This document shows positions 1 through 64,000 of a stretch of DNA of 64,000 bases, one piece after another. Source of the stretch: Oscillospiraceae bacterium. Lineage in GTDB: Bacteria; Bacillota; Clostridia; Oscillospirales; Ruminococcaceae. Both the position numbers and the translations under genes were made by a program. Every line of letters starts with the position of its first letter. The stretch's first letter is position 1. The stretch is from assembly GCA_017472965.1 (NCBI GenBank), contig JAFUNR010000003.1:1-64000 (forward strand), written 5' to 3'. Below the pieces are notes generated by a model that did no database searches, was not told where the DNA came from, and saw nothing but the letters and a program-made list of their open reading frames with translations.

Positions 1-256
1 CGTCTTCGTCCAGCGTGCCTGTGTTGTAGTTCCCTGACAGTTCTTGGTATGGTATAACCGGCGTCTGCCCCACGTAGGGCAGCGCCAGGTTGTAGTTCCC
101 TGACAGTTCTTGGTATGGTATAACTGGAACTATAATTATACATAGACGCAACTCGTTGTAGTTCCCTGACAGTTCTTGGTATGGTATAACAAATATATCA
201 AAACTATGCAGCTTGCAATGGTTGTAGTTCCCTGACAGTTCTTGGTATGGTATAAC
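1..256 (+). CRISPR. Type II-C CRISPR array, proximal end
   Basis: Four identical 36-bp repeats lie at 23-58, 89-124, 155-190 and 221-256, separated by three unique 30-bp spacers (59-88, 125-154, 191-220). Bases 1-22 are a partial spacer, so the array continues beyond the left edge. The repeat starts GTTGTAGTTCCC and ends GGTATAAC, which resembles type II-C repeats such as those of Neisseria and Geobacillus. The sense crRNA is inferred to be the plus strand, because the tracrRNA upstream of cas9 carries the complement of this strand. No AT-rich leader is seen on the cas2 side, so the leader would lie off-window or crRNAs may start inside repeats. The four repeats show no degeneracy. Confidence 0.97.
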
Positions 257-265
257 GGCTGTCAC

Positions 266-301
266 AAAAAGCCCCATTTTCCTTGGAAAATGGGGCTTTT
301 T
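266..301. terminator. Bidirectional terminator between array and cas2
   Basis: A perfect 15-bp stem (266-280 pairing with 287-301) with a 6-nt loop carries an A-run on the left arm and a T-run on the right. It can end transcripts from both sides: the plus-strand array and the minus-strand cas operon, which stops at 318. Confidence 0.85.
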
Positions 302-317
302 GCTGCGAAAAAATCGA

Positions 318-641
318 TCAGAAAATGCTGAGCTGCTCGCAGGGAAAATCGGTTTCTTCTTCCACGGAAAGTCTGCCCACAAGGATCTCGATAGCTGCAT
401 ATTGCTTTTCGGTGATGGTCAGCAGCCGCACCGAGCCGTTATCCGGCAGATGGGCATACAGCCGTGCGCGGTGGGTATTTACCGCATCCATACCGCAGCA
501 CACCCTTGCATACAGTGAATACTGCAGCATATGATAGCCATCCTTCAGCAGAAAATTCCGGAACTGTGTGGCGACCCGCCTTTCGGCGGCAGTTTTGACC
601 GGCAGGTCAAAAAATACAAGCATCCGCATCAGCCTATTCAT
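318..641 (-). CDS. cas2: CRISPR-associated endoribonuclease-fold protein Cas2
   Basis: This 107-residue protein has the normal Cas2 size. The N-terminal beta strand MLVFFDLPV carries the conserved Asp (D12) of the ferredoxin-like fold. In type II systems Cas2 forms the central dimer of the Cas1-Cas2 integrase that inserts new spacers. The start codon at 641 lies inside the end of cas1 (8-bp overlap), so the two genes are translationally coupled. It is the last gene of the operon and is followed by a strong terminator 17 bp downstream. Family assignment is from sequence; the adaptation role is known for the family. No csn2 or cas4 follows, which fits subtype II-C. Confidence 0.95.
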   Translation of the reverse strand: MNRLMRMLVFFDLPVKTAAERRVATQFRNFLLKDGYHMLQYSLYARVCCGMDAVNTHRARLYAHLPDNGSVRLLTITEKQYAAIEILVGRLSVEEETDFPCEQLSIF

Positions 642-1539
642 ACCGGTGCAGCTCCGTACCGGTCAGCTCCGGAAGAAGCAGAGCCGCACCGCGCTCACCG
701 CAGGCGCGCCGCAGACTTTGCACCGTCAGCTCCATGGCGTGGGCGGCGGTATGGCGCTTGCCGTCGATACGCATTTCCGCATGCAGCAGCTCCAGCAGGC
801 GGTGTTTGATCGCGGGTGAAAGTGCTGCGGGCGCCTGCGGGCCGATCTGCGTCGCCACAAACAGATCGACCAGCGGGCGGTAGGGTTCGATCAGGTCATC
901 GGCCAGATTAAAGGCGTTCAGCTCGCTGCAGTGGTTCAACCCCAGCGCGGGGAGAAAGCCGTAGCCGGCCAGCAGCCGGGCCAGATGCCCACGCATAATG
1001 GCATAGCCGTAATTCAGCCCGGCATTGACCGCGCATTCCCCGCCCCGTGTAAAACCCTTGCCGAACAGAGCGGGAAAATACTGCGCCGCTGCGGCGCTTT
1101 CCTGATGGGTCGCGTCGCCGCTTTGCACGGCAGCGGCGCGGCTTTGCAGAGCGGCGGCAGCTTCGGCTGCACCGCACTGCTGCAGGCAACGGGCCTGATT
1201 TTCGATCTTGGCGCGCACCAGCTGCTGCCACAGCCGCTTTTTGGCGGGCAGGGTCAGTGCAAGCTGATCCTTTATCACGGCGTACTGCCGGCTGTGGCTG
1301 TTCCATGGAGTGTATACGCCGCAGGGCATATGCCGTGCATCACAGATGAATACCGTAACGCCTGCTTCGGCACAGGCGGCCAGTGCGGCGGCGGTCAGGG
1401 TGGAGCGGGGATCCTCCAGCAGCAGGCAATCCACATCCTCCAGCGGCAGATGCCGCTCGGCGTCGGTCAGGATCACCAGCTGCTGCTGCCGCACGCTGAT
1501 GCGTGCGGCGCTCTGGATGAATACGCTGCGGTAGCCCAT
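634..1539 (-). CDS. cas1: CRISPR-associated integrase Cas1 (type II)
   Basis: The 301-residue protein is the catalytic subunit of the spacer-acquisition integrase. The three metal ligands of the family are visible: E147 in THQESAAAAQYF, H203 in ALGLNHCSELN and the acidic cluster near D214-E218 in NLADDLIEPYRP. The block NAGLNYGYAIM just before H203 is typical of type II Cas1. The ATG at 1539 is preceded by GGAGGTG. It begins 26 bp after the cas9 stop and overlaps cas2 by 8 bp, so cas9-cas1-cas2 form one transcript. All key residues are present and no frameshift is seen, so adaptation is probably functional. Confidence 0.96.
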   Translation of the reverse strand: MGYRSVFIQSAARISVRQQQLVILTDAERHLPLEDVDCLLLEDPRSTLTAAALAACAEAGVTVFICDARHMPCGVYTPWNSHSRQYAVIKDQLALTLPAKKRLWQQLVRAKIENQARCLQQCGAAEAAAALQSRAAAVQSGDATHQESAAAAQYFPALFGKGFTRGGECAVNAGLNYGYAIMRGHLARLLAGYGFLPALGLNHCSELNAFNLADDLIEPYRPLVDLFVATQIGPQAPAALSPAIKHRLLELLHAEMRIDGKRHTAAHAMELTVQSLRRACGERGAALLLPELTGTELHRYE

Positions 1540-1565
1540 GCATCCTTCACCTCCCGGCAGGGCGC

Positions 1566-4500
1566 TCAGCGGCCAAAGGTCTGGCGGGTCTCGCGATTCA
1601 CTTTAGTGTAATTGCCCAATACATCCACCTGATATTTTTCGATCAGAGGAAGAGTTTTGACTCCAAGACTATCTATTTTATATGTGCGGCGGTCAGTTTT
1701 AACGGAAACGGCACCAGTGCTAATACAGCAGCTTTCATAGTAGAGATAGGCATCCTTAATGAGTAGTTCCTTCGGTAAGGTACTCTCTTTGTTGCACAAA
1801 GCCATCTTCATAGACTTTTTGGCAGTTACACGAATCAGGTCTCCCGGATACAGCGAGAAAATGAAGTGTTTTTCTTTCATTTCCTTCCATTCTGTGTAAG
1901 GTTTATACGCAATGATAGCCTTATTCGGAAGTTCTCTTTTCAGTGTATCCGCCACATAAATCGGCACCAGATAGTAACCGTCACCCTCTACATGGAACAC
2001 ATCCACCCGCACCATGGTATCGTGTGCGGCAATGCCGGTATTTTTCTGCACCGGTACATTCAGCGTGCTCTTTTCGATCAGCTTGACACTCTTGACCAGA
2101 GGGCCGGGAGTGCCGTCCGCTTTCGGCTTGTAAAAATCGCCGGCAAAGGCTTTTTTGGCATCTCCGCCGTAACGGATCAGCTGCTGCTTCAGCGCATTGT
2201 ACAGTAAGCGGTCGGAATCAGGCATATAGTAATCGGCGATCTCGCCATCCTTGTCCAGCTTCAGCTCGGAGAGCCTGGCTTTGTAGACGATCATGCCCTC
2301 ATCGGCGGCTTTGGCGCTGAATACCGTGGCCTTGTGCGCCGGGCCTGTTACCTTGTGATCCGGCATGCGGGATACGAATACGGGCTTTACCTGCTGCAGA
2401 ATATGCGGCGGATAGGTGGCAAGGTGCAGCGCTTCCAGCGCCGCAGCGGGGTCATCGGCAAGCCGGGCCTCCAGCTCGGCCCTGAAATGCGGCCAGGGCT
2501 TCGGCGTGGTCTCCTTTGCCTCGCCGGTGCGGGGGTCGATGCGGTAGCTTCCGTCCTCACTGAAATACCAGCGGTTTTCCCGGTGGGCAGCATATTCCGA
2601 TATGCGCTGGATCATGCCTTGCGTGGTACAGGCAACAACAACGGCATCCAGTGCATGATGTGTGTCGCCGTCCGCGCGTACCTTGCTCAATCCCCAACGC
2701 TTGCGCAGCTCGGCGGTAACAGCGCCGTTGACCGCAATGACATGGTTCAGCTTTTTGTAGCCGGGAAGCGAAGTGAAGAGGAGATGATCCCGGATATAAT
2801 TGTACAGAAACCGCTCCATGGCTTTGGTATCCTGCAGTGCGCGTTCCTTGAATTCGCCTTTTTCCTGTTCGGAAAGGTGCTCTTTCAGCAGCCGCTGACG
2901 CTTGCGATGGTCTTTCACATTAGCGTTGACCCAGACGATGAAATCCTCCCGCGCCTTGCCCTGCAGATATTCCAGCGGCAGACGGTTGCCCTTTTGACGG
3001 TTGGCTGCGCTTACCACCAGCACTTTGTTTTTATAGCTGTCATCAAAGCTGATGCTGTAAGGAATAATGTGATCCACATCCACATAGCCGGGATCAAAAA
3101 GCTTTTGAATATCCAGATGCTGCTGGGTATAGGGACAGACCTCGCCCTGCATCTTCCAAAGCTTGAATTTTACAAGATCCTGTGGAGTGGGAGATTGAAT
3201 GCCGAGATCCTTGCGCAGTTGTTCCATGGCCGCTTCGTTGAGCTGACGGTTGGCATCCATATCCCGCTCCATTTGGCGGCGCTCATCAAAGGTGCGGCTC
3301 AGCTCCCGTGCCTGTTCGATATTCAACCGTACCGGGCTGCCGTATTTCCGTACCAGAGCGTTGATCACTTTGACGGTTTGCGAAACAGCACGTAATACCA
3401 CCGGGCTGGTAATATTGGCATAATCCTGCTGTGTGGGATGCAGCAGGGCGGTGCGTTCGGTATCTGTATGAGCGCGGTGATCATAACCGACAGCGGCACA
3501 GGCATCCGCGTAGGAAAGCCCCTGTTCCAGCAGAGGATTCAGTTTATTGCATGCCATCAGGCTGATGTGTCCGCGTCCGCGGAAGCCGGTCAGCCCCCGC
3601 AGCAACGCATCGGTGTCATAGGCGGTCAGGCCGGCTGCCAGCAGACGCTTTTCCGCTTCCGCATCCTCCAGATTCAGGGTAAAGACCTCGCCGATTGTAT
3701 CCAGCTGGCTGTGCGACAGTGCGCGGATGCGGCCTTTGGACACCTTGTCCAGCGCCTTGCGAATTTGATGATAGGCCCGCAGATGGTCAAATTTGCGCTT
3801 TTTCTCCACCTCGGTCGGGTCGCTCTTGCCATAGGGCAGACCCTTGAAAAGATCCTCTTCCGAAAGACCCAGCTCCTTGCGAAGCCTTTCGTAGGAAGGC
3901 GCTGCGGTGGAATGGGCAAGCGCGATCAGCCGCTGCCGCTCATCGGCTGTCAGCGGGCGGCTTTCGCGGTTGGATTCGATGCGCATATTGTTGAGCGCCT
4001 GCAGCAAAGAGAACAGCTCAAAGGAATAACAGGCCTTGGGGGCGCGCTTTTCACCGGATTCCGGTTCCAGCGTGCACAGACCTACATTGAATTCCTCGTT
4101 GCTGCCTTTGTACGGGCTGCCCGGGCCGGGGCCGTCGGCAAAAGAACGCTGGCTTTGCAGAATGTCGAGATATGTTTTTTCCAGTTCCGGTGCGGCAAAA
4201 GTGCTGCCGAACCGGCGCTGCGCCGCAAAAACAGCTTCGGCCTCCTGCACAATGGCTGTGCGCGGCAGCGTGCACAGGTATTCGCCGCCCTGATTTCGTT
4301 TGTGCCCGGCGAATCTGGAATCGAGCAGCATCATTTCGCCGGCGGTACGGTATTGGGCAAGCAGCGTCTCGTTTTCCTTTACCGCAGCAAGCAGCTTGCC
4401 CTGCTCTTTATCCTTTTCAGCGGCGGCTTCCTCTGATTTTTTGTTGGAGCGGAAGCCGCGCCGCTGCGCCAGATGCAGCAGAATGCGGGCGAATTCGGTA

Positions 4501-4841
4501 CGGCTCACAGCTTCATCCAGCGCACGCACCCGCAAAGCGTAGATATCCGGCAGCTTTCCGTTATACAGATGGTCCAGTTCTTCCTGCGAAAGAAGACCGG
4601 CCTTGAGCATGGCCTGCTGAATGCGATCCAGCCTGTGGCGGTGACGGCGCAGACGGCGGCGCATGCTGCGGGCATCCCGGCGGGGCGCAGCAAGAGATGC
4701 GCCAGTTTTGGGATGCTCGGCCGTCTGAAAAACACGGCTTCCCAGATCGATGATGCGGAAAGGGTCTCCGTTGGCATCCAGTTCGATCGCGGCCCATCCG
4801 ACGGAGGCCACGCCGATATCCAATCCGATGGCATAATTCAT
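1566..4841 (-). CDS. cas9: Compact type II-C Cas9 RNA-guided nuclease
   Basis: The 1091-residue effector cuts DNA matched by crRNA:tracrRNA. Domains in order are: RuvC-I (IGLDIGVASVGWA, D8), an Arg-rich bridge helix (about 54-75), a recognition lobe (about 80-480), RuvC-II (VRLNIEQAREL, E509), HNH (about 565-625, VDVDHIIPYS with H591 and N614), RuvC-III (DTHHALDAVVVA, H729 and D732) and a C-terminal PAM-interacting region. All nuclease residues are intact. The size matches the small II-C class such as Neisseria and Geobacillus Cas9 (about 1080 aa). An upstream in-frame ATG at 4895 is possible, but it would lie upstream of the promoter -10. The ATG at 4841 has AGAGAGG nine bases upstream and begins MNYAIGLDIG, the usual Cas9 N-terminus. 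The PAM cannot be read from sequence. Confidence 0.98.
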   Translation of the reverse strand: MNYAIGLDIGVASVGWAAIELDANGDPFRIIDLGSRVFQTAEHPKTGASLAAPRRDARSMRRRLRRHRHRLDRIQQAMLKAGLLSQEELDHLYNGKLPDIYALRVRALDEAVSRTEFARILLHLAQRRGFRSNKKSEEAAAEKDKEQGKLLAAVKENETLLAQYRTAGEMMLLDSRFAGHKRNQGGEYLCTLPRTAIVQEAEAVFAAQRRFGSTFAAPELEKTYLDILQSQRSFADGPGPGSPYKGSNEEFNVGLCTLEPESGEKRAPKACYSFELFSLLQALNNMRIESNRESRPLTADERQRLIALAHSTAAPSYERLRKELGLSEEDLFKGLPYGKSDPTEVEKKRKFDHLRAYHQIRKALDKVSKGRIRALSHSQLDTIGEVFTLNLEDAEAEKRLLAAGLTAYDTDALLRGLTGFRGRGHISLMACNKLNPLLEQGLSYADACAAVGYDHRAHTDTERTALLHPTQQDYANITSPVVLRAVSQTVKVINALVRKYGSPVRLNIEQARELSRTFDERRQMERDMDANRQLNEAAMEQLRKDLGIQSPTPQDLVKFKLWKMQGEVCPYTQQHLDIQKLFDPGYVDVDHIIPYSISFDDSYKNKVLVVSAANRQKGNRLPLEYLQGKAREDFIVWVNANVKDHRKRQRLLKEHLSEQEKGEFKERALQDTKAMERFLYNYIRDHLLFTSLPGYKKLNHVIAVNGAVTAELRKRWGLSKVRADGDTHHALDAVVVACTTQGMIQRISEYAAHRENRWYFSEDGSYRIDPRTGEAKETTPKPWPHFRAELEARLADDPAAALEALHLATYPPHILQQVKPVFVSRMPDHKVTGPAHKATVFSAKAADEGMIVYKARLSELKLDKDGEIADYYMPDSDRLLYNALKQQLIRYGGDAKKAFAGDFYKPKADGTPGPLVKSVKLIEKSTLNVPVQKNTGIAAHDTMVRVDVFHVEGDGYYLVPIYVADTLKRELPNKAIIAYKPYTEWKEMKEKHFIFSLYPGDLIRVTAKKSMKMALCNKESTLPKELLIKDAYLYYESCCISTGAVSVKTDRRTYKIDSLGVKTLPLIEKYQVDVLGNYTKVNRETRQTFGR

Positions 4842-4866
4842 ACACAAGCACCTCTCTTCTGTTTTC

Positions 4867-4895
4867 ATTATACATCCCGATAAATATCTTGTCAA
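4867..4895 (-). promoter_or_regulatory. Consensus sigma-A promoter of cas9
   Basis: On the minus strand TTGACA (4890-4895) and TATAAT (4867-4872) are separated by exactly 17 bp, a perfect consensus. Initiation near 4860 gives a leader of about 19 nt. The -35 overlaps the last two bases of the tracrRNA terminator T-run. Confidence 0.9.
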
Positions 4896-4992
4896 AAAAA
4901 GATGACGCCCTGCTGTAGACAGGGCGTCAGAGCTTTTCGGTGTACTACCTTATCATAGTAACCTGTGCAGTTCTTGGTATGGTATAAGAACT
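4894..4992 (-). ncRNA. tracrRNA of the Cas9 system
   Basis: Bases 4968-4987 are identical to 20 bases of the CRISPR repeat on the plus strand. A minus-strand transcript therefore carries the anti-repeat that pairs with crRNA. Partial repeat identity continues to about 4955 with a small bulge, as in II-C duplexes. The RNA would start near 4992, seven bases after a consensus -10. After the anti-repeat and a linker it ends with a perfect 10-bp hairpin (4903-4912 with 4920-4929) and a seven-base U-run at 4894-4900. The predicted length is about 99 nt. Position, anti-repeat, promoter and terminator agree; the exact ends are inferred. Confidence 0.92.
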
Positions 4993-4998
4993 GTTTTT

Positions 4999-5027
4999 AT
5001 TATAGCTGGACAAAGGGAACTTGTCAA
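4999..5027 (-). promoter_or_regulatory. Consensus sigma-A promoter of the tracrRNA
   Basis: On the minus strand TTGACA (5022-5027) and TATAAT (4999-5004) are spaced 17 bp apart, again a perfect consensus. The promoter lies between the anti-repeat and the stop codon of the neighbouring membrane-protein gene at 5032. Confidence 0.9.
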
Positions 5028-5031
5028 GACT

Positions 5032-5685
5032 TCAGAGAAGAGACAACACTTTTGACACCCCCACATACGCCAGCCCCACAAGATAAAAAGCGGCGAGGTA
5101 GATCACCAGATTCTTGGCAAGGCCCTTGGGGCCGAGGGCTTCGGCATCGAGGAAGGGGTAGGGGTAGCGGGGGCCGTCGGGTCTGCCGTTCATGGTGCCG
5201 CCGAAGCGGCCGCGCAGCAGCGCATAGGCCACGTAAGCCAGCGGCAGCGCCAGCCATGCGGCGGCGCTCCACAGCGGGGCGTTTTTTTCGGCGCATATGG
5301 CCCAGCACAGGATCACCAGCCACGGCACCGCGTAATGCACCGTCAGATTGTCAAAGGTGAAATACTCCTGCCGGAAGCGGTCGGGGTGATCTCTTTTATA
5401 GCCGGGCGTCAGGATGAAATGGTACACCACAAAGGTGATCGTGATACAGGTTACCACAATGATGCGTACCCACGGTGCGCTTAAAAAGGCATACAGAGTG
5501 CTTTGCGGTGCAAAGGAAACGCCGAACAGCAGCGCATGGAAAAGCACCATCAGCAGGTTGCTCTGGCTGGTGTAAAAGACGAACATTCCCTTGTTGTATT
5601 CGCCCCGCAGGATGCGGCTGGCACGCAGCAGCGCCGCGCCGCCCAGCCCTGCGATCAGCAGGCAAAAAATGCGTTCGGTCAGCAC
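5032..5685 (-). CDS. Pr6Pr-like integral membrane protein
   Basis: A 217-residue polytopic membrane protein with about six hydrophobic segments. The central signature YFTFDNLTVHYAVP and the late block RYPYPFLD resemble the Pr6Pr family, whose function is unknown. The start is uncertain. A GTG at 5685 has GGGAGG nine bases upstream and begins only 4 bp after the esterase stop at 5690. An in-frame TTG at 5706 would overlap the esterase end and place the GGGAGG inside the gene. I chose the GTG, which suggests coupled expression with the upstream esterase. The stop lies just beyond the tracrRNA promoter, so this operon ends where the CRISPR region begins. Confidence 0.75.
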   Translation of the reverse strand: MLTERIFCLLIAGLGGAALLRASRILRGEYNKGMFVFYTSQSNLLMVLFHALLFGVSFAPQSTLYAFLSAPWVRIIVVTCITITFVVYHFILTPGYKRDHPDRFRQEYFTFDNLTVHYAVPWLVILCWAICAEKNAPLWSAAAWLALPLAYVAYALLRGRFGGTMNGRPDGPRYPYPFLDAEALGPKGLAKNLVIYLAAFYLVGLAYVGVSKVLSLL

Positions 5686-5689
5686 GGGA

Positions 5690-6496
5690 TCATTCCTCCC
5701 AGCCAAACAGGCGGTTCAGCCAGCGGGCGGAAAGCTCTGTCCATGTGGCGATCTGTGCATCGGCAAAGCCGGTTTCTGCGGCAGCAAGCGAAAGCCCGTG
5801 GGGACCGTGATCGTACATATGCAGCTCACAGGGGATGCCGGTCTCCTGCATGGCCAGTGCCAGCCGCAGACTGTGGCGCGGACAGACAGTGGCATCCTCA
5901 AAAGTGGTCCACAGAAAGGCCGGCGGCATATCGGCGCGTACCTGCTCCTCGATGGCGAAATACTCCAGCCATTCCGGTTCATTGGCGGTCAGCTTTTCGG
6001 CGACATAGATATCGCCGGTGCCGGCGGCTGCGCGGGGCGAGACGACCGGATAGCTCAGTATCACGGCATCGGGGCGGGCATCGGGTGCAGAAAGGCGGTC
6101 GTCATCCCAGTGCACGGCCAGGCTGGCGCACAGGTGGCCGCCGGCGGAAAAGCCCACCGCCGCGATGCGGTGCGGGTCGATCTGCCAATCGGCGGCGTTT
6201 TTGCGGATCAGGCTCATGGCGGCAGCGGCATCGCACAGCGGCTTCAGATACAGCGGCGCGGGGATGCTTTCGCTGATGACGGTGTAGTTCAGCACAAAGG
6301 CATCATACCCGCGGCCAAACCAATCCAGTGCAATGGGCTCGGCTTCGCGGGCAGAGCAGAAATGATAGCCGCCGCCCGGCAGCACCAGCATGGCGGGACG
6401 GATATCGCGGCCGCTCATCTCGGGGAAGCGGTCGTGCAGATAGGCGGTGAGCACAGCGGGAGAGTTTTCAAGAACGGGCATCCGGAAACAACGCAT
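5690..6496 (-). CDS. Alpha/beta-hydrolase, BD-FAE/acetyl-esterase type
   Basis: A 268-residue alpha/beta hydrolase of the esterase/lipase class often found with xylan- or pectin-degrading enzymes. The oxyanion block is LPGGGYHF, the nucleophile elbow is GFSAGG, and a late His occurs in DHGPHG, giving a plausible Ser-Asp-His triad. No signal peptide is present, so it should act in the cytoplasm on acylated sugars. The chosen ATG at 6496 has AGGAAAGG nine bases upstream. An ATG at 6505 directly abuts that site and is less likely. It is the second-last gene of a minus-strand run with a glycosidase upstream and a membrane protein immediately downstream. Confidence 0.82.
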   Translation of the reverse strand: MRCFRMPVLENSPAVLTAYLHDRFPEMSGRDIRPAMLVLPGGGYHFCSAREAEPIALDWFGRGYDAFVLNYTVISESIPAPLYLKPLCDAAAAMSLIRKNAADWQIDPHRIAAVGFSAGGHLCASLAVHWDDDRLSAPDARPDAVILSYPVVSPRAAAGTGDIYVAEKLTANEPEWLEYFAIEEQVRADMPPAFLWTTFEDATVCPRHSLRLALAMQETGIPCELHMYDHGPHGLSLAAAETGFADAQIATWTELSARWLNRLFGWEE

Positions 6497-6563
6497 GGGG
6501 ATCATCCTTTCCTGTTGTATATATGCGGCGCAGCGGCCGCTTTTTTATGTGGAGAAAACCGTG

Positions 6564-7367
6564 TCAGCTCTGAGCAAAGCCGCCCAGACCGGTCAGCTTC
6601 AGCAGCACCGGCATCTCATAGGCGGGAAAGCGCAGCACCCTGCCGGTGTCCGCGACCTCGACCTCAAAGAAGGGGCGGCAGTACACGCCGCCCGCGCCCA
6701 CACTCAGACGGAAGGCACGGTATGCGGCAGAGGTGGGCGGCTCGGGCTTGTTCCAGCGGGGCAGCAGCAGCTTGAGATCCACCTTGGAGGGAATGCCCAG
6801 CTCCGCAAGGTCAAAGGCATAGGCTTCGCTGCTGTCGGAAAGATACAGTCTGCCGTCGTTCATCCAGGCGAAGCGGGGGTGATTGCCGTAATCGCCCAGC
6901 TGTACGATACCGCTGCGCTCCTCGTCGCCGGGCTGCCAGCAGCGGCGCAGAATGTCCACCTGCACCGCATCCTCCGGAATGCCCAGTGCGGCGCGGACGG
7001 CGGCTTCCAGCGCGGCGCGCTCATCGGCAAGAGCGCGGGCCTCCTCGGTGGCAGCGCCTGCGGCGGCGCGGCGTTTGCCGGTAATGTGCAGAAGGATATA
7101 AACGCCGATGAGAGCCGCCGAACCCAGCAGCCACACGGTGTTGCCGCCCATAACGGCGATGACGATCAGCAGGGCGGCGCCCAGCATGGAAAACAGCTGC
7201 GCTGCCTGTGCGGGAGTGGAAAGGCCGTGACTTGCGGCAAGAGCCGCTTCGCGCTGCTCCAGCTGCGCCAGCTTTTCCGTCAGCTGGGGAGCAAGCAGTG
7301 CTTTGCGCCACGGCGTGGTATCAAAGGTATTGGCTTCATCGTAAAAATCGAAAAATCCCTGTTTCAT
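6564..7367 (-). CDS. Unknown protein with two membrane segments
   Basis: I do not recognise this 267-residue protein. Residues about 1-55 are charged and helical with a coiled-coil look. Two adjacent hydrophobic segments follow (about 60-95), then an Ala/Glu-rich helix. The C-terminal half is a soluble beta-rich domain (PRFAWMNDGRLYLSDSSEAYAFDLAELGIPS) that resembles a PH-like or YcxB-like cytosolic fold in outline only. The ATG at 7367 has AAAGGAAG upstream. It lies between a glycosidase (30 bp upstream) and an esterase (67 bp downstream) on the same strand, so it may be co-transcribed, but nothing ties it to sugar use. Confidence 0.7.
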   Translation of the reverse strand: MKQGFFDFYDEANTFDTTPWRKALLAPQLTEKLAQLEQREAALAASHGLSTPAQAAQLFSMLGAALLIVIAVMGGNTVWLLGSAALIGVYILLHITGKRRAAAGAATEEARALADERAALEAAVRAALGIPEDAVQVDILRRCWQPGDEERSGIVQLGDYGNHPRFAWMNDGRLYLSDSSEAYAFDLAELGIPSKVDLKLLLPRWNKPEPPTSAAYRAFRLSVGAGGVYCRPFFEVEVADTGRVLRFPAYEMPVLLKLTGLGGFAQS

Positions 7368-7397
7368 AGCGGCACTTCCTTTGCATTTGGTTGAAGC

Positions 7398-9155
7398 TTA
7401 CAGTGTATCCAGCCGGAAAACCCGGGTCTCGTACTGTTTCAGGGTCAGAGAGATGGAATCTGCTTCAAAAGGCTCCATACAGACACCCTCATCGGCAAGT
7501 ACAGGGGTAATGCGGCGGCGCGCCGGCAGGCGCAGAAGCTTTTCACCGGCTTCGGCGGCATGGATGGCGAGCCAGCCTGCGGCGGCATAGATCACATCGC
7601 CCGGTGCGGCATAGGTGTGGATGCCGGCCTTCAGGCAAAGCATATGCACGTCCCCGGCGCTCAAGGGAGCTTCGGCGGTGACGGTCAGCTGCGGACGGTT
7701 TGCAGCCTGCCATGCGGCAATGGCTTTTTGCATGGCAGGAGTTGGGGTATGGATCAGGAACACGGCGGCAGCGTATTCCGGTGTGCCGTCCGCGTTTTTC
7801 ATCTGCAGCACGGCATCAAAATCCGCCAGTTCAAAGACCGCATAGGGTGCGCCGCACGCACCCAGCGGGATGCGGCTTTGCGAGAGCACCGCGCAGCCGG
7901 GAGCCTGCCCCATGGGAACATCGGCTTCGGCAGGGGCTTTTTCGTCGGCGAAAACCGCCAGCCGTGCCGCTGCGGTACGGTCGGCATCGCGCAGCGACTG
8001 TGCGGCGGGGGCAAAGTAAGAGGCGAGCTCCTCCCGCAGATCGGGGTGGTCATACCAGCCGCCCCACATATCAAACCACCACAGGGCATGGCCCGCACAC
8101 AGCGCGCGGGCAAAGACCTTGCGCAGCAGCTGGCGGCACAGCCACGGATCCTGCGGGCCTGCCCAGATGCCGCCGGCATAATCGGCGGGGGCGCAGATGC
8201 CGGGGCGGCTTTCGGCAAGGGAAAGGGTCTGGCAGGTGCGGACATCCGCCTCGGCAAAATACAGCTTGCCGTGCAGACAGATGGAATCCAGCACCGTCAT
8301 GCAGGCCCAGTCGATGCCGGGGGCCCGCAGCCGGTTGTAGGAAAGCGGTGAGCAGAGAAAATCCACGCTGTCCTCCCGCAGCAGCTGCGACATCGCCCCA
8401 TGGGCGGACTGCCACCACGGTGTCTCGAAGGTGTAGCCGTAAAAGGCGCCGACCACCTTGCGGCCGTTCAGCACGGCCTTGGCACGGCGGGTCAGCAGCG
8501 CGACGGCATCCGCCGCAGCGGTGGAGGAGAATTGACGGTAGGCGGCTTCACTGCCGCCGGGACAGGCCTTTTCAAAGGCTGCCCGCAGCGCAGGACAGCG
8601 GTTGCCGTTCATATCAAAGGCCATCCACTCCTCAGTCTGGCCGCCGGCGATCTGGTAACCCAGTATGCGGTCGGCGTAAGAGGCGGTCTCCATGTGCCGG
8701 ATGAACGTCTCAAGGAAATCCGCCGTATCCCGCCGCCAGCATTCGCCGGCAAGGCAGGCGCGGGGCGGCCTGCCGTTGATGCCGGAATCGTTGCACTCTC
8801 CGGGGTGCTCCTCCTCCCACCAGCGGGGCAGAGTGACATTGACCCGGGGGAAGATAAACGCATCGGGACAGATGCGCAGCAGCTGTTCGATATCCGCATC
8901 CACAGCGGAATAATCGGGGCGGCCTTTGGTATCAAATACGCCGGGAGCGAATGGCATGCACTGCTCTGCGGCATTGACGGGCCGTGCAGCGAAAAAGGCG
9001 CACACCGAGTACAGCCGGCACCCCATGGCGGCCATGTTGGCATAATCGGCCCGCTCGGTCAGATAGGTCATATAGGCAAGGCCGGCCTGCGGTTCGCCGT
9101 TGACAAACAGCGTCGGCACGCCGCCCAGCATACGGATGGCAGAGCATGTGGACAT
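7398..9155 (-). CDS. TIM-barrel glycoside hydrolase, GH42-like
   Basis: A 585-residue protein with a beta-galactosidase-like (clan GH-A) barrel. Two likely catalytic carboxylates are visible: E175/E176 in QIAGGQTEEWM after beta strand 4, and E302 in KLYFAEADVRT after strand 7. The C-terminal part has a glutamine-amidotransferase-like and beta-sandwich region, as in GH42 enzymes. The ATG at 9155 follows AAGGAG at the right distance; the frame stays open 5' of it but lacks another ribosome site. No signal peptide is present, so it is cytoplasmic. An extended -10 (TGC TACAAT) lies on the minus strand at 9223-9231. The substrate is unknown; a galactoside or arabinoside is a guess from family. Confidence 0.75.
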   Translation of the reverse strand: MSTCSAIRMLGGVPTLFVNGEPQAGLAYMTYLTERADYANMAAMGCRLYSVCAFFAARPVNAAEQCMPFAPGVFDTKGRPDYSAVDADIEQLLRICPDAFIFPRVNVTLPRWWEEEHPGECNDSGINGRPPRACLAGECWRRDTADFLETFIRHMETASYADRILGYQIAGGQTEEWMAFDMNGNRCPALRAAFEKACPGGSEAAYRQFSSTAAADAVALLTRRAKAVLNGRKVVGAFYGYTFETPWWQSAHGAMSQLLREDSVDFLCSPLSYNRLRAPGIDWACMTVLDSICLHGKLYFAEADVRTCQTLSLAESRPGICAPADYAGGIWAGPQDPWLCRQLLRKVFARALCAGHALWWFDMWGGWYDHPDLREELASYFAPAAQSLRDADRTAAARLAVFADEKAPAEADVPMGQAPGCAVLSQSRIPLGACGAPYAVFELADFDAVLQMKNADGTPEYAAAVFLIHTPTPAMQKAIAAWQAANRPQLTVTAEAPLSAGDVHMLCLKAGIHTYAAPGDVIYAAAGWLAIHAAEAGEKLLRLPARRRITPVLADEGVCMEPFEADSISLTLKQYETRVFRLDTL

Positions 9156-9362
9156 GGCAGTCTCCTTTGCGTAGCAAATGGATGCCGCGGCGCATAGCAT
9201 GGCGCGGCGGTTGGATATATCCATTGTAGCACACCTGCCGCCGGAAGAAAAGCATTCAAACGGCCTGTGCGCCAATTTTCGACGGAATGTGCATAAAAGA
9301 TGCGGCGGCTGCACAGGCTGAAGGCACGCCCCTTTAACATGCGAAGGAGGGAATCCGCATTG

Positions 9363-9785
9363 ATGAGCGAGGAAAAGCTGCTGCACACCGTGGCGGATAC
9401 TGCAGCGGCGGGCCACAGCACCCTGACCGCAGCACTGCCGCTGGCAGCAGGAAAAGAACTCTGCGCCGCACTGGAACAACAGCTGCAGGCGTATTCGGCC
9501 TTTCTGGCCGAGGCCTGCCGTCTGCTTGCCGCAGCGGGTCTGCGTCAGCCTGCGGCAAACCGTCCGCGGCTGGGCAGCTTTTTTGTGCTGCAGGTCAAAG
9601 CCATGGGCAATGAAGCCGACCGGCAGCTGACGGCGCTGCTGCTGCAGGGTCTGCACGACAGCGTGGTGCAGCTGACTGCGGCGCTCAACGCCCTGCCCGA
9701 TACCGGCAGCGGCATTATCCGGCTGGCGCAGCGGCTGCTGGTCAGTGAGCAGGACTGTTACCGGGAGTGGATGCAATTTTTGTAA
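9363..9785 (+). CDS. Small all-helical protein of unknown function
   Basis: A 140-residue Ala/Leu/Gln-rich protein predicted to be all-helical, compatible with a ferritin-like or four-helix-bundle fold; the family is not recognised. GGAGG lies 12 bases before the ATG at 9363, and a TTG directly before it (9360) would have a better spacing, so either may be the start. It is transcribed divergently from the GH42-like gene and precedes an SGNH hydrolase with its own promoter. The sequence has no signal peptide, Cys cluster or membrane segment. Confidence 0.65.
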   Translation: MSEEKLLHTVADTAAAGHSTLTAALPLAAGKELCAALEQQLQAYSAFLAEACRLLAAAGLRQPAANRPRLGSFFVLQVKAMGNEADRQLTALLLQGLHDSVVQLTAALNALPDTGSGIIRLAQRLLVSEQDCYREWMQFL

Positions 9786-9819
9786 GTGTTTTTTGGTGAA
9801 AACAACGGAGAGTTTCTTC

Positions 9820-9848
9820 TGTTCAAACAGCCGCCGGTGTGGTATACT
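9820..9848 (+). promoter_or_regulatory. Extended -10 promoter of the SGNH esterase gene
   Basis: TATACT (9843-9848) is preceded by TGG, forming an extended -10, with a weak -35 (TGTTCA, 9820-9825) 17 bp upstream. The coding start follows at 9884. Confidence 0.6.
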
Positions 9849-9883
9849 TGTCACACAAACCGAGAGAAAGCGAGGAATGTGTC

Positions 9884-10957
9884 ATGGATAAAAGGCTGAG
9901 CTGGGAGCAGATGATGGCTCCCGTATGGGATACGGATACCGTGTGGGGAGAAAGTCTGCTGATGGTGCGCGATGATGCAGGAAAGGCGTGTGCGCCGCTG
10001 CTGTATGCACCGGAAAGGATTTTGAGCGTTACGAACGCGATGATGACCGAGGAATATGAGGAGGGCCGCGACTGGGTGTTGGAAAACGGCTGCCTGTGCC
10101 TGACACCGGATTCCCGCATCTTCTGCTTTACCCAGCAGGAGCTTTATCCGTCCGAGGGTGCGCCCGGCGCAAGCTTTCCCATGCCGGGGGGCAATATCCT
10201 CTTCGGCGAGGCTGATTTCTTCCACAAGCGGCAGATCGCCGTCAGCTATACCGTGAAGGACTGTGACTGGCCGGGGGTAAAGCCTGTATGCGCCAAAGAG
10301 CTGCTGCCCCGCACATGGAAAGCGCTCTGCGAAAAACGCCCGCTGCACCTGCTTGCCTACGGCGACAGCATCACCTGGGGCGGCAACGCCAGCATGCGTT
10401 CCAACGCACAGCCGTTTCAGCCCCCTTACGGGGAGCTTTTCGCCGAATGGCTCAACCGTATGTGGAAATCTCCGGTTCGTTTTACCAACACCGCCGTCGG
10501 CGGCAGAGACAGCATATGGGGTGTGGAGAATACGGAGCTGATGGTCAACGATTACGCGCCGGATCTGGTGCTGCTGGCCTTCGGCATGAACGACGGCAGC
10601 AAGACCCCGCAGGAATTTGAAAGTTATACCCGCCGCACGGTGGAACGCATCCGCGCTGCGCTGCCGGAATGCGAGTTCATTCTGGTGGCCACAAGCACAC
10701 CCAATCCCATCCTCACCGATGAAAAGGCTCCGTTCTGGGGCAATCAGTGCCGGTTCAGGCCGGTGCTGGATGCCATCGCGGCGGATCCGGCCTATGGCGG
10801 AGGTATCGCCGTGGCGGATATCACCGGCATGCAGGCGGCGCTGCACAGCCGCAAGCGGTTCATCGACACCACCGGCAACCATGTCAACCATCCCAACGAT
10901 TTCTTCCACCGGCTGTATGCACAGTTCCTGTGCGGTATGCTGAGCCCGGAAGCGTAA
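9884..10957 (+). CDS. SGNH/GDSL-family hydrolase (carbohydrate esterase-like)
   Basis: A 357-residue protein with an N-terminal beta-sandwich (about 1-145) and a C-terminal SGNH domain. Block I is AYGDSITWGG with nucleophile Ser162, the Gly block is TAVGGRDS, the Asn block is FGMND, and the Asp-His block is NHPNDFFH. The layout matches two-domain acetylxylan-esterase-like CE2/CE3-type enzymes, so deacetylation of an oligosaccharide is likely. There is no signal peptide. The ATG at 9884 follows GCGAGG; an earlier in-frame start at 9839 would overlap the -10. The M42 peptidase starts 17 bp after its stop, so the two share a transcript. Confidence 0.85.
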   Translation: MDKRLSWEQMMAPVWDTDTVWGESLLMVRDDAGKACAPLLYAPERILSVTNAMMTEEYEEGRDWVLENGCLCLTPDSRIFCFTQQELYPSEGAPGASFPMPGGNILFGEADFFHKRQIAVSYTVKDCDWPGVKPVCAKELLPRTWKALCEKRPLHLLAYGDSITWGGNASMRSNAQPFQPPYGELFAEWLNRMWKSPVRFTNTAVGGRDSIWGVENTELMVNDYAPDLVLLAFGMNDGSKTPQEFESYTRRTVERIRAALPECEFILVATSTPNPILTDEKAPFWGNQCRFRPVLDAIAADPAYGGGIAVADITGMQAALHSRKRFIDTTGNHVNHPNDFFHRLYAQFLCGMLSPEA

Positions 10958-10974
10958 ATAAGGAGAAGATCGCT

Positions 10975-12060
10975 ATGTCTTTCACTGTTGATCCCCGCGC
11001 ACTGGAATGCATCCGTGCGCTGAGCGAGGCGCGTGCGCCCTCCGGCTTCGAGGATGAAGCTATCGCCGCCGCTCGCCGTTTTGTCCCCGGGGGCTACACC
11101 GTCACCGAGGACTGCATCCGCAACCTGTATCTGCACCGCAAAGCCAATACCGGTACAAAGCCGGTGCTGATGCTGGATGCCCATGCCGATGAGGTGGGCA
11201 TGATGGTGCATTCCATTCACCCCAACGGCACGCTGCGTTTTGTGACGCTGGGAGGCTGGAATCCCGCCAGCCTGCCGGCTGCCCGGGTGCTGGTGCGCAA
11301 CAGGCACGGTGAATTCATCCGCGGTATGATCGCGGCCAAGCCCTCCCATTTCATGACCGAGGCCGAACGCAAGGCGCTGCCCGCCGTGCGGGATCTGGTC
11401 ATCGATATCGGTGCGTGCAGCGCACAGGAGGCGCAGGAGGTATTCGGCGTGCGCATCGGCGAGCCGGTGGTGGCGGATACCCCGTTTTATTACGACGAAA
11501 AGCATGACCTGATCCACGGCAAGGGCTTTGACTGCCGCATCGGCTGCGCCGCGCTGCTGGAAGCACTGCGCCGGCTGGAGAACGAAGAACTGGCGGTGGA
11601 TATCGTGGGCGTGCTCTCCGCTCAGGAGGAGGTTGGCGAGCGCGGCGTGCGCGTGGCGGTGGAAAAGGTGAAGCCGGATATCGCGATCTGCTTTGAAGGC
11701 TGCCCCGCCGACGACACTTTTACTCCGGATTATGCCATCCAGACAGCGCTGAAAAAAGGCCCCATGCTGCGCTTTATGGATACCAGCGTCATCTGTTCGC
11801 CCCGCTATCAGCGCTGGGCGCTGGAGCTGGGGGAAACAAACGGCATCCCCGTGCAGGCCAGCGTGCGCGAGGGCGGCGGCAATAACGGCGCATTCATCAA
11901 TGTGGCTGCGGGCGGTGTGCCTGTGGTAGTGACCGGCGTGCCGGTGCGCTATATCCACACCCCCGCCGGCATGACCAGCTACCGGGATTTCGAATCCACC
12001 GTGCAGCTGACCGTCGCTATGGCGAAGGCGTTGAACAGGGACATCATTGCCGGCTTCTGA
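10975..12060 (+). CDS. M42 family metallo-aminopeptidase
   Basis: A 361-residue cytoplasmic M42 (glutamyl aminopeptidase/tetrahedral aminopeptidase) protein. Metal and catalytic blocks of the family are present: LDAHADEVGMMV near the N-terminus, GKGFDCRIG, SAQEEVGERG (Glu pair), a following CFEGCPADD, and RYIHTPAG near the end. An inserted PDZ-like dimerisation region occurs around 90-170, as usual. AAGGAGAAG precedes the ATG. It follows the SGNH esterase by 17 bp and is followed by a terminator. A second M42 member lies at 30477. The Asp usual after the Glu pair is replaced in the CFEG block, so the exact ligand set should be checked. Confidence 0.9.
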   Translation: MSFTVDPRALECIRALSEARAPSGFEDEAIAAARRFVPGGYTVTEDCIRNLYLHRKANTGTKPVLMLDAHADEVGMMVHSIHPNGTLRFVTLGGWNPASLPAARVLVRNRHGEFIRGMIAAKPSHFMTEAERKALPAVRDLVIDIGACSAQEAQEVFGVRIGEPVVADTPFYYDEKHDLIHGKGFDCRIGCAALLEALRRLENEELAVDIVGVLSAQEEVGERGVRVAVEKVKPDIAICFEGCPADDTFTPDYAIQTALKKGPMLRFMDTSVICSPRYQRWALELGETNGIPVQASVREGGGNNGAFINVAAGGVPVVVTGVPVRYIHTPAGMTSYRDFESTVQLTVAMAKALNRDIIAGF

Positions 12061-12082
12061 TGCAGAAGAACGGCGGCAGAAG

Positions 12083-12114
12083 GGGGCGGCTGCGGATGCA
12101 GCGCGCCCTTTTTT
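12083..12114 (+). terminator. Terminator after the M42 gene
   Basis: A GC-rich stem (GGGCG-GCTGC against GCAGC-GCGCCC) is followed by a TTTTTT run on the plus strand, just after the M42 stop codon. Confidence 0.75.
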
Positions 12115-12177
12115 CGCCCGGTACAGCGGTGGAGTATATGATACACTGTGTGAGGGAAAAAGAGAAAGGAACAGACA

Positions 12178-12759
12178 TTGGATAAAAAATTGTGCCGTCC
12201 GGCAAAGCGGATGCTGCGGCGGCTGAAGAAAGCGGCGGCACTGGAAAAAACAGTGGTGCTGTACGGTGCCAGCGGCAGCGGAAAAAGTCTGCTGGCGCAG
12301 AAGCTGTGCGAAGAGCTGCGCGCCGGGGGCAAAACCGTACAGGTGTGCAGCGCCCGCAGTATGGTGGATGCACTGACGGAGAAAATCGGCCGCGAGGAGC
12401 TGCGCCGCGATATATATACAAAGAAAACCGCCGATCTGCTGGTACTGGAAAATGCTGAGGATCTGCGGGGAAAAAGCTGTACCTGCGGCCTGCTCGCGGA
12501 GCTGAACGGCGGAGCGCTGCTGCTGATCAGCACCCGTCCGCTGCCGGGGATCTGCGCTGTCTGCCCTCCGGAGCGCTTGCTGGTGCTGCACGCAAAAATG
12601 CCTCCGCTTGGCTGCCGTCTGCGATGGATCCTGTATGCGGCAAGGCAGCAGCAGGTACGGCTTTCGCCGCTGCAGCTGTACCGTCTGGCAAGGCTGGATC
12701 CCGGCAGGGCCGCCGGAGCACTGAATGCGATAGCCCTGCGCCGCTGCTGCGGGCAATAA
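12178..12759 (+). CDS. DnaA-domain-III-like standalone ATPase
   Basis: This 193-residue protein is a P-loop ATPase whose segments line up with DnaA domain III. They are Walker A GASGSGKS (30-37), a helix resembling the DnaA segment after strand 2 (SMVDALTEKI), Walker B LLVLENAEDLRGK (87-99), a sensor-1-like STRPLPGI (118-125) and a final GRAAGALNAI (176-185) like the DnaA sensor-2 block. It stops there. There is no N-terminal oligomerisation domain and no C-terminal DnaA-box-binding domain IV. The usual Asp-Asp of Walker B is Glu-Asn, so hydrolysis may be impaired. Translation starts with TTG at 12178 after AAAGGA. It is 42 bp upstream of a zinc-ribbon/PcfJ-domain gene on the same strand. Its function is unknown. 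Confidence 0.7.
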   Translation: MDKKLCRPAKRMLRRLKKAAALEKTVVLYGASGSGKSLLAQKLCEELRAGGKTVQVCSARSMVDALTEKIGREELRRDIYTKKTADLLVLENAEDLRGKSCTCGLLAELNGGALLLISTRPLPGICAVCPPERLLVLHAKMPPLGCRLRWILYAARQQQVRLSPLQLYRLARLDPGRAAGALNAIALRRCCGQ

Positions 12760-12801
12760 TGCATTGGGTTGACTGTCCATAAAGAGAAAAAAGGAGTCTG
12801 C

Positions 12802-14454
12802 ATGAAAGAACATACCGTATGGTGTGAGTTGCCGGACGGTTATCAGATCATAGAAAAAAGCCGGGAGCTTCCACTGTCCAAAGCCGAGGCATGGCTGCTG
12901 ACCCGGCGGCGGCAGCGTTACACTGCCGCCTGCAGGAATGGCGGCCGCGCGGTGCTGATCCGGCATGTGATCCGCTGCCCGTACTGCGGCGGTGAGTTGC
13001 CTGCCTACCCGCGTTTCGCGGCCGGTCTGCTGGAGGAATGGTACGGTGCGATACCGGCGGTACCCTCGCGGGAAGCGGTGCACACCTGGGCGTGGGACAC
13101 TCCTGCGCGGCAAAGCGGCACTCTGCAGCTCAACGAGCCCTGCCGTGCAGGCGGTATGTACCACTGCCTGCGCTGCGGCAAATGGTCTACACCGTTTGAA
13201 CGCCCGGTACGGGTGTGCCTGCGTTACAGCAGGAAAAGGCTGGTGTTGGAGTGTATCACCACAGATCTGAGCACGCTGCTGCAGGAGCCGTGGTTTATAC
13301 AGGAACGCATCACACTGCCTGTGCCTGTGCATGAACAGCTGGAATTTCATTTTGGTCGGGGGCGTACCTGCCTGCGGATGCTGGATATGCAAGGCCGGCA
13401 GCTGGCAGTACGGGATATTACCGACAGCGGCACCGTCACCGGCAGTGTGCTGATGCGGTTGCTGCATGACTATCCCCTGCTGCGCCGTGCCGTCGGCAGA
13501 GCTTTTGCCGCCAGCGGGGCGCCGCTTGCCGTCCGATCGTCGCAGCTGCGGCTGCAGGATCTGATCGAAGCGACACGGTTTATCGGGTTCCCCCGTGCTT
13601 TTTATGCCGCGATCCCCTATAATCTGGATACCCGCAGGCTTGACCGCAGCTTCCGCGCTGCGGCGCTGCGTCTGCACCGTTCCGAATGGGTGGAGCAGGC
13701 GTATCGTGCTATCGGGCTGCCCGGTACAAAATCGATTCGCCGCCTGTTTTTTCAGCGGCCATGGCTGCTGTTTTATCCACAGGAAGCACTCTGGCTGTGG
13801 CAGGCGACGGGCAGCCCCAGCGTCTTCTGCCGTTTGCTGGATTGTGACCGCGGCTGCGGTAGACTGGCTTTTCTGCATCAATATCCTGCCGTTTCTGACT
13901 TTTTTGTGGATTACGGCCGTGTGAAAGGCGCTGCCGCCCTGCGCCGCAGCATGGAGCGGGAGGAGGATACCCTGCTCGTTGCGGCGCTGTGCTATGCCGC
14001 GATGAATCCGCGGCTGCGTTTGCAGGAACAGCAGCGCTGGAAGCGCAAGGAAAAACAGCAGCGGGCTTTTCGTGCAGCAGCGTATTCCGTACCTGTCACC
14101 CATATACCGGCCGAATCAATGGAGGGAACGGCGGACGGCTGCACCTTCCGTTGGCTGCGCAGCACCAATGACTGCCGCGCAGCAGGAAAAGCATTGGACA
14201 ACTGCCTTCTGGACTGGAGCGCCGGTATGCCGCCCGTACTGCTGGTGAGCAGACAAGACAGTCCGGTAGCGGCGGTGGAGGTGCGCGACGGGACGATCAC
14301 ACAGGCATATCTGGCGCATAACCGTGTACTGAAAAATGATTACGCTGTACTGTGTGCGGTAGAACGCTGGGCGCAGCGCTGCGGCTTATGCTGGAGTTGT
14401 GACCCGTGGACCCAGGAGGATGAGGAGGAGGATGCGGATGAGCTGCTGTTCTGA
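12802..14454 (+). CDS. Zinc-ribbon protein with a PcfJ-like C-terminal domain
   Basis: A 550-residue protein. A zinc ribbon is formed by CPYC (C59, C62) and CLRC (C122, C125). A long Arg/Leu-rich central region follows. The C-terminal part (about 440-525) has the PcfJ pattern: NDCRAAGKALDNCL, a VLLVSRQD strand, PVAAVEV, ITQAYLAHNR and a final helix. The last 20 residues are very acidic. PcfJ proteins were named from conjugative plasmids and their biochemical role is not established. AAGGAG lies before the ATG at 12802. It pairs with the DnaA-like ATPase 42 bp upstream and is followed within 50 bp by a creatininase gene. No relaxase, integrase or conjugation gene is nearby. Confidence 0.72.
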   Translation: MKEHTVWCELPDGYQIIEKSRELPLSKAEAWLLTRRRQRYTAACRNGGRAVLIRHVIRCPYCGGELPAYPRFAAGLLEEWYGAIPAVPSREAVHTWAWDTPARQSGTLQLNEPCRAGGMYHCLRCGKWSTPFERPVRVCLRYSRKRLVLECITTDLSTLLQEPWFIQERITLPVPVHEQLEFHFGRGRTCLRMLDMQGRQLAVRDITDSGTVTGSVLMRLLHDYPLLRRAVGRAFAASGAPLAVRSSQLRLQDLIEATRFIGFPRAFYAAIPYNLDTRRLDRSFRAAALRLHRSEWVEQAYRAIGLPGTKSIRRLFFQRPWLLFYPQEALWLWQATGSPSVFCRLLDCDRGCGRLAFLHQYPAVSDFFVDYGRVKGAAALRRSMEREEDTLLVAALCYAAMNPRLRLQEQQRWKRKEKQQRAFRAAAYSVPVTHIPAESMEGTADGCTFRWLRSTNDCRAAGKALDNCLLDWSAGMPPVLLVSRQDSPVAAVEVRDGTITQAYLAHNRVLKNDYAVLCAVERWAQRCGLCWSCDPWTQEDEEEDADELLF

Positions 14455-14504
14455 AGCTGCTGCATCTTTTGTCTGCGCTGTACAGAAAACAAGGAGAAAA
14501 AATC

Positions 14505-15293
14505 ATGTATCTTGCAAAAATGAACTATCTGCAGGTGGAGGATTACCTGCAGCACAATGATACGATCGTCATTCCGGTGGGCAGTCTGGAAAACCACGGC
14601 CTGCATCTGCCGCTGGGCACCGATGCCCTGATCCCGGAGGAGCTTGCCCGCCTGCTGGATGCGCGCAGTCCGCTGCTGATCGCACCGGCTGTGAACTACG
14701 GTGCAACGGACGATCTGGCCGGCTTTGCGGGCACGGTATCGCTGGGCACCGAAGGGCTGATCAGCCTGCTGCGCAGTATCTGTGATCAGCTGTACCGCCA
14801 TGGCTTCCGCCATTTCATCATTCTCAACGGCCACGGCGGCAATACGGCCGCCATACAGACGGTGGGGCTGCATCTGTATAACAAGGGAGCGCTGCTGGCC
14901 AATCTGAACTGGTGGCTGATGGCAGGACAACTGAACCCCGCATGGGCGGGCGGCCACGGCGGCGGCGAGGAGACCGCCGGCGTGATGGCGGTGGATCCGG
15001 CGCTCATCAAGACGGAATACCTGCACCAGCCCGAGGGCATCCGCAACGATCTGGGGGATGCGCTTCCCTATGAAGCATGGACCAATGTCCGCTACAAGGG
15101 AGTCAGCGTCAGTGTGCCCCGCCGCATCGATGCCATCACGGATAACGGCTGGCTGGTGCATTCCTTCCGCGGGGATGTGCCCGATCGTGCCACACCGGAA
15201 TGGGGCAGACAGATGCTGGCAAGCGTGGCGGATTACATTGCCGATTTCGGCGAGGTGTTTGCCAAGGCTCCGCTGCCCGTACCGCAGAAATAA
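14505..15293 (+). CDS. Creatininase-family amidohydrolase
   Basis: A 262-residue member of the creatininase / creatinine amidohydrolase family (arfB-like). Diagnostic blocks are VPVGSLENHGLHLPLGTD near the N-terminus, ILNGHGGNTAAI in the middle and GGHGGGEETAGVM, which supply the His, Asp and Glu metal ligands. Members hydrolyse cyclic or linear amides; the substrate here is unknown. AAGGAG precedes the ATG at 14505; an open frame reaches back to 14469 without a better site. It lies 50 bp after the PcfJ-domain gene and is probably read through from it. A strong terminator follows. Confidence 0.9.
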   Translation: MYLAKMNYLQVEDYLQHNDTIVIPVGSLENHGLHLPLGTDALIPEELARLLDARSPLLIAPAVNYGATDDLAGFAGTVSLGTEGLISLLRSICDQLYRHGFRHFIILNGHGGNTAAIQTVGLHLYNKGALLANLNWWLMAGQLNPAWAGGHGGGEETAGVMAVDPALIKTEYLHQPEGIRNDLGDALPYEAWTNVRYKGVSVSVPRRIDAITDNGWLVHSFRGDVPDRATPEWGRQMLASVADYIADFGEVFAKAPLPVPQK

Positions 15294-15304
15294 AATACAC
15301 TTAT

Positions 15305-15341
15305 AAAAACAGGCCTCTCCTGTACGGAAAGGCCTGTTTTT
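15305..15341. terminator. Bidirectional terminator between creatininase and pepF genes
   Basis: A perfect 12-bp stem (15305-15316 with 15330-15341) includes A- and T-runs on its arms. It separates convergent genes ending at 15293 (plus) and 15399 (minus). Confidence 0.85.
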
Positions 15342-15398
15342 CATTGAAATCTGTTGAGCTTTGTCGAAATTATACAGGGTGTATTTAAAATGCGGCGT

Positions 15399-17159
15399 TT
15401 ATTCGGCGACCAGAGCGCAGAATTCGTCGATCTCGTCGGCGATGACCTGCAGGCCGGCGCGCCAGAAATCCTTGTCGGTCAGATCAATGCCGGCGATCAT
15501 GGCGCACTCCTCCACATCATTGACGCTGGTGGCGTGCAGCAGAGCCTTATAGGTGGGCACAAAGGCAGCGCCCTCCTGCTGGTACTTGGCGTACAGACCG
15601 CGGGCGAACAGACCGCCGAAGGCATACGGGAAGTTGTAGAAGCTCAGGCTGCCGCTGTAGTAATGACCCTTGCACAGCCACATATAGGGGTGCAGGCAGT
15701 CGTGATCCAGACCGTCGCCGTAGGCGGTTTTCTGGGCGGTGAGCATCAGCTCGCACATACGATCGGCAGACAGGAACTCGTTGGGGCGGTTCTCAAAGAC
15801 GGAGGCCTCGAACAGGAAGCGGGAGTAGATGTCGCAGATGATCTGGGTAGCATCCTGCAGCTGATTCTCGATCAGGGCCAGCTTTTCCTGCTTGTCGGTG
15901 GCCTCGGCGATGGCGGTGTTCATGACCACCACCTCGTTGAAGGTGGAAGCAGTCTCGGCAACAGGCATGGAGTAATCCTGATTCAGCACCGAGTGGCTGA
16001 ACACGCGGCTGTCATGGAAGGAGTGACCCAGCTCATGCGCCAGCGTGACCACATCGCCGAAAGCGCCGTCAAAGTTGGTGAGCACACGGCTCTGGCAGGC
16101 GGAGGGCACGCCGCAGTCGAAGGCGCCGCCCACCTTGCCGGCACGGGGATAGAAATCGATCCATGCTTCGTTGAAGGCGCGGGCCACCAGATCGTGCAGG
16201 TCGGTATCGAATTTGCCGAAGATGCCCAGCAGGTAATCACGGGCATCCTCCACGGTGTACTTCTTGTCGCTCTTACCCATGGGTGCGAACAGCTCGTACC
16301 AGGGCAGACCGCCCTCGTAGCCCAGAGCCTTGGCCTTGGCGCGCAGGTACTGCCAGAACTTGGGCAGATACTCCTGCATGGCGCCCAGCAGCGCATCCAG
16401 AGTCTCCTTCTTCATGCGGGCGGTGTACAGGGATTTGGCCAGCGGGGATTCGTAGCCGCGCAGCTCACACTCGTTGAGCACCTGCAGCTTGATGCTGTTC
16501 AGCGCAAAGGCAACGGAATCCTTGATCTTGTCGTAGCAGGCAAGCTCCGCCTCAAAGGCATCCTTGCGTACGGCGGGATCGGTATCGTAGGCCAGATTGC
16601 GTGCGGTGGAAAGATTGATCTTTTCGCCGCGGTAATCCACAGTGACGGTGGAGGTCAGGCTGCTCTGCAGATCATCCCATGCGGAAGCGCCGGAGATGTT
16701 CATGCGGGCAAAAAGCTCCTCCTCTTTTTCGCTGAGCAGATACTTGCTGTCACGGCGGATGTTGGTGAGCAGGTAGCGGTGGGCGGTCAGCTTTTCATCG
16801 GCGGCGATCTGCTCATCCAGATCCTCATAACCGGCGATGATGTGCGAAAGCTTTGCCTCTGCGGCAGCGGTGGCGCTCATCTTGGCCATCAGGCGGCCGG
16901 TCATGCTGGAGGCCTCGTTGTCGGTGGTGTTGCCGGAGTAGCGCAGCATGGCATAGATGTACAGCTTGCTGGTCAGCAGGCTCATCTTTTCGCTGCCGTC
17001 GATGTAGGCGCGCAGCAGCTCGCCGTGGGGCAGCTCTTCGGCTTTGGCGGCCAGCGCGTTGACAGCGGCGATGCACTCATCCAGCGCGGCGGTGTCGGCG
17101 GCCAGCGCCGGATCGTCAAAACCGGTGTACAGAATACTCAGATCCCATTTTTCATTCAT
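15399..17159 (-). CDS. pepF: M3 family oligoendopeptidase F
   Basis: A 586-residue cytosolic zinc endopeptidase that degrades short peptides. The zinc motif TLAHELGHSFHD with the downstream Glu (METASTFNE-type block, here VAETASTFNEVVV) is complete. The size and the N-terminal helical prolyl-endopeptidase-like region match PepF. The ATG at 17159 is preceded by AAAGGG. The cupin gene lies 81 bp upstream on the same strand, separated by a small GC-rich hairpin (17183-17200). It ends at a shared terminator. Confidence 0.94.
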   Translation of the reverse strand: MNEKWDLSILYTGFDDPALAADTAALDECIAAVNALAAKAEELPHGELLRAYIDGSEKMSLLTSKLYIYAMLRYSGNTTDNEASSMTGRLMAKMSATAAAEAKLSHIIAGYEDLDEQIAADEKLTAHRYLLTNIRRDSKYLLSEKEEELFARMNISGASAWDDLQSSLTSTVTVDYRGEKINLSTARNLAYDTDPAVRKDAFEAELACYDKIKDSVAFALNSIKLQVLNECELRGYESPLAKSLYTARMKKETLDALLGAMQEYLPKFWQYLRAKAKALGYEGGLPWYELFAPMGKSDKKYTVEDARDYLLGIFGKFDTDLHDLVARAFNEAWIDFYPRAGKVGGAFDCGVPSACQSRVLTNFDGAFGDVVTLAHELGHSFHDSRVFSHSVLNQDYSMPVAETASTFNEVVVMNTAIAEATDKQEKLALIENQLQDATQIICDIYSRFLFEASVFENRPNEFLSADRMCELMLTAQKTAYGDGLDHDCLHPYMWLCKGHYYSGSLSFYNFPYAFGGLFARGLYAKYQQEGAAFVPTYKALLHATSVNDVEECAMIAGIDLTDKDFWRAGLQVIADEIDEFCALVAE

Positions 17160-17240
17160 GATACTTTCCCTTTCTTTTCCTGCGCCGCATCGCTGCGGCG
17201 GTGTGTTTTTTGTCAGGAATACAGCATTCAGTGACGGCGG

Positions 17241-17585
17241 TCAGGCCATATTCAGCACCAGTGCCATGATCTCCAGCGGCTCGTCGTGGGGGTTATCCAG
17301 CCCATGGCTTTCGCCGCAGCGGATCAGGCACACATCGCCGGGGCCCACCTCGGTCAAAGTGTGGTCGTTATCCTCGAAAACGCCGTGGCCGGATAAAATG
17401 TAATACGGCTCGGTGTTGCCGATGTGCCGGTGATAGCCGATGCTGCTGCGGGGATTCACCACCACATGCGCATACAGCGTGCCATGGCCCATCAGCTCAT
17501 TTTTGGCAAGGATCTCGCGGATCTCGATGCTGCCCTTACCGCCCATCATGCCGGCAACGGTGCTGCAACTGGCTTTGCGGATCAT
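17241..17585 (-). CDS. Small single-domain cupin
   Basis: A 114-residue single cupin. Motif 1 is GYHRHIGNTEPYYILSG, with two His and a Glu as metal ligands, and motif 2 is GDVCLIRCGESHGLDN with a His. Such small cupins act as sugar-binding or isomerising enzymes or as ligand-binding proteins; the substrate is not evident. GGGAGG lies seven bases before the ATG. It has its own promoter (GTGACA-17-TATAGT) and is divergent from the esterase gene at 17872. Confidence 0.85.
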   Translation of the reverse strand: MIRKASCSTVAGMMGGKGSIEIREILAKNELMGHGTLYAHVVVNPRSSIGYHRHIGNTEPYYILSGHGVFEDNDHTLTEVGPGDVCLIRCGESHGLDNPHDEPLEIMALVLNMA

Positions 17586-17625
17586 TGTTTCGCCTCCCTT
17601 TTGTCAGGAATTCGTCATCATAGCT

Positions 17626-17654
17626 ACTATAGCACATTTTTCATCGTTTGTCAC
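17626..17654 (-). promoter_or_regulatory. Promoter of the cupin gene
   Basis: On the minus strand GTGACA (17649-17654) and TATAGT (17626-17631) are separated by 17 bp, with TGC forming an extended -10. Confidence 0.7.
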
Positions 17655-17820
17655 GGCAAATTTGCAGCAATCATCCGCAAGACCGGGTATCCGTTTGCGG
17701 TTATCTCCGGCGGAACGCTCCGCGCGGCTTTCCTCCGGACGCCCTTTGGAAAGAATGCGAACCAATACACGCAAAGAAACGCCATTTGGGGTGGTGAATT
17801 TAAAGAAACAGGAGTTTTTA

Positions 17821-17849
17821 TTGAAAAAAGCACTCATTCATGCTATACT
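17821..17849 (+). promoter_or_regulatory. Promoter of the SASA-type esterase gene
   Basis: TTGAAA (17821-17826) and TATACT (17844-17849) are 17 bp apart, with a TGC extended -10. The ribosome site and ATG follow at 17861-17872. The 166 bases between this and the cupin promoter hold no gene I can support. Confidence 0.82.
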
Positions 17850-17871
17850 GGGCAAAACAGGAGGTAGCAAT

Positions 17872-18741
17872 ATGCAACACCAAAAAGCAGCTGTTTTTAT
17901 CCTTTTGGGCCAGTCCAATGCAGTGGGGCACGGTCTTCCCATGCGGGAGGAAGATATTATAAAAGCACCGCTGAAAAATGTATTCGGGCTGAGCCGGAAC
18001 GAAAATCAATCCTTTGACAGCAAAGAACTCGTCTGGAGAGGCTATACAAGCTTTGGCATGAATCTTGCCGAAGAGCAGGATAATACCTATTCGGTTGCAA
18101 ACTGTCTGGCGGCTCTTTGGCAAAAACACATCGACGAGGGCAACAAAGCGAAGCTGCCCGACCTTTACATCATCCAGATCGCGATCGGCGCGCAGGGCGT
18201 TACCGAAGAATATATGTGGCATCCCGACCGGGAGAAAAAGCTGATCCCCGGCGTGCTGGGCACGGTGGATATTTCCCTCTTTCCGTTTTGCGAGCATATT
18301 TTCGGTTTGCTGGATGACAGCTTTGCAAAAATGGAGATGGAATACGGGATCATCGGTCTTCACTGGCGCGGCGGAGAAAACGATGTCACCGCAGCAGAGG
18401 ACTATTTGACGAAGCATCTCGAAAACATTTACACCCGTTTGTTTGATTCGTTCAACCGCCTTCTGCATACACCGCCCATTGTGCTGCATAAAATCGTATG
18501 CCCCGACCGTATGAACGATATGGACCCGACGGGGCAATATCTGGCAAAGATGAATTATATCAACAGCGTTTTCGACGCCTTGCAGGACCGGTATGCGAAT
18601 GTTTCGGTTTTCGATGTACGCAATGCGCCGCAGTATGTTCCGAACATTCGCGGCAACGGTCTGTTTATTGAGGATGCGGTCCATTTTACACCCGAAGTAA
18701 ACCGATGGGTGGCAAGCTGTATTATGGAAGCCTGCGAGTGA
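17872..18741 (+). CDS. SASA-type SGNH carbohydrate acetylesterase
   Basis: A 289-residue hydrolase of the sialate-O-acetylesterase (SASA, former DUF303) type. The nucleophile block is ILLGQSNAVGHG, the oxyanion block is LHWRGGEND, and the Asp-His pair is DAVHFTPE near the end. No signal peptide is seen, so it would deacetylate sugars inside the cell. AGGAGG precedes the ATG at 17872; the open frame extends far upstream through promoter sequence and is not coding there. The gene is somewhat less GC-rich than its neighbours. It is followed by a terminator and a sugar-isomerase-like gene with a similar promoter. Confidence 0.83.
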   Translation: MQHQKAAVFILLGQSNAVGHGLPMREEDIIKAPLKNVFGLSRNENQSFDSKELVWRGYTSFGMNLAEEQDNTYSVANCLAALWQKHIDEGNKAKLPDLYIIQIAIGAQGVTEEYMWHPDREKKLIPGVLGTVDISLFPFCEHIFGLLDDSFAKMEMEYGIIGLHWRGGENDVTAAEDYLTKHLENIYTRLFDSFNRLLHTPPIVLHKIVCPDRMNDMDPTGQYLAKMNYINSVFDALQDRYANVSVFDVRNAPQYVPNIRGNGLFIEDAVHFTPEVNRWVASCIMEACE

Positions 18742-18761
18742 TCTGTTTGGATATTTAAGGC

Positions 18762-18810
18762 AAAAACTCCGAAGCCCACAGCGGTTTCAGAGTTTTCCTG
18801 CTTTTTTCTC
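18762..18810 (+). terminator. Probable terminator after the SASA-type gene
   Basis: An imperfect stem (AAAACTC against GAGTTTT, with further inner pairing) is followed by a CTTTTTT tract. Confidence 0.55.
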
Positions 18811-18840
18811 GCGGAATTCAAAAAACAATGCGCTGTCCGG

Positions 18841-18869
18841 TGGAAAAATCTTTCATTGTGTGCTATAGT
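18841..18869 (+). promoter_or_regulatory. Promoter of the sugar isomerase-like gene
   Basis: TGGAAA (18841-18846) and TATAGT (18864-18869) have 17-bp spacing and a TGC extended -10. The spacer resembles that of the promoter at 17821, including a TCATT element. Confidence 0.65.
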
Positions 18870-18930
18870 TGATTCGGCATACAATATGTTTGGAAATGCT
18901 GCACACCGGATCAGGGAGGCTTGATTTACT

Positions 18931-19824
18931 ATGCAAAGCGGCGGTCATGTAAAAACAGGTATGAGCTTCAGTCCGTATGAAAGCACCTACGGGCGGTACG
19001 GCGCCGCCAAGTTTTCCGTGCTCCGACAGCACGGCTACAACGCGGCGGACTACGATCTTTGCGACACCGATACCGAGCTGTATCATCTGGATGAAACGGC
19101 TCTGGAGCGGAAGATGAGCGCCGAGAAGGCCGCCGCACAGGCCGCCGGCATCGAGATCTCTCAGACTCACGGGCCGTGGCGCTGGCCGCCGCAGGATTCC
19201 ACGGCGCAGGATCGCGCCGAGCGCATGGAGAAAATGAAAAAGTCGGTCGTCATCACGGCGCTGCTCGGCTGCCGGCATCTGGTGATCCACCCCATCATGC
19301 CGTACGGCATCGAGGATCTGGAGCTCCACAGGGAAAAAGAGACCCGGGAGCTGAACCTTGCGTTTTTCGGCGAGCTCGTTGCCTTTGCAAAGCAATACGG
19401 CGTTATCATCTGTCTGGAAAATATGCCGATGGTCAATTTCTCGCTCGCCACGCCGGAGCAGATCTTAAGCTTTGTGCAGGAGATCGGCGATGAGCATCTG
19501 CAGATCTGCTTTGATACCGGCCATGTCGCCGTATTTCCTGGACTTTCCGTGGGTGATGAGATCCGCCGGCTGGGCGATTTCATCAAGGTTTTTCATATCC
19601 ATGACAACAACGGCGACCGGGATGCGCATCTGTACCCCACAAAAGGCATCATCGATTGGGCCGGCTTTGCCGCCGCCGTTCATGAGACCGGCTTTGACGG
19701 CGTGCTTTCGCTGGAAACCGCACCGTCGGGCGAATATGACGATGCCCGCTTTGAGCAGGAAAGCATAGAGCTGAACAAACTGTTCCGCAGCCTTGCCGAA
19801 AGCCGCAGCGGCAATATTCTGTAA
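18931..19824 (+). CDS. Sugar phosphate isomerase/epimerase-like TIM barrel
   Basis: A 297-residue xylose-isomerase-like (AP endonuclease family 2) barrel. Metal-ligand positions of the superfamily are visible: Glu in CLENMPM, Asp-His in CFDTGHVAV, His in FHIHDNNGDRDAH and a final Glu in LSLETAPSG. Members epimerise or isomerise free or phosphorylated sugars, or act as inosose or 2-keto-sugar enzymes; the substrate is not known. GGGAGG lies 11 bases before the ATG at 18931. It follows an esterase and precedes another esterase by 41 bp, which supports a role in handling a modified sugar. Confidence 0.85.
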   Translation: MQSGGHVKTGMSFSPYESTYGRYGAAKFSVLRQHGYNAADYDLCDTDTELYHLDETALERKMSAEKAAAQAAGIEISQTHGPWRWPPQDSTAQDRAERMEKMKKSVVITALLGCRHLVIHPIMPYGIEDLELHREKETRELNLAFFGELVAFAKQYGVIICLENMPMVNFSLATPEQILSFVQEIGDEHLQICFDTGHVAVFPGLSVGDEIRRLGDFIKVFHIHDNNGDRDAHLYPTKGIIDWAGFAAAVHETGFDGVLSLETAPSGEYDDARFEQESIELNKLFRSLAESRSGNIL

Positions 19825-19865
19825 TACATTCACAGACATCCTGTTGAAAGGCGGTGCAAACTGTT

Positions 19866-21062
19866 ATGATCTCTTTTGAAAAAATCCTGAACACCACCCC
19901 GCGCACGGAGTATTTCCCCGCATACAACGCCTGCGGCGAATATCAGGGATATCGGTTTGACGGCATCGAAGCATTGGCCTATGACGGTGCCGACTACCGG
20001 GGCGAACACACAAAAATTTTCGCGCACATCGGCTTCCCCGAAAATGCCGCAGAGCCGGTTCCTGCCGTTGTGCTTGTGCACGGCGGCGGCGGACACCCCG
20101 AGGATCTGTGGATCAGGAAATGGAACGAAAAGGGCTATGCGGCCATCTCGATGGATACCACCGGATATTTTCCCGTTTCCCCGTCACCGTACCTGCGCGA
20201 GGGCTTTGCGGAAGGTCTGGACCGCCGCCTTTGTGCCCCCTTCGCGCAAGAGGGCTATACCGTCACACCGAATAACAGCTCCATGTCGGATGCCGATCTT
20301 CCCCTTGAGGAGCAGTGGATGTACCATGCTGTTTCTGCAGTCATTCTGGCGCACAATATCCTGCGCAGCGACAGCCGGATCGATGCCGGAAAAATCGGCA
20401 TCTGCGGCATCTCGTGGGGCGGTGTGATCACCTCCATCGCCATCGGTCACGATCCCCGGTTCGCCTTTGCCGTACCGATCTACGGCTCGGGCTATCTGGG
20501 CTGCGGTCACTCCGACCTTGACTATCTGTTCAAGCGGCCCGGTGTACAGAAATGGTTCGCCGAAAAGAGGTTCGATCGGGTGAATATGCCAGTGCTGTGG
20601 CTGTGCTGGAACGATGACTGCTGCTTTTCCGTCAACTCCAATTCCATGTCCTACCTTGCCACGCGGGAAAACAACCGCAGCACCTGCCTTTCCATGCTGC
20701 ACGATATGCACCACTCCCACTGGCACGGCTACACTCCGCAGGAGAGCTACTGGTTTGCCGACACCGTCCTGCAGGGCAGGCCGGTCCCGGCACTGAAAGC
20801 GGAATATACCGACGGTCAGGTACATTACGCCTGCGATGCTCCCATCCGCTCGGCAAGGCTCTTTTACATCACCGGAAAAATGCGTTATATCACGCGGGAA
20901 AAATACGGCATGACAAACTCCTATATGGAGGCCGACTGGCAGATCATGGCGCTTGATCCCGCAAGAAATACCGCTGCTTTGCCGGAAAACGCCGTGGGCA
21001 AATATGTGGAATTCACGCTGGAAAACGGCATTGTGCTGACTACCCCTTACACGGAATTTTAA
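19866..21062 (+). CDS. Alpha/beta-hydrolase esterase, acetylxylan-esterase-like
   Basis: A 398-residue hydrolase with an N-terminal beta-rich extension and an alpha/beta-hydrolase core. The oxyanion block is LVHGGGGHPED and the nucleophile elbow GICGISWGGV. A candidate acid lies in CWNDDCCFS and the His in HDMHHSHWHG. The unusually His-rich block near residue 280 is distinctive. No signal peptide is present. An in-frame GTG at 19854 is possible, but the ATG at 19866 is better placed after AAAGGCGG. It is 41 bp after the isomerase-like gene and likely in the same transcript. It probably removes acyl groups from an imported sugar. Confidence 0.8.
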   Translation: MISFEKILNTTPRTEYFPAYNACGEYQGYRFDGIEALAYDGADYRGEHTKIFAHIGFPENAAEPVPAVVLVHGGGGHPEDLWIRKWNEKGYAAISMDTTGYFPVSPSPYLREGFAEGLDRRLCAPFAQEGYTVTPNNSSMSDADLPLEEQWMYHAVSAVILAHNILRSDSRIDAGKIGICGISWGGVITSIAIGHDPRFAFAVPIYGSGYLGCGHSDLDYLFKRPGVQKWFAEKRFDRVNMPVLWLCWNDDCCFSVNSNSMSYLATRENNRSTCLSMLHDMHHSHWHGYTPQESYWFADTVLQGRPVPALKAEYTDGQVHYACDAPIRSARLFYITGKMRYITREKYGMTNSYMEADWQIMALDPARNTAALPENAVGKYVEFTLENGIVLTTPYTEF

Positions 21063-21131
21063 AAGAACGCAGCCCTGCGCCGTATGCCGCACAGCCGGAA
21101 ACATCCCGAAACCCTCTGACCTTTTACACAC

Positions 21132-21185
21132 AAAAAGCTGCCGCAAAACGCCTGCAACGGCGTTCTGCGGCAGCTCTTTTTCTTT
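21132..21185. terminator. Strong bidirectional terminator
   Basis: A long GC-rich stem (AAGCTGCCGC and ACGCC against GGCGT and GCGGCAGCTT-like arms) is flanked by A- and T-runs. It lies between convergent genes ending at 21062 and 21198. Confidence 0.85.
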
Positions 21186-21197
21186 TGGCAGGGCAGC

Positions 21198-21998
21198 TTA
21201 CTTTGCCGCGCCGAAAAAGTGCAGTATGTTCATATCCTCGATCATCCTGCTGCCGTGCGCGCCGGAGCCGCCGGCGGTCAGGTGCTGGCCGTGGTCGGGA
21301 GAATAGGTCAGCAGCACACGCTCATCGGGCCATGTGCTGCGCACGGTATCGGCGATGCGGGCAAAATTCTCCGCCTCCAGCGCAACAGCGTTCAGGCCCT
21401 CCTTGGATTCGGGGCCGTAGGCATGGGCGGCATTATCATAATCAAAGGTGTGGATGCTGAGGAAATCATACTCACCGCTTTGAATGACCTCGATCGCCTT
21501 TTCCGTCACCTCCATGGCATTGGCACACTCAAAATAAGGCAGGCTGCGCCCCGCAAAGATATGCAGGAAGGTGGAATCCGCCTGCGCAATGATCACCGGC
21601 CTGCGCCCTGCTGCCAGCAGCACATCAAACAGCGTGCTGCATTCCAGTCTGGGACGCACATAGGTCTGAATCCCATGACCTTCGGGATCCAGCCCCGTAT
21701 ACATGGAGGCATGCGCCACCGGGGTCACGGATTCCACCGTACTGACAAAAGGCAGCGCCAGCGTGGTGTTGGCATACACCGGCGCCAGCAGATGGGTATA
21801 CTTCTGCCAGATATACTGACCCACCGCATCGGCATGATAGGCCACCACGCGGTCAGCCTTACCGCCCAGCCTCTGCTTCAGGATATTCACAGCCCACGGC
21901 ACCGACGGAGCATATTCCTCCGGCAAAGGCAGCTCCATGCATTCCGCTACCGTGGCAGCAAAATGCTTCAGCGCATATCGGTTGAAATGATCTGCCAT
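21198..21998 (-). CDS. Alkaline-phosphatase-superfamily phosphodiesterase/phosphatase
   Basis: A 266-residue protein of the type I phosphodiesterase/nucleotide pyrophosphatase class. Probable metal-binding blocks are YHADAVGQYI (Asp), STVESVTPVAHASMYTG (Thr/Ser nucleophile region), HTFDYDNAAHAYGP (Asp and His) and YSPDHGQH (Asp-His). It is shorter than typical (about 400 aa) and lacks a signal peptide. It is transcribed alone, divergently from the glycyl radical enzyme operon, from a near-consensus promoter. It may act on a phosphorylated or phosphonated metabolite, which is a guess. Confidence 0.78.
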   Translation of the reverse strand: MADHFNRYALKHFAATVAECMELPLPEEYAPSVPWAVNILKQRLGGKADRVVAYHADAVGQYIWQKYTHLLAPVYANTTLALPFVSTVESVTPVAHASMYTGLDPEGHGIQTYVRPRLECSTLFDVLLAAGRRPVIIAQADSTFLHIFAGRSLPYFECANAMEVTEKAIEVIQSGEYDFLSIHTFDYDNAAHAYGPESKEGLNAVALEAENFARIADTVRSTWPDERVLLTYSPDHGQHLTAGGSGAHGSRMIEDMNILHFFGAAK

Positions 21999-22071
21999 CG
22001 TTTTCTCTCCTCCCGTTTATCCTTTTTCCGTGCAGCTCTTTCTGTGTCCAAGACAGAACACTCTGTAATTC

Positions 22072-22100
22072 AATATACCCCTGCAAAAAAAATCTGTCAA
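22072..22100 (-). promoter_or_regulatory. Promoter of the phosphodiesterase gene
   Basis: On the minus strand TTGACA (22095-22100) and TATATT (22072-22077) are 17 bp apart. Confidence 0.82.
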
Positions 22101-22114
22101 GCCGCAATCTGCGA

Positions 22115-22143
22115 TTGCATTCCCTGCGCCGGCATGTTATACT
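22115..22143 (+). promoter_or_regulatory. Promoter of the glycyl radical enzyme operon
   Basis: TTGCAT (22115-22120) and TATACT (22138-22143) are 17 bp apart, with a TGT extended -10. It is back to back with the minus-strand promoter 14 bp away, so both polymerases share one regulatory region. Confidence 0.78.
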
Positions 22144-22192
22144 CCAGTTAAAGAGCTCACCCCAAACACTTTCACGCGAAAGGAGCTTTGCC

Positions 22193-24352
22193 ATGATCAG
22201 CAAGCGCATTGAGGAACTGGCCGCTCTTACCGTTGAGCGCGGCAAAAATGCCCCCTCCTCCACCTTTTTTCAGGAGCTGCACGATGCAGCGCTGGGACTG
22301 TACGCCGAATGTCCCCGGTGGGAAAAGATCGCCCGCTCCATGGCACAGGCCATCGCCGGTATGCCGGTATATATTTATCCGGAGGACACCATCGGCGGGC
22401 GCACCTACCAGAACAGAACCCTGCCGCCGCAGACCATCGCCCCCGATCTGGACTGCGACACCCCCGCACGGCAGGAGTTTCTGGCGCAGTACCCCGAAGC
22501 GGAGCTGCTCTTTCGGGATTATCTCATCACCGGCACAGCCAAGGGCCACATCATCTGGGATTTCTCCCGCATCCTGACACTGGGCATCACCGGTCTGCGC
22601 GCCCGCTATGAAGAAGCGCTCGCCGCCGCCCGGGATGAGGAGGCGCAGCAATTCTACAGCGGCGTGCTGATCCTGCTGGATGCCGTGCTCGCTTTCAATG
22701 ACAAGCACATCGAAGCCTATCGCGCCGCCGGCAGGCAGGAGCTTGCCGACCGCATGGCAAAGGTGCCGCGTTACCCCGCCGAGACCTTCCGCGAAGCGGT
22801 GCAGGCCTTCCATATGCAGCATTTGTGCGTCATGGCGGAAAACCCCTACGGCGGCAACGGCCCCGGACGGCTGGATTATTATCTGTGGCCGTATCTGGAG
22901 CGGGATCTTGCCGCAGGGCGCTGCACGCTGGAAGAAGCCAAAGAGATCATCGATGAGCTCTTTCTGCGCTTCGACGAGCGGCTTTACGGCATGGACGGCT
23001 GGGTGGAAGCCGTTGTGATCGGCGGCAGCCACCCCAACGGCGGCAGCGCCGTCAATCCGCTGAGCTACATCATGCTGGATTCCATCATGGATCTGGATAT
23101 TCTGCACCCCTCCATCTATGTCCGTCTGCCCAAGGCGCCGCCCGCCGAGCTGGTAAGCGCCTGCGCCCGGTATGTGCTTTCCGGCAACAACCGCGCCCAG
23201 ATCCTCTCCGATGAGGCCATCATGGGTGCGCTGGTACGCCGCGGCATCTCCACCCGGGATGCAGCCGACTATGTGTGCGGCGGCTGCATGGAGGTCGGTC
23301 TGCAGGGCATGAGCTCGGATTATCTGTACATCGGCTGGCACAACCCGCCCAAAATGCTGGAGCTGATGCTCACCGGCGGCGAATGCCTGCTCACCGGCAA
23401 AAAGAACCCCGCTTTCCACGCAGACAAAAGCCTGACCGGCTACGCGGATTTTGAAAGCTTCTACGCCGATTTCATCGCTGAAGCCACCCGCATCACCCGC
23501 ATCTATCTCGCCGAGCAGGATATCGGCAGCAAGTGGGCGCAGCTGGCGCGGCCTTCCTACCTGATCTCCTCCATGATCGACGACTGTCTGGAACGCGGGC
23601 GCAATATGCACGGCGGCGGCGCACGCTACCACGATTACGGCGGCACTCCGCTGGGTCTGCCCAATGTGGCGGACGGTCTGTATGCGGTCAAACGGGCGGT
23701 GTTCGAGGATAAGCTCTGCACTGCCGAAGAGCTGCTGGCAGCACTGAAGGCGGATTTCAAGGGCTATGAGCGGTTGCAGGCACAGCTGAAGCGGCTGCCG
23801 AAATACGGTGTGAACGACCCGGATGCCGATGCCATGGCGCGGCGTGTGGCATCGGATTTTGCCGATATCTACGAGGGCTATACCACCCGCTGGGGCGGCA
23901 AGGGCAAGCTGGTCATCCTGACCTTCACCTTTGCCCCGCCCGCAGCCTCCGTGCTGGGCGCGACAGCGGACGGCGGCAACGTCCACCGGCTGGTGGCGCA
24001 TGGCGTGACGCCCCATTCCTCCGCCATGACCGAGGGCATCACGGCGGCCATTCTTTCGGCCGGCTGCATGCCGTTTGAAAAATTCGCGGGCGGCGCTTCC
24101 ACCATGTGGGATTTTGATCCCGCATGGGCCACCGAACCCATCGTGGAGGCAGTGCTGCGCACCTTTATCGAAAACGGCGGACAGATCTTCCAGGGTGATG
24201 TCACCCCGCTGGAGGAGCTTCTCGATGCACAGCAGCATCCGGAGGAGCACGCAAATCTTGTGGTGCGTGTGGGCGGCTATTCCGCCCGTTTTGTCAATCT
24301 CTCCCCCGAACTGCAGGAAAATGTCATCTGCCGCATCCGTCACAATCACTGA
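22193..24352 (+). CDS. Non-PFL glycyl radical enzyme (dehydratase/lyase type)
   Basis: A 719-residue glycyl radical enzyme. The C-terminal radical loop is VVRVGGYSARF (Gly695). The active-site thiyl block is CGGCMEVGLQG, with Cys365 and Glu367 in the C-x-E pattern shared by glycerol/diol dehydratases, choline lyase and related enzymes. Pyruvate formate-lyase instead has adjacent Cys-Cys. The enzyme is therefore more likely a radical dehydratase or C-X lyase than a formate-lyase. It is 60-130 residues shorter than characterised members (780-850). GGAG precedes the ATG at 22193. Its activase starts 25 bp downstream and a glycosidase-like gene follows, so the substrate may be sugar-derived; that last point is inference. 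Confidence 0.9.
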   Translation: MISKRIEELAALTVERGKNAPSSTFFQELHDAALGLYAECPRWEKIARSMAQAIAGMPVYIYPEDTIGGRTYQNRTLPPQTIAPDLDCDTPARQEFLAQYPEAELLFRDYLITGTAKGHIIWDFSRILTLGITGLRARYEEALAAARDEEAQQFYSGVLILLDAVLAFNDKHIEAYRAAGRQELADRMAKVPRYPAETFREAVQAFHMQHLCVMAENPYGGNGPGRLDYYLWPYLERDLAAGRCTLEEAKEIIDELFLRFDERLYGMDGWVEAVVIGGSHPNGGSAVNPLSYIMLDSIMDLDILHPSIYVRLPKAPPAELVSACARYVLSGNNRAQILSDEAIMGALVRRGISTRDAADYVCGGCMEVGLQGMSSDYLYIGWHNPPKMLELMLTGGECLLTGKKNPAFHADKSLTGYADFESFYADFIAEATRITRIYLAEQDIGSKWAQLARPSYLISSMIDDCLERGRNMHGGGARYHDYGGTPLGLPNVADGLYAVKRAVFEDKLCTAEELLAALKADFKGYERLQAQLKRLPKYGVNDPDADAMARRVASDFADIYEGYTTRWGGKGKLVILTFTFAPPAASVLGATADGGNVHRLVAHGVTPHSSAMTEGITAAILSAGCMPFEKFAGGASTMWDFDPAWATEPIVEAVLRTFIENGGQIFQGDVTPLEELLDAQQHPEEHANLVVRVGGYSARFVNLSPELQENVICRIRHNH

Positions 24353-24377
24353 TCACGCAAAATTACGGAGTGTACGC

Positions 24378-25286
24378 ATGGAAGAAAAATGCCTTGTTTT
24401 CAACATTCAGAAATTTTCCGTCAATGACGGACCCGGTATCCGCACCACTGTTTTTCTGAAAGGCTGCATGCTCAACTGTCTGTGGTGCCACAACCCCGAA
24501 TCCAAATCCCGGCATCCGCAGGTCATGCTGACCCCGCGGCTTTGCGTGGGCTGCGGCAGCTGTCTTTCCGCCTGCCCGCAGGGGCTGCACAGCTTTGCCG
24601 AAGACGGCACCCATCAGATCGACCGCAGCCGCTGCACTGTCTGCGGCAGCTGCGCCGATGCCTGTGTGGGCGCGCTGGAGGTGTGCGGCAAGCCCATGAC
24701 GGTGGAGGAGATCCTGACCGAGGTGATGAAGGACAGCGCCTTTTACAAACATTCCGGCGGCGGCATGACCGTCTCCGGCGGCGACCCGCTGTTCCATCCC
24801 GCCTTTACGCTGGCACTGCTGCGTGCTGCCAAAGAAAAAGGGCTGCACACCTGCATTGAAACCAGCGGCCATGCCCGCTGGGAGGATCTGGAGGCGCTTA
24901 TTCCCTACGTGGATATCTTCCTGTGGGATGTCAAAGAGACCGACTCCGCCCGTCACAAACAGTTCACCGGCGTGGGGAACGAGCGCATTCTGGAAAACCT
25001 GCACAGACTGGATGCCGCCGGCGCCAAAACCGTGCTGCGCTGCCCCATCATCCCGGGCTGCAACGACCGTCCGGAGCATCTGGCCGCCATCGCCGCGCTT
25101 TCGTCTGAGCTTCAGAACGTGCTGAACATCGATGTGGAGCCCTACCACCCGCTGGGCAAAAGCAAAAGCGAGGCGCTGGGCGAAAGCTACGCACTGGGCG
25201 ATCTGGGTTTCCCCGAGGATGCCACCGTCAAGGAGTGGATCGCAGCCATTGCCGCCGGCACGAAAGTGCCGGTGAAGAAAGCGTGA
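24378..25286 (+). CDS. Glycyl radical enzyme activase (radical SAM)
   Basis: A 302-residue radical-SAM protein that abstracts hydrogen from the Gly of its partner. The SAM cluster motif CMLNCLWC (C30, C34, C37) is followed by GGMTVSGGDP. Two inserted 4Fe-4S ferredoxin motifs occur at C56-C59-C62-C66 and C86-C89-C92-C96. The double-ferredoxin insert is typical of activases for non-PFL enzymes and absent from PFL activase itself, which supports the partner assignment. GGAG lies upstream of the ATG at 24378. It starts 25 bp after the glycyl radical enzyme stop. Confidence 0.93.
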   Translation: MEEKCLVFNIQKFSVNDGPGIRTTVFLKGCMLNCLWCHNPESKSRHPQVMLTPRLCVGCGSCLSACPQGLHSFAEDGTHQIDRSRCTVCGSCADACVGALEVCGKPMTVEEILTEVMKDSAFYKHSGGGMTVSGGDPLFHPAFTLALLRAAKEKGLHTCIETSGHARWEDLEALIPYVDIFLWDVKETDSARHKQFTGVGNERILENLHRLDAAGAKTVLRCPIIPGCNDRPEHLAAIAALSSELQNVLNIDVEPYHPLGKSKSEALGESYALGDLGFPEDATVKEWIAAIAAGTKVPVKKA

Positions 25287-25334
25287 CCGTTTCTCTGATT
25301 TACCATACACATTGATCCGGGAGGGCCTTTCACC

Positions 25335-27002
25335 ATGAAAATCAATTTGATCGATAACGGCTTTTGCAAAGCAGCCGGACTTCTGCGCACCCGCATTCTT
25401 GAGCGCATCCCCGCCGAATTTTCTACAGACGGTTTGCCGCTGGAGCTTTGCGTCGATGCAGGCATCGGCTGCGCCGAAAGCTACTGCATCCTTGCAGCCG
25501 GCAACGGCTGGCGCATCACCGGAGCGGATCACTGCGGTCTGATTTTCGGAGTGGGCAAATTTCTGCACACTGCACGCTGGACAGCGGACTCCTTCACGCC
25601 CCGGCCTCCGCAGGGGGTCGTTTCCCCCGCCTGCGATTTCCGCGCGCTGGATTGCCCCAGCCATTTTTACAACTGGTATCAGATGGCACCCGTTGAAGAA
25701 TTGACGCGCTATCTGGAGGATATGATGCTGTGGGGCTACAACACCGTTTACAGCAGCATGGGCGTGGTCAATATGGAACGGCTGGACGGCCCGCTTTTCC
25801 GCCGGACGGCAGAACGCTTCCGCAGCATATTCGGCGCAGCCAAGGAGCTTGGTCTGCGCATCGGGCTTGGTCTGAGCCCCAATCAGGCCGAGCGCAGTGC
25901 CCCGCGCGAATTCGATGCGGACCTTTCCTTCAATCTGGAGCTGCGCGGCTCTCTGGGGCGCAATCTCTGTCTTTCCAAGCCCGGTGCACTGGAGCATATG
26001 CGCGGCGTCTGGCGGGCACAGCTGGAGCAATATACCGATATCGGCATCGACTATGTCAGCACATGGCCGTACGATGAGGGCGGCTGCGGCTGCCCTTCCT
26101 GCCGGCCGTGGGGCTCCAACAAATATTGCGACGGCTGCATCGAGCTGGCCAAAGAGGTACACCGCTATTATCCCGACGCAAGGATCATCGTATCCACCTG
26201 GGCCTTTGATGCTCCCAATGACGAAGGTGAATTCGCCGGGCTTTACCGCCGGCTTTCCGGCGATATGAGCATCGCAGATTATCTGCTGGTGGATGCGCAC
26301 GGCGATTTTCCCCGTTACCCGCTGGAGCATGAGCCCATCAAGCCCATCGTCAATTTCCCCGAGATCAGTATGTGGGGGCTGGCCCCATGGGGCGGCTTTG
26401 GCGCCAACCCGCTGCCGGAACGCTTCCAGCGTCTGTGGGACAGCGTCTCCCATCTGGTGCAGGGCGGTCTGCCCTATTCCGAAGGCATTTACGAGGACAT
26501 CAATAAGGTGCAGTATATCGGCTACTACTGGCAGCCGGACCGCCATTGGACCGACATTCTTGCCGAATACATCCGCTACGAATACGCCGAAGATGCAGTG
26601 GAGGAGGTTCTGGAGCTGATGCGCTGCATCGAGCACAGCCACACACGGATCGCCGGGGAGCAAATGCCCGACGCCGCCGTTGTACGCCGCGCAGCACAGC
26701 TGGCCGCCGCCGTAAATGCCCGCCTGAGTGACCGTGCGCGCAGCGCATGGCGCTGGCGTATCCTGTATATCCGCGCCGTTCTGGACGAAAAGCGCTACAC
26801 TCATCTGCTGGCCGATACCGCAGAGGATCCCAAAAAACTGCTGCGCTTCCATTATTATTCCGGCGACCGCCTGCTGGATGATCCGGAGGCCCAGAAGCTC
26901 TTCCTTGAGCTGCAAGGCTACTACCATTGCGTTCCCCACAATGGCGAAAACCATCACACTCTGCCGCCTGCCGGCGGCACCAAACTGGATGTTGTGATCT
27001 GA
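25335..27002 (+). CDS. Glycosidase-like TIM-barrel protein (GH20/GH67-like)
   Basis: A 555-residue protein. An N-terminal alpha/beta domain (about 1-85) resembles those preceding the barrel in GH20, GH67 and GH84 enzymes. A TIM barrel with STWPYDEGGCGCPSCRPWG follows, the Asp-Glu pair being a likely catalytic site, with several Cys possibly binding metal. The C-terminus is helical. I cannot assign a numbered family with confidence. No signal peptide is present. GGGAGG precedes the ATG, 48 bp after the activase, so the glycosidase and radical enzyme probably act in one pathway on a glycoside. Confidence 0.68.
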   Translation: MKINLIDNGFCKAAGLLRTRILERIPAEFSTDGLPLELCVDAGIGCAESYCILAAGNGWRITGADHCGLIFGVGKFLHTARWTADSFTPRPPQGVVSPACDFRALDCPSHFYNWYQMAPVEELTRYLEDMMLWGYNTVYSSMGVVNMERLDGPLFRRTAERFRSIFGAAKELGLRIGLGLSPNQAERSAPREFDADLSFNLELRGSLGRNLCLSKPGALEHMRGVWRAQLEQYTDIGIDYVSTWPYDEGGCGCPSCRPWGSNKYCDGCIELAKEVHRYYPDARIIVSTWAFDAPNDEGEFAGLYRRLSGDMSIADYLLVDAHGDFPRYPLEHEPIKPIVNFPEISMWGLAPWGGFGANPLPERFQRLWDSVSHLVQGGLPYSEGIYEDINKVQYIGYYWQPDRHWTDILAEYIRYEYAEDAVEEVLELMRCIEHSHTRIAGEQMPDAAVVRRAAQLAAAVNARLSDRARSAWRWRILYIRAVLDEKRYTHLLADTAEDPKKLLRFHYYSGDRLLDDPEAQKLFLELQGYYHCVPHNGENHHTLPPAGGTKLDVVI

Positions 27003-27022
27003 GCCGGCAGTCATTTTCGCGC

Positions 27023-27051
27023 TTGACAACCCGGTCTTTGTTTGCTATAAT
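27023..27051 (+). promoter_or_regulatory. Consensus promoter of the T-box/thrS transcript
   Basis: TTGACA (27023-27028) and TATAAT (27046-27051) are exactly 17 bp apart, with a TGC extended -10. Confidence 0.92.
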
Positions 27052-27057
27052 CACTGC

Positions 27058-27337
27058 AATTGAATAAGAAAAGCTATGATGGAAAGAGTAGCCTTTGCGG
27101 AACAGCCAGAGAGAGAAGCATTTTGGTGGAAGCTTCTTATGGGATGCAAGGGCGAAGACCGCTCCTGAGCTGCAGCGCCCAAAGCAGAGTAAGCGCTGCC
27201 GTATTCCTGCGTCAAAGGATAGGATCTGATGGGATCCGAAAATGCGCAAGTGGAACCGTGCATTCTTTGTGAATAGTGTGCACCCTTGGACCTGTTACAG
27301 ATGCTTTTCTGTACCGTGTGTCCCGGGGTGCTTTTTT
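27058..27337 (+). promoter_or_regulatory. T-box riboswitch leader upstream of thrS
   Basis: The 370-base gap before thrS holds a T-box leader. Stem I elements include GATGGAAAGAGTAG (27074-27089 region) and an AGAGAG/GGTGGAAGC segment (about 27110-27133). A Thr codon ACC at 27158-27160 after GCGAAG is a candidate specifier. The T-box core AGTGGAACCGTG sits near 27249-27260, enclosed by a 7-bp antiterminator stem (27241-27247 with 27258-27264). A terminator (GCACCC at 27280-27285 with GGGTGC at 27326-27331, then TTTTTT) follows. Uncharged tRNA-Thr should stabilise the antiterminator and allow thrS expression. The specifier assignment is tentative. Confidence 0.85.
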
Positions 27338-27373
27338 CTTATTCAAAATAAAAAACGAATAGGAGAACACATC

Positions 27374-29140
27374 ATGAAAGTCATCCACAGCGACGGCAGC
27401 ATCGGCTGCTGTGAAGGCGAGGAACAGCTGCAGGTACTGCGGCACTCGGCAGCGCATCTTCTGGCGCAGGCAATCCTGAGACTCTGGCCCGATGCATCCA
27501 TCGCCGGCAGCGGCGTATCCACCGACGGCTTTTACTGCGATGCAGACCCGGGCAGCGCCGTCATCCGTGAAAGCGATCTTGTCCGTATTGAAGAAGAAAT
27601 CCGTTCCATTGCCGGCGAAAATCTGCCCTTCCGCCCCTTTGCCCTTCCGGTGCAGGAGGCATGGAGTCTGTTGGCACAGCACAGCGGCACCTACCTTCCT
27701 CCGGAGCTCAGCTCTGCAAATGGAACCGTCACCCTGTTCCGGCAGGGTGAGCACATCGAGCTGTGCAGCGGCCCGCACATCGCCTGCACAAAGGCACTGA
27801 AGGCCTTTCGGCTGACCGGTCTCTCCGGCGCCTACTGGCAAAACGACAGCAGCAACAAAATGCTTGCCCGCATCAGCGGTACAGCCTTTGTTTCGGTTGC
27901 GGAGCTGGATGCCTTTCTGGAAGCCCGCAAAGCCGCTGCGCTGCGGGATCACCGGCGCATCGGCCGCGAGATGGGGCTTTTCCAGCTGTTTGACGAGGGC
28001 ACGGGTTTTCCGTTTCTTTTGCCGAATGGCGTGACCCTGCGCAATACGCTGCTGGATTACTGGCGTGCACTGCACAGACAGAACGGCTACCGGGAGATCT
28101 CCACCCCCATTGTACTGCACAAAAGTCTGTGGCAAACCAGCGGACACTGGGAGCATTACCGCGAAACCATGTATACCACGCTTATCGACGGTGAGGACCA
28201 CTGCATCAAGCCGATGAGCTGTCCCGGCGGTATACTGATATACCGCAGTCGCCCGCACAGCTACCGTGAGCTCCCCATCCGGCTGGCCGAGCTGGGGCTC
28301 GTGCACCGCAACGAGCTGCGCGGCACACTGCACGGACTGTTCCGCGTGCGCTGTTTTACACAGGATGATGCCCACATCTTTATGCGCCGCGACCAGATCG
28401 CCGATGAACTTGCCGCCGTTATCCGGCTGATCCATCAGGTCTACGCGGATTTCGGCTTTCCCTGCCGGCTCGAACTTTCTACCCGACCCGAAAACAGCAT
28501 GGGCAGCGATGAGGACTGGCAGCTTGCCACCGACGGCCTGCGCAGCGCACTGGATGCACAGGGCCTTGCTTATGAGATCAACGAGGGTGACGGCGCTTTT
28601 TACGGTCCGAAAATCGATTTTCATCTGCAGGACAGTCTTGGCCGAAGCTGGCAATGCGGCACCGTGCAGCTGGATTTTCAGCTGCCGCAGAATTTCGGCC
28701 TGAGCTATGTGGACGAACAGGGGCTGCCGCAGCAGCCCATCATGCTGCATCGGGTGTGTTTTGGCTCTGTCGAGCGATTCATCGGCATTCTCACCGAGCA
28801 TTACGCCGGCCGCTTTCCGCTGTGGCTCGCCCCGGTGCAGGCAAAGGTGCTGACCGTATCCGAAAAAAGCGCCGGTTACGCCCGCCTTGTATACGAGACG
28901 CTGTGCCGCGCGGGAATACGCTGCGAAATCGATACCCGCAACGAAAAGATCGGCTATATGATCCGCGAATCACAGTTTGCCGAACGTATCCCCTGTATGC
29001 TCATCGTGGGGGAAAAGGAAATGCAAAACGGCACCGTTTCTCTGCGCAGCCGTGATGACGGCAGCATCGGGGAAATGACACCGGAGGAGTTGATCCGGTA
29101 TATCCGCAGCGCAGGTGCCATTCCCCATATGCAGGCATGA
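27374..29140 (+). CDS. thrS: Threonyl-tRNA synthetase lacking the TGS domain
   Basis: A 588-residue class II synthetase that charges tRNA-Thr. The editing-domain His pair is at H24 and H28 (RHSAAHLLAQ), and the CSGPHI block is also present. The catalytic domain has HRNELRGTLHGLFRVR (motif 2) and the motif 3 region LHRVCFGSVERFIG, and the anticodon-binding domain is at the C-terminus. Only about 20 residues precede the first editing motif, so the N-terminal TGS domain of about 60 residues found in most bacterial ThrRS is absent. AGGAGA precedes the ATG and no longer frame fits, since the T-box terminator lies directly upstream. It may be an alternative, starvation-induced ThrRS. Confidence 0.93.
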   Translation: MKVIHSDGSIGCCEGEEQLQVLRHSAAHLLAQAILRLWPDASIAGSGVSTDGFYCDADPGSAVIRESDLVRIEEEIRSIAGENLPFRPFALPVQEAWSLLAQHSGTYLPPELSSANGTVTLFRQGEHIELCSGPHIACTKALKAFRLTGLSGAYWQNDSSNKMLARISGTAFVSVAELDAFLEARKAAALRDHRRIGREMGLFQLFDEGTGFPFLLPNGVTLRNTLLDYWRALHRQNGYREISTPIVLHKSLWQTSGHWEHYRETMYTTLIDGEDHCIKPMSCPGGILIYRSRPHSYRELPIRLAELGLVHRNELRGTLHGLFRVRCFTQDDAHIFMRRDQIADELAAVIRLIHQVYADFGFPCRLELSTRPENSMGSDEDWQLATDGLRSALDAQGLAYEINEGDGAFYGPKIDFHLQDSLGRSWQCGTVQLDFQLPQNFGLSYVDEQGLPQQPIMLHRVCFGSVERFIGILTEHYAGRFPLWLAPVQAKVLTVSEKSAGYARLVYETLCRAGIRCEIDTRNEKIGYMIRESQFAERIPCMLIVGEKEMQNGTVSLRSRDDGSIGEMTPEELIRYIRSAGAIPHMQA

Positions 29141-29164
29141 ATCCGATAAACTTTCGGCAAATTA

Positions 29165-29194
29165 TTTACTTTTCCGGTGCGGGTGTGGTATACT
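29165..29194 (+). promoter_or_regulatory. Promoter of the acyltransferase gene
   Basis: TTTACT (29165-29170) and TATACT (29189-29194) are 18 bp apart, with a TGG extended -10. The start codon follows at 29239. Confidence 0.65.
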
Positions 29195-29238
29195 TTTTTG
29201 TGTATAAACTGTGAAAAGCACAGAGAGGAATCATTTTT

Positions 29239-30435
29239 ATGAATTACCGGAAACCGGATGCCTTTGCTTACGGCGTGGTGCGGACCGCGTCGTGGCTGGC
29301 GGCAAAGCTGTTCTTCCGGCGCAAGGTGCTGCGCAACGAGCTGCGCGGCGCAAAAGGGCCGCTTGTCGTCATCGCCAATCACCAGTGTGCACTGGATTTT
29401 GTCAATCTGATCGGACTGACCCGCCGGCGCATGCATTTTGTCATCAGCAGCTCGTTCTACAACACGCTGCCCTGCCGCGGTATTGTGGATGCCCTTGGCC
29501 TGATCCCCAAACAGCAGTTCCAGACCGAGCCCAAAGACCTGAAGCGAATGAAAGCCGTCATCGAAGCCAGCGCGCCGCTGGTCATCTACCCCGCCGGGCT
29601 GATGTGCGAGGACGGGCTCTCCACCCCCATTCCCACCGCCACCTACAAATTTCTGAAATGGCTGGATGCGGATATTTATGTGGCGCGCACCACCGGCAGC
29701 TATTTCGTCATGCCGAAATGGGGCAAGGGCTTCCGTCCGGGCCGCACCACGCTGGATGTTTACAAGCTGTTTGACCGGGAGGAGCTTCGTGCCACCGAAC
29801 TTGCCGAGATCAAACGGCAGGCCGACCGCGCCCTGCTGTTCGACGCCTACCGCGAACAGGCAAAGCTGAATGCTTCTTATCTCGGTGCAAACCGACTGAC
29901 CGGTCTGGAAAATGTGCTGTATCAATGTCCCCACTGTCTGGCGGAATACACCGTGCGCACCGAAAAAAACGCCATATACTGCACCAACTGCGGCTACCGG
30001 CTGGAGGGTGACCGCAAGGGCTTTCTGTACAACCGGAACACCTTCGGCGGAAAGCTGCGGTATGTCTCCGACTGGAGCGCCATGATCCGCTCCATTCTGG
30101 AACAAAAGCTGACGGATGCGCCGGATACCCTGCTGAGCGCCCGCGCCCGCATCTGTACGCTGGATGAAAAGCGGCACCGCTTTGCGGAGGCCGGCTTCGG
30201 CACGCTGACGCTGGATGCACATCATTTCACGATCAAAGGCTGCCTGCACGGAAAGGACACCTGCATCAGTGTTCCCACCATCAGCCTGCCCTGTCTGCCG
30301 TTTTCCCCCGGCCGCCATCTGGAGCTGCAGTGTGGGTCTGCCATCTATCGCTGCTATCCGGAGGACAGCCGCCTTGTAATGAAATTCATCAATACCCTGC
30401 GGGTGCTGCACTCCATGCGCCACCCCGAAGAATGA
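29239..30435 (+). CDS. PlsC-like 1-acyl-glycerol-3-phosphate acyltransferase
   Basis: A 398-residue protein with an N-terminal PlsC/LPLAT domain. The HX4D catalytic motif is NHQCALDFV, and a glycerophosphate-binding EDGLSTPIPTAT region takes the place of the usual EGTR block. After about residue 230 a zinc ribbon (CPHC...CTNC) and a further beta-rich domain of unknown role follow, making it longer than standard PlsC (about 240 aa). It probably acylates lysophosphatidate or a related acceptor at the membrane. The ATG at 29239 follows AGAGAGG. It is followed 41 bp later by an M42 peptidase gene. Confidence 0.8.
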   Translation: MNYRKPDAFAYGVVRTASWLAAKLFFRRKVLRNELRGAKGPLVVIANHQCALDFVNLIGLTRRRMHFVISSSFYNTLPCRGIVDALGLIPKQQFQTEPKDLKRMKAVIEASAPLVIYPAGLMCEDGLSTPIPTATYKFLKWLDADIYVARTTGSYFVMPKWGKGFRPGRTTLDVYKLFDREELRATELAEIKRQADRALLFDAYREQAKLNASYLGANRLTGLENVLYQCPHCLAEYTVRTEKNAIYCTNCGYRLEGDRKGFLYNRNTFGGKLRYVSDWSAMIRSILEQKLTDAPDTLLSARARICTLDEKRHRFAEAGFGTLTLDAHHFTIKGCLHGKDTCISVPTISLPCLPFSPGRHLELQCGSAIYRCYPEDSRLVMKFINTLRVLHSMRHPEE

Positions 30436-30476
30436 CCGCCGTTTTATCTGCCGTATCAACGGAAAGGAGTTTTACC

Positions 30477-31517
30477 ATGCGCTTTGACATCGATACCCGT
30501 TTTCTGCTGGATTGCTTTAAGGAGATCGTAGAAACCCCCAGCCCCGTTGGCTACTACCCGCTGCTGAATCCCGTGCTGGAAAAATATGCCGCCATGTTCG
30601 GACAGACCGTCACCTATGATAACAAAAGCACCGCTTATATCACACTGGAGGGCGAGGACAACAGCAAAACCGTGCTGGTAGGTGCGCACGCCGACACCAT
30701 CGGCCTGATCGTGCGCAAGGTGGACGCCGACGGCATGATCCGCGTGCGCCAGCTGGGCGGCGTCAACTACGGCAGTCTGGAGGGCGAGACCGTCACCGTC
30801 CACACCCGCAGCGGCAGAACCTACACCGGTTTATTCGCCTGTCAGTCCCACTCGGTGCATGTGTTTGACGATGCCCGCACCCTGTCCCGCGATGAAAACA
30901 CCATGATCATCATTCTGGACGAGAAGGTATCGAGCAAGCAGGATGTGTATGATCTGGGTATCCGCCACGGCGATTTCGTCTCTATCGAGCCCCGCTGCCA
31001 GTTCACCGAAAACGGTTATGTGAAATCCCGCTTCATCGATGACAAGGCCGCGATCGCCTGCTGCTTTGCCATGCTGAAGTATCTTTGCGAAAACAACCTT
31101 AAGCCCAAGTACCGCACCGTTCTGGCCTTCCCCTACGGCGAAGAGATCGGTTTCGGCGGCACCTATGTACCCGCCGGTGTCAGCGAGTATGTGGCCATCG
31201 ATATCGGCCTGATCGGTCCGGATTACGACGGCGACGAATACAAGGTGAGCATCTGTGCCAAGGACAATGCCTCGCCCTACGATTACGATCTGACCACCCG
31301 TCTGGTGAACTACGCAGAAAAGGCCGGCTGCGATTACGCGGTGGATATCTTCTACCGCTACGGCACCGACGGCACCGCCGCCCTGCGTGCCGGCAACAAT
31401 CTGCGCGCCGCAGCTTTCGGCATGGCGGTCTACTGCAGCCACGGCATGGAACGCACCCATGTGAACGGTCTTGCCAACACGGTAAACCTGCTGCTGGCCT
31501 ATACGCTGGATATCTGA
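30477..31517 (+). CDS. M42 family metallo-aminopeptidase
   Basis: A 346-residue second M42 member. The blocks VGAHADTIGLIV, SRFIDDKAAIAC (bridging Asp), FPYGEEIGFGG (Glu pair), VAIDIGLIGPDY (Asp) and CSHGMERTH (terminal His) provide the full metal and catalytic set. It differs enough from the copy at 10975 to be a paralogue rather than a recent duplicate. AAAGGAG precedes the ATG at 30477. It likely shares the transcript of the acyltransferase gene and ends at a bidirectional terminator. Confidence 0.9.
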   Translation: MRFDIDTRFLLDCFKEIVETPSPVGYYPLLNPVLEKYAAMFGQTVTYDNKSTAYITLEGEDNSKTVLVGAHADTIGLIVRKVDADGMIRVRQLGGVNYGSLEGETVTVHTRSGRTYTGLFACQSHSVHVFDDARTLSRDENTMIIILDEKVSSKQDVYDLGIRHGDFVSIEPRCQFTENGYVKSRFIDDKAAIACCFAMLKYLCENNLKPKYRTVLAFPYGEEIGFGGTYVPAGVSEYVAIDIGLIGPDYDGDEYKVSICAKDNASPYDYDLTTRLVNYAEKAGCDYAVDIFYRYGTDGTAALRAGNNLRAAAFGMAVYCSHGMERTHVNGLANTVNLLLAYTLDI

Positions 31518-31535
31518 TTTTCCCATCACTTGCAC

Positions 31536-31580
31536 AAAAAAATGCGCTGCCCTTCGCACAGGAGGAACAGCGCATTTTTT
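31536..31580. terminator. Bidirectional terminator
   Basis: Stem arms AAAAAATGCGCTG and CAGCGCATTTTTT flank a loop of about 18 nt between convergent genes ending at 31517 and 31588. Confidence 0.82.
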
Positions 31581-31587
31581 ATTCTTT

Positions 31588-32961
31588 TTATTTCTGCGGA
31601 CCGGCTTCCAGAATGGCGTTAAACCGATGGAAGAACATTCCTGCTGTGACGGCAGCGGCGATGATATCGCTGACCGGTTCGGCCAGGAATACGGCGAAAA
31701 CCTTGTTCTCAAAAACAAGCGGCAGCAGGAAAATGAGCGGGATCAGCAGCACCACCTTGCGCAGGCAGGCCATCAGCAGGCTGACCTTGGCCTGACCCAG
31801 CGACATGAAGCTGTACTGACAGCACATCTGGATACCCAGCGCGAAAATACCTGCCATATAGATGCGCATTGCCCATACGGTGTAATCCATCAGAGCCGGA
31901 TCGGAAGAAAAAATTCCCGCAAATACCCGGGGCACCAGCAGCAGCGCCAGCCAGAACACCCCCGCATAACCGGCACATACTGCAAACTGGCGATAAAATG
32001 CCTGCCGGACACGGTCATTTTTCCGCGCACCGAAATTGAAACTCACGATGGGGCCGCTGCCCTGACATACGCCGGAAAGCGGCATGGAGATCAGCTGGCT
32101 GACACTGGTAAGGATCGTCATGGCACCCACCGCCAGATCCCCGCCATAGCGGGAAAGGCTGGAGGTAAAACTGATGGAGAGAAGACTCTCGGTGGAAAGC
32201 ATGATAAATGTGGAAACGCCCAGCGCCAGCACAGAGCCGACCACCCTGCCGGAAAGCCGCATATCTGCCGCCGTGATGCGCAGACGTGTCTTTTTTCCGG
32301 TAAGGAAGCACAGCACCCACACAGCGCTCACCGCCTGACTGAGTACCGTGGCCAGTGCAGCGCCTCTCACGCCCATATCCAGCACAAAAATGAGGATCGG
32401 ATCCAGTACGATATTGATAGCAGCGCCGATAACGGTGGTCAGCATACTGAACGCCGCAAAGCCCTGTGTGGTGATAAACATATTCATGCCCATGACCACC
32501 AGCACAAAGGCGCTGCCGCAAATATAAATACGGGCATATTCCAGCGCATAGGGCAGCGTGGCATCCGATGCACCGAACAGCCGCAGCAGCGGCTCGGCGG
32601 TAAAGCTGAACACCACGGTCAGCACCGCCGCCAGTGCCAGCAGCAGCGTGAAGCAGTTGCCCATGATACGCTGCGCACCGGCAAAATCTCCCCGCCCCAT
32701 GGCGATGGAGGCCCGGGGTGCACCGCCGCTGCCCACCATCATGGCAAAGGCATTCAGCAGCATCAGGATCGGCATAAAAAGGCCCACGCCGGTCAGTGCG
32801 GCGGAACCGATCTCCGGAATATGTCCGATATAAATGCGATCCACAATATTATACAGCAGGTTGACGATCTGGGCCACCACCGCCGGCACCGCCAGCTTTA
32901 CCAGCAGCTTTCCCACGCTGCCGTTGCCAAGATCCGGCCCGGTCGCCTGTTCCTTACTCAT
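31588..32961 (-). CDS. MATE family multidrug/metabolite exporter
   Basis: A 457-residue MATE transporter with about 12 hydrophobic segments in two repeats. The first repeat carries LAVPAVVAQIVNLLYNIVDRIYIG and the family-typical GSGGAPRASIAMGRG block. It exports organic cations or other metabolites by H+ or Na+ antiport across the cytoplasmic membrane; the substrate cannot be read. AAAGGGG precedes the ATG. It is transcribed alone from a promoter back to back with that of the ATC-hydrolase-like gene. Confidence 0.93.
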   Translation of the reverse strand: MSKEQATGPDLGNGSVGKLLVKLAVPAVVAQIVNLLYNIVDRIYIGHIPEIGSAALTGVGLFMPILMLLNAFAMMVGSGGAPRASIAMGRGDFAGAQRIMGNCFTLLLALAAVLTVVFSFTAEPLLRLFGASDATLPYALEYARIYICGSAFVLVVMGMNMFITTQGFAAFSMLTTVIGAAINIVLDPILIFVLDMGVRGAALATVLSQAVSAVWVLCFLTGKKTRLRITAADMRLSGRVVGSVLALGVSTFIMLSTESLLSISFTSSLSRYGGDLAVGAMTILTSVSQLISMPLSGVCQGSGPIVSFNFGARKNDRVRQAFYRQFAVCAGYAGVFWLALLLVPRVFAGIFSSDPALMDYTVWAMRIYMAGIFALGIQMCCQYSFMSLGQAKVSLLMACLRKVVLLIPLIFLLPLVFENKVFAVFLAEPVSDIIAAAVTAGMFFHRFNAILEAGPQK

Positions 32962-33003
32962 TTCTCAAACCCCTTTTCTGCAGTCAGTTTTCTTCTTTGT
33001 AAA

Positions 33004-33032
33004 AGTATGACACAGAAAAAAGTTTCTGTCAA
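33004..33032 (-). promoter_or_regulatory. Promoter of the MATE gene
   Basis: On the minus strand TTGACA (33027-33032) and CATACT (33004-33009) have 17-bp spacing. Confidence 0.78.
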
Positions 33033-33034
33033 TC

Positions 33035-33063
33035 TTTACGGCGGCGTACAAATCTGCTATACT
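33035..33063 (+). promoter_or_regulatory. Promoter of the ATC-hydrolase-like gene
   Basis: TTTACG (33035-33040) and TATACT (33058-33063) are 17 bp apart, with a TGC extended -10. Only 2 bp separates it from the MATE promoter on the other strand. Confidence 0.7.
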
Positions 33064-33092
33064 GGAAAAAAGTCCGTATGGAGGTACACAGT

Positions 33093-33605
33093 ATGAGCAT
33101 CGTCAATGAGCCAAAAATCCGCAACCCTCTGATCGTCGCCATCCGTGAGCAGCTGGAGCACCGCGCCCTGTGGATGTACCTGCTGTGCGATGAGGCACGC
33201 AAAAAAGGGCTGGATCCCACCGAATATGCCCCCGCCGCCATCAGGCGCTGCGGCCTGTTTCAGGGTGCCAATCTGCGCGCAAAAGCAGGCGGCGGCGAAT
33301 CGCTGAAGGGCCTGAAAAAGACGCTTTTCACCAAGCCCGCCCAGTGGGTATTTGAAATGGATGTCAAGCGCTGCACCGACGACAATCTGGATATCGATTT
33401 CCACTACTGCCCGCTGGTCAAGGCATGGCAGAAGCAGGGCTGCAGCGATGAGGAGATCCGCCTGCTGTGCGATCACGCCATGTGCGGCGACCGCGGCATC
33501 GCTGAGAGCTTCGGCTGCCATCTGGAACTGCCCGCCACCATTGCCCGTGGGGATGATGTGTGCAAGATCCGCTTTGTCCGCGGCGTGGAGAAGGACGAAG
33601 AATAA
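33093..33605 (+). CDS. L-2-amino-thiazoline-4-carboxylate hydrolase-like protein
   Basis: A 170-residue protein with the signature of the ATC-hydrolase family: DIDFHYCPLVKAW, followed by CDHAMCGDRGIAESFG. The family is named for the step from L-2-amino-thiazoline-4-carboxylate to S- or N-carbamoyl-cysteine, but most gut members are uncharacterised. An ATG at 33078 contains the GGAGG itself, so the ATG at 33093 is the start. It is a single-gene transcript divergent from the MATE exporter. No cysteine-metabolism gene is adjacent. Confidence 0.8.
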   Translation: MSIVNEPKIRNPLIVAIREQLEHRALWMYLLCDEARKKGLDPTEYAPAAIRRCGLFQGANLRAKAGGGESLKGLKKTLFTKPAQWVFEMDVKRCTDDNLDIDFHYCPLVKAWQKQGCSDEEIRLLCDHAMCGDRGIAESFGCHLELPATIARGDDVCKIRFVRGVEKDEE

Positions 33606-33661
33606 ACGCGAAGCCCGCTGCCGAAGCTTTCCCCCTGTCACATCCTCATACATTTAAAAAG

Positions 33662-33697
33662 GAGCTGCTGCGTTTTGCGGCAGCTCACTTTCTTTTT
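33662..33697. terminator. Terminator between convergent genes
   Basis: A 10-bp stem (GAGCTGCTGC with GCGGCAGCTC, one wobble) and a TTTT loop are followed by a T-rich tract on the plus strand; an A-run precedes it for the minus-strand AraC gene. Confidence 0.75.
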
Positions 33698-34536
33698 GTT
33701 CCGGGGTGCGCATTTTTCTGCCGGTATTCTGTCGGCGTAAAACCGGTGTGCTTTTTAAACGCGGTGCAAAACTGTGACCTGTCCGTAAAACCGACCTCGG
33801 CGGCGACCACATCCACCGGAAGCGCCGTCTCCTGCAGCAGCTGTCCCGCAACGTGCATTTTTTCCGCAAGCACCGCCTGATGCAGCGTCATTCCGGTGCT
33901 TTTCTTAAAGACGCGGTTCAGATAGAACGAATGATATCCGAACTCTGCCGAGATCATAGCATTGCTGATCGGTCTGTCGCTGTTTTTTTGAATAAATAAA
34001 AGGATCTGCTGCACGATCGCGGGCGGTCTTTCCTGTTTGTCCGATGCCCTCTGCACAATATAGCACAGGATCTCCTTGATCAGCGCCGAGGTGGCAGCAT
34101 CGGAAAAACGATCGGGACACAGGCGGTGCTGCACACATTCATACAGCTTGCTTTCCATTTCAAACGCCTGCGGTATCACGATCAGATCCTTCAGCTCGTC
34201 GGGAGGATCATTTTCAAGCACGGCTTTCTCATCGAACGAGGCAAGATCCCTTGAGGGCGAGCGCACCTCTTTTTCGTGTGCCTTATTCCGGGTCATATCA
34301 AAATTCAGAACGATGATCTTGACCTTTCCCTCAAAATAATACGGTGTTGCAGGACGAAAGTAGATCAGCATTCCCGGCTCCAGCGCAATGGAACGGTCTT
34401 TCAGAACCAGCGTTGCCTTTCTGTCCAGAATATAAAAAATGCGGAAATCGTATGCACAGCCAAGCGGTGCACTCGATGTGACAAACGGCTGCAATTCCGC
34501 TGCCCGCATAAACGGATTGATGTCACACAGCTCCAC
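33685..34536 (-). CDS. AraC family transcriptional regulator
   Basis: A 283-residue regulator with an N-terminal cupin-like sensor domain (about 1-150) and a C-terminal AraC double helix-turn-helix (about 185-280: ISNAMISAEFGYHSFYLNRV, then VDVVAAEVGFTDRSQFCTAF). The GTG at 34536 has GAGGAGG six bases upstream. It is divergent from an (alpha/alpha)6-barrel gene, and the two promoters lie on one inverted repeat. It is therefore the likely controller of the neighbouring carbohydrate gene and of itself. Confidence 0.92.
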   Translation of the reverse strand: MELCDINPFMRAAELQPFVTSSAPLGCAYDFRIFYILDRKATLVLKDRSIALEPGMLIYFRPATPYYFEGKVKIIVLNFDMTRNKAHEKEVRSPSRDLASFDEKAVLENDPPDELKDLIVIPQAFEMESKLYECVQHRLCPDRFSDAATSALIKEILCYIVQRASDKQERPPAIVQQILLFIQKNSDRPISNAMISAEFGYHSFYLNRVFKKSTGMTLHQAVLAEKMHVAGQLLQETALPVDVVAAEVGFTDRSQFCTAFKKHTGFTPTEYRQKNAHPGTKRK

Positions 34537-34584
34537 AGTAAACCTCCTCAGGTTTGTTTTTCAAAAGTTCCTGTTTGTTTTTCG

Positions 34585-34620
34585 CATTGATTATATCATA
34601 CTCAAAAGCTATAATCAATG
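34585..34620. promoter_or_regulatory. Palindromic, fully overlapping divergent promoters
   Basis: Two 11-bp inverted arms (34585-34595 and 34610-34620) are separated by 14 bp. Each strand reads TTGATT-17-TATAAT. On plus, the -35 is at 34587-34592 and the -10 at 34610-34615. On minus, the -35 is at 34613-34618 and the -10 at 34590-34595. Each -35 shares bases with the opposite -10, so only one polymerase can bind at a time. The genes served are the AraC regulator (minus) and the barrel protein at 34700 (plus). Confidence 0.85.
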
Positions 34621-34699
34621 TAACGCCGGTTTCCTTTCAGTGCAAACGGAAAGCGGCTTTCAATACGCTCAAAATCATTTTTCGACAGGAGATACTGAC

Positions 34700-36679
34700 A
34701 TGATCGAGCTTATCAAAGAGAATGCCGGATACTGCCTTACCGTCGATGGCAAACGCTGCGCCGTGCTTTCCGCTGCGGCGGGTGCAAACGATACCTTTGA
34801 AGAAATCGAGGACGGTGTATGGCTGTGGCGCCGCCATACGGATACCCCCACCGACCATATGCGGATGGAAATGACCCTTCTGGGCACAGCGGATTTCACC
34901 ATGGTGCCTGCCATCAGCTACAACGGCAACGGCTGGGGCGATACGCCGGAATATGTGGGCGACCGCGCCGAGGACGGGACACCGTGGAGCTTTGCTTCGC
35001 ACCGTGCCACCATTCCCGCCTGCACCTACAGTGAAAACGCCGCTGTCAGCATCGCGCTGATGGCACAGGCCAACGACAACACCGCCTGTTCTCTGTACAG
35101 GGTCGAAGAAGGCGAAAAGCATGTGCTCATCTTCCCTGAGGAGGAGCAGCCCAAAACGCTGCACCGGCATTTCTGGGACGGCCCCTTTCAGGGCACCATG
35201 GAGCCCCGGCAGGATTTCGAGGCCATCGTTTTTGCAAAGGCCTCCGACGGCACGCGCCACCGCTACAAAGGTCTGCTTGATTTCGCATGGCGCTATTACG
35301 GCCACGCACTCAAGCCGCAGATGTGTGCAAAAGATATCTACCGTTACTCCCTTGCCTTTGCTCTTTTCCTGCTGCAGAAAGAGCCCAACGGCTTTACCGC
35401 CTTTACCAACGGCGCCCAGTGGCTGCCGTATCTGAACGGCTACCAGAAGCTGCAGCATTGCTATGAGGTGGGCTGGGTCGGCCAGAACGCCTCCTTTGCC
35501 GCCGCATTCCTCTTCGATTATCTGAAAAGCGGGAACAGCCGCAGCCTTGCCACCGGCCTTGCCGCCGACGATTCGTGGCTGACCCATGTGGGCGAAAAGA
35601 AATTCCTGCCCGCCCGTATCTACTACACAAAGACGAATCCCGAGGTGGAGCTTCCTCTGGAAAAGATGCGCCGGGAGGATATCAACCCCTTTGATTTCGG
35701 CGAAGCCGAGCTGGAGGGCGTGCTTGACCGCGTGGGCAAGCCGAAGCTGCCCAGACCCGATGCGGCGCACGATGCCTGCAATCTGGGCACCGGCGCGGAA
35801 GGCTATTTCGAAGCCTACGATCTGCTGAAAAAAGCCGGGATCGACAAGCCCGAATATCTGGCTGCGGCGATGGATACCTGCAATTTCGCACTGGAAAGTC
35901 AGGATGAAAGCGGCGCCTTTGCCAAATCCTGGGATAAGGCGGGCGAGGTCGTCTCCAAAAAAGGAACCATCGGCTGTTTCCTGATCCTGCCGCTTGCCAC
36001 CGCATACAAAAGAACCGGCGATGAGAAATATCTCCGCGCATCTGTCCGCGCTTTTGATTTCTATTACGATGAACTGGAGCGGGAGGGCTTTACCACAGCC
36101 GGTGCTCTGGACACCTACTGCATCGACAAGGAATCCGCATCCCCGCTGCTGCGTGCGGCGCTGCGGCTCTACGACCTCACCGGTGACAGAAGCTATGTGG
36201 AAAAAGCCGAAAAAGTGGCATGGTATCTGAGCACATGGACGATGCACTTCACCGTTAAATATCCGAAGGACTGTGTCATCAATGAGATCGGCTTTGATAC
36301 CTTCGGCTCCACGAGCGTATCGACTGCGCACAATGCATTGGATCACTTTGCCCTGCGGGATATTTCCGCATTCCTGCAGCTGTATGAGCTTACCGGCTTT
36401 GAGCAATGGAAAGAGCGTGCCATCGCTTTCTGGTGCAGCGCCTGTCAGGGCATTTCGGACGGCACACTGGTGGTCAACGGGCGGCTGCGCCCGGCGGGAT
36501 CTTCGGATGAAGCCGTCAGCCACACCCGCTGGCGGCGTAATTCCACCCCGGCTTTTTCTCCCACGCAGTGGCTGTCCGCATGGCCCTGTGCCTGCCGACT
36601 GGAGATCCTGCGCTGGTTTGACGACTGGAGCTTCCTTGATGAAGGTCTTGCCGGTATCGCAGGCAAGATCGGAGAATAA
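34700..36679 (+). CDS. (Alpha/alpha)6-barrel carbohydrate-active protein
   Basis: A 659-residue protein. An N-terminal beta-sandwich-like region (about 1-190) contains GNGWGDTPEYVGDRAEDG. A long helical region with repeated Trp/Tyr-rich helices follows (NGAQWLPYLNGY, CYEVGWVGQNASFAAA, ESQDESGAFAKSWD), typical of (alpha/alpha)6-barrel glycosidases and lyases. I cannot name the family. No signal peptide is present. AGGAGA precedes the ATG at 34700; the frame is open further upstream only through the promoter. Its divergent AraC regulator suggests sugar-induced expression. Confidence 0.7.
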   Translation: MIELIKENAGYCLTVDGKRCAVLSAAAGANDTFEEIEDGVWLWRRHTDTPTDHMRMEMTLLGTADFTMVPAISYNGNGWGDTPEYVGDRAEDGTPWSFASHRATIPACTYSENAAVSIALMAQANDNTACSLYRVEEGEKHVLIFPEEEQPKTLHRHFWDGPFQGTMEPRQDFEAIVFAKASDGTRHRYKGLLDFAWRYYGHALKPQMCAKDIYRYSLAFALFLLQKEPNGFTAFTNGAQWLPYLNGYQKLQHCYEVGWVGQNASFAAAFLFDYLKSGNSRSLATGLAADDSWLTHVGEKKFLPARIYYTKTNPEVELPLEKMRREDINPFDFGEAELEGVLDRVGKPKLPRPDAAHDACNLGTGAEGYFEAYDLLKKAGIDKPEYLAAAMDTCNFALESQDESGAFAKSWDKAGEVVSKKGTIGCFLILPLATAYKRTGDEKYLRASVRAFDFYYDELEREGFTTAGALDTYCIDKESASPLLRAALRLYDLTGDRSYVEKAEKVAWYLSTWTMHFTVKYPKDCVINEIGFDTFGSTSVSTAHNALDHFALRDISAFLQLYELTGFEQWKERAIAFWCSACQGISDGTLVVNGRLRPAGSSDEAVSHTRWRRNSTPAFSPTQWLSAWPCACRLEILRWFDDWSFLDEGLAGIAGKIGE

Positions 36680-36687
36680 TGCATCAC

Positions 36688-36725
36688 AAAAAGGCACTGC
36701 CGCTTTTCCGCGGCAGTGCCTTTTT
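36688..36725. terminator. Strong bidirectional terminator
   Basis: A perfect 16-bp stem (36688-36703 with 36710-36725) has A/T-runs on its arms. It lies between convergent genes ending at 36679 and 36763. Confidence 0.9.
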
Positions 36726-36762
36726 GCACATCCGGCAAGCCCTTTGCCGGTCATTTTTGTTT

Positions 36763-37824
36763 TCAGGTGATCTCCAGGCCGTCGGCATCGGGCAGCGCGG
36801 GGTAATCGCACTCCAGATCATCAGAATACCAGTATGCCACGCTGGAGATATCATCCTGCAGCGGCAGATAGCGGCCCTCGCTGCGCCAGCCCAGCGCCTG
36901 AATGGTGACCTTCAGATCCTCATTGAAATAAACAGGATCGGTGATGTGCCAGCGGTACATATCAAAGGTACGCTGCGAACGGTAAGTGCCGTCGGTCTCG
37001 CACACCTTGTACATACCGGTGTACGGGGTGGAGAACTCGGTATATTTGCCCCTGACATCGAAATTGTATGCACCGCAGAAGTAATCCTCGGTGCCGGTGC
37101 CGCAGACGGTGGGATACTCGCCGTCGCCGTCGATGAAGAACTTGATCTCGCCTTCGCCCCACCAGCCGTTGGCCTTGACGCCCCAGTGCATATAGGTGCC
37201 CACATAGTGGCCCTTGCCCTTGACGCCGTCCAGAATGGTGTACACCTGCTTGTAGGGCAGCGGATTGACACGGCGGAACTGTGCATGGAAATACAGACTG
37301 TCGGGATCGATGGTTTTCTCCTCGCAGTCGATCTGGTAATAGACGGGACAGGGCTGCGTGCCGATGTATTCCAGCTCGATGCGCAGACTCTTGAAATAGG
37401 GCATCTCCCAGTAGCAGTTCATGGCCTTGCCGGGGTTGTAGCACACAGCCAGACTGGAAAGCTGGCGGTACTCGCGGTAATCCGCATTGCAGAAGAAATC
37501 GGAAAGCGGACATTTCACGGCAGGGTTCTTCTGACCGTCAAACCAGATGCGCAGGATCAGCAGCCGGCCGGCGGCGGCGCCGTCAGTGATCCAGATGTGC
37601 TTGACAGCGCCCTGACCGGTGACATCGGCCAGCACGGCGGTGGTGCCAGGCTGCATGATAATGTAGGGGTTCACCTTCCAGCCGGTGCCCAGATCGCGGG
37701 CGGCAGCGGCAGCACTGCCGTTTTCCAGCGTGCACATACCGCCTTTGCCTTTTTCACCGGTGATGTTTTCAGGAGAAAGCGAAAAGGTACGGATATTCTT
37801 TTTTGTGGTCAGATCGCTCAGCAT
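36763..37824 (-). CDS. GH172 (former DUF2961) glycoside hydrolase-like protein
   Basis: A 353-residue DUF2961/GH172 protein. Characterised members act on difructose anhydride and alpha-D-fructo- or arabinofuranosides as trimers of jelly-roll domains. Diagnostic blocks are VKHIWIT, ILRIWFDG, CEEKTIDPDSLYFHAQFRR, the acidic CGTGTEDYFCGAYNF block and the final RWHITDPVYFNED. The ATG at 37824 has AGGAGG upstream; a frame start at 37869 lacks one. It is the last gene of a minus-strand run, 45 bp after a GHL6-like protein. It lacks a signal peptide, unlike several secreted members. Confidence 0.85.
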   Translation of the reverse strand: MLSDLTTKKNIRTFSLSPENITGEKGKGGMCTLENGSAAAAARDLGTGWKVNPYIIMQPGTTAVLADVTGQGAVKHIWITDGAAAGRLLILRIWFDGQKNPAVKCPLSDFFCNADYREYRQLSSLAVCYNPGKAMNCYWEMPYFKSLRIELEYIGTQPCPVYYQIDCEEKTIDPDSLYFHAQFRRVNPLPYKQVYTILDGVKGKGHYVGTYMHWGVKANGWWGEGEIKFFIDGDGEYPTVCGTGTEDYFCGAYNFDVRGKYTEFSTPYTGMYKVCETDGTYRSQRTFDMYRWHITDPVYFNEDLKVTIQALGWRSEGRYLPLQDDISSVAYWYSDDLECDYPALPDADGLEIT

Positions 37825-37869
37825 AACAGTTTCCTCCTTATGTGTAAACGCCGGCGGGCGTTTTTTCAT

Positions 37870-39876
37870 TTACCACTCGATGCGGTACATGTCAAAGATA
37901 TCCAGTGCGCGGCTTTCAAAAACCGTGCAGCCATCCTCATAGCGGAAGGGCAGCTCCTCACCGCCGGGCAGCAGACGCACCGCCCCGGGTGCGGGGGTCT
38001 CCACCCGCACGGTGAAGGACGGCACTGTGCCGCGCTCCTCCCACAGAGACACCGCATTGACAGTGACGGCGTTTTCTTCACGGAAGGCATTCAGCTCCAC
38101 ATCCGCGGGGGCATCGGTTTCCAGAGTGAAGCGCATCGGCGCGGCGTGCTGCACGATCCCCAGCAGGATCGCGCCGTACTCCTCCTGCGGTACAGCCTCC
38201 AGCGGTACGGCGGACCAGATCACCGTGCCCTTGCCATAGCGGTTGACGGTGACGGCGGGGATTTCGGTGGCAATGCCCGGCGGGTCGGAGTGGATGGAGG
38301 CGAACACATCTGCCTGCGGCACGGTATAGGGCAGCGTGACAGTGGCCGCCACCGTGCAGTCTGCCCCGGGAGCCACCACCGGCGCGGCAGAATCAAAGGG
38401 CAGCGGGTATTTGGCGTTGAACCAGCCGAATTCCTCTTCAAATTCCGCAGTCGGGGCAAGATAGATGCGGCTTTCCTGCGTGGTGCGCAGCAGCCTGTGA
38501 CCGGTGAGCGCTTCCACCAGCGCGGCGTTGCCGAAGCCGCTCAAATAAAGTACACCGCCGTTTTCCACATACGCCGTCAGGCGGGCATTGTCCTTTTCCT
38601 CCAGCGCCGAAAGCATGGGAGCCAGCAGCAGCTTATAGCTTTCGATCGCATGGAACGCACCGGTGACACCGAAGGGAATGTGGCGGCGGATCAGTGTGCG
38701 GGACAGGGTTCGGCTGCAGCTGCAGGAATTAAACGCCTGTCCCTCCAGCCGGCTGCGCAGGCCGTAATAAACACCCACATCCTCCACCATTTCGCCCCTG
38801 AAATATTTTTCATAGGGCTGCTGAAAAGCGAAGATCTCGCCCACGCGATCGTAGACACGGGCATCCATGGTACCCACCGGGTCGATGGCATCGATCACAA
38901 AGGAAGCTCCGTGGTGCGCCATGGTGGTGGCCATGGCGGTTTTCAGTGCACGGGGGCTTCGGATGGTGGTGTGAGAGGACAGATCCGGCTTGCAGCGGGA
39001 GAGCATCTGCTCAAAGGGCTGGTTCCGGCTGGCGTTTTTGAAGAACTTACAGGCGAAAGAATGGCTGTAGGGCTCGCCATCCAGATCACCGCCCACAAAA
39101 TCACAGGCATCCAGCACCGGCTCGCCGCAGCCCACATCGGAGCCGAATACCACCGTGGTGGCGATATTGTATTCCACCGGCATATCCGGACGGCGCTTTT
39201 TTACATGGTCGGTGATCATCTGCACAAATTCGCCCATCGTGCGGTATTTGAATTCCACCAGCGCACGGTGTTCCCCGCTGCCGGAGACGGGATCGATGGG
39301 GATCGGTGCGCCGAAGGCCGCACGGCAGTGCTCACAGTGGCAGGTGTTAATCCAGAACGGCATATCGAAGAACAGTGCATCCAGATCAAAATAATCCAGC
39401 ATTTCATCCACCTGCGCCAGCGTGAAGGCGCGGTAATCCGGATTGTTGGGGCAGCAGTTGCCGTAGCGGTAGCCCATGGGCGGGGCGCATTTCATGGTGC
39501 GGTGCTTCAGCTCACCGGAACGGATGGATTCGCCGTCGGCTTTGATCATGCGCCAGTCAGGATGGCGGTCGTGTTCACGGGTGTTGTACATCAGGCTGTA
39601 ATAGCCGCACACGCGGATATTTTCCGCATGACACAGATCGACCGTTCGCTTCATCAGGTCGGGGTGCTTTTGAAAATGCCGGTGCACACAGCCGGTGGCA
39701 CTGGGGTAATAGCACAGCCCCACATGGGACTGCAGATAGATCATGGCATAATTGACCCTTGCCTTTTTCAGGTTTGCCACATAGGTCTCGGGCGAAAATT
39801 CGGAAAGAAATGCCGGATCCCAATCCTCGATGTGCATATCCAGCAGATGCCGCCGGTACAGTTCGGAATACCACAT
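37870..39876 (-). CDS. GHL6-like TIM-barrel glycosidase with GATase-like domain
   Basis: A 668-residue protein. The N-terminal barrel matches hypothetical glycosyl hydrolase 6 (GHL6), with HLLDMHIEDWDPAFL and the block LDALFFDMPFWINTCHCEHC, which includes a probable catalytic Asp and a Cys cluster. A central glutamine-amidotransferase-like domain (YKLLLAPMLSALEE) and a beta-sandwich end resemble GH42 trimerisation domains. No signal peptide is present. AAGGAGAAA precedes the ATG. With GH172 45 bp downstream, it may process one furanoside- or galactoside-type substrate in the cytoplasm; this is inference. Confidence 0.75.
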   Translation of the reverse strand: MWYSELYRRHLLDMHIEDWDPAFLSEFSPETYVANLKKARVNYAMIYLQSHVGLCYYPSATGCVHRHFQKHPDLMKRTVDLCHAENIRVCGYYSLMYNTREHDRHPDWRMIKADGESIRSGELKHRTMKCAPPMGYRYGNCCPNNPDYRAFTLAQVDEMLDYFDLDALFFDMPFWINTCHCEHCRAAFGAPIPIDPVSGSGEHRALVEFKYRTMGEFVQMITDHVKKRRPDMPVEYNIATTVVFGSDVGCGEPVLDACDFVGGDLDGEPYSHSFACKFFKNASRNQPFEQMLSRCKPDLSSHTTIRSPRALKTAMATTMAHHGASFVIDAIDPVGTMDARVYDRVGEIFAFQQPYEKYFRGEMVEDVGVYYGLRSRLEGQAFNSCSCSRTLSRTLIRRHIPFGVTGAFHAIESYKLLLAPMLSALEEKDNARLTAYVENGGVLYLSGFGNAALVEALTGHRLLRTTQESRIYLAPTAEFEEEFGWFNAKYPLPFDSAAPVVAPGADCTVAATVTLPYTVPQADVFASIHSDPPGIATEIPAVTVNRYGKGTVIWSAVPLEAVPQEEYGAILLGIVQHAAPMRFTLETDAPADVELNAFREENAVTVNAVSLWEERGTVPSFTVRVETPAPGAVRLLPGGEELPFRYEDGCTVFESRALDIFDMYRIEW

Positions 39877-39932
39877 AAGCCTTTTTCTCCTTTTTCCTTT
39901 TTAACAAACAGAAATGATTTACAGGGTTATTT

Positions 39933-40373
39933 TCAGTCATCCTCTTCCCCGAATGCAATGTCGGCGATATCCCCGATGGGGATGACGGTGCCATCCTGCA
40001 GCACCAGCGTACCGGCGTGCTCATCCAGCCGGCGCACACGCCCGCCCAGTGTCACATACGCGCCGCCGGCCTTGTGCTCATCCGGCACAAAGCAAAGCAG
40101 CCGCACTGCGGGCCGTTGTGTCAGCTGCCCGCGGAGCATCCGCAGCCGGGCATCCAGCACCGCCTTTTCATCCTCATCCGGCTCGATGCGGCGGTCGGTC
40201 AGACGGGCGGTCTCCGCCACGGCGGCGTCGTAGCCGGTCAGCGCTGCAAAGGGAGAAAACTGCGCCGCACGGTCGATGGCGCTCATCCGGGGATGCCGCA
40301 GCGAGGTGTGGTGCGGCAGACCGATGATATCGTCATAGCGATGGGGATCGTTCGGGTCGGCTGCAAACGACAT
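39933..40373 (-). CDS. YolD-like protein
   Basis: A 146-residue protein with the YolD-like pattern YDDIIGLPHHTSLRHPRMS, DRAAQFSPFAALTGYD and a C-terminal beta domain containing VTLGGRVRRLDEHAG. Members are commonly paired with SOS-associated Y-family polymerases in Bacillota and their mobile elements. Such a polymerase gene lies at 41529-43052, here separated by two unrelated metabolic genes. AAAGGAG lies seven bases before the ATG at 40373. The biochemical role of the family is unproven. Confidence 0.85.
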   Translation of the reverse strand: MSFAADPNDPHRYDDIIGLPHHTSLRHPRMSAIDRAAQFSPFAALTGYDAAVAETARLTDRRIEPDEDEKAVLDARLRMLRGQLTQRPAVRLLCFVPDEHKAGGAYVTLGGRVRRLDEHAGTLVLQDGTVIPIGDIADIAFGEEDD

Positions 40374-40429
40374 ACCGTCACTCCTTTCAGTTTCATCGGA
40401 AGTATATGCCGTATTATCCGGCACGCTTT

Positions 40430-41011
40430 TTAACGGATCAGCAGCGCACGGCAGGGTGCGCCTTCCGCACCGCCCAGATTGACCGGTGCGGCGCACAGCA
40501 TGTATTTACCCTCCTCCACGCCGGTGAGCACCGCGCCCTCCAGCAGCGCCATATCCGCGCCCAGCAGGATCAGATGGACCTCCAGCGGGGCATTCTCCGG
40601 GCCGACCGTCTGGCTTTCGTTGCCGTAAAGCAGCAGCTTTGCCTCGGCGAATACCCGTGCGGCCTGCGCCGTCAGGCAGGCCTTGCCTGCGATGAGGATA
40701 CGCTGTGCCGCGCCCGCAGCGGCCGCTTTTTCCAGAATGGCGGCGGCATCCGCGGCGCTGACATCACCCTCGTGCCGTGCCACCCAGCAATCGCCGGTGA
40801 AAACCTCCGGCGGCAGCTGATCCACCGTGCGGCCATCCGCGATAAAGTGAGCGGGCGCATCCACATGGGTACCGTTGTGGGCACACATGGAAAGCGCCGT
40901 CACATTGCAGACCGCTCCCTGTGCCATGCTGGCCAGCACACGGCGCTCCGGCGCGGGATCACCGGGGAACACCTTGCAGGAAAACAGCTCCTGCGTGATA
41001 TCAATGATCAT
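40430..41011 (-). CDS. Cyclase/kynurenine-formamidase-family hydrolase
   Basis: A 193-residue putative cyclase of the kynurenine formamidase/polyketide cyclase fold. The metal motif CAHNGTHVDAPAHF (HxGTHxDxPxHF) is intact, and ITQELFSCKVFPGDPAPE opens the protein as in the family. It probably hydrolyses an amide or ester. The ATG at 41011 follows GAAGGAGA; the frame extends further but without a ribosome site. It lies 25 bp after a pyridoxamine-oxidase-like gene. Confidence 0.87.
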   Translation of the reverse strand: MIIDITQELFSCKVFPGDPAPERRVLASMAQGAVCNVTALSMCAHNGTHVDAPAHFIADGRTVDQLPPEVFTGDCWVARHEGDVSAADAAAILEKAAAAGAAQRILIAGKACLTAQAARVFAEAKLLLYGNESQTVGPENAPLEVHLILLGADMALLEGAVLTGVEEGKYMLCAAPVNLGGAEGAPCRALLIR

Positions 41012-41036
41012 GACATTTCTCCTTCTTTTACGGCTC

Positions 41037-41513
41037 TCAGGCCTCTTTGACACGCTTACCGCAGATATGTTCCGGCACCAGATGCAGCAGCACGGTGCGA
41101 TGTGCGTGCTGCGCGATCTCGCTGCGGATGTATTCCTCATCCTGTGTGAACTTGCGGCTGAGCTGCGCGGCGATCTCTGCAATAAGCTCCGGCTGCCGCA
41201 CAAGCTCCACGCGGCCGAACACGATCACGCTGCGCACGCTCAGTGCCCAGTCTCCGTCCTCGCTCACGCCCTTTTCATAGCAGCAAAAGGAAACCCTGGG
41301 CTGCTTTTGCAGCGCCTCCAGCCGATGGCCGGTATCGCCGCTGTGAAACCAGAGGCTGCCATCCCTCTCATCGTACCAGTGGTTCATGGGCGTGCCGTAG
41401 GGATATCCCCCGTCCCCGATGACGGACAGCACGCCACGGGTCTCCTTTTGCAGCACCTCGGCGCATTCCTGTGCGCTCAGCTGTTTATTTTTCCGCAGCA
41501 ATTCCCGAAACAT
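41037..41513 (-). CDS. Pyridoxamine 5'-phosphate oxidase-like flavoprotein
   Basis: A 158-residue split-barrel FMN-binding protein of the PNPOx-like class (NimA-type or heme-degrading relatives). Recognisable parts are LSVIGDGGYPYGTPMNHWYD, SLWFHSGDTGHRLEALQKQP and VSFCCYEKG. AAGGAGAAA precedes the ATG at 41513. It starts 15 bp after the Y-family polymerase stop, so it is in the polymerase transcript. The substrate is unknown. Confidence 0.87.
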   Translation of the reverse strand: MFRELLRKNKQLSAQECAEVLQKETRGVLSVIGDGGYPYGTPMNHWYDERDGSLWFHSGDTGHRLEALQKQPRVSFCCYEKGVSEDGDWALSVRSVIVFGRVELVRQPELIAEIAAQLSRKFTQDEEYIRSEIAQHAHRTVLLHLVPEHICGKRVKEA

Positions 41514-41528
41514 TGTTTTCTCCTTTTC

Positions 41529-43052
41529 CTATGCCCTGTGCCCGCCGATCTGGTCGTTGCGGTCCTTTGCGGTAGCACCCTCCTGCAGGTCGGCGCCCTT
41601 CAGAATGGCGTTTTTGCCGAATTTGCGTTTGATATCCAGCAGTGCCTGCTGGCGGCGTTTTTCCCTTTCCTCACTGGCGGCGGTCTCTTCCCGCTGCTGC
41701 TGCAGCGCGGCGTAATCGGTGAAAAGATCCAGCTGCTCGGTCTCCGGCTGTGAGGGAGCTTCCGTCTGCGGCAGCACACGGTTTGCCACAAGATTCAGCC
41801 GCCGCACCAGCAGCTGCGGCTGGGTGATGCGCTCAAACAGCGCCAGCGTCTGCTCCACGATGCATTTTGCCGAGCAGGTATATCTTCCCAGATTCACGCT
41901 GCCGTGGGCGTGCTTCGGGATGCTGCGCCCATAGCCGTCGGTGGTGACCTCTCCTTTATACGCGGCGCGGCGGGCCGGATCGGAAAGATTTTCGATATCA
42001 TAGCCCACCGTCAGCACCAGCTGGTCGGCGGCAAGGCCCTTTTCCACCAGATCCAGCGCCAGCGCATCCGCCATCTCCCGCACCACAAGGCGGGCCTTTT
42101 CGTTGGTGTAGGGACAGTGCAGCACCTGACCGGAGCCCACGCTGCTGCTCTGCGGCCTGTAGGCCTTGATATCCGCAATGGTGCAGGGCTCCCACCCCCA
42201 GGCATGGTCGATGAGCAGCTCGGCGTTCACACCGAACAACCGGTACAGCAGCTCTTCGTTGTAGTAGTCCTCCGGGCGGCCCACCGAGCAGCGGGCAATG
42301 TCGCCCATGGTATAAATACCCTGCTCCTCCAGTTTTCGGGCATAGCCCTGCCCCACCCGCCAGAAATCGGTGAGCGGACGGTGGCTCCACAGATTTTTGC
42401 GGAAGCCCGCCTCATCCAGATAGGCCATGCGCACGCCGTTTTCATCGGCAGGGATGTGCTTCGCCACGATATCCATGGCCACCTTTGCCAGAAACAGATT
42501 GGTACCGATGCCCGCAGTCGCTGTGATACCGGTCTCGGCATACACATCCCGGATCACCCGCCGGGCAAACTGCTCCGCATCCAGCTGCGCAGGCCCCAGA
42601 TAGTGGGTGATATCCATGAACACCTCGTCAATGGAGTAGACATGGATATCCTCCGGCGCCACATGCCGCAGATAGATATCATAGATGCGGGTACTGTGGC
42701 GGATGTAGTGCGCCATGCGGGGTGTGGCAATGTGAAAGGCGAGCTCCAGCGATGGGTCGGCTGCAAGCTCATCTGCATTGCAGGAACTGCCGGAAAACTG
42801 CCCGCCGGGTGCATTGCGCCGTCGCTGTGCATTGATGCGCCGCACCTGCTGCACGGCTTCGAACAGGCGGGCACGCCCCGGCACACCCAGCGCCCGCAGC
42901 GAGGGTGATACCGCCAGACAGATGGTCTTTTCGGTGCGGGAAGCATCCGCCACCACCAGATGGGTGCGCATGGCATCCAGCCCGCGTTCAATGCATTCCA
43001 CCGAAGCATAAAAGGATTTGAGATCGATGCAAAGATAAAGCCGCTTTGCCAT
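41529..43052 (-). CDS. Y-family DNA polymerase (UvrX/UmuC-like)
   Basis: A 507-residue translesion polymerase. Catalytic blocks are LCIDLKSFYASVEC (first Asp), VYSIDEVFMDIT (Asp-Glu) and TAGIGTNLFLAKVAMD. A sliding-clamp-binding peptide QLDLF and a C-terminal KFGKNAILKGADL...DRNDQIGGHRA tail are typical of the Bacillota UvrX-like group. AGGAGG precedes the ATG. The promoter TTGATT-17-TATGCT lies at 43091-43119; I did not find a clear LexA/DinR box in it. It heads a run of six minus-strand genes with spacings of 15-56 bp, including a YolD-like partner and two glycosidase genes. Confidence 0.93.
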   Translation of the reverse strand: MAKRLYLCIDLKSFYASVECIERGLDAMRTHLVVADASRTEKTICLAVSPSLRALGVPGRARLFEAVQQVRRINAQRRRNAPGGQFSGSSCNADELAADPSLELAFHIATPRMAHYIRHSTRIYDIYLRHVAPEDIHVYSIDEVFMDITHYLGPAQLDAEQFARRVIRDVYAETGITATAGIGTNLFLAKVAMDIVAKHIPADENGVRMAYLDEAGFRKNLWSHRPLTDFWRVGQGYARKLEEQGIYTMGDIARCSVGRPEDYYNEELLYRLFGVNAELLIDHAWGWEPCTIADIKAYRPQSSSVGSGQVLHCPYTNEKARLVVREMADALALDLVEKGLAADQLVLTVGYDIENLSDPARRAAYKGEVTTDGYGRSIPKHAHGSVNLGRYTCSAKCIVEQTLALFERITQPQLLVRRLNLVANRVLPQTEAPSQPETEQLDLFTDYAALQQQREETAASEEREKRRQQALLDIKRKFGKNAILKGADLQEGATAKDRNDQIGGHRA

Positions 43053-43090
43053 ACGAATGCAGCACCCTCCTTTCGCCGGTTTCTGTTTTC

Positions 43091-43119
43091 AGCATAGCAC
43101 ATCCCCCGCCATAAATCAA
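43091..43119 (-). promoter_or_regulatory. Promoter of the Y-family polymerase gene run
   Basis: On the minus strand TTGATT (43114-43119) and TATGCT (43091-43096) are 17 bp apart, with a TGC extended -10. The remaining sequence to 43327 holds a perfect 13-bp hairpin (43184-43196 with 43207-43219), probably a terminator for the EamA gene, and no gene. Confidence 0.7.
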
Positions 43120-43327
43120 GCGCGGAAACACACTCTGTGCGCCGCAGCGGTTCTGTCGCCGGACATCTGCGGTACACAAATAAACCGGACCGCTGCAGAT
43201 GAAAAAGCAGCGGTCCGGTCTTCCTCCTGATTCTTTTTTCGGCGATACGATATGCCCGGGCCGTCTTTGCCTTTTCCGGCAAAAGGACGGATGCCTGCGG
43301 TCATTTTGCATAGGCATTTCCCTTGCT

Positions 43328-44164
43328 TCAGATATTCAGAAGCACCAGCGCGGCAAGGATGATCGCCAGCGCAGCCCAGCGGCGCGGGCTGAGACGCTCC
43401 TTGAAAAACACCACGCCCGCCAGCGTCACCACCAGAATGGTGGCCACACTGAAGGTGGGATATACCACCACGGCGGGCAGCCGCTCCAGCGCATGCAGCA
43501 AAAACCGTGCCGAGAAAAAATTGGGAATGCCGATGAGCACACCGAAAACAAGCTCGCGCCAGCCGAGACGCTGCTTTTTATGCAGCATCAGACCGGTGCA
43601 CAGCACCAGCGCGGTGGCAAAGGTGAAGAACAGGAACTGCGGCGCCAGCGCGGACTCGCCCCATGTTTCGAACACCTTGCTCATGGTATCGCCCATACCG
43701 CCCAGCACCAGCAGCACCACAAGCCCTGCTCCCGCTCCGCGGAAGTCGGTTCCCTTTTCCGTGTTGATCAGTACAATGGCCGCCAGCGCAATGAGAAAGC
43801 CCGCCGTCTGCAGCGCCGTGGGCAGTTCACCGAACAGCAGCACGGATGCCGCCAGTGAGACCAGCAGCCCCAGCCGCTGGAAAAGCGAGGAAAGCACCAC
43901 GCCGCTTTTCTGGATGCTGCGCTGCAGCAGCACAAAGGAAAGCAGATACAGCGTGCCGTGCACCGCGCCCATCAGCACGGTTTTTCCCAGCCCCGGCACC
44001 GCAGGCAGCAGCGTACCGAAGCCGGCATACCCCGCCGCGATCAGGGTACACGCTATGTAGTTTACCGCCAGCATGGCCACATTGCCGGATACCCGGCTGC
44101 TGCTTATACGCATCACGACGGAGATCAGCGCGCTGGATACAATTGCAAGCAGAAGATAAAGCAT
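43328..44164 (-). CDS. EamA/DMT-superfamily permease
   Basis: A 278-residue membrane protein with ten hydrophobic segments in two EamA repeats. The repeats are visible around SSLFQRLGLLVSLAASVLLFGE and PTFSVATILVVTLAGVVFFKE, both ending in the conserved FxE. Members export or import amino acids, sugars or other metabolites. GGAAAGG precedes the ATG. It lies 30 bp after the SagB-type gene on the same strand, so both are one transcript. Confidence 0.9.
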   Translation of the reverse strand: MLYLLLAIVSSALISVVMRISSSRVSGNVAMLAVNYIACTLIAAGYAGFGTLLPAVPGLGKTVLMGAVHGTLYLLSFVLLQRSIQKSGVVLSSLFQRLGLLVSLAASVLLFGELPTALQTAGFLIALAAIVLINTEKGTDFRGAGAGLVVLLVLGGMGDTMSKVFETWGESALAPQFLFFTFATALVLCTGLMLHKKQRLGWRELVFGVLIGIPNFFSARFLLHALERLPAVVVYPTFSVATILVVTLAGVVFFKERLSPRRWAALAIILAALVLLNI

Positions 44165-44194
44165 ACCGTTTCCTTTCCTGCAGACCTCCGGGCA

Positions 44195-45037
44195 TCAAAG
44201 GCCCTCGTCCTCCACGAATTTATAAAACGCCTGCTCGGCGGCTTTATCCTTTTCCCGCACGGTACCGACGGGGGCAGAGTAAACGATATATTCCTCTCCG
44301 CCGTCCAGCCCCAGCAGCTCTGTGCACACCGCATCGTCAAAAGCGCCGATACCGCAGGTGCCCAGCCCCAGACCGGTGCAGGCAAGGTACAGATTCTGTC
44401 CCACATGACCTGCATCGATCAATGCAATGCGGTGGGCGTAAATACCGTAGCGCCACTCGGCACGGTAGGGCACCATGCTCCACAAAAACACAACGTTCGC
44501 TTTGGCACACCAGCTCTGGCCGCTCATGGCGGCGGTGATGGCGGTATCCATATTCTCCACCGCGCCCAGAAACTCCAAGGCGTGCTCCAGCGGCAGATAG
44601 TGGTAGATACCGGCGGCAAGACCTGTCACATTTTTCACCAGCAGATAGGTTTCAAACTCGTGTCTTGCGCCGCCGCAGGGCACAGTGCGCAGCGTGGCAT
44701 AGCTTTTACCCCGCAGCCCCTTGACCCCCTGCGTGGCCCACAGCAGAAAGGCCAGCTGCTCCACCGTCATTTCCTCCTGCGTGTAAACGCGGGCGGAACG
44801 GCGGTCGCGGATGGTCTCCAGCAGGCCGGGCTTCGCCATGGGCAGTGCCTCAAAATCCCGGGGCAGACGGATCCATTCCTCCTGCGGGCGTACCGGCGCC
44901 TTGCACAGCGGCGGCTGGGGCAGTCTGCGCTCCTGATCGGATTCAAACTCCTCCTCATAGGGATCATCCTCCATGGCTCCCCGGGTAAATCGCCGGCCCT
45001 CTTCGATCAGCTTCTTCTGCAATGCCTCATCCAGCAT
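44195..45037 (-). CDS. SagB/ThcOx-type nitroreductase-fold oxidoreductase
   Basis: A 280-residue protein with an N-terminal acidic leader of about 70 residues and a C-terminal FMN-dependent nitroreductase domain. The SagB-like features are RDRRSARVYTQEEMTVEQLAFLLWATQG, GLAAGIYHYLP and HRIALIDAGHVGQNLYLAC. SagB enzymes oxidise azolines to azoles in peptide natural products, but many solitary members have other roles. No cyclodehydratase or precursor peptide is adjacent. The ATG at 45037 has GGGAGG upstream; an ATG at 45052 overlaps that site. Confidence 0.86.
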   Translation of the reverse strand: MLDEALQKKLIEEGRRFTRGAMEDDPYEEEFESDQERRLPQPPLCKAPVRPQEEWIRLPRDFEALPMAKPGLLETIRDRRSARVYTQEEMTVEQLAFLLWATQGVKGLRGKSYATLRTVPCGGARHEFETYLLVKNVTGLAAGIYHYLPLEHALEFLGAVENMDTAITAAMSGQSWCAKANVVFLWSMVPYRAEWRYGIYAHRIALIDAGHVGQNLYLACTGLGLGTCGIGAFDDAVCTELLGLDGGEEYIVYSAPVGTVREKDKAAEQAFYKFVEDEGL

Positions 45038-45279
45038 AGCGGCACCTCCCAATCCATCGTTTCTGCGGCTGTTTTCTATATATTACATCATGTTGCGGCA
45101 AAGCGCAAGAGCGCCCTGCGCCGAAGGCTGCCGTGCGCCGGCTTCCGACAGGCGATTTTTACAGATTTTCGCGTGTAATTTCGGCACATCGTCCGCTTGT
45201 TTTTTCCTACATCCTTTGTTAATATAATGAGGAAAGCAGCGGTGCGCCCGCACCCGAAAGCAGCAAGGAGGAAACACCT

Positions 45280-46611
45280 ATGGCACAGGTCACGCAGCCC
45301 ACAGGCAAAGAATATGTGGATTTATTCGACTACAGTTCTCTGAACGATGACAACATTCTTTATGCGGAAAACGAATACATCAAACTGGGCATCAATCTGG
45401 CGCTGGGCGGCGCCATCACCTATCTTGCCGAGCACGGCAAGCCCAACCTGATCAACAGCTTTGACTGGGGCCGTCAGGTGCAGCTTTCCTTTTACGGCTA
45501 CCCAAAATACTTCTGTCCCGATGGTGTGGAAATCAGCAAAACCTGGGCCCACGCCGGCTGGAATCCCATCTCCTGCGGTGACTGCTTCGGCAACCGTTCC
45601 CGCATTCTGGAAAGCCGCAGCGAAAACGGCGAAATTTATGTCAAATGCATCCCCATGCAGTGGGCACTGAACAACTGGCCCGGCGACTGCACCTTTGAAT
45701 GCTGGTACAAGCTGGATGGCACCAGGGTGCATGTGATCTCCCGGCTGAACAATGCCCGCGAGGATAAAAATCAGTACCCCGCCTGCGGGCAGGAGCTGCC
45801 CGCCGTTTACACCAACGGTGTGTGGTGGAAGGCTGTTTCCTATGTGGGACTTGAGCCCTACACCGGTGCAGCCGTCACCGAGATGTACGGCATGGAGGAC
45901 GAGTGCTGGCCCACCCGCCACTTCCAGGCCACCGAGCACTGGAGCGCTCTGGTGGATAACGACAACTACGGCCTTGGCATCTGGATGCCCAGCACCACCA
46001 ATTTCGCCAGCGGCTGCTACGAAAAGCGCGCCGTGGGCGGCCCCAAGGACAGCCCCTGTGGTTATATCGGACCTCATCAGAGCGAAATTCTGGATCACGA
46101 CATCCAGTACACCTTCAACTATACGCTGATCGTCGGTCAGGTGGAGGATATCCGCGCACAGGCCAATGCCCTTTCCGCCGCCGCACCCGAAGAGCTGCAC
46201 TGGAAATTCGACGGCACCCGCGACCACTTCTGGTACAAAGACATCACCGATGCCGGCGTGCCCCGCTGCGGTTATCTGGAGTTCGATTTCGCCGCAGGCA
46301 GCAAGCTGATGGCTCCGCCCCAGCTGATCCCCGCCGAAAAGACCCGCATCGTGCTGGATGCCGCCATCGACGGCGATGTGCCGGTAAAGGTGCGCCGCAG
46401 CAAATACACCGGCGTGTACTGCAACAACGCCAACCGCGGTATGCCGCTGGAGGATGAGCTCATCACGCTGGAGGCCGCCGGCCGGCTGACCGGCGACGGT
46501 ACCCGCCGTCAGTATGTACTGCCGCTGGGCGTCAATATGGCCTCCATCGGCTTTGAGGTGGAGTTCGGCGGCGAGGGTCACGCCCGCATCTGGGGCCTCC
46601 GTGTAGAGTAA
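45280..46611 (+). CDS. Unknown beta-rich, probably carbohydrate-active protein
   Basis: I do not recognise this 443-residue protein. It is rich in Trp, Tyr, Asn and Gly with repeated beta-strand patterns (NEYIKLGINLALGGAITYL, CTFECWYKLDGTRVHVISRL, NDNYGLGIWMPSTTNFASG). This suggests a beta-sandwich sugar-binding or mutarotase-like fold of the galactose-mutarotase class. No signal peptide is present. AAGGAGG lies before the ATG. An upstream TATAAT (45223-45228) is a likely -10 with a poor -35. It lies 78 bp upstream of a GH99-like gene, so the pair probably acts together. Confidence 0.68.
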   Translation: MAQVTQPTGKEYVDLFDYSSLNDDNILYAENEYIKLGINLALGGAITYLAEHGKPNLINSFDWGRQVQLSFYGYPKYFCPDGVEISKTWAHAGWNPISCGDCFGNRSRILESRSENGEIYVKCIPMQWALNNWPGDCTFECWYKLDGTRVHVISRLNNAREDKNQYPACGQELPAVYTNGVWWKAVSYVGLEPYTGAAVTEMYGMEDECWPTRHFQATEHWSALVDNDNYGLGIWMPSTTNFASGCYEKRAVGGPKDSPCGYIGPHQSEILDHDIQYTFNYTLIVGQVEDIRAQANALSAAAPEELHWKFDGTRDHFWYKDITDAGVPRCGYLEFDFAAGSKLMAPPQLIPAEKTRIVLDAAIDGDVPVKVRRSKYTGVYCNNANRGMPLEDELITLEAAGRLTGDGTRRQYVLPLGVNMASIGFEVEFGGEGHARIWGLRVE

Positions 46612-46643
46612 GAAGCACCGACAGTTTACCGAATCTGAGTCCA

Positions 46644-46670
46644 GGCGGCCGCTCTTGCCGGGCGGCCGCC
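46644..46670. repeat. GC-only inverted repeat between two coupled genes
   Basis: Perfect 9-bp arms (46644-46652 and 46662-46670), each composed only of G and C, surround a 9-nt loop. No T-run follows, so it is an RNA stabiliser or processing hairpin rather than a clear terminator. Confidence 0.6.
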
Positions 46671-46689
46671 GTATTATTAAGGAGCAGTT

Positions 46690-48489
46690 ATGGAACAAAA
46701 GCATTTGCACGCCATGCCCGACACATGGAGCGCCGTGGACGGCCTTGGCCGCTTTCTGCCGGAAAACGACCTTGCGGGTGACCCCCGCGAGCGCTTTGTC
46801 GGCATCTTTTTCTGGACCTGGCACAACCGGTATGACGAGCCGGAAAACGCCGTGAATACGGTGTGGGAGACCCCCTGCCGCGGCCGCGGCACCGTGAATA
46901 TGCAAAAGGTGATGGATGAAAGCCCCGAGGCCAAAAACGATTATTACCATCCCGCATGGCAAGGTATGGGCAGCGGCAACGGCATCGGCACCGGCCACTG
47001 GAACGAGCCGGTCTACGGCTACTATTTTTCCAGTGATGAGTGGGTGCTGCGCCGTCAGGCAGAGCTGCTGACCAACGCCGGTGTGGATGCCGTCATCTTT
47101 GACAACACCAACGGCACCGACACATGGGAGGCCGGCTATATGGCGGCGGGGCGTACCTTCAGCCGCGCCAAAGCGGACGGCATCAACGTACCGGGCATCG
47201 CTTTTCTGCTGCCGCTGCACATGGGCGACCCCAACAACGCCGCCCGCTGCGCCGTGCAGCTGCGGGAGATCTATCAGAAGGTATACCAAAAGGGTCTTTT
47301 CAAAGATGTGTGGTTTTACTGGAAAGGCAAGCCGCTGGTGATGGCTTTTCCCGATGCGTTGGATCCCGCCGATGCGCTGGATGCGGAGATCCTGGATTTC
47401 TTCACCTTCCGGCCCTGTCAGCCCTCCTATTACGATGGACAGGTGCGGCCCGATCTGTGGGGGTGGCTCTCGCTGTATCCGCAGCAGGTGTACCGCAATG
47501 CCGACGGCACCCCCGAGCAGATCACCGTGGGCGTAGCACAGAACACCAACGCCTATGCCACAGAGCAAAAGGTACCCAATGTGATGAACGGCTACGGCAT
47601 TTTCGGCCGCAGCTACACCAGCCGCGGCTTTGATCCCCGCCCCGATGCCAAGCTGTGGGGCGCGAATTTTCAGGAGCAGTGGGAGCGTGCGCTGCGCGTT
47701 GACCCGGAGTTCGTCTTTGTCACCGGCTGGAACGAGTGGATCTCCGGCCACAAAAAGATCCGCTGCGGCGTACCCAACGGCCTGAGCGACCAGTTTGACG
47801 ACGAGCACAGCCGGGATATCGAGCCCACAAAGGGCGCGCTGCGGGATCACTATTACTACCAGCTGTGCGCCAACATTCGTCGCTTCAAGGGTGTGCGCCC
47901 GCAGCCGGAGGCCGCCACTGCCGCCGCGCTAGATCTGGATTCCCCCGCCGATGCATGGGTCGGACATGTCGTGACCTTCGCCGACCACAAAAAAGACCTT
48001 ACTGCGCGGGATGCAGTGGGTTACTACCACTACACCAGCGATACCGGCCGTAACGCGATCCGCCTTTCCCGCGTCAGCCACGATGCCGAAAATGTATATT
48101 TCGAGGCGGTGTGTCAGGCTCCCATCACCCCGCCCAACGGAAAAAACTGGATGCGGCTGCTGATCCGCACCATGCAGGACGGCCCCGGCTGGGAGGGCTT
48201 CCAGTATATGGTCAACCGCTGCACCCCCGGCGAAAAAACGTATCTGGAGCGCAGCCTCGGCGGCTGGAAATGGAGCGTTGCCGCCGCCTGTGACTGGCGG
48301 CTGGACGGTGACCGGCTGCTGATCGCCGTGCCCCGTAAGGCGCTGGGCGCGGATACCAAAAGCTTCCGGCTTTGCTTCAAATGGTGCGATAACAACCTGC
48401 AGGACGGCGACATTCTTTCCGTCTACACCGACGGCGATGCCAGCCCCGGCGGACGGTTCACCTTCTGCTACAAGGGTGAGGATCTCTGA
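46690..48489 (+). CDS. GH99/GH71-like TIM-barrel glycosidase
   Basis: A 599-residue protein. Residues about 1-410 form a barrel with the GH99/GH71-like markers FVGIFFWTWHNRYD, NAGVDAVIFDNTNGTDTWE and FVFVTGWNEWISG. The Asp/Glu residues in these blocks are candidate catalytic groups. The C-terminal part (about 430-599) is a beta-sandwich resembling a CBM9-like domain. No signal peptide is present, so any activity would be on imported oligosaccharides. AAGGAG precedes the ATG. It follows the unknown beta-rich gene by 78 bp with a GC hairpin in between. Confidence 0.75.
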   Translation: MEQKHLHAMPDTWSAVDGLGRFLPENDLAGDPRERFVGIFFWTWHNRYDEPENAVNTVWETPCRGRGTVNMQKVMDESPEAKNDYYHPAWQGMGSGNGIGTGHWNEPVYGYYFSSDEWVLRRQAELLTNAGVDAVIFDNTNGTDTWEAGYMAAGRTFSRAKADGINVPGIAFLLPLHMGDPNNAARCAVQLREIYQKVYQKGLFKDVWFYWKGKPLVMAFPDALDPADALDAEILDFFTFRPCQPSYYDGQVRPDLWGWLSLYPQQVYRNADGTPEQITVGVAQNTNAYATEQKVPNVMNGYGIFGRSYTSRGFDPRPDAKLWGANFQEQWERALRVDPEFVFVTGWNEWISGHKKIRCGVPNGLSDQFDDEHSRDIEPTKGALRDHYYYQLCANIRRFKGVRPQPEAATAAALDLDSPADAWVGHVVTFADHKKDLTARDAVGYYHYTSDTGRNAIRLSRVSHDAENVYFEAVCQAPITPPNGKNWMRLLIRTMQDGPGWEGFQYMVNRCTPGEKTYLERSLGGWKWSVAAACDWRLDGDRLLIAVPRKALGADTKSFRLCFKWCDNNLQDGDILSVYTDGDASPGGRFTFCYKGEDL

Positions 48490-48526
48490 GCAGCCGGTCA
48501 ATCAAAGCCCCTTCTTTTCAAAATCC

Positions 48527-48555
48527 GTTTTATAGGTCTTTCTTTATGGTATACT
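48527..48555 (+). promoter_or_regulatory. Extended -10 promoter of the 26-codon gene
   Basis: TATACT (48550-48555) preceded by TGG forms an extended -10. The -35 is weak (GTTTTA at 48527). Only 34 bp separate it from the start codon. Confidence 0.62.
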
Positions 48556-48588
48556 GGTGTTGGAAAGAAAGCAAAGGAGGTTTGACAA

Positions 48589-48669
48589 ATGGGCTGCCTG
48601 TCTATCATTCTCGGTGTTCTGTTCTTCCCCTTCGCCGTGATCCTCAGCCTTGCCAAACGCTACAAATAA
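48589..48669 (+). CDS. 26-residue hydrophobic membrane peptide
   Basis: A short gene with strong expression signals. An AAAGGAGG ribosome site lies eight bases before ATG at 48589, with its own extended -10 promoter upstream and a strong terminator 12 bp after the stop. The product is 26 residues: a Gly-Cys start, a single hydrophobic helix of about 17 residues (SIILGVLFFPFAVILSLA) and a basic KRYK tail. This is the plan of a single-pass inner-membrane microprotein with a cytoplasmic C-terminus. A role as a regulator of a transporter or a toxin-like peptide is speculative. The complete transcription unit is only about 160 bp. Confidence 0.72.
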   Translation: MGCLSIILGVLFFPFAVILSLAKRYK

Positions 48670-48680
48670 CCGTGTTTCAC

Positions 48681-48719
48681 AAAAAATGCGCTGCAGCCGT
48701 GAACTGCAGCGCACTTTTT
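48681..48719. terminator. Bidirectional terminator after the small membrane peptide
   Basis: A perfect 10-bp stem (48687-48696 with 48704-48713) is flanked by an A-run and a T-run. It also ends the minus-strand flavin reductase gene, whose stop codon touches it. Confidence 0.88.
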
Positions 48720-49230
48720 ATTCCTTCACAAGCACCTTCACGATCTCGCCGATGTACAGATCGTGGAAATCTCTTTCGGGGTAGCAATCCTCCACAATAG
48801 CCTTGTCGAGGAAGCCCTCCTCCACCAGCGGGGCGCGGTACAGCTTGCGGCACACCAGCACAAGGCTTGCCTCTTCAAAATAGGTGTAGCCTTCTCCGAA
48901 TGCCGGTGTCAGCCCCGCCGCCGCCACCTTGTCACCGTCCCGGCCGGAATGGCTGCCAAGATAGGCAAGCGCCTGCTTTTTGCCCTCGAAAAAGCACAGG
49001 GTGAACAGTGGTTCGCGGTCAACAAACTGCTTTGTATAGCGCTGCGGGCGCACATAAACCGCCGCAGTGGGCAGGCCGCCGCCATGTCCCCAGACAGAAC
49101 CCAGATGCCCCCAGCTGGCAGTCATGGTGTTGTAACCGGTTTCTTCCGTACCGGCAGTGATGAGCATCCACTGCTTCGCAATGGCGGTCATGGGATTGAT
49201 GGAAACCGCGCTGACATCGATCTCTTTCAT
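48718..49230 (-). CDS. Flavin reductase family protein
   Basis: A 170-residue FMN-binding split-barrel protein of the flavin reductase (DIM6/NTAB) family. Typical blocks are WMLITAGTEETGYNTMTASWGHLGSVWG, AAVYVRPQRYTKQFVDRE and FTLCFFEG. It probably reduces flavin or uses FMN to reduce a small substrate. AGGAGGC precedes the ATG at 49230. It is a single gene, divergent from a sugar symporter, and ends at a terminator shared with the small membrane peptide gene. Confidence 0.88.
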   Translation of the reverse strand: MKEIDVSAVSINPMTAIAKQWMLITAGTEETGYNTMTASWGHLGSVWGHGGGLPTAAVYVRPQRYTKQFVDREPLFTLCFFEGKKQALAYLGSHSGRDGDKVAAAGLTPAFGEGYTYFEEASLVLVCRKLYRAPLVEEGFLDKAIVEDCYPERDFHDLYIGEIVKVLVKE

Positions 49231-49342
49231 TGGTACAGCCTCCTGTTTCTGCTGTTTCGTTTGCCTTCAGTATACCATGCCGCACCCGGCGGCGCAAGCG
49301 GAAGTACAGAACGATTTCTTTAAAACAAATACGAAATAACCG

Positions 49343-49371
49343 TTGCACTTGCCGTATAAAAAGTATATGAT
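49343..49371 (+). promoter_or_regulatory. Promoter of the GPH symporter gene
   Basis: TTGCAC (49343-49348) and TATGAT (49366-49371) are 17 bp apart. The start codon is at 49409. Confidence 0.72.
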
Positions 49372-49408
49372 TAAGATAACTTTGATCTTTCCGAAAAAGG
49401 AGATTTCT

Positions 49409-50764
49409 ATGAGCAAAGGCAAGCTTTGGACAAGGCGGCTGGCTTACGGCAGCGGCGACGCCGCGTGCAACATCGCGCTGGGCATGATGTCCTCGATCCT
49501 GATCCTGTTTTACACCGATTACATCGGCATCGATCCCGGCACCGTGGGCGTTGTGATGCTGATCTCCCGGTTTGTGGACGGCGCCGCAACACTGGTTGTG
49601 GGCTGGCTTTCGGAAAAGACCCGCTCCCGCTGGGGCAAGTTCCGTCCGTGGCTTTTGTGGAGCGCTGTGCCCTACGCGGTATCTCTGGTACTGCTTTTCA
49701 CCGTACCCATGGCAGAGCAGACCGCGCAGCTCATCTACATATTTGTGGTGTATAACCTTTGCACCTCGATTTTGTACAACACCATCAATATCCCCTACGG
49801 CGGGCTGCTGTACGCCATGACCCGCGACCCGCGGGAGCGCGATATCCTCAGCACCTTCCGTATGGCACTGGCCAGCGTAGGCCGGTTGCTGGCCGTGTGC
49901 GGCACGCTGCCGCTGGTCAGCCTGTGGGGCAAGGGACAGACCTCCTGGGCGTGGGCATCTGCCATCTGGGCTGCGGTCGCTTTGGCGCTGCTGGTCTTCT
50001 GCTTTATCTTCTGCAAAGAGGATATCCCCGCCGAGCAGACTGCCGCCGAAAAGATCCCGCTGGGCACCGCAGTCAAAGCGCTGACCTGCAACCGGTATTT
50101 CTGGATGGGCGCATTCTTCCAGATGGCTCACAGCATCTACACCACCGCCACCGGAACCGGTCTGACCTATTACAGCAAATACATTCTGGGTGACGAAGGG
50201 ATCTACAGCGTTCTGTTCCTGATCGAAATGGGCGTGCTGATCGGCTCCATGCTGCTGTGTCCGGCACTGTTCCGCCGCTGGGGCAAACGCCGCAGCTCCA
50301 TGGCCGGTCTTGCACTGGCGGTGCTGGGTCAGCTGCTGATCCTTGCCGGGCCGACGCAGTTCTTCTGGGTCGCGGCCTCTCTGGTGGTGCGCACGGTAGG
50401 CACCGCGCCGTTCATCTCCGCTTTCTTCGCCTTCATCGGCGAGGCGGTGGAATACGGTCACTGGAAAACCGGCATCCGGCAGGAGGGTCTTGTCTGTTCC
50501 GGCTGCGGCGTGGTCACCCGTGTGGGCACCGGCTTTGCCGCGGCGGGCATCACAGGTCTGCTGTCGCTTTCCGGCTACATCAGCACCGCCAACACGGCGC
50601 AGGCTCAATCCGAAAGCGTGCTTGCCATGATCCGCGGTATCTATACCTGGGGGCCGGTACTGTGCCTTGCCGCCTGCTTTGCCGTGCTGGCCGTCTACAA
50701 GCTGGAAAAGCAGCTGCCGGACATTCTCAGAGATCTTGCCGCCCGTGAAAAAGCAGAAGGCTGA
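49409..50764 (+). CDS. GPH-family sugar:cation symporter (MelB/XynP-like)
   Basis: A 451-residue transporter with about 12 hydrophobic segments. Family blocks are LAYGSGDAACNIALG, FYTDYIGIDPGTVGVVMLISRFVDGAATLVVG (with the RxxDG motif of GPH carriers), TRSRWGKFRPWLLW and INIPYGGL. Such carriers import glycosides, including xylosides and galactosides, with H+ or Na+. AAGGAG lies before the ATG; a longer frame from 49343 would begin in the -35. It is the only clear sugar importer in the window and a likely entry point for the cytoplasmic glycosidases nearby. Confidence 0.92.
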   Translation: MSKGKLWTRRLAYGSGDAACNIALGMMSSILILFYTDYIGIDPGTVGVVMLISRFVDGAATLVVGWLSEKTRSRWGKFRPWLLWSAVPYAVSLVLLFTVPMAEQTAQLIYIFVVYNLCTSILYNTINIPYGGLLYAMTRDPRERDILSTFRMALASVGRLLAVCGTLPLVSLWGKGQTSWAWASAIWAAVALALLVFCFIFCKEDIPAEQTAAEKIPLGTAVKALTCNRYFWMGAFFQMAHSIYTTATGTGLTYYSKYILGDEGIYSVLFLIEMGVLIGSMLLCPALFRRWGKRRSSMAGLALAVLGQLLILAGPTQFFWVAASLVVRTVGTAPFISAFFAFIGEAVEYGHWKTGIRQEGLVCSGCGVVTRVGTGFAAAGITGLLSLSGYISTANTAQAQSESVLAMIRGIYTWGPVLCLAACFAVLAVYKLEKQLPDILRDLAAREKAEG

Positions 50765-50791
50765 TCGCGCTTTTCTCCATTATAAATGCAG

Positions 50792-50870
50792 CAAAAAAGC
50801 CCTTGGGCACATCCCGTCTTTGCCGGAAAACCGGTGAAGCAGGGTGTCCCCAAAGGGCTTCTCTTTTTTC
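50792..50870. terminator. Long bidirectional terminator hairpin
   Basis: Arms starting AAAAAAGCCCTTGGG and ending CCCAAAGGGCTT...TTTTTT enclose an inner GC hairpin. It lies between convergent symporter and sortase genes. Confidence 0.75.
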
Positions 50871-51711
50871 ATTCGGCATCTTCGGCGGGGATGTCAAAAA
50901 CCTCCACCGGCACCAGCTTGCCCAGCAGCACATAACGACCCTGTTCCGTCTCGTAGGAACAGGTGGCCAGCATCAGCAGACGGCTGTCCTCCTCCCAAGT
51001 GACACCGCTCTCAAAGGTGGAGCGCTGCTGCACCAGAGAAGCCACCTCGTCCCGCTCTTCCGCCGTTTCGGGCAGCGCGTAAACATCGCTGTAAGCATCG
51101 GTGAGGTATCCGCCGATCAGCTCCACCCGATAGGAAGCCTGCGGCGTAAAATACCACAGCACCGGGTGTTCATCATAATACGCCTGCTTTTTATAGTCCA
51201 GCACACTGCCGAACATGGTATCGTCCTGCATACTGTGACCATAGATGATGGTGTTCCAGTCGGAGGCATCCGATGCATTACGGTAATCCATAAACAGCGT
51301 GCCGCCGTAGTTGTAACTGCCGTCCAGCAGCCGCCGCAGGTAGTAATCATTGTTGCCAGCCTGCGCGACAGGATAATTGATCGGTGTGTTTTCACTGTAG
51401 ATCCAGCCGACGATATCCTCGCTCTGCTGTGCCAGCTGCTCAAAATCCACCGTGATCGGGGTGAGAGGGAGCTTCTCCTCCGGACTCTCCGGCCGTTCCT
51501 TTTCCGGCAGTGTTTCCTCTCTGACAGGCGGTGTCACGGTGACGGCGTTTTCCATCAGCTGCTGCGCATACTGCTCCCGCTGCCGGCTTTCATTCCAGTA
51601 TTCATATAGTTTGTACGCCGAAAAAACAAAAATCGCGGCACATAGAATCAGGCAGCACAAAAACAGTCCGCTGCCTTTTTTCTTCTGTCCTTTCTTTGCA
51701 TTCTGCTCCAT
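50869..51711 (-). CDS. srtB: Class B sortase
   Basis: A 280-residue membrane-anchored transpeptidase. A Lys-rich cytoplasmic start is followed by one hydrophobic segment (about 15-35), a Pro/Glu-rich linker and a sortase B domain. The catalytic His is in TIIYGHSMQDDTMFG, the Cys in LMLATCSYE and the Arg in TEQGRYVLLG. Sortases attach surface proteins to peptidoglycan. The ATG at 51711 has GGAG upstream; the frame from 51783 is longer but lacks a site. No LPXTG- or NPQTN-type substrate gene is adjacent. Confidence 0.9.
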   Translation of the reverse strand: MEQNAKKGQKKKGSGLFLCCLILCAAIFVFSAYKLYEYWNESRQREQYAQQLMENAVTVTPPVREETLPEKERPESPEEKLPLTPITVDFEQLAQQSEDIVGWIYSENTPINYPVAQAGNNDYYLRRLLDGSYNYGGTLFMDYRNASDASDWNTIIYGHSMQDDTMFGSVLDYKKQAYYDEHPVLWYFTPQASYRVELIGGYLTDAYSDVYALPETAEERDEVASLVQQRSTFESGVTWEEDSRLLMLATCSYETEQGRYVLLGKLVPVEVFDIPAEDAE

Positions 51712-51798
51712 ATCCGCTCCGTTTTTCTGCGGGCATTCCGCTCTGTTTTTGAATAGCATAATCCATTCCGGCTGTTTTGTCAATGCGTCCGGAACGGC

Positions 51799-52329
51799 TT
51801 ATCTCCTGAAAGCACGGGGCGGCCGTGGATCGGCAGGCTTTTCACACAGGGCCTTTTCATACCAGTGCACATCCAGCCAACGGCCGGATTTGTAGCCGGT
51901 GGCCGGAAATGTGGCGAGATAGGTATACCCCATCGCCTTATGAAAGGCAAGGCTGCCGGTGTTTTCACCGGTGATCAGCGCATACAGGGTACAGTAGCCG
52001 CATTCCTGCAGCAGCTGCTCCAGTCTTTGGTACAGTGCCCTGCCAATACCCTGTCCGTGCGCTTCTTTACACAGATAGATGGATACATCCGCATCCCACT
52101 GGTACGCAGTGCGCTCAAAGGCGCGGGAAGCATACGCATAGCCCACCACGCGGCCGTCACACTCGGCGACCAGCCAGGGGTACCGGGTCGTGATCGCTTC
52201 AAAGCGAGCGGTAAATTCCTGCAGAGAGGGGGTTTCGTATTCAAAGCTGGCGGTGGAACACTCCACATAGGGGCGGTAGATCTCCAGCATAGCGGGCACA
52301 TCCCGCACATCGGCAAGGCGAAGCTGCAT
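51799..52329 (-). CDS. GNAT N-acetyltransferase, phosphinothricin-acetyltransferase-like
   Basis: A 176-residue GNAT protein of the Pat/Bar-like subgroup. Typical features are the start LRLADVRDVPAMLEIYRPYV, the phrase STASFEYETPS, the acetyl-CoA loop KEAHGQGIGRALYQ, and GYTYLATFPATGYKSGRWLDVHWYEKAL near the end. It acetylates an amino group of a small molecule such as an amino acid analogue or methionine sulfone. GAAAGGA precedes the ATG. It starts 24 bp after the RmlD-like gene stop, so they are co-transcribed. Confidence 0.9.
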   Translation of the reverse strand: MQLRLADVRDVPAMLEIYRPYVECSTASFEYETPSLQEFTARFEAITTRYPWLVAECDGRVVGYAYASRAFERTAYQWDADVSIYLCKEAHGQGIGRALYQRLEQLLQECGYCTLYALITGENTGSLAFHKAMGYTYLATFPATGYKSGRWLDVHWYEKALCEKPADPRPPRAFRR

Positions 52330-52353
52330 GATCGGGTTCCTTTCTGTTCTATA

Positions 52354-53208
52354 TTACAGCACGGCTCGCAGTGCACGGCAAAGCCCCTGCTGTGTATCCT
52401 CAAAAACAATGCCGCAGGCGGATGCACGGGTGCAGTCCATGCGGATATCCCGCGGAGCGGCGGCAAAGGCCTGCTCATCCGGCCGCAGACGGGCAAGCGC
52501 ATCCGCAAGGCCCAGCGCTCCGAACACTTTCTGTAGAGTATGGAAGGTATCCTCCCCGCCCGGTGCACCAAAATTGTATACGCCGCCCTCCAGCGAAAGC
52601 GCCGCAGGAAGCGCACTTACCACCGCATTCACATCGGTGATACCGCGCCGGTCATAAACCGGCAGACACAGGGGCAGGCTTTCATCCCGCAGCGCAGTCA
52701 GCAGCATTGTCATAAAGCTGCCGTGCTCCGCCGGCTGCGGCACGGCATCGTACATCCACGAAAGCCGCAGGCACACACCATCAGGACAGTGCCCCAGCCA
52801 GAGGCGCTCTGCCTGCAGCTTCTGCTGTGCATAAGCATGGGAGGGCATCAGCAGTTCATCCTCGCGGTGTGGGGCAGGCAGTATGCTGCCCGCATACACC
52901 TGATCCGAGCTGCAGAGCACCGCTTTTATCCCCAGCATCCGGCAGGCAAAGGCCACATTTTCCGCTCCCTGCACATTGATAAGCGCCGTGCCCTGCGGAT
53001 CACTGCGGCAGGCGCCGGTATCCGAAACTGCGGCGCAGTGCAGCACCGCCTGCGGTTTATACTGCAGCATCCGGCGGCGCACCTCAGAGGCATCGGTGAT
53101 ATCCATTTCCGCGTGGGCGGGGGCGATCACCTGCCAGCCCAGTGCACGAAAATGTGCGGCAGCGCGACGGCCCAGAAAGCCGCTTGCTCCGGTGATAAGG
53201 ATCCTCAC
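52354..53208 (-). CDS. RmlD-like NAD(P)-dependent sugar reductase
   Basis: A 284-residue short-chain dehydrogenase of the extended, dTDP-4-dehydrorhamnose-reductase-like type. The dinucleotide motif is ITGASGFLGRR, the catalytic Ser region is SSDQVYAG, and the YxxxK pair is in HAYAQQKLQAE. The rest of the rml pathway is absent, so its substrate need not be dTDP-sugar. The start is GTG at 53208 with AGGAGG upstream. It is followed closely by a GNAT gene. Confidence 0.87.
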   Translation of the reverse strand: MRILITGASGFLGRRAAAHFRALGWQVIAPAHAEMDITDASEVRRRMLQYKPQAVLHCAAVSDTGACRSDPQGTALINVQGAENVAFACRMLGIKAVLCSSDQVYAGSILPAPHREDELLMPSHAYAQQKLQAERLWLGHCPDGVCLRLSWMYDAVPQPAEHGSFMTMLLTALRDESLPLCLPVYDRRGITDVNAVVSALPAALSLEGGVYNFGAPGGEDTFHTLQKVFGALGLADALARLRPDEQAFAAAPRDIRMDCTRASACGIVFEDTQQGLCRALRAVL

Positions 53209-53236
53209 AGCCTGTCCTCCTTTTTTCGGGTAAAGA

Positions 53237-53276
53237 GAGCTGCCGCAGCATACCGGCAGCTCCGCTTTTTAAGTGT
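53237..53276. terminator. Hairpin after the DUF4830-like gene
   Basis: A perfect 9-bp GC-rich stem (53237-53245 with 53254-53262) lies between the RmlD-like start and the DUF4830-like stop. Its T-run is better on the plus strand, so its efficiency for the minus-strand gene is uncertain. Confidence 0.55.
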
Positions 53277-53292
53277 GTTTTTACAGCAGGCT

Positions 53293-54078
53293 TCATTCGA
53301 TGGGATAGATATCCGCCTGTTCGCCCTGCGCTTCGGCGGCGGTTTCGGCAGCGGGAGATTCCTGCTCTGCCGTCACCGGGGAATCCCCCATGGGATCCTG
53401 CGCAGCGGCAGGCTGGCCCGGATCAGCCGCACACTCCGGCGCGGCATCATAGACCGCCGTTTCCACAGCTGTTTCAACAGCCGCTTCCCCGGCAGCCCCG
53501 ATGGAAGCTTCCATGGCAGCATCCGGCGCTGCGGTTTCCGCAGCCGGCAGACCCGCCGTTTCCACCGCAGCATCGCTCTCTGTCTGCGGCAGCAGTGTCT
53601 GAATATCCAGCGTGGCACGCAGACTGATCACCTCGCCACTGGGCTGGTAAAGCAGGTAACCACCGATCACCTTGGAATTGCGCACCAGCAGTACGGCATA
53701 GGCAGTCTGGTTTTCCACCGTGCGGTTGGGGCTTTGCAGCACCCATTTTTCCGCCAGCTTGCCCTTGTATTTGGCCAGATCCATACCGCTGTCCTGAATG
53801 ACCTCGTTGAAAGCCTGAAAACTCTTATCAAATTTTTTCGGGATGGTCACCTGCAGCACCTGTGCGGTGCCCACATCCACCTCCACCCCATAACCCAGCA
53901 GATAATTGGCCATGTCCTCAGCGCTTTTCACCGTATCGCCCGCCGCGGCTGCAGCGGTAGCACGGGCGCCGTCCGCCAGCGAATTCACCCCCAGCAGCAC
54001 GGCGCAAAGCACCGCGGCACAGCCCAGCATAGCGGCAAAACGCCGCAGACTGCCCTTGTGTACCGTCACCATAAACAT
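53293..54078 (-). CDS. Membrane-anchored DUF4830-like protein with Ala-rich tail
   Basis: A 261-residue protein with a basic start, one N-terminal hydrophobic segment (about 15-35: MLGCAAVLCAVLLGVNSLAD) and an extracytoplasmic domain resembling DUF4830. That domain includes NYLLGYGVEVDVGTAQVLQV, FDKSFQAFNEVIQDSGMDLAKYKGK and AYAVLLVRNSKVIGGYLL. The last 90 residues are low-complexity, rich in Ala, Glu and Pro. GGGAGGG precedes the ATG at 54078. It lies downstream of the atp operon but is separated from it by a terminator. The function is unknown. Confidence 0.75.
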   Translation of the reverse strand: MFMVTVHKGSLRRFAAMLGCAAVLCAVLLGVNSLADGARATAAAAAGDTVKSAEDMANYLLGYGVEVDVGTAQVLQVTIPKKFDKSFQAFNEVIQDSGMDLAKYKGKLAEKWVLQSPNRTVENQTAYAVLLVRNSKVIGGYLLYQPSGEVISLRATLDIQTLLPQTESDAAVETAGLPAAETAAPDAAMEASIGAAGEAAVETAVETAVYDAAPECAADPGQPAAAQDPMGDSPVTAEQESPAAETAAEAQGEQADIYPIE

Positions 54079-54130
54079 CGTCCACCCTCCCCTTTGCATA
54101 CGCGGGCGCGCCCGCACAGTATCCGGATGC

Positions 54131-54175
54131 AAAAAGGGAGGCCAAAGCGCATCGCTGCATCTTTGACTTCCCTTT
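54131..54175 (-). terminator. Terminator of the atp operon
   Basis: An imperfect long stem (AAAGGGA- and CAAAG-containing arms) is followed on the minus strand by TTTTT, about 45-90 bp after the atpC stop. Confidence 0.7.
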
Positions 54176-54220
54176 GCTGGTACTATATGCACGGGGCAGG
54201 CGATTTAGCACGGTGCGCTT

Positions 54221-54634
54221 TCAGCGTTCATCCACGGTTTCAGCCACGCGCAGCCGCAGCTCGGCCCGGCGCAGGCGCTCCTGCAGCGAGGCTTTCTGCG
54301 CCGCATCAAGACTGCCGGCAGCCAGCGCATCCTGTGCGCGCTGACAGGCTGCGCGGGCCCGGTCGGTATCGATATCCTCCGCCCACTCAAAGGTGGCGGC
54401 AATCAGTCGCGTGGTACTGCCCACACTGAACAACCCGCCACAGCAGGCTGCAAGCCGTTCGCTGCCGTCCGGCAGTACCACGCGGCATTCACCCACACCC
54501 ACAGCGGTGGCATAGGGCACATGACCGGCCATGACCGCCACATCGCCTTCGATGGTGCGCAGACGGATCATCTGTGCCTCGCCGTCAAAACGGCCGCCCT
54601 CCGGCGTGACGATCTGCAGAGAAAAGTTTTTCAT
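54221..54634 (-). CDS. atpC: ATP synthase F1 epsilon subunit
   Basis: A 137-residue epsilon subunit with an N-terminal beta-sandwich (FSLQIVTPEGGRFDGEAQMIRLRTIEGDVAVMAGHVP region) and a C-terminal helical pair (about 85-135). It belongs to the central rotor stalk and can inhibit ATP hydrolysis. AAAGGAGG precedes the ATG. It is the last gene of the operon, 33 bp after atpD. Confidence 0.95.
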   Translation of the reverse strand: MKNFSLQIVTPEGGRFDGEAQMIRLRTIEGDVAVMAGHVPYATAVGVGECRVVLPDGSERLAACCGGLFSVGSTTRLIAATFEWAEDIDTDRARAACQRAQDALAAGSLDAAQKASLQERLRRAELRLRVAETVDER

Positions 54635-54667
54635 CCGGTGTCCTCCTTTGCTGTCGGTCTGCGCCGA

Positions 54668-56083
<1,416 letters not shown>

Positions 56084-56127
56084 TTACGCCGGAAGCTCCG
56101 GCAAACATTATGCTGTCTTGCAGCGGG

Positions 56128-56967
56128 TCACAGACCTGCGCCGGCCACGATCTCGGTGATCTCCTGCGTGATGGCGGCCTGTCTGGCGCGGTTGTAATGC
56201 AGGCTCAGCTCACTGATCATGGCATCGGCGTTTTTGCTGGCCGAATCCATAGCGGTGCGGCGGGCGCCCAGCTCACTGGCAAAGCTTTCGCACACGGCGC
56301 ACCACAGCACGCCGGCCAGATAATCCGGCACGATGGCATCATACACCTCTTCGGGGCCGGGCTCACACACCAGCGCCCCGCCGGTCTTTGTGCCGGGAGC
56401 ACGCAGCGGCAGCAGCGGCAATACGGCGGGCTGCTGGCTGAGCATGGATACAAAATTGGTATACACCACGTTTACTTCGTCAAATTCGCCGGCAAGGTAA
56501 CCTCTTGCCAGACGATCGCCCAGCGCGGCACAATCCTCGGCGGTCAGATCCTCGATCATGGTGAAATCCGAGGTGACAGCCGGAATACCGCGGCGGGCAA
56601 AATATTCGGCGGAACGGCGGCCGATGGGGGCCACGCAGCATTCCTTGCCCTGCATGGCAGTCAGCGCAGTTTTGAAAACATTGCTGTTATAGCCGCCGGC
56701 AAGGCCGCGGTCACCTGCGATCACCACCCAGCAGCTGCGCCTGACTTCGCGCTGCTGCATGAAGGGGGAGGAAAAATCGCCGGCACCGGCGGCAATATCC
56801 GCCATGGCTGCGTGCAGCGCGGCAAAATAGGGGCGGCTTTTTTCGGCGCGCTCCTTGGCGCGGCGCAGCTTGGAGGATGCCACCATCTCCATGGCTTTGG
56901 TGATCTGGCGCGTGCTCTCCACGCTGTGGATCCGCGATTTGATGTCTTTCATCGAAGCTCCCGCCAT
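56128..56967 (-). CDS. atpG: ATP synthase F1 gamma subunit
   Basis: The 279-residue central shaft subunit. The N-terminal helix MKDIKSRIHSVESTRQITKAMEMVASSKLRRA and the C-terminal helix ASKNADAMISELSLHYNRARQAAITQEITEIV match the family. The length is normal. AAGGAAG precedes the start; an internal ATG five codons later (MKDIKS) is also possible. Confidence 0.97.
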   Translation of the reverse strand: MAGASMKDIKSRIHSVESTRQITKAMEMVASSKLRRAKERAEKSRPYFAALHAAMADIAAGAGDFSSPFMQQREVRRSCWVVIAGDRGLAGGYNSNVFKTALTAMQGKECCVAPIGRRSAEYFARRGIPAVTSDFTMIEDLTAEDCAALGDRLARGYLAGEFDEVNVVYTNFVSMLSQQPAVLPLLPLRAPGTKTGGALVCEPGPEEVYDAIVPDYLAGVLWCAVCESFASELGARRTAMDSASKNADAMISELSLHYNRARQAAITQEITEIVAGAGL

Positions 56968-57011
56968 CCGTCCTCACTTCCTTTCTGCGGCGGTTTGCAT
57001 ATGTCGCGGGC

Positions 57012-59076
<2,065 letters not shown>

Positions 59077-59080
<4 letters not shown>

Positions 59081-59577
59081 ACGCCGTCACCCAGACCGTC
59101 AATGAAACTGTCGATCAGATCGCTCTGGTCGGCATCGGTCAGTTCACGGCCCACCACCTTGCCGGCAATGGCCATGGCAAGGCCGGAGATCTCGTTCTTT
59201 GCATCGTTGACAGCTTTTTTCTTTTCCTGCTCGATGTCGGCGCCGGCCTTTTCCATGATGGCAGCGGCAGCGGCATTTGCCTGACGGATGATCTCCTCCT
59301 CACGGCTCTGGCCGCGGGCAGTTGCCTCCCGCAGGATGCGCTCACCGGCAGCGCGGGCATCCTCCAGCTTTTCCTGATACTCAGCCTGCATCTCCAGCGC
59401 ATTGGCGCGGGCGGCATCGGCCTCGTCATACATGGTGTCGATCTCCTCCTGCCGGGCATCGATCATATTCTTGACCGGCACAAACAGAAAAAGCTTCATC
59501 ACATACACAAGCGCCAGCGTATTGAGCAGGATGAACAACGCAGTCCAGGGGTTTACGCCAATAAAGCTTTCAAACAC
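59077..59577 (-). CDS. atpF: ATP synthase Fo b subunit
   Basis: The 166-residue b subunit. One N-terminal membrane segment (WTALFILLNTLALVYVMKLFLFVPV) is followed by a long charged coiled coil (about 35-150). It forms the peripheral stator stalk with delta. Translation starts with GTG at 59577 after AAAGGAG. It overlaps atpH by 4 bp and lies 39 bp after atpE. Confidence 0.95.
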
Positions 59578-59616
59578 TTCCCCTGCTCCTTTCTACATTG
59601 GTTGCGGCGTTTCCGA

Positions 59617-59907
<291 letters not shown>

Positions 59908-60813
59908 TTATTCCTCTGCCGCAGCCTCTTCGGGAGGCGGGCAGGAGTTTGCAATATAAACCATGGTCAGCAGCGTAAAAACATACGCCTGTACAAAACC
60001 GGAGAACAGGTCAAAATACACCGACAGCACCGCCGGAATACCAAAGGCCAGCACCGGCACGCCGGAGAGCAGCCCCAGCGCCTGCAGCAGGCCGAAAAAG
60101 CCCAACACACCGCACACCGCACCCAAGAACACATGCAGCTTTTTATGGGTCTTTTTCTTCCACAGCACCAGCAGCGCAGCACCTGCCGCCAGCAACACCG
60201 CCGGCACAAGCCAGCCGCTGCCCGCGATCAGCCCCAGCACCAGATCGGAAAGCAGGCTCAATGCCAGATACAGAATACTGGTGATAACACCGCCGCCCGC
60301 CACATTGCCGAAGTGACGGAACGCCATGGAAACCGGCTGTGCGATCTCCGAGATGATATTCATGGGAGTCATGACCACGATGGGCTCGGTAAAGCCCTTC
60401 AGCCAGCCCAGCAGACCGTTGTTTTTGATATTGTTGTACCAGATGATCACCGTCACCATCACAGCCCATGTCAGCGTACAGGAAAGATCCGCCGTGACTG
60501 ACCTCAAAAAGCCTGTCAGACCGATAAAGCTGCCGCAGATACTGCTCAGGAAAATAGTGCCGATGAAGGGAGCCCAGTGCAGATTGTGTGCGCCCATGGA
60601 TTCCTCCACCATGCCGTACAGCATGGAAACGCCCTTTTCCACCAGCACCTGCACCCTGCCGGGCCGGGTTTTGAGCCCCTTGCCCAGCTTGACGGCGGCA
60701 AACATCAGCAACGCTGTCACAAGCAGCGAGGAGACCGTGGTCTGCGTGATGGGGATCCCGCCGAAAATCGGAATGGTAAAGTATACGAATGCACCCGTTA
60801 CATCAAGATTCAT
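59908..60813 (-). CDS. atpB: ATP synthase Fo a subunit
   Basis: The 301-residue stator channel subunit with about six membrane segments. The essential Arg lies in VSMAFRHFGNVAGGG on the ion pathway. A stretch around 195-235 (WLVPAVLLAAGAALLVLWKKKTHKKLHVFLG) makes it longer than the E. coli type (271 aa). Its start overlaps the stop of the upstream AtpI-like gene by 4 bp. Confidence 0.96.
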   Translation of the reverse strand: MNLDVTGAFVYFTIPIFGGIPITQTTVSSLLVTALLMFAAVKLGKGLKTRPGRVQVLVEKGVSMLYGMVEESMGAHNLHWAPFIGTIFLSSICGSFIGLTGFLRSVTADLSCTLTWAVMVTVIIWYNNIKNNGLLGWLKGFTEPIVVMTPMNIISEIAQPVSMAFRHFGNVAGGGVITSILYLALSLLSDLVLGLIAGSGWLVPAVLLAAGAALLVLWKKKTHKKLHVFLGAVCGVLGFFGLLQALGLLSGVPVLAFGIPAVLSVYFDLFSGFVQAYVFTLLTMVYIANSCPPPEEAAAEE

Positions 60814-61214
60814 TGCTTCGCTTCACCTGACTTTCTGAAAAACTCCGCCACCGTGATGGTGGGCCGGACAAAGGCCAGCGGCAGCACCGCCGCCAACACA
60901 TTACAAAGGCCGCTTTTGACAAAGGCGAACAGCGCCACACAAAGCACGGCCAACCGCAGGATGTAGGACATCTTCACCAGCTTCTGACCGCCCTTCACAT
61001 CGTCTGCCGCGGCCTTGTCCGCCGCCAGACTGGTGGTGACGGCCATGAAAAAGAAATTGCCCACAGCCAGTACCGCACCCACAATGCCGCCCAGCAGCAC
61101 TGTTTGATCGAACCGGTCCAGCAATGCAAACACGCCGTACATTGCCGCCGTACAGACGATCTGCCCGACGGCGATGATGCCGGTCTCCTTCCATACGATC
61201 TTACGGGAATCCAT
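60810..61214 (-). CDS. atpI: AtpI-like ATP synthase assembly protein
   Basis: A 134-residue membrane protein with four hydrophobic segments, in the usual AtpI position directly before atpB. AtpI-type proteins help assemble the c ring or supply Mg2+. A GTG at 61220 abuts the GGGGAGG, so the ATG at 61214 is the likely start. The 4-bp overlap with atpB supports coupling. Assignment rests on topology, size and position more than on strong motifs. Confidence 0.8.
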   Translation of the reverse strand: MDSRKIVWKETGIIAVGQIVCTAAMYGVFALLDRFDQTVLLGGIVGAVLAVGNFFFMAVTTSLAADKAAADDVKGGQKLVKMSYILRLAVLCVALFAFVKSGLCNVLAAVLPLAFVRPTITVAEFFRKSGEAKQ

Positions 61215-61245
61215 ATCCACCCTCCCCGGATGCCTGCCGCTCCAT

Positions 61246-61488
61246 TCAGCGGCGCGGCGGCGTTTTTTTCTCTTTTTTATCGCGGCTCATCAGCTCCATG
61301 GCTTTCAGCGAATACCGCAGGCCGTCGACAGCTCCTGCAATGCCCAGCACCGCGCCGGCGATGATTACCCACGCGCCCAGCTGGTATCGCTCCCGCAGCC
61401 AGACCGCCAGCCAGATAAAGCCGCCCATGGGCAGCGCAATGGAAAAGCCCAGCTGCGTCAGCCAGACGATCAGGCTCAATTCCTTCAT
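61246..61488 (-). CDS. atpZ: AtpZ-like small membrane protein of the ATP synthase operon
   Basis: An 80-residue protein with two hydrophobic segments (WLTQLGFSIALPMGGFIWLAVWL and AWVIIAGAVLGIAGAVDGLRYSL) and a basic tail, matching the AtpZ / ATPase gene 1 family. In other Bacillota, AtpZ and AtpI form a cation-conducting pair needed for Mg2+ supply or assembly. The ATG at 61488 follows GGAGG. It is the first gene of the atp operon, 31 bp before atpI. Confidence 0.83.
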   Translation of the reverse strand: MKELSLIVWLTQLGFSIALPMGGFIWLAVWLRERYQLGAWVIIAGAVLGIAGAVDGLRYSLKAMELMSRDKKEKKTPPRR

Positions 61489-61526
61489 TCCTGTCCTCCG
61501 TGTTGCATCAACACTGCACATCATGT

Positions 61527-61555
61527 ATTATAGCACAGTTTTTACCGGATAACAA
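61527..61555 (-). promoter_or_regulatory. Promoter of the atp operon
   Basis: On the minus strand TTGTTA (61550-61555) and a perfect TATAAT (61527-61532) are 17 bp apart, with a TGC extended -10. Confidence 0.85.
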
Positions 61556-61592
61556 TGCGAAATTCATGAATCCCGTACAGCAGGAATTAAGA

Positions 61593-61622
61593 AACGCGGC
61601 ACGGAGCATTCCGTACCGCGTT
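61593..61622. terminator. Terminator between the Dabb gene and the atp promoter
   Basis: A 13-bp stem with one mismatch (61593-61605 with 61610-61622) directly follows the Dabb stop on the minus strand. Confidence 0.65.
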
Positions 61623-61629
61623 AATTTTT

Positions 61630-61920
61630 TCACACCTCGGCATCGATGGCAACGCTGGCGCTGCGCACGGCATGCATATAGGGCTTGACAGTTCCGCAGT
61701 GGTAGGGATCCTTCTGATAGGCCTCCAGCGCAGCCGCATCATCCACAAACACCGTAAGCATCACATCGCAGGAGCGCTCGGAATGCAGAAAATCCACATC
61801 CACAGTGATATCCCGCAGCTGCGGCACATTGCCGCGCATCCCCAGCAGCACAGCCTTCGCTTCGGCGCACTTTTCGGGAGAGTTATCCTTCAGCTTGAAG
61901 CAGACCACATGCTTGATCAT
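61630..61920 (-). CDS. Dabb (stress-responsive A/B barrel) protein
   Basis: A 96-residue dimeric alpha-beta barrel protein. The start MIKHVVCFKLKD and the late KDPYHCGTVKPYMHAV block are typical of the Dabb family, whose members range from small enzymes to binding proteins with no uniform function. The ATG at 61920 follows GGAGGG; the frame reaches 61983 but runs into the promoter. It has its own promoter and terminator. Confidence 0.88.
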   Translation of the reverse strand: MIKHVVCFKLKDNSPEKCAEAKAVLLGMRGNVPQLRDITVDVDFLHSERSCDVMLTVFVDDAAALEAYQKDPYHCGTVKPYMHAVRSASVAIDAEV

Positions 61921-61954
61921 GGCGGCGACCCTCCTGCAATGCAAATACAAATGT

Positions 61955-61983
61955 ATTATACTGTATGCCGCAGGAAAATGCAA
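61955..61983 (-). promoter_or_regulatory. Promoter of the Dabb gene
   Basis: On the minus strand TTGCAT (61978-61983) and TATAAT (61955-61960) are 17 bp apart. Confidence 0.85.
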
Positions 61984-62036
61984 TCAAAAGATTCCTCAAA
62001 AAGCAAAACCTTTTACCGTGCCTTTCCGCAAAAGCT

Positions 62037-63320
62037 TCACGGATTGTTCAGCGGCTCGGCGAAGAAATGGAAGAAATCAACCCCAAGCTCGCAGCCGGGA
62101 TCCGGCTTCAGCACCAGACAGATATCCGCTGTATCCGGCAGCGGGCTATCAAATTCCACCGTGCCGTATACCACAGAATGCCAGCCGTAGTAATCCTTTG
62201 CCTGCACCGGCATGGTGCCCAGCAGCGGGCCGGTTTCATCGTTCAATCGCAGCTCAACGCTGCCGCCCTGCCCTTTGCCGCCGACGCAGCCGCCACGGAA
62301 AGAAAAGCCGATTTTTCCGGTCAGATTGCGCACCTTCGGGTATACAAGGCTCGCCTCTTCCGTGCAGCTGACCCAGAACCCTGCGATATCTCTGTTCTCT
62401 TTTTTCGTCACATTTTCGCCGCGCATGAACCACTCGGCCTCGATTTTGTTCCAGTCGGAATCGTACTGACCTACGCCATACTCATGGATCAGCGGATCGG
62501 TAACCAACTCGCCGTTTTCGCGGATGTGGGTATAGCAGATGCCGCTGGAACGATACTCGCCATAATGATCCACGATGGTGATGGCATTGAAAAGCTGACC
62601 ATTCCATTCAAAATAGCTGGTGTGATCAATGCTCGCACCCGTATGCCCCATATAGGTATACGGCCCGTATACATTATCCGCTATCGCATAGAATCCGCCA
62701 TAACTCAAATAGTATTTATCACCGAATTTATTCAACGAGGCCTTGTCGTCCGCTTCGTGATTCAATTCAATGCGCCGGGGCTGCTCGGCCAGCGAGATCA
62801 TATCCTTGTTCAGACGAGCGATGAAGTAGCCGCATCCCTCGCCATAAGCCCAGCTGGGACCACCGAATACAATATAATATTCGCCGTCATCATCTTTGAA
62901 AAGCGCAGGATCGTATTCCCGCGTGGTTGTCAGCGTACCATCCAGCAGCGGCCTGCCAAGCGCATCCTTGAAGGGGCCTGCGGGGGAATCCCCCACTGCC
63001 ACACCGGTGGCACTGCCGCCATCGGAAAAATAGTAGTAGTATTTTCCGTCACGCTCAATGCAGTCCACCGCCCAACAGCAGGTGGATTCTCCCATAAAGG
63101 TATCCTCCGGATGCACCACGCTCTCCAGCTGCCATTCCACACAGTCAGCACTGGACCAGATCTGCCAGTCTTTGGTACAAAAATGTTCGCTGCCGGGCAT
63201 GGCATCGTGCGAAGCATGCAGCCAGACACGGCCATCGAACACATGCATATGCGGATCGCACACACCCATGCGGGGAATGATCGGATTCTTTTTTGCCGTG
63301 ATTTTCAGCTTTTCACCCAT
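62037..63320 (-). CDS. GH43-like five-bladed-propeller glycosidase
   Basis: A 427-residue protein with a GH43-type beta-propeller (about 1-300) and a C-terminal beta-sandwich (about 310-427). Two of the three catalytic acids are clear: Asp in RMGVCDPHMHVFDG and Asp in REYDPALFKDDDGEYYIVFG. The general acid Glu expected before the KYYLSY strand is not canonical: the segment reads NHEADDKASLNKFGDKYYLSY. Arabinan or xylo-oligosaccharide cleavage is typical of the family. No signal peptide is present. AAGGAGG precedes the ATG. The 98-bp gap upstream is AT-rich with several TATAAT-like boxes on the minus strand. Confidence 0.83.
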   Translation of the reverse strand: MGEKLKITAKKNPIIPRMGVCDPHMHVFDGRVWLHASHDAMPGSEHFCTKDWQIWSSADCVEWQLESVVHPEDTFMGESTCCWAVDCIERDGKYYYYFSDGGSATGVAVGDSPAGPFKDALGRPLLDGTLTTTREYDPALFKDDDGEYYIVFGGPSWAYGEGCGYFIARLNKDMISLAEQPRRIELNHEADDKASLNKFGDKYYLSYGGFYAIADNVYGPYTYMGHTGASIDHTSYFEWNGQLFNAITIVDHYGEYRSSGICYTHIRENGELVTDPLIHEYGVGQYDSDWNKIEAEWFMRGENVTKKENRDIAGFWVSCTEEASLVYPKVRNLTGKIGFSFRGGCVGGKGQGGSVELRLNDETGPLLGTMPVQAKDYYGWHSVVYGTVEFDSPLPDTADICLVLKPDPGCELGVDFFHFFAEPLNNP

Positions 63321-63418
63321 AGTTGTATCCTCCTTCGCAAAACACGATTGCTATAACACACAGCACCGCTCGGATATATTATAATACATTATAACATATA
63401 ATTGAGTTTTTTACCTGT

Positions 63419-64000
63419 TCAGGAAAAGAATGTCTCTGCTATATCCGCACAGGCAGCTGCATCCTCGGCATAGGCATCCGCCCCGATGAAATCACAGCTG
63501 GCCTGACTCATGGCCGTACCGCCGACTATGATCTTCACCTCGTCGCGGATGCCGCGTCGGACAGCCTCCTCCACAATAAACTTTGTTTCCACCGCCACGA
63601 CGGTCAGCATTGCGGAACAGCAAATCAGACATGCGCGATGCCGGATGGCCGCATCCACAAACGTCTCTGCGCCGACATTGACCCCGAGGTCGATCACCTT
63701 GAAGCCTTTGCGCATCAGCATGATCTCAACGAGCTTTATACCAATATCGTGCAGGTCCCCTTTTACTGCGCCGCATACCGCAACGCCCTTGTCCTCTGTG
63801 CTGTCGTGCGTCAGATACGGCTTCAGAATATCCAGCCCTGCATTCACACAACGGGCTGCCATAAGAACATCCGCCAGAAACACTTCTTTTTTTCTGAATT
63901 TCTCGCCAACTACGCCAATTGCCTCCAGCAGGCCCTCGCTCACAAGAGTTTCCGCATGCAGCCCGCTGTCCATACCCTTCTGCAGCTGCTCTTCCAGCAC
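63419..64000 (-). CDS. Corrinoid (B12-binding) methyltransferase protein, partial
   Basis: A cobalamin-binding protein of the MtbC/MttC/MtaC type, cut at its N-terminus by the window edge. The N-terminal helical cap (VSEGLLEAIGVVGEKFRKKEVFLADVLMAARCVNAGLDILKP) and the Rossmann B12 domain are present. The lower-ligand motif is GDLHDIG (Asp-x-His-x-x-Gly) and the later loop is VGGTAMSQ. Such proteins carry a methyl group between a substrate-specific methyltransferase and a tetrahydrofolate- or CoM-dependent partner. The partner genes, if any, lie off-window. A GTG occurs at the very edge, but the usual first 15-25 residues are missing. Confidence 0.9.
   Translation of the reverse strand: MLEEQLQKGMDSGLHAETLVSEGLLEAIGVVGEKFRKKEVFLADVLMAARCVNAGLDILKPYLTHDSTEDKGVAVCGAVKGDLHDIGIKLVEIMLMRKGFKVIDLGVNVGAETFVDAAIRHRACLICCSAMLTVVAVETKFIVEEAVRRGIRDEVKIIVGGTAMSQASCDFIGADAYAEDAAACADIAETFFS

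Follow-up and report, generated by a model that had tools for sequence, protein, structure and literature searches.

The stretch of DNA that was analysed, called the window below, comprises 64,000 nucleotides from an Oscillospiraceae bacterium. A tracrRNA gene (approximately 4992-4895), cas9, cas1 and cas2 were found in this order on the - strand within positions 1-4992 of the window, next to a CRISPR array with its crRNA strand on +. The coordinates of all features are presented in Table 1.

Table 1. Features of the CRISPR-Cas locus, in window coordinates.
Feature	Position	Strand	Remarks
CRISPR array	1..256	+	5' side cut by contig end; probable continuation on contig C13, at its end
Repeats	23-58, 89-124, 155-190, 221-256	+	36 nt, four identical copies, spacing 66
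Spacers	1-22; 59-88, 125-154, 191-220		1-22 partial; the others 30 nt each
Array-cas2 stretch	257..317		18-bp perfect hairpin at 265-302 (inverted repeat, 100% complementary)
cas2	318..641	-	107 aa; TIGR01573 77.9 bits, cut-off 24.5
cas1, type II family	634..1539	-	301 aa; TIGR03639 269 bits, cut-off 120
cas9	1569..4841	-	1091 aa; TIGR01865 746 bits, cut-off 100 (all cut-offs NCBIfam); Pfam HNH_4 and RuvC_III
cas9 promoter	4867..4895	-	TTGACA-17-TATAAT, 12/12; -35 box and last part of the terminator T run overlap
tracrRNA terminator	4893..4929	-	11-pair hairpin (4929-4903) and T run
tracrRNA gene	4895..4992	-	ends approximate, inferred from promoter and terminator
tracrRNA anti-repeat	4952..4987	-	pairs with 32/36 repeat bases: 8 + 4 + 20 pairs, two internal loops
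tracrRNA promoter	4999..5027	-	TTGACA-17-TATAAT, sigma-70, 12/12

The NCBIfam assignments of Cas9, Cas1 and Cas2 were in agreement with those of Pfam and PADLOC. The gap between cas9 and cas1 is 26 bases, cas1 and cas2 overlap, and 61 bases separate cas2 from the last repeat. Neither csn2 nor cas4 was found in the locus, which with cas9, cas1 and cas2 only has the gene content of subtype II-C. The residues D8, E509, H729 and D732, which we take to belong to RuvC, and H591 and N614, taken to belong to HNH, as assigned in the earlier note, were all present in Cas9, and each of these columns was invariant in an alignment of 12 Cas9 proteins (the window's included; the partial L035 as well as L039 and L040 omitted). 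The protein thus carries the RuvC and HNH nuclease motifs of type II.

The earlier note had described a compact type II-C locus, complete and with its RNA parts visible, and all the elements open to testing fit this type. The Cas9 of 1091 residues with the six named residues, the intact Cas1 and Cas2, the tracrRNA gene and the array of identical repeats and 30-bp spacers were recovered as claimed. The completeness does not hold for the array: the first base of the window is the first base of contig C5 and lies inside a spacer.

Beyond the tracrRNA, the first gene had no Pfam match and the second encodes an alpha/beta hydrolase. Elsewhere in the window, long open frames of up to 1184 codons without Pfam matches at the thresholds used were observed at 10792-14103, 22172-30459 and 34439-40233, and two proteins of the ATP synthase alpha/beta family are encoded on the - strand at 54668-56065 and 57012-58523; a V/A-type C-terminal domain is present in one of them.

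Array and contig ends

Contig C5 has a length of 82,217 b in a genome of 2.9 Mb, which is divided into 63 contigs and scored 85% complete. Another contig of the same genome, C13 (128,391 b), terminates within an array of the same repeat, with the order far-end repeat, spacer, repeat, spacer and 14 bases of one more repeat; the last gene before the array on this side was judged by eye. The simplest reading is that the two contig ends are one array broken in assembly. Altogether, five full spacers and one partial spacer are known, three full and the partial one from the window and two full ones from C13. The unique spacers lie between identical repeats, as in type II systems, with the exception of the far-end repeat on C13, which has one mismatch at its first base, corresponding to the crRNA 5' end.

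According to the passages of PMC12080349 on II-C arrays, the last repeat is where spacers are added, and the extra repeat that stands first is the oldest and often mutated. The mutated repeat of C13 sits at the cas-distal, transcription-upstream end, and in 7 of the 11 relatives in which far-end repeats were compared (L024-L034), the most cas2-distant copy was degenerate as well, its changes lying at the crRNA 5' end. Both observations fit the polarity described in those passages. With this polarity, spacers 125-154 and 191-220 would be the newest ones. Their GC contents, 33% and 30%, respectively, can be set against 58% for the window; the corresponding values of spacers 59-88 and 1-22 were 77% and 64%. 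It was also considered whether the far-repeat mutation blocks extraneous crRNA, as in the case described in that part of PMC12080349, and this was rejected: the duplex with the tracrRNA was barely altered (-44.5 vs -44.8 kcal/mol). The single mismatch in the far repeat, with its slight effect on tracrRNA pairing, counts against the II-C account.

Among the seven relatives with a degenerate far-end repeat (L024, L026, L028, L029, L030, L032 and L034), L026 is limited to a single exact repeat plus a degenerate copy, and in L029 four of the inner copies also differ by one mismatch each. No degenerate far-end copy within 6 mismatches was found in L025, L027 and L033. In L031, single repeat copies with 4, 3 and 1 mismatches were observed beyond the array at 9644, 9894 and 10648, spread over about 1 kb; this locus with its loose copies was not scored as degenerate.

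tracrRNA and transcription signals

The 20-base identity to the repeat that had been announced upstream of cas9 was located, beginning at position 4968, and provides the tracrRNA with an anti-repeat to the array repeat, by sequence a type II feature. The energy of the repeat/tracrRNA duplex, -44.8 kcal/mol, was well below that of 200 shuffled tracrRNAs (-17.3 +/- 3.1 kcal/mol, the lowest being -28.7). The fold of 4886-4992 had a z-score of -4.60, and none of the 200 shuffles was as low.

Covariation was studied with 10 of the 12 tracrRNA loci (window included) in which the anti-repeat was located; L031 and L034 were omitted since their 3' parts differ, and the comparison did not take in L035, L039 and L040. 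The 24 pairs were formed in 95.8% of the cells, a value that dropped to 38-48% when the pairing partners were slid; the alignment tested was also the source of the structure, a bias in its favour. Double changes were detected in 7 of the 24 pairs, 6 of these in the terminator stem. Both the paired share and the number of double changes were matched by 0/500 shuffles. The count of further standard pair types was matched by 489/500 shuffles.

The scan totals were near those expected from shuffles, with 4 promoter-like sites (2.7 expected) and 7 terminator-like sites (5.8 expected); therefore, weight is given solely to the covarying terminator and to the two promoters without a mismatch. The hairpin at 265-302, absent from the list of the terminator scan, could end transcription from both sides. 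No Rfam family reached the gathering score in the window; the five matches with E up to 1, obtained with positions 1-6000, were far below the gathering scores. No tRNA was found in the window.

Subtype II-C arrays are transcribed opposite to the cas operon, as stated in a passage of PMC3936727, and the same direction is implied here by the repeat orientation and the tracrRNA pairing. According to PMC7038990, II-C repeats can have last bases that look like an extended -10 promoter, and transcription starts were shown in N. meningitidis. The repeat of the present array ends with TGGTATAAC, which contains TGn and 5 of the 6 bases of TATAAT, the final T being replaced to give TATAAC. The last base was C in 6/6 own copies in contrast to T in 13/13 relatives (L024-L034, L039 and L040), the repeats of which are otherwise similar in sequence. 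The C may weaken the repeat-borne promoter element, and this possible weakness counts against the II-C account as well. If the lost T had reduced the crRNA output, the locus could be a decaying or silent II-C locus with intact genes. However, cas9, cas1 and cas2 are all open, the catalytic residues of Cas9 are kept, perfect promoters precede the tracrRNA and cas9, and the cas2-proximal spacers are low in GC in comparison with the window, as foreign DNA may be. Decay or silencing was considered improbable, and an intact-looking II-C system is preferred.

Related loci and spacer searches

Peptide scans with the query Cas9 alone resulted in no matches in genome_contigs or viral_contigs. With a query made from a two-sequence alignment, 12 loci were found, 9 of them from Clostridia or groups within Clostridia. 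The closest one, L024 (CALWVZ010000010.1, uncultured Oscillospiraceae), has a Cas9 56-57% identical to the query; the identities were 44-57% for L024-L034, 53% for L039 and 47% for L040. The anti-repeat upstream of cas9 was shared by L024-L034. A further relative with 47% identity, L038 (G160:C7:26518-29751), contains one TGA within the matched stretch. In the sample of the window's family, such a Cas9 was detected at E 1e-60 or better in 3 of the 146 genomes, the own genome included; patchy gain and loss is likely. In the Cas9 catalogue PMC7606464, taxon words led to a single passage, which does not concern this group.

The gene order was compared in 14 relatives (L024-L035, L039 and L040). 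The order cas9-cas1-cas2-array recurred in 11 of them; cas1 was present in 12 and cas2 in all 14 (partial in L025 and L035), and array, cas1 and cas2 occurred together in 11. In L035, no array was found. L025 (7249-7524) and L032 (7270-7700), in contrast to the window locus, have no cas1 in the stretch examined, and cas9 and the array are kept. L025 has residues 37-107 of cas2 only and L032 a full cas2, as if acquisition had been lost and interference kept.

As the window begins at a contig end inside the array, the repeats might stand beside the cas operon by chance or through an assembly artefact. Four identical repeats in register, which pair with the tracrRNA, argue against this, as do the near-identical repeat of L024 (35/36 bases) and the position of the array downstream of cas2 in the 11 relatives that also have cas1. 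The probability of such an artefact was considered negligible, and the array is assigned to the II-C locus.

The spacers were searched against phages and plasmids for inferring the PAM, as the earlier note had proposed, and no protospacer was obtained. Exact scans of viral_contigs, run with 20-22 nt from each of the six spacers, were negative for five; the 3' 20 nt of spacer 59-88 matched L021, where the other bases agree in 1/10 positions, and this match was attributed to chance. When the five full spacers were compared with phages by blastn, none of the matches listed (best 10 of 14, 10 of 18, 10 of 23, 7 of 7 and 10 of 50 records) had E < 0.6, and 0, 2, 0, 2 and 0 records, respectively, spanned at least 80% of the spacer. 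Against plasmids (E up to 1), three spacers had no match, one had a single match with E 0.4, and another had, among the best 5 of 6 records, a top match with E 0.04 in Falsirhodobacter; the plasmid matches were also ascribed to chance. With up to 3 mismatches allowed, the five full spacers, searched in 149, 148, 100, 100 and 100 genomes, respectively, matched nothing but the array itself; for the partial spacer, with up to 2 mismatches, the own genome contained no match other than the spacer itself. Hence, neither a protospacer nor a self-target was found in the viral_contigs, phages, plasmids and genomes searched, and the missing protospacer counts against the II-C account. The suggestion that the spacers and the PAM may be undescribed held, with no match for either in the collections searched. 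Such a lack of spacer matches and of PAM tests is usual for II-C orthologues of which only the sequence is known.

PAM-reading residues and proposed working of the system

The best PDB match of Cas9, with 844 bits and aligned over query residues 1-1086, was an entry which we take to be GeoCas9 of Geobacillus. The chains aligning over query residues 1-1077 match a peptide of Nme1Cas9 and are presumably that protein. The former entry carries N961, D1017, N1020 and R1035, the residues through which GeoCas9 touches the PAM bases (PAM N4CRAA) according to the part of PMC11658890 consulted. These residues correspond by alignment to Y979, C1039, T1042 and D1057 of the present Cas9, and all four differ. 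In a separate alignment with the C-terminus of Nme1Cas9, H1024 corresponds to C1039. In the passages of PMC9433092 on 29 Nme1Cas9 orthologues (60-70% identical to Nme1Cas9), of which 25 were active, PAM base 5 is C in proteins with D at the H1024 position and A or G in those with H or N there; closely related II-C Cas9 proteins recognise diverse PAMs. The base-5 column varied among the 12 aligned Cas9 proteins (C, D, S, N, D, G, S, G, H, G, N, H), and residues other than D, H and N were Cys in the present protein and S or G in 5/11 relatives. The PAM is consequently not predictable from the D/H/N classes and, judged by the alignments, probably differs from that of GeoCas9. The CcCas9 system of Clostridium cellulolyticum, as presented in part of PMC7038990, is similarly a clostridial II-C system with a tracrRNA and an array transcribed against the cas genes; it has extended -10-like repeat ends, a likeness by description, and the PAM NNNNGNA.

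A more tentative reading, possible but doubtful, combines the changed residues with the repeat end. With Cys at the base-5 position and the four GeoCas9 contacts changed, PAM reading by Cas9 would fall under none of the classes D, H and N of the Nme1 relatives, base 5 being perhaps relaxed or read differently, and the array would be without repeat-borne promoters, its crRNAs coming mainly from read-through transcription.

We regard the locus as very probably an intact-looking type II-C CRISPR-Cas system because of the gene families and the PDB Cas9 relatives aligned over residues 1-1086, the catalytic residues kept in 12/12 proteins, the duplex energy in comparison with shuffles, the tracrRNA covariation, the two 12/12 promoters, the gene order conserved in 11/14 relatives and the far-repeat polarity. 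Its transcription, processing, interference and acquisition polarity are what we infer from the established knowledge of II-C systems. New spacers would be added by Cas1-Cas2 at the array end nearest to cas2. Transcription of the array would run on the + strand in the direction of cas2, and at least some of it would start from the promoter-like repeat ends. The tracrRNA, produced upstream of cas9, would pair with each repeat RNA, RNase III would trim the duplex, and the dual RNA would guide Cas9 to cut matching invader DNA beside a 3' PAM.

The locus is an ordinary II-C locus, a new relative of the known ones, and leaves the understanding of CRISPR unchanged. The points worth testing are the PAM and the one-base change of the repeat end. 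The aligned Cas9 set, with its varying residues at the PAM-reading column, would test the reach of the D/H/N rule. II-C Cas9 proteins are small, and the orthologue of 1091 residues with changed PAM-reading residues makes a reasonable subject for a PAM screen.
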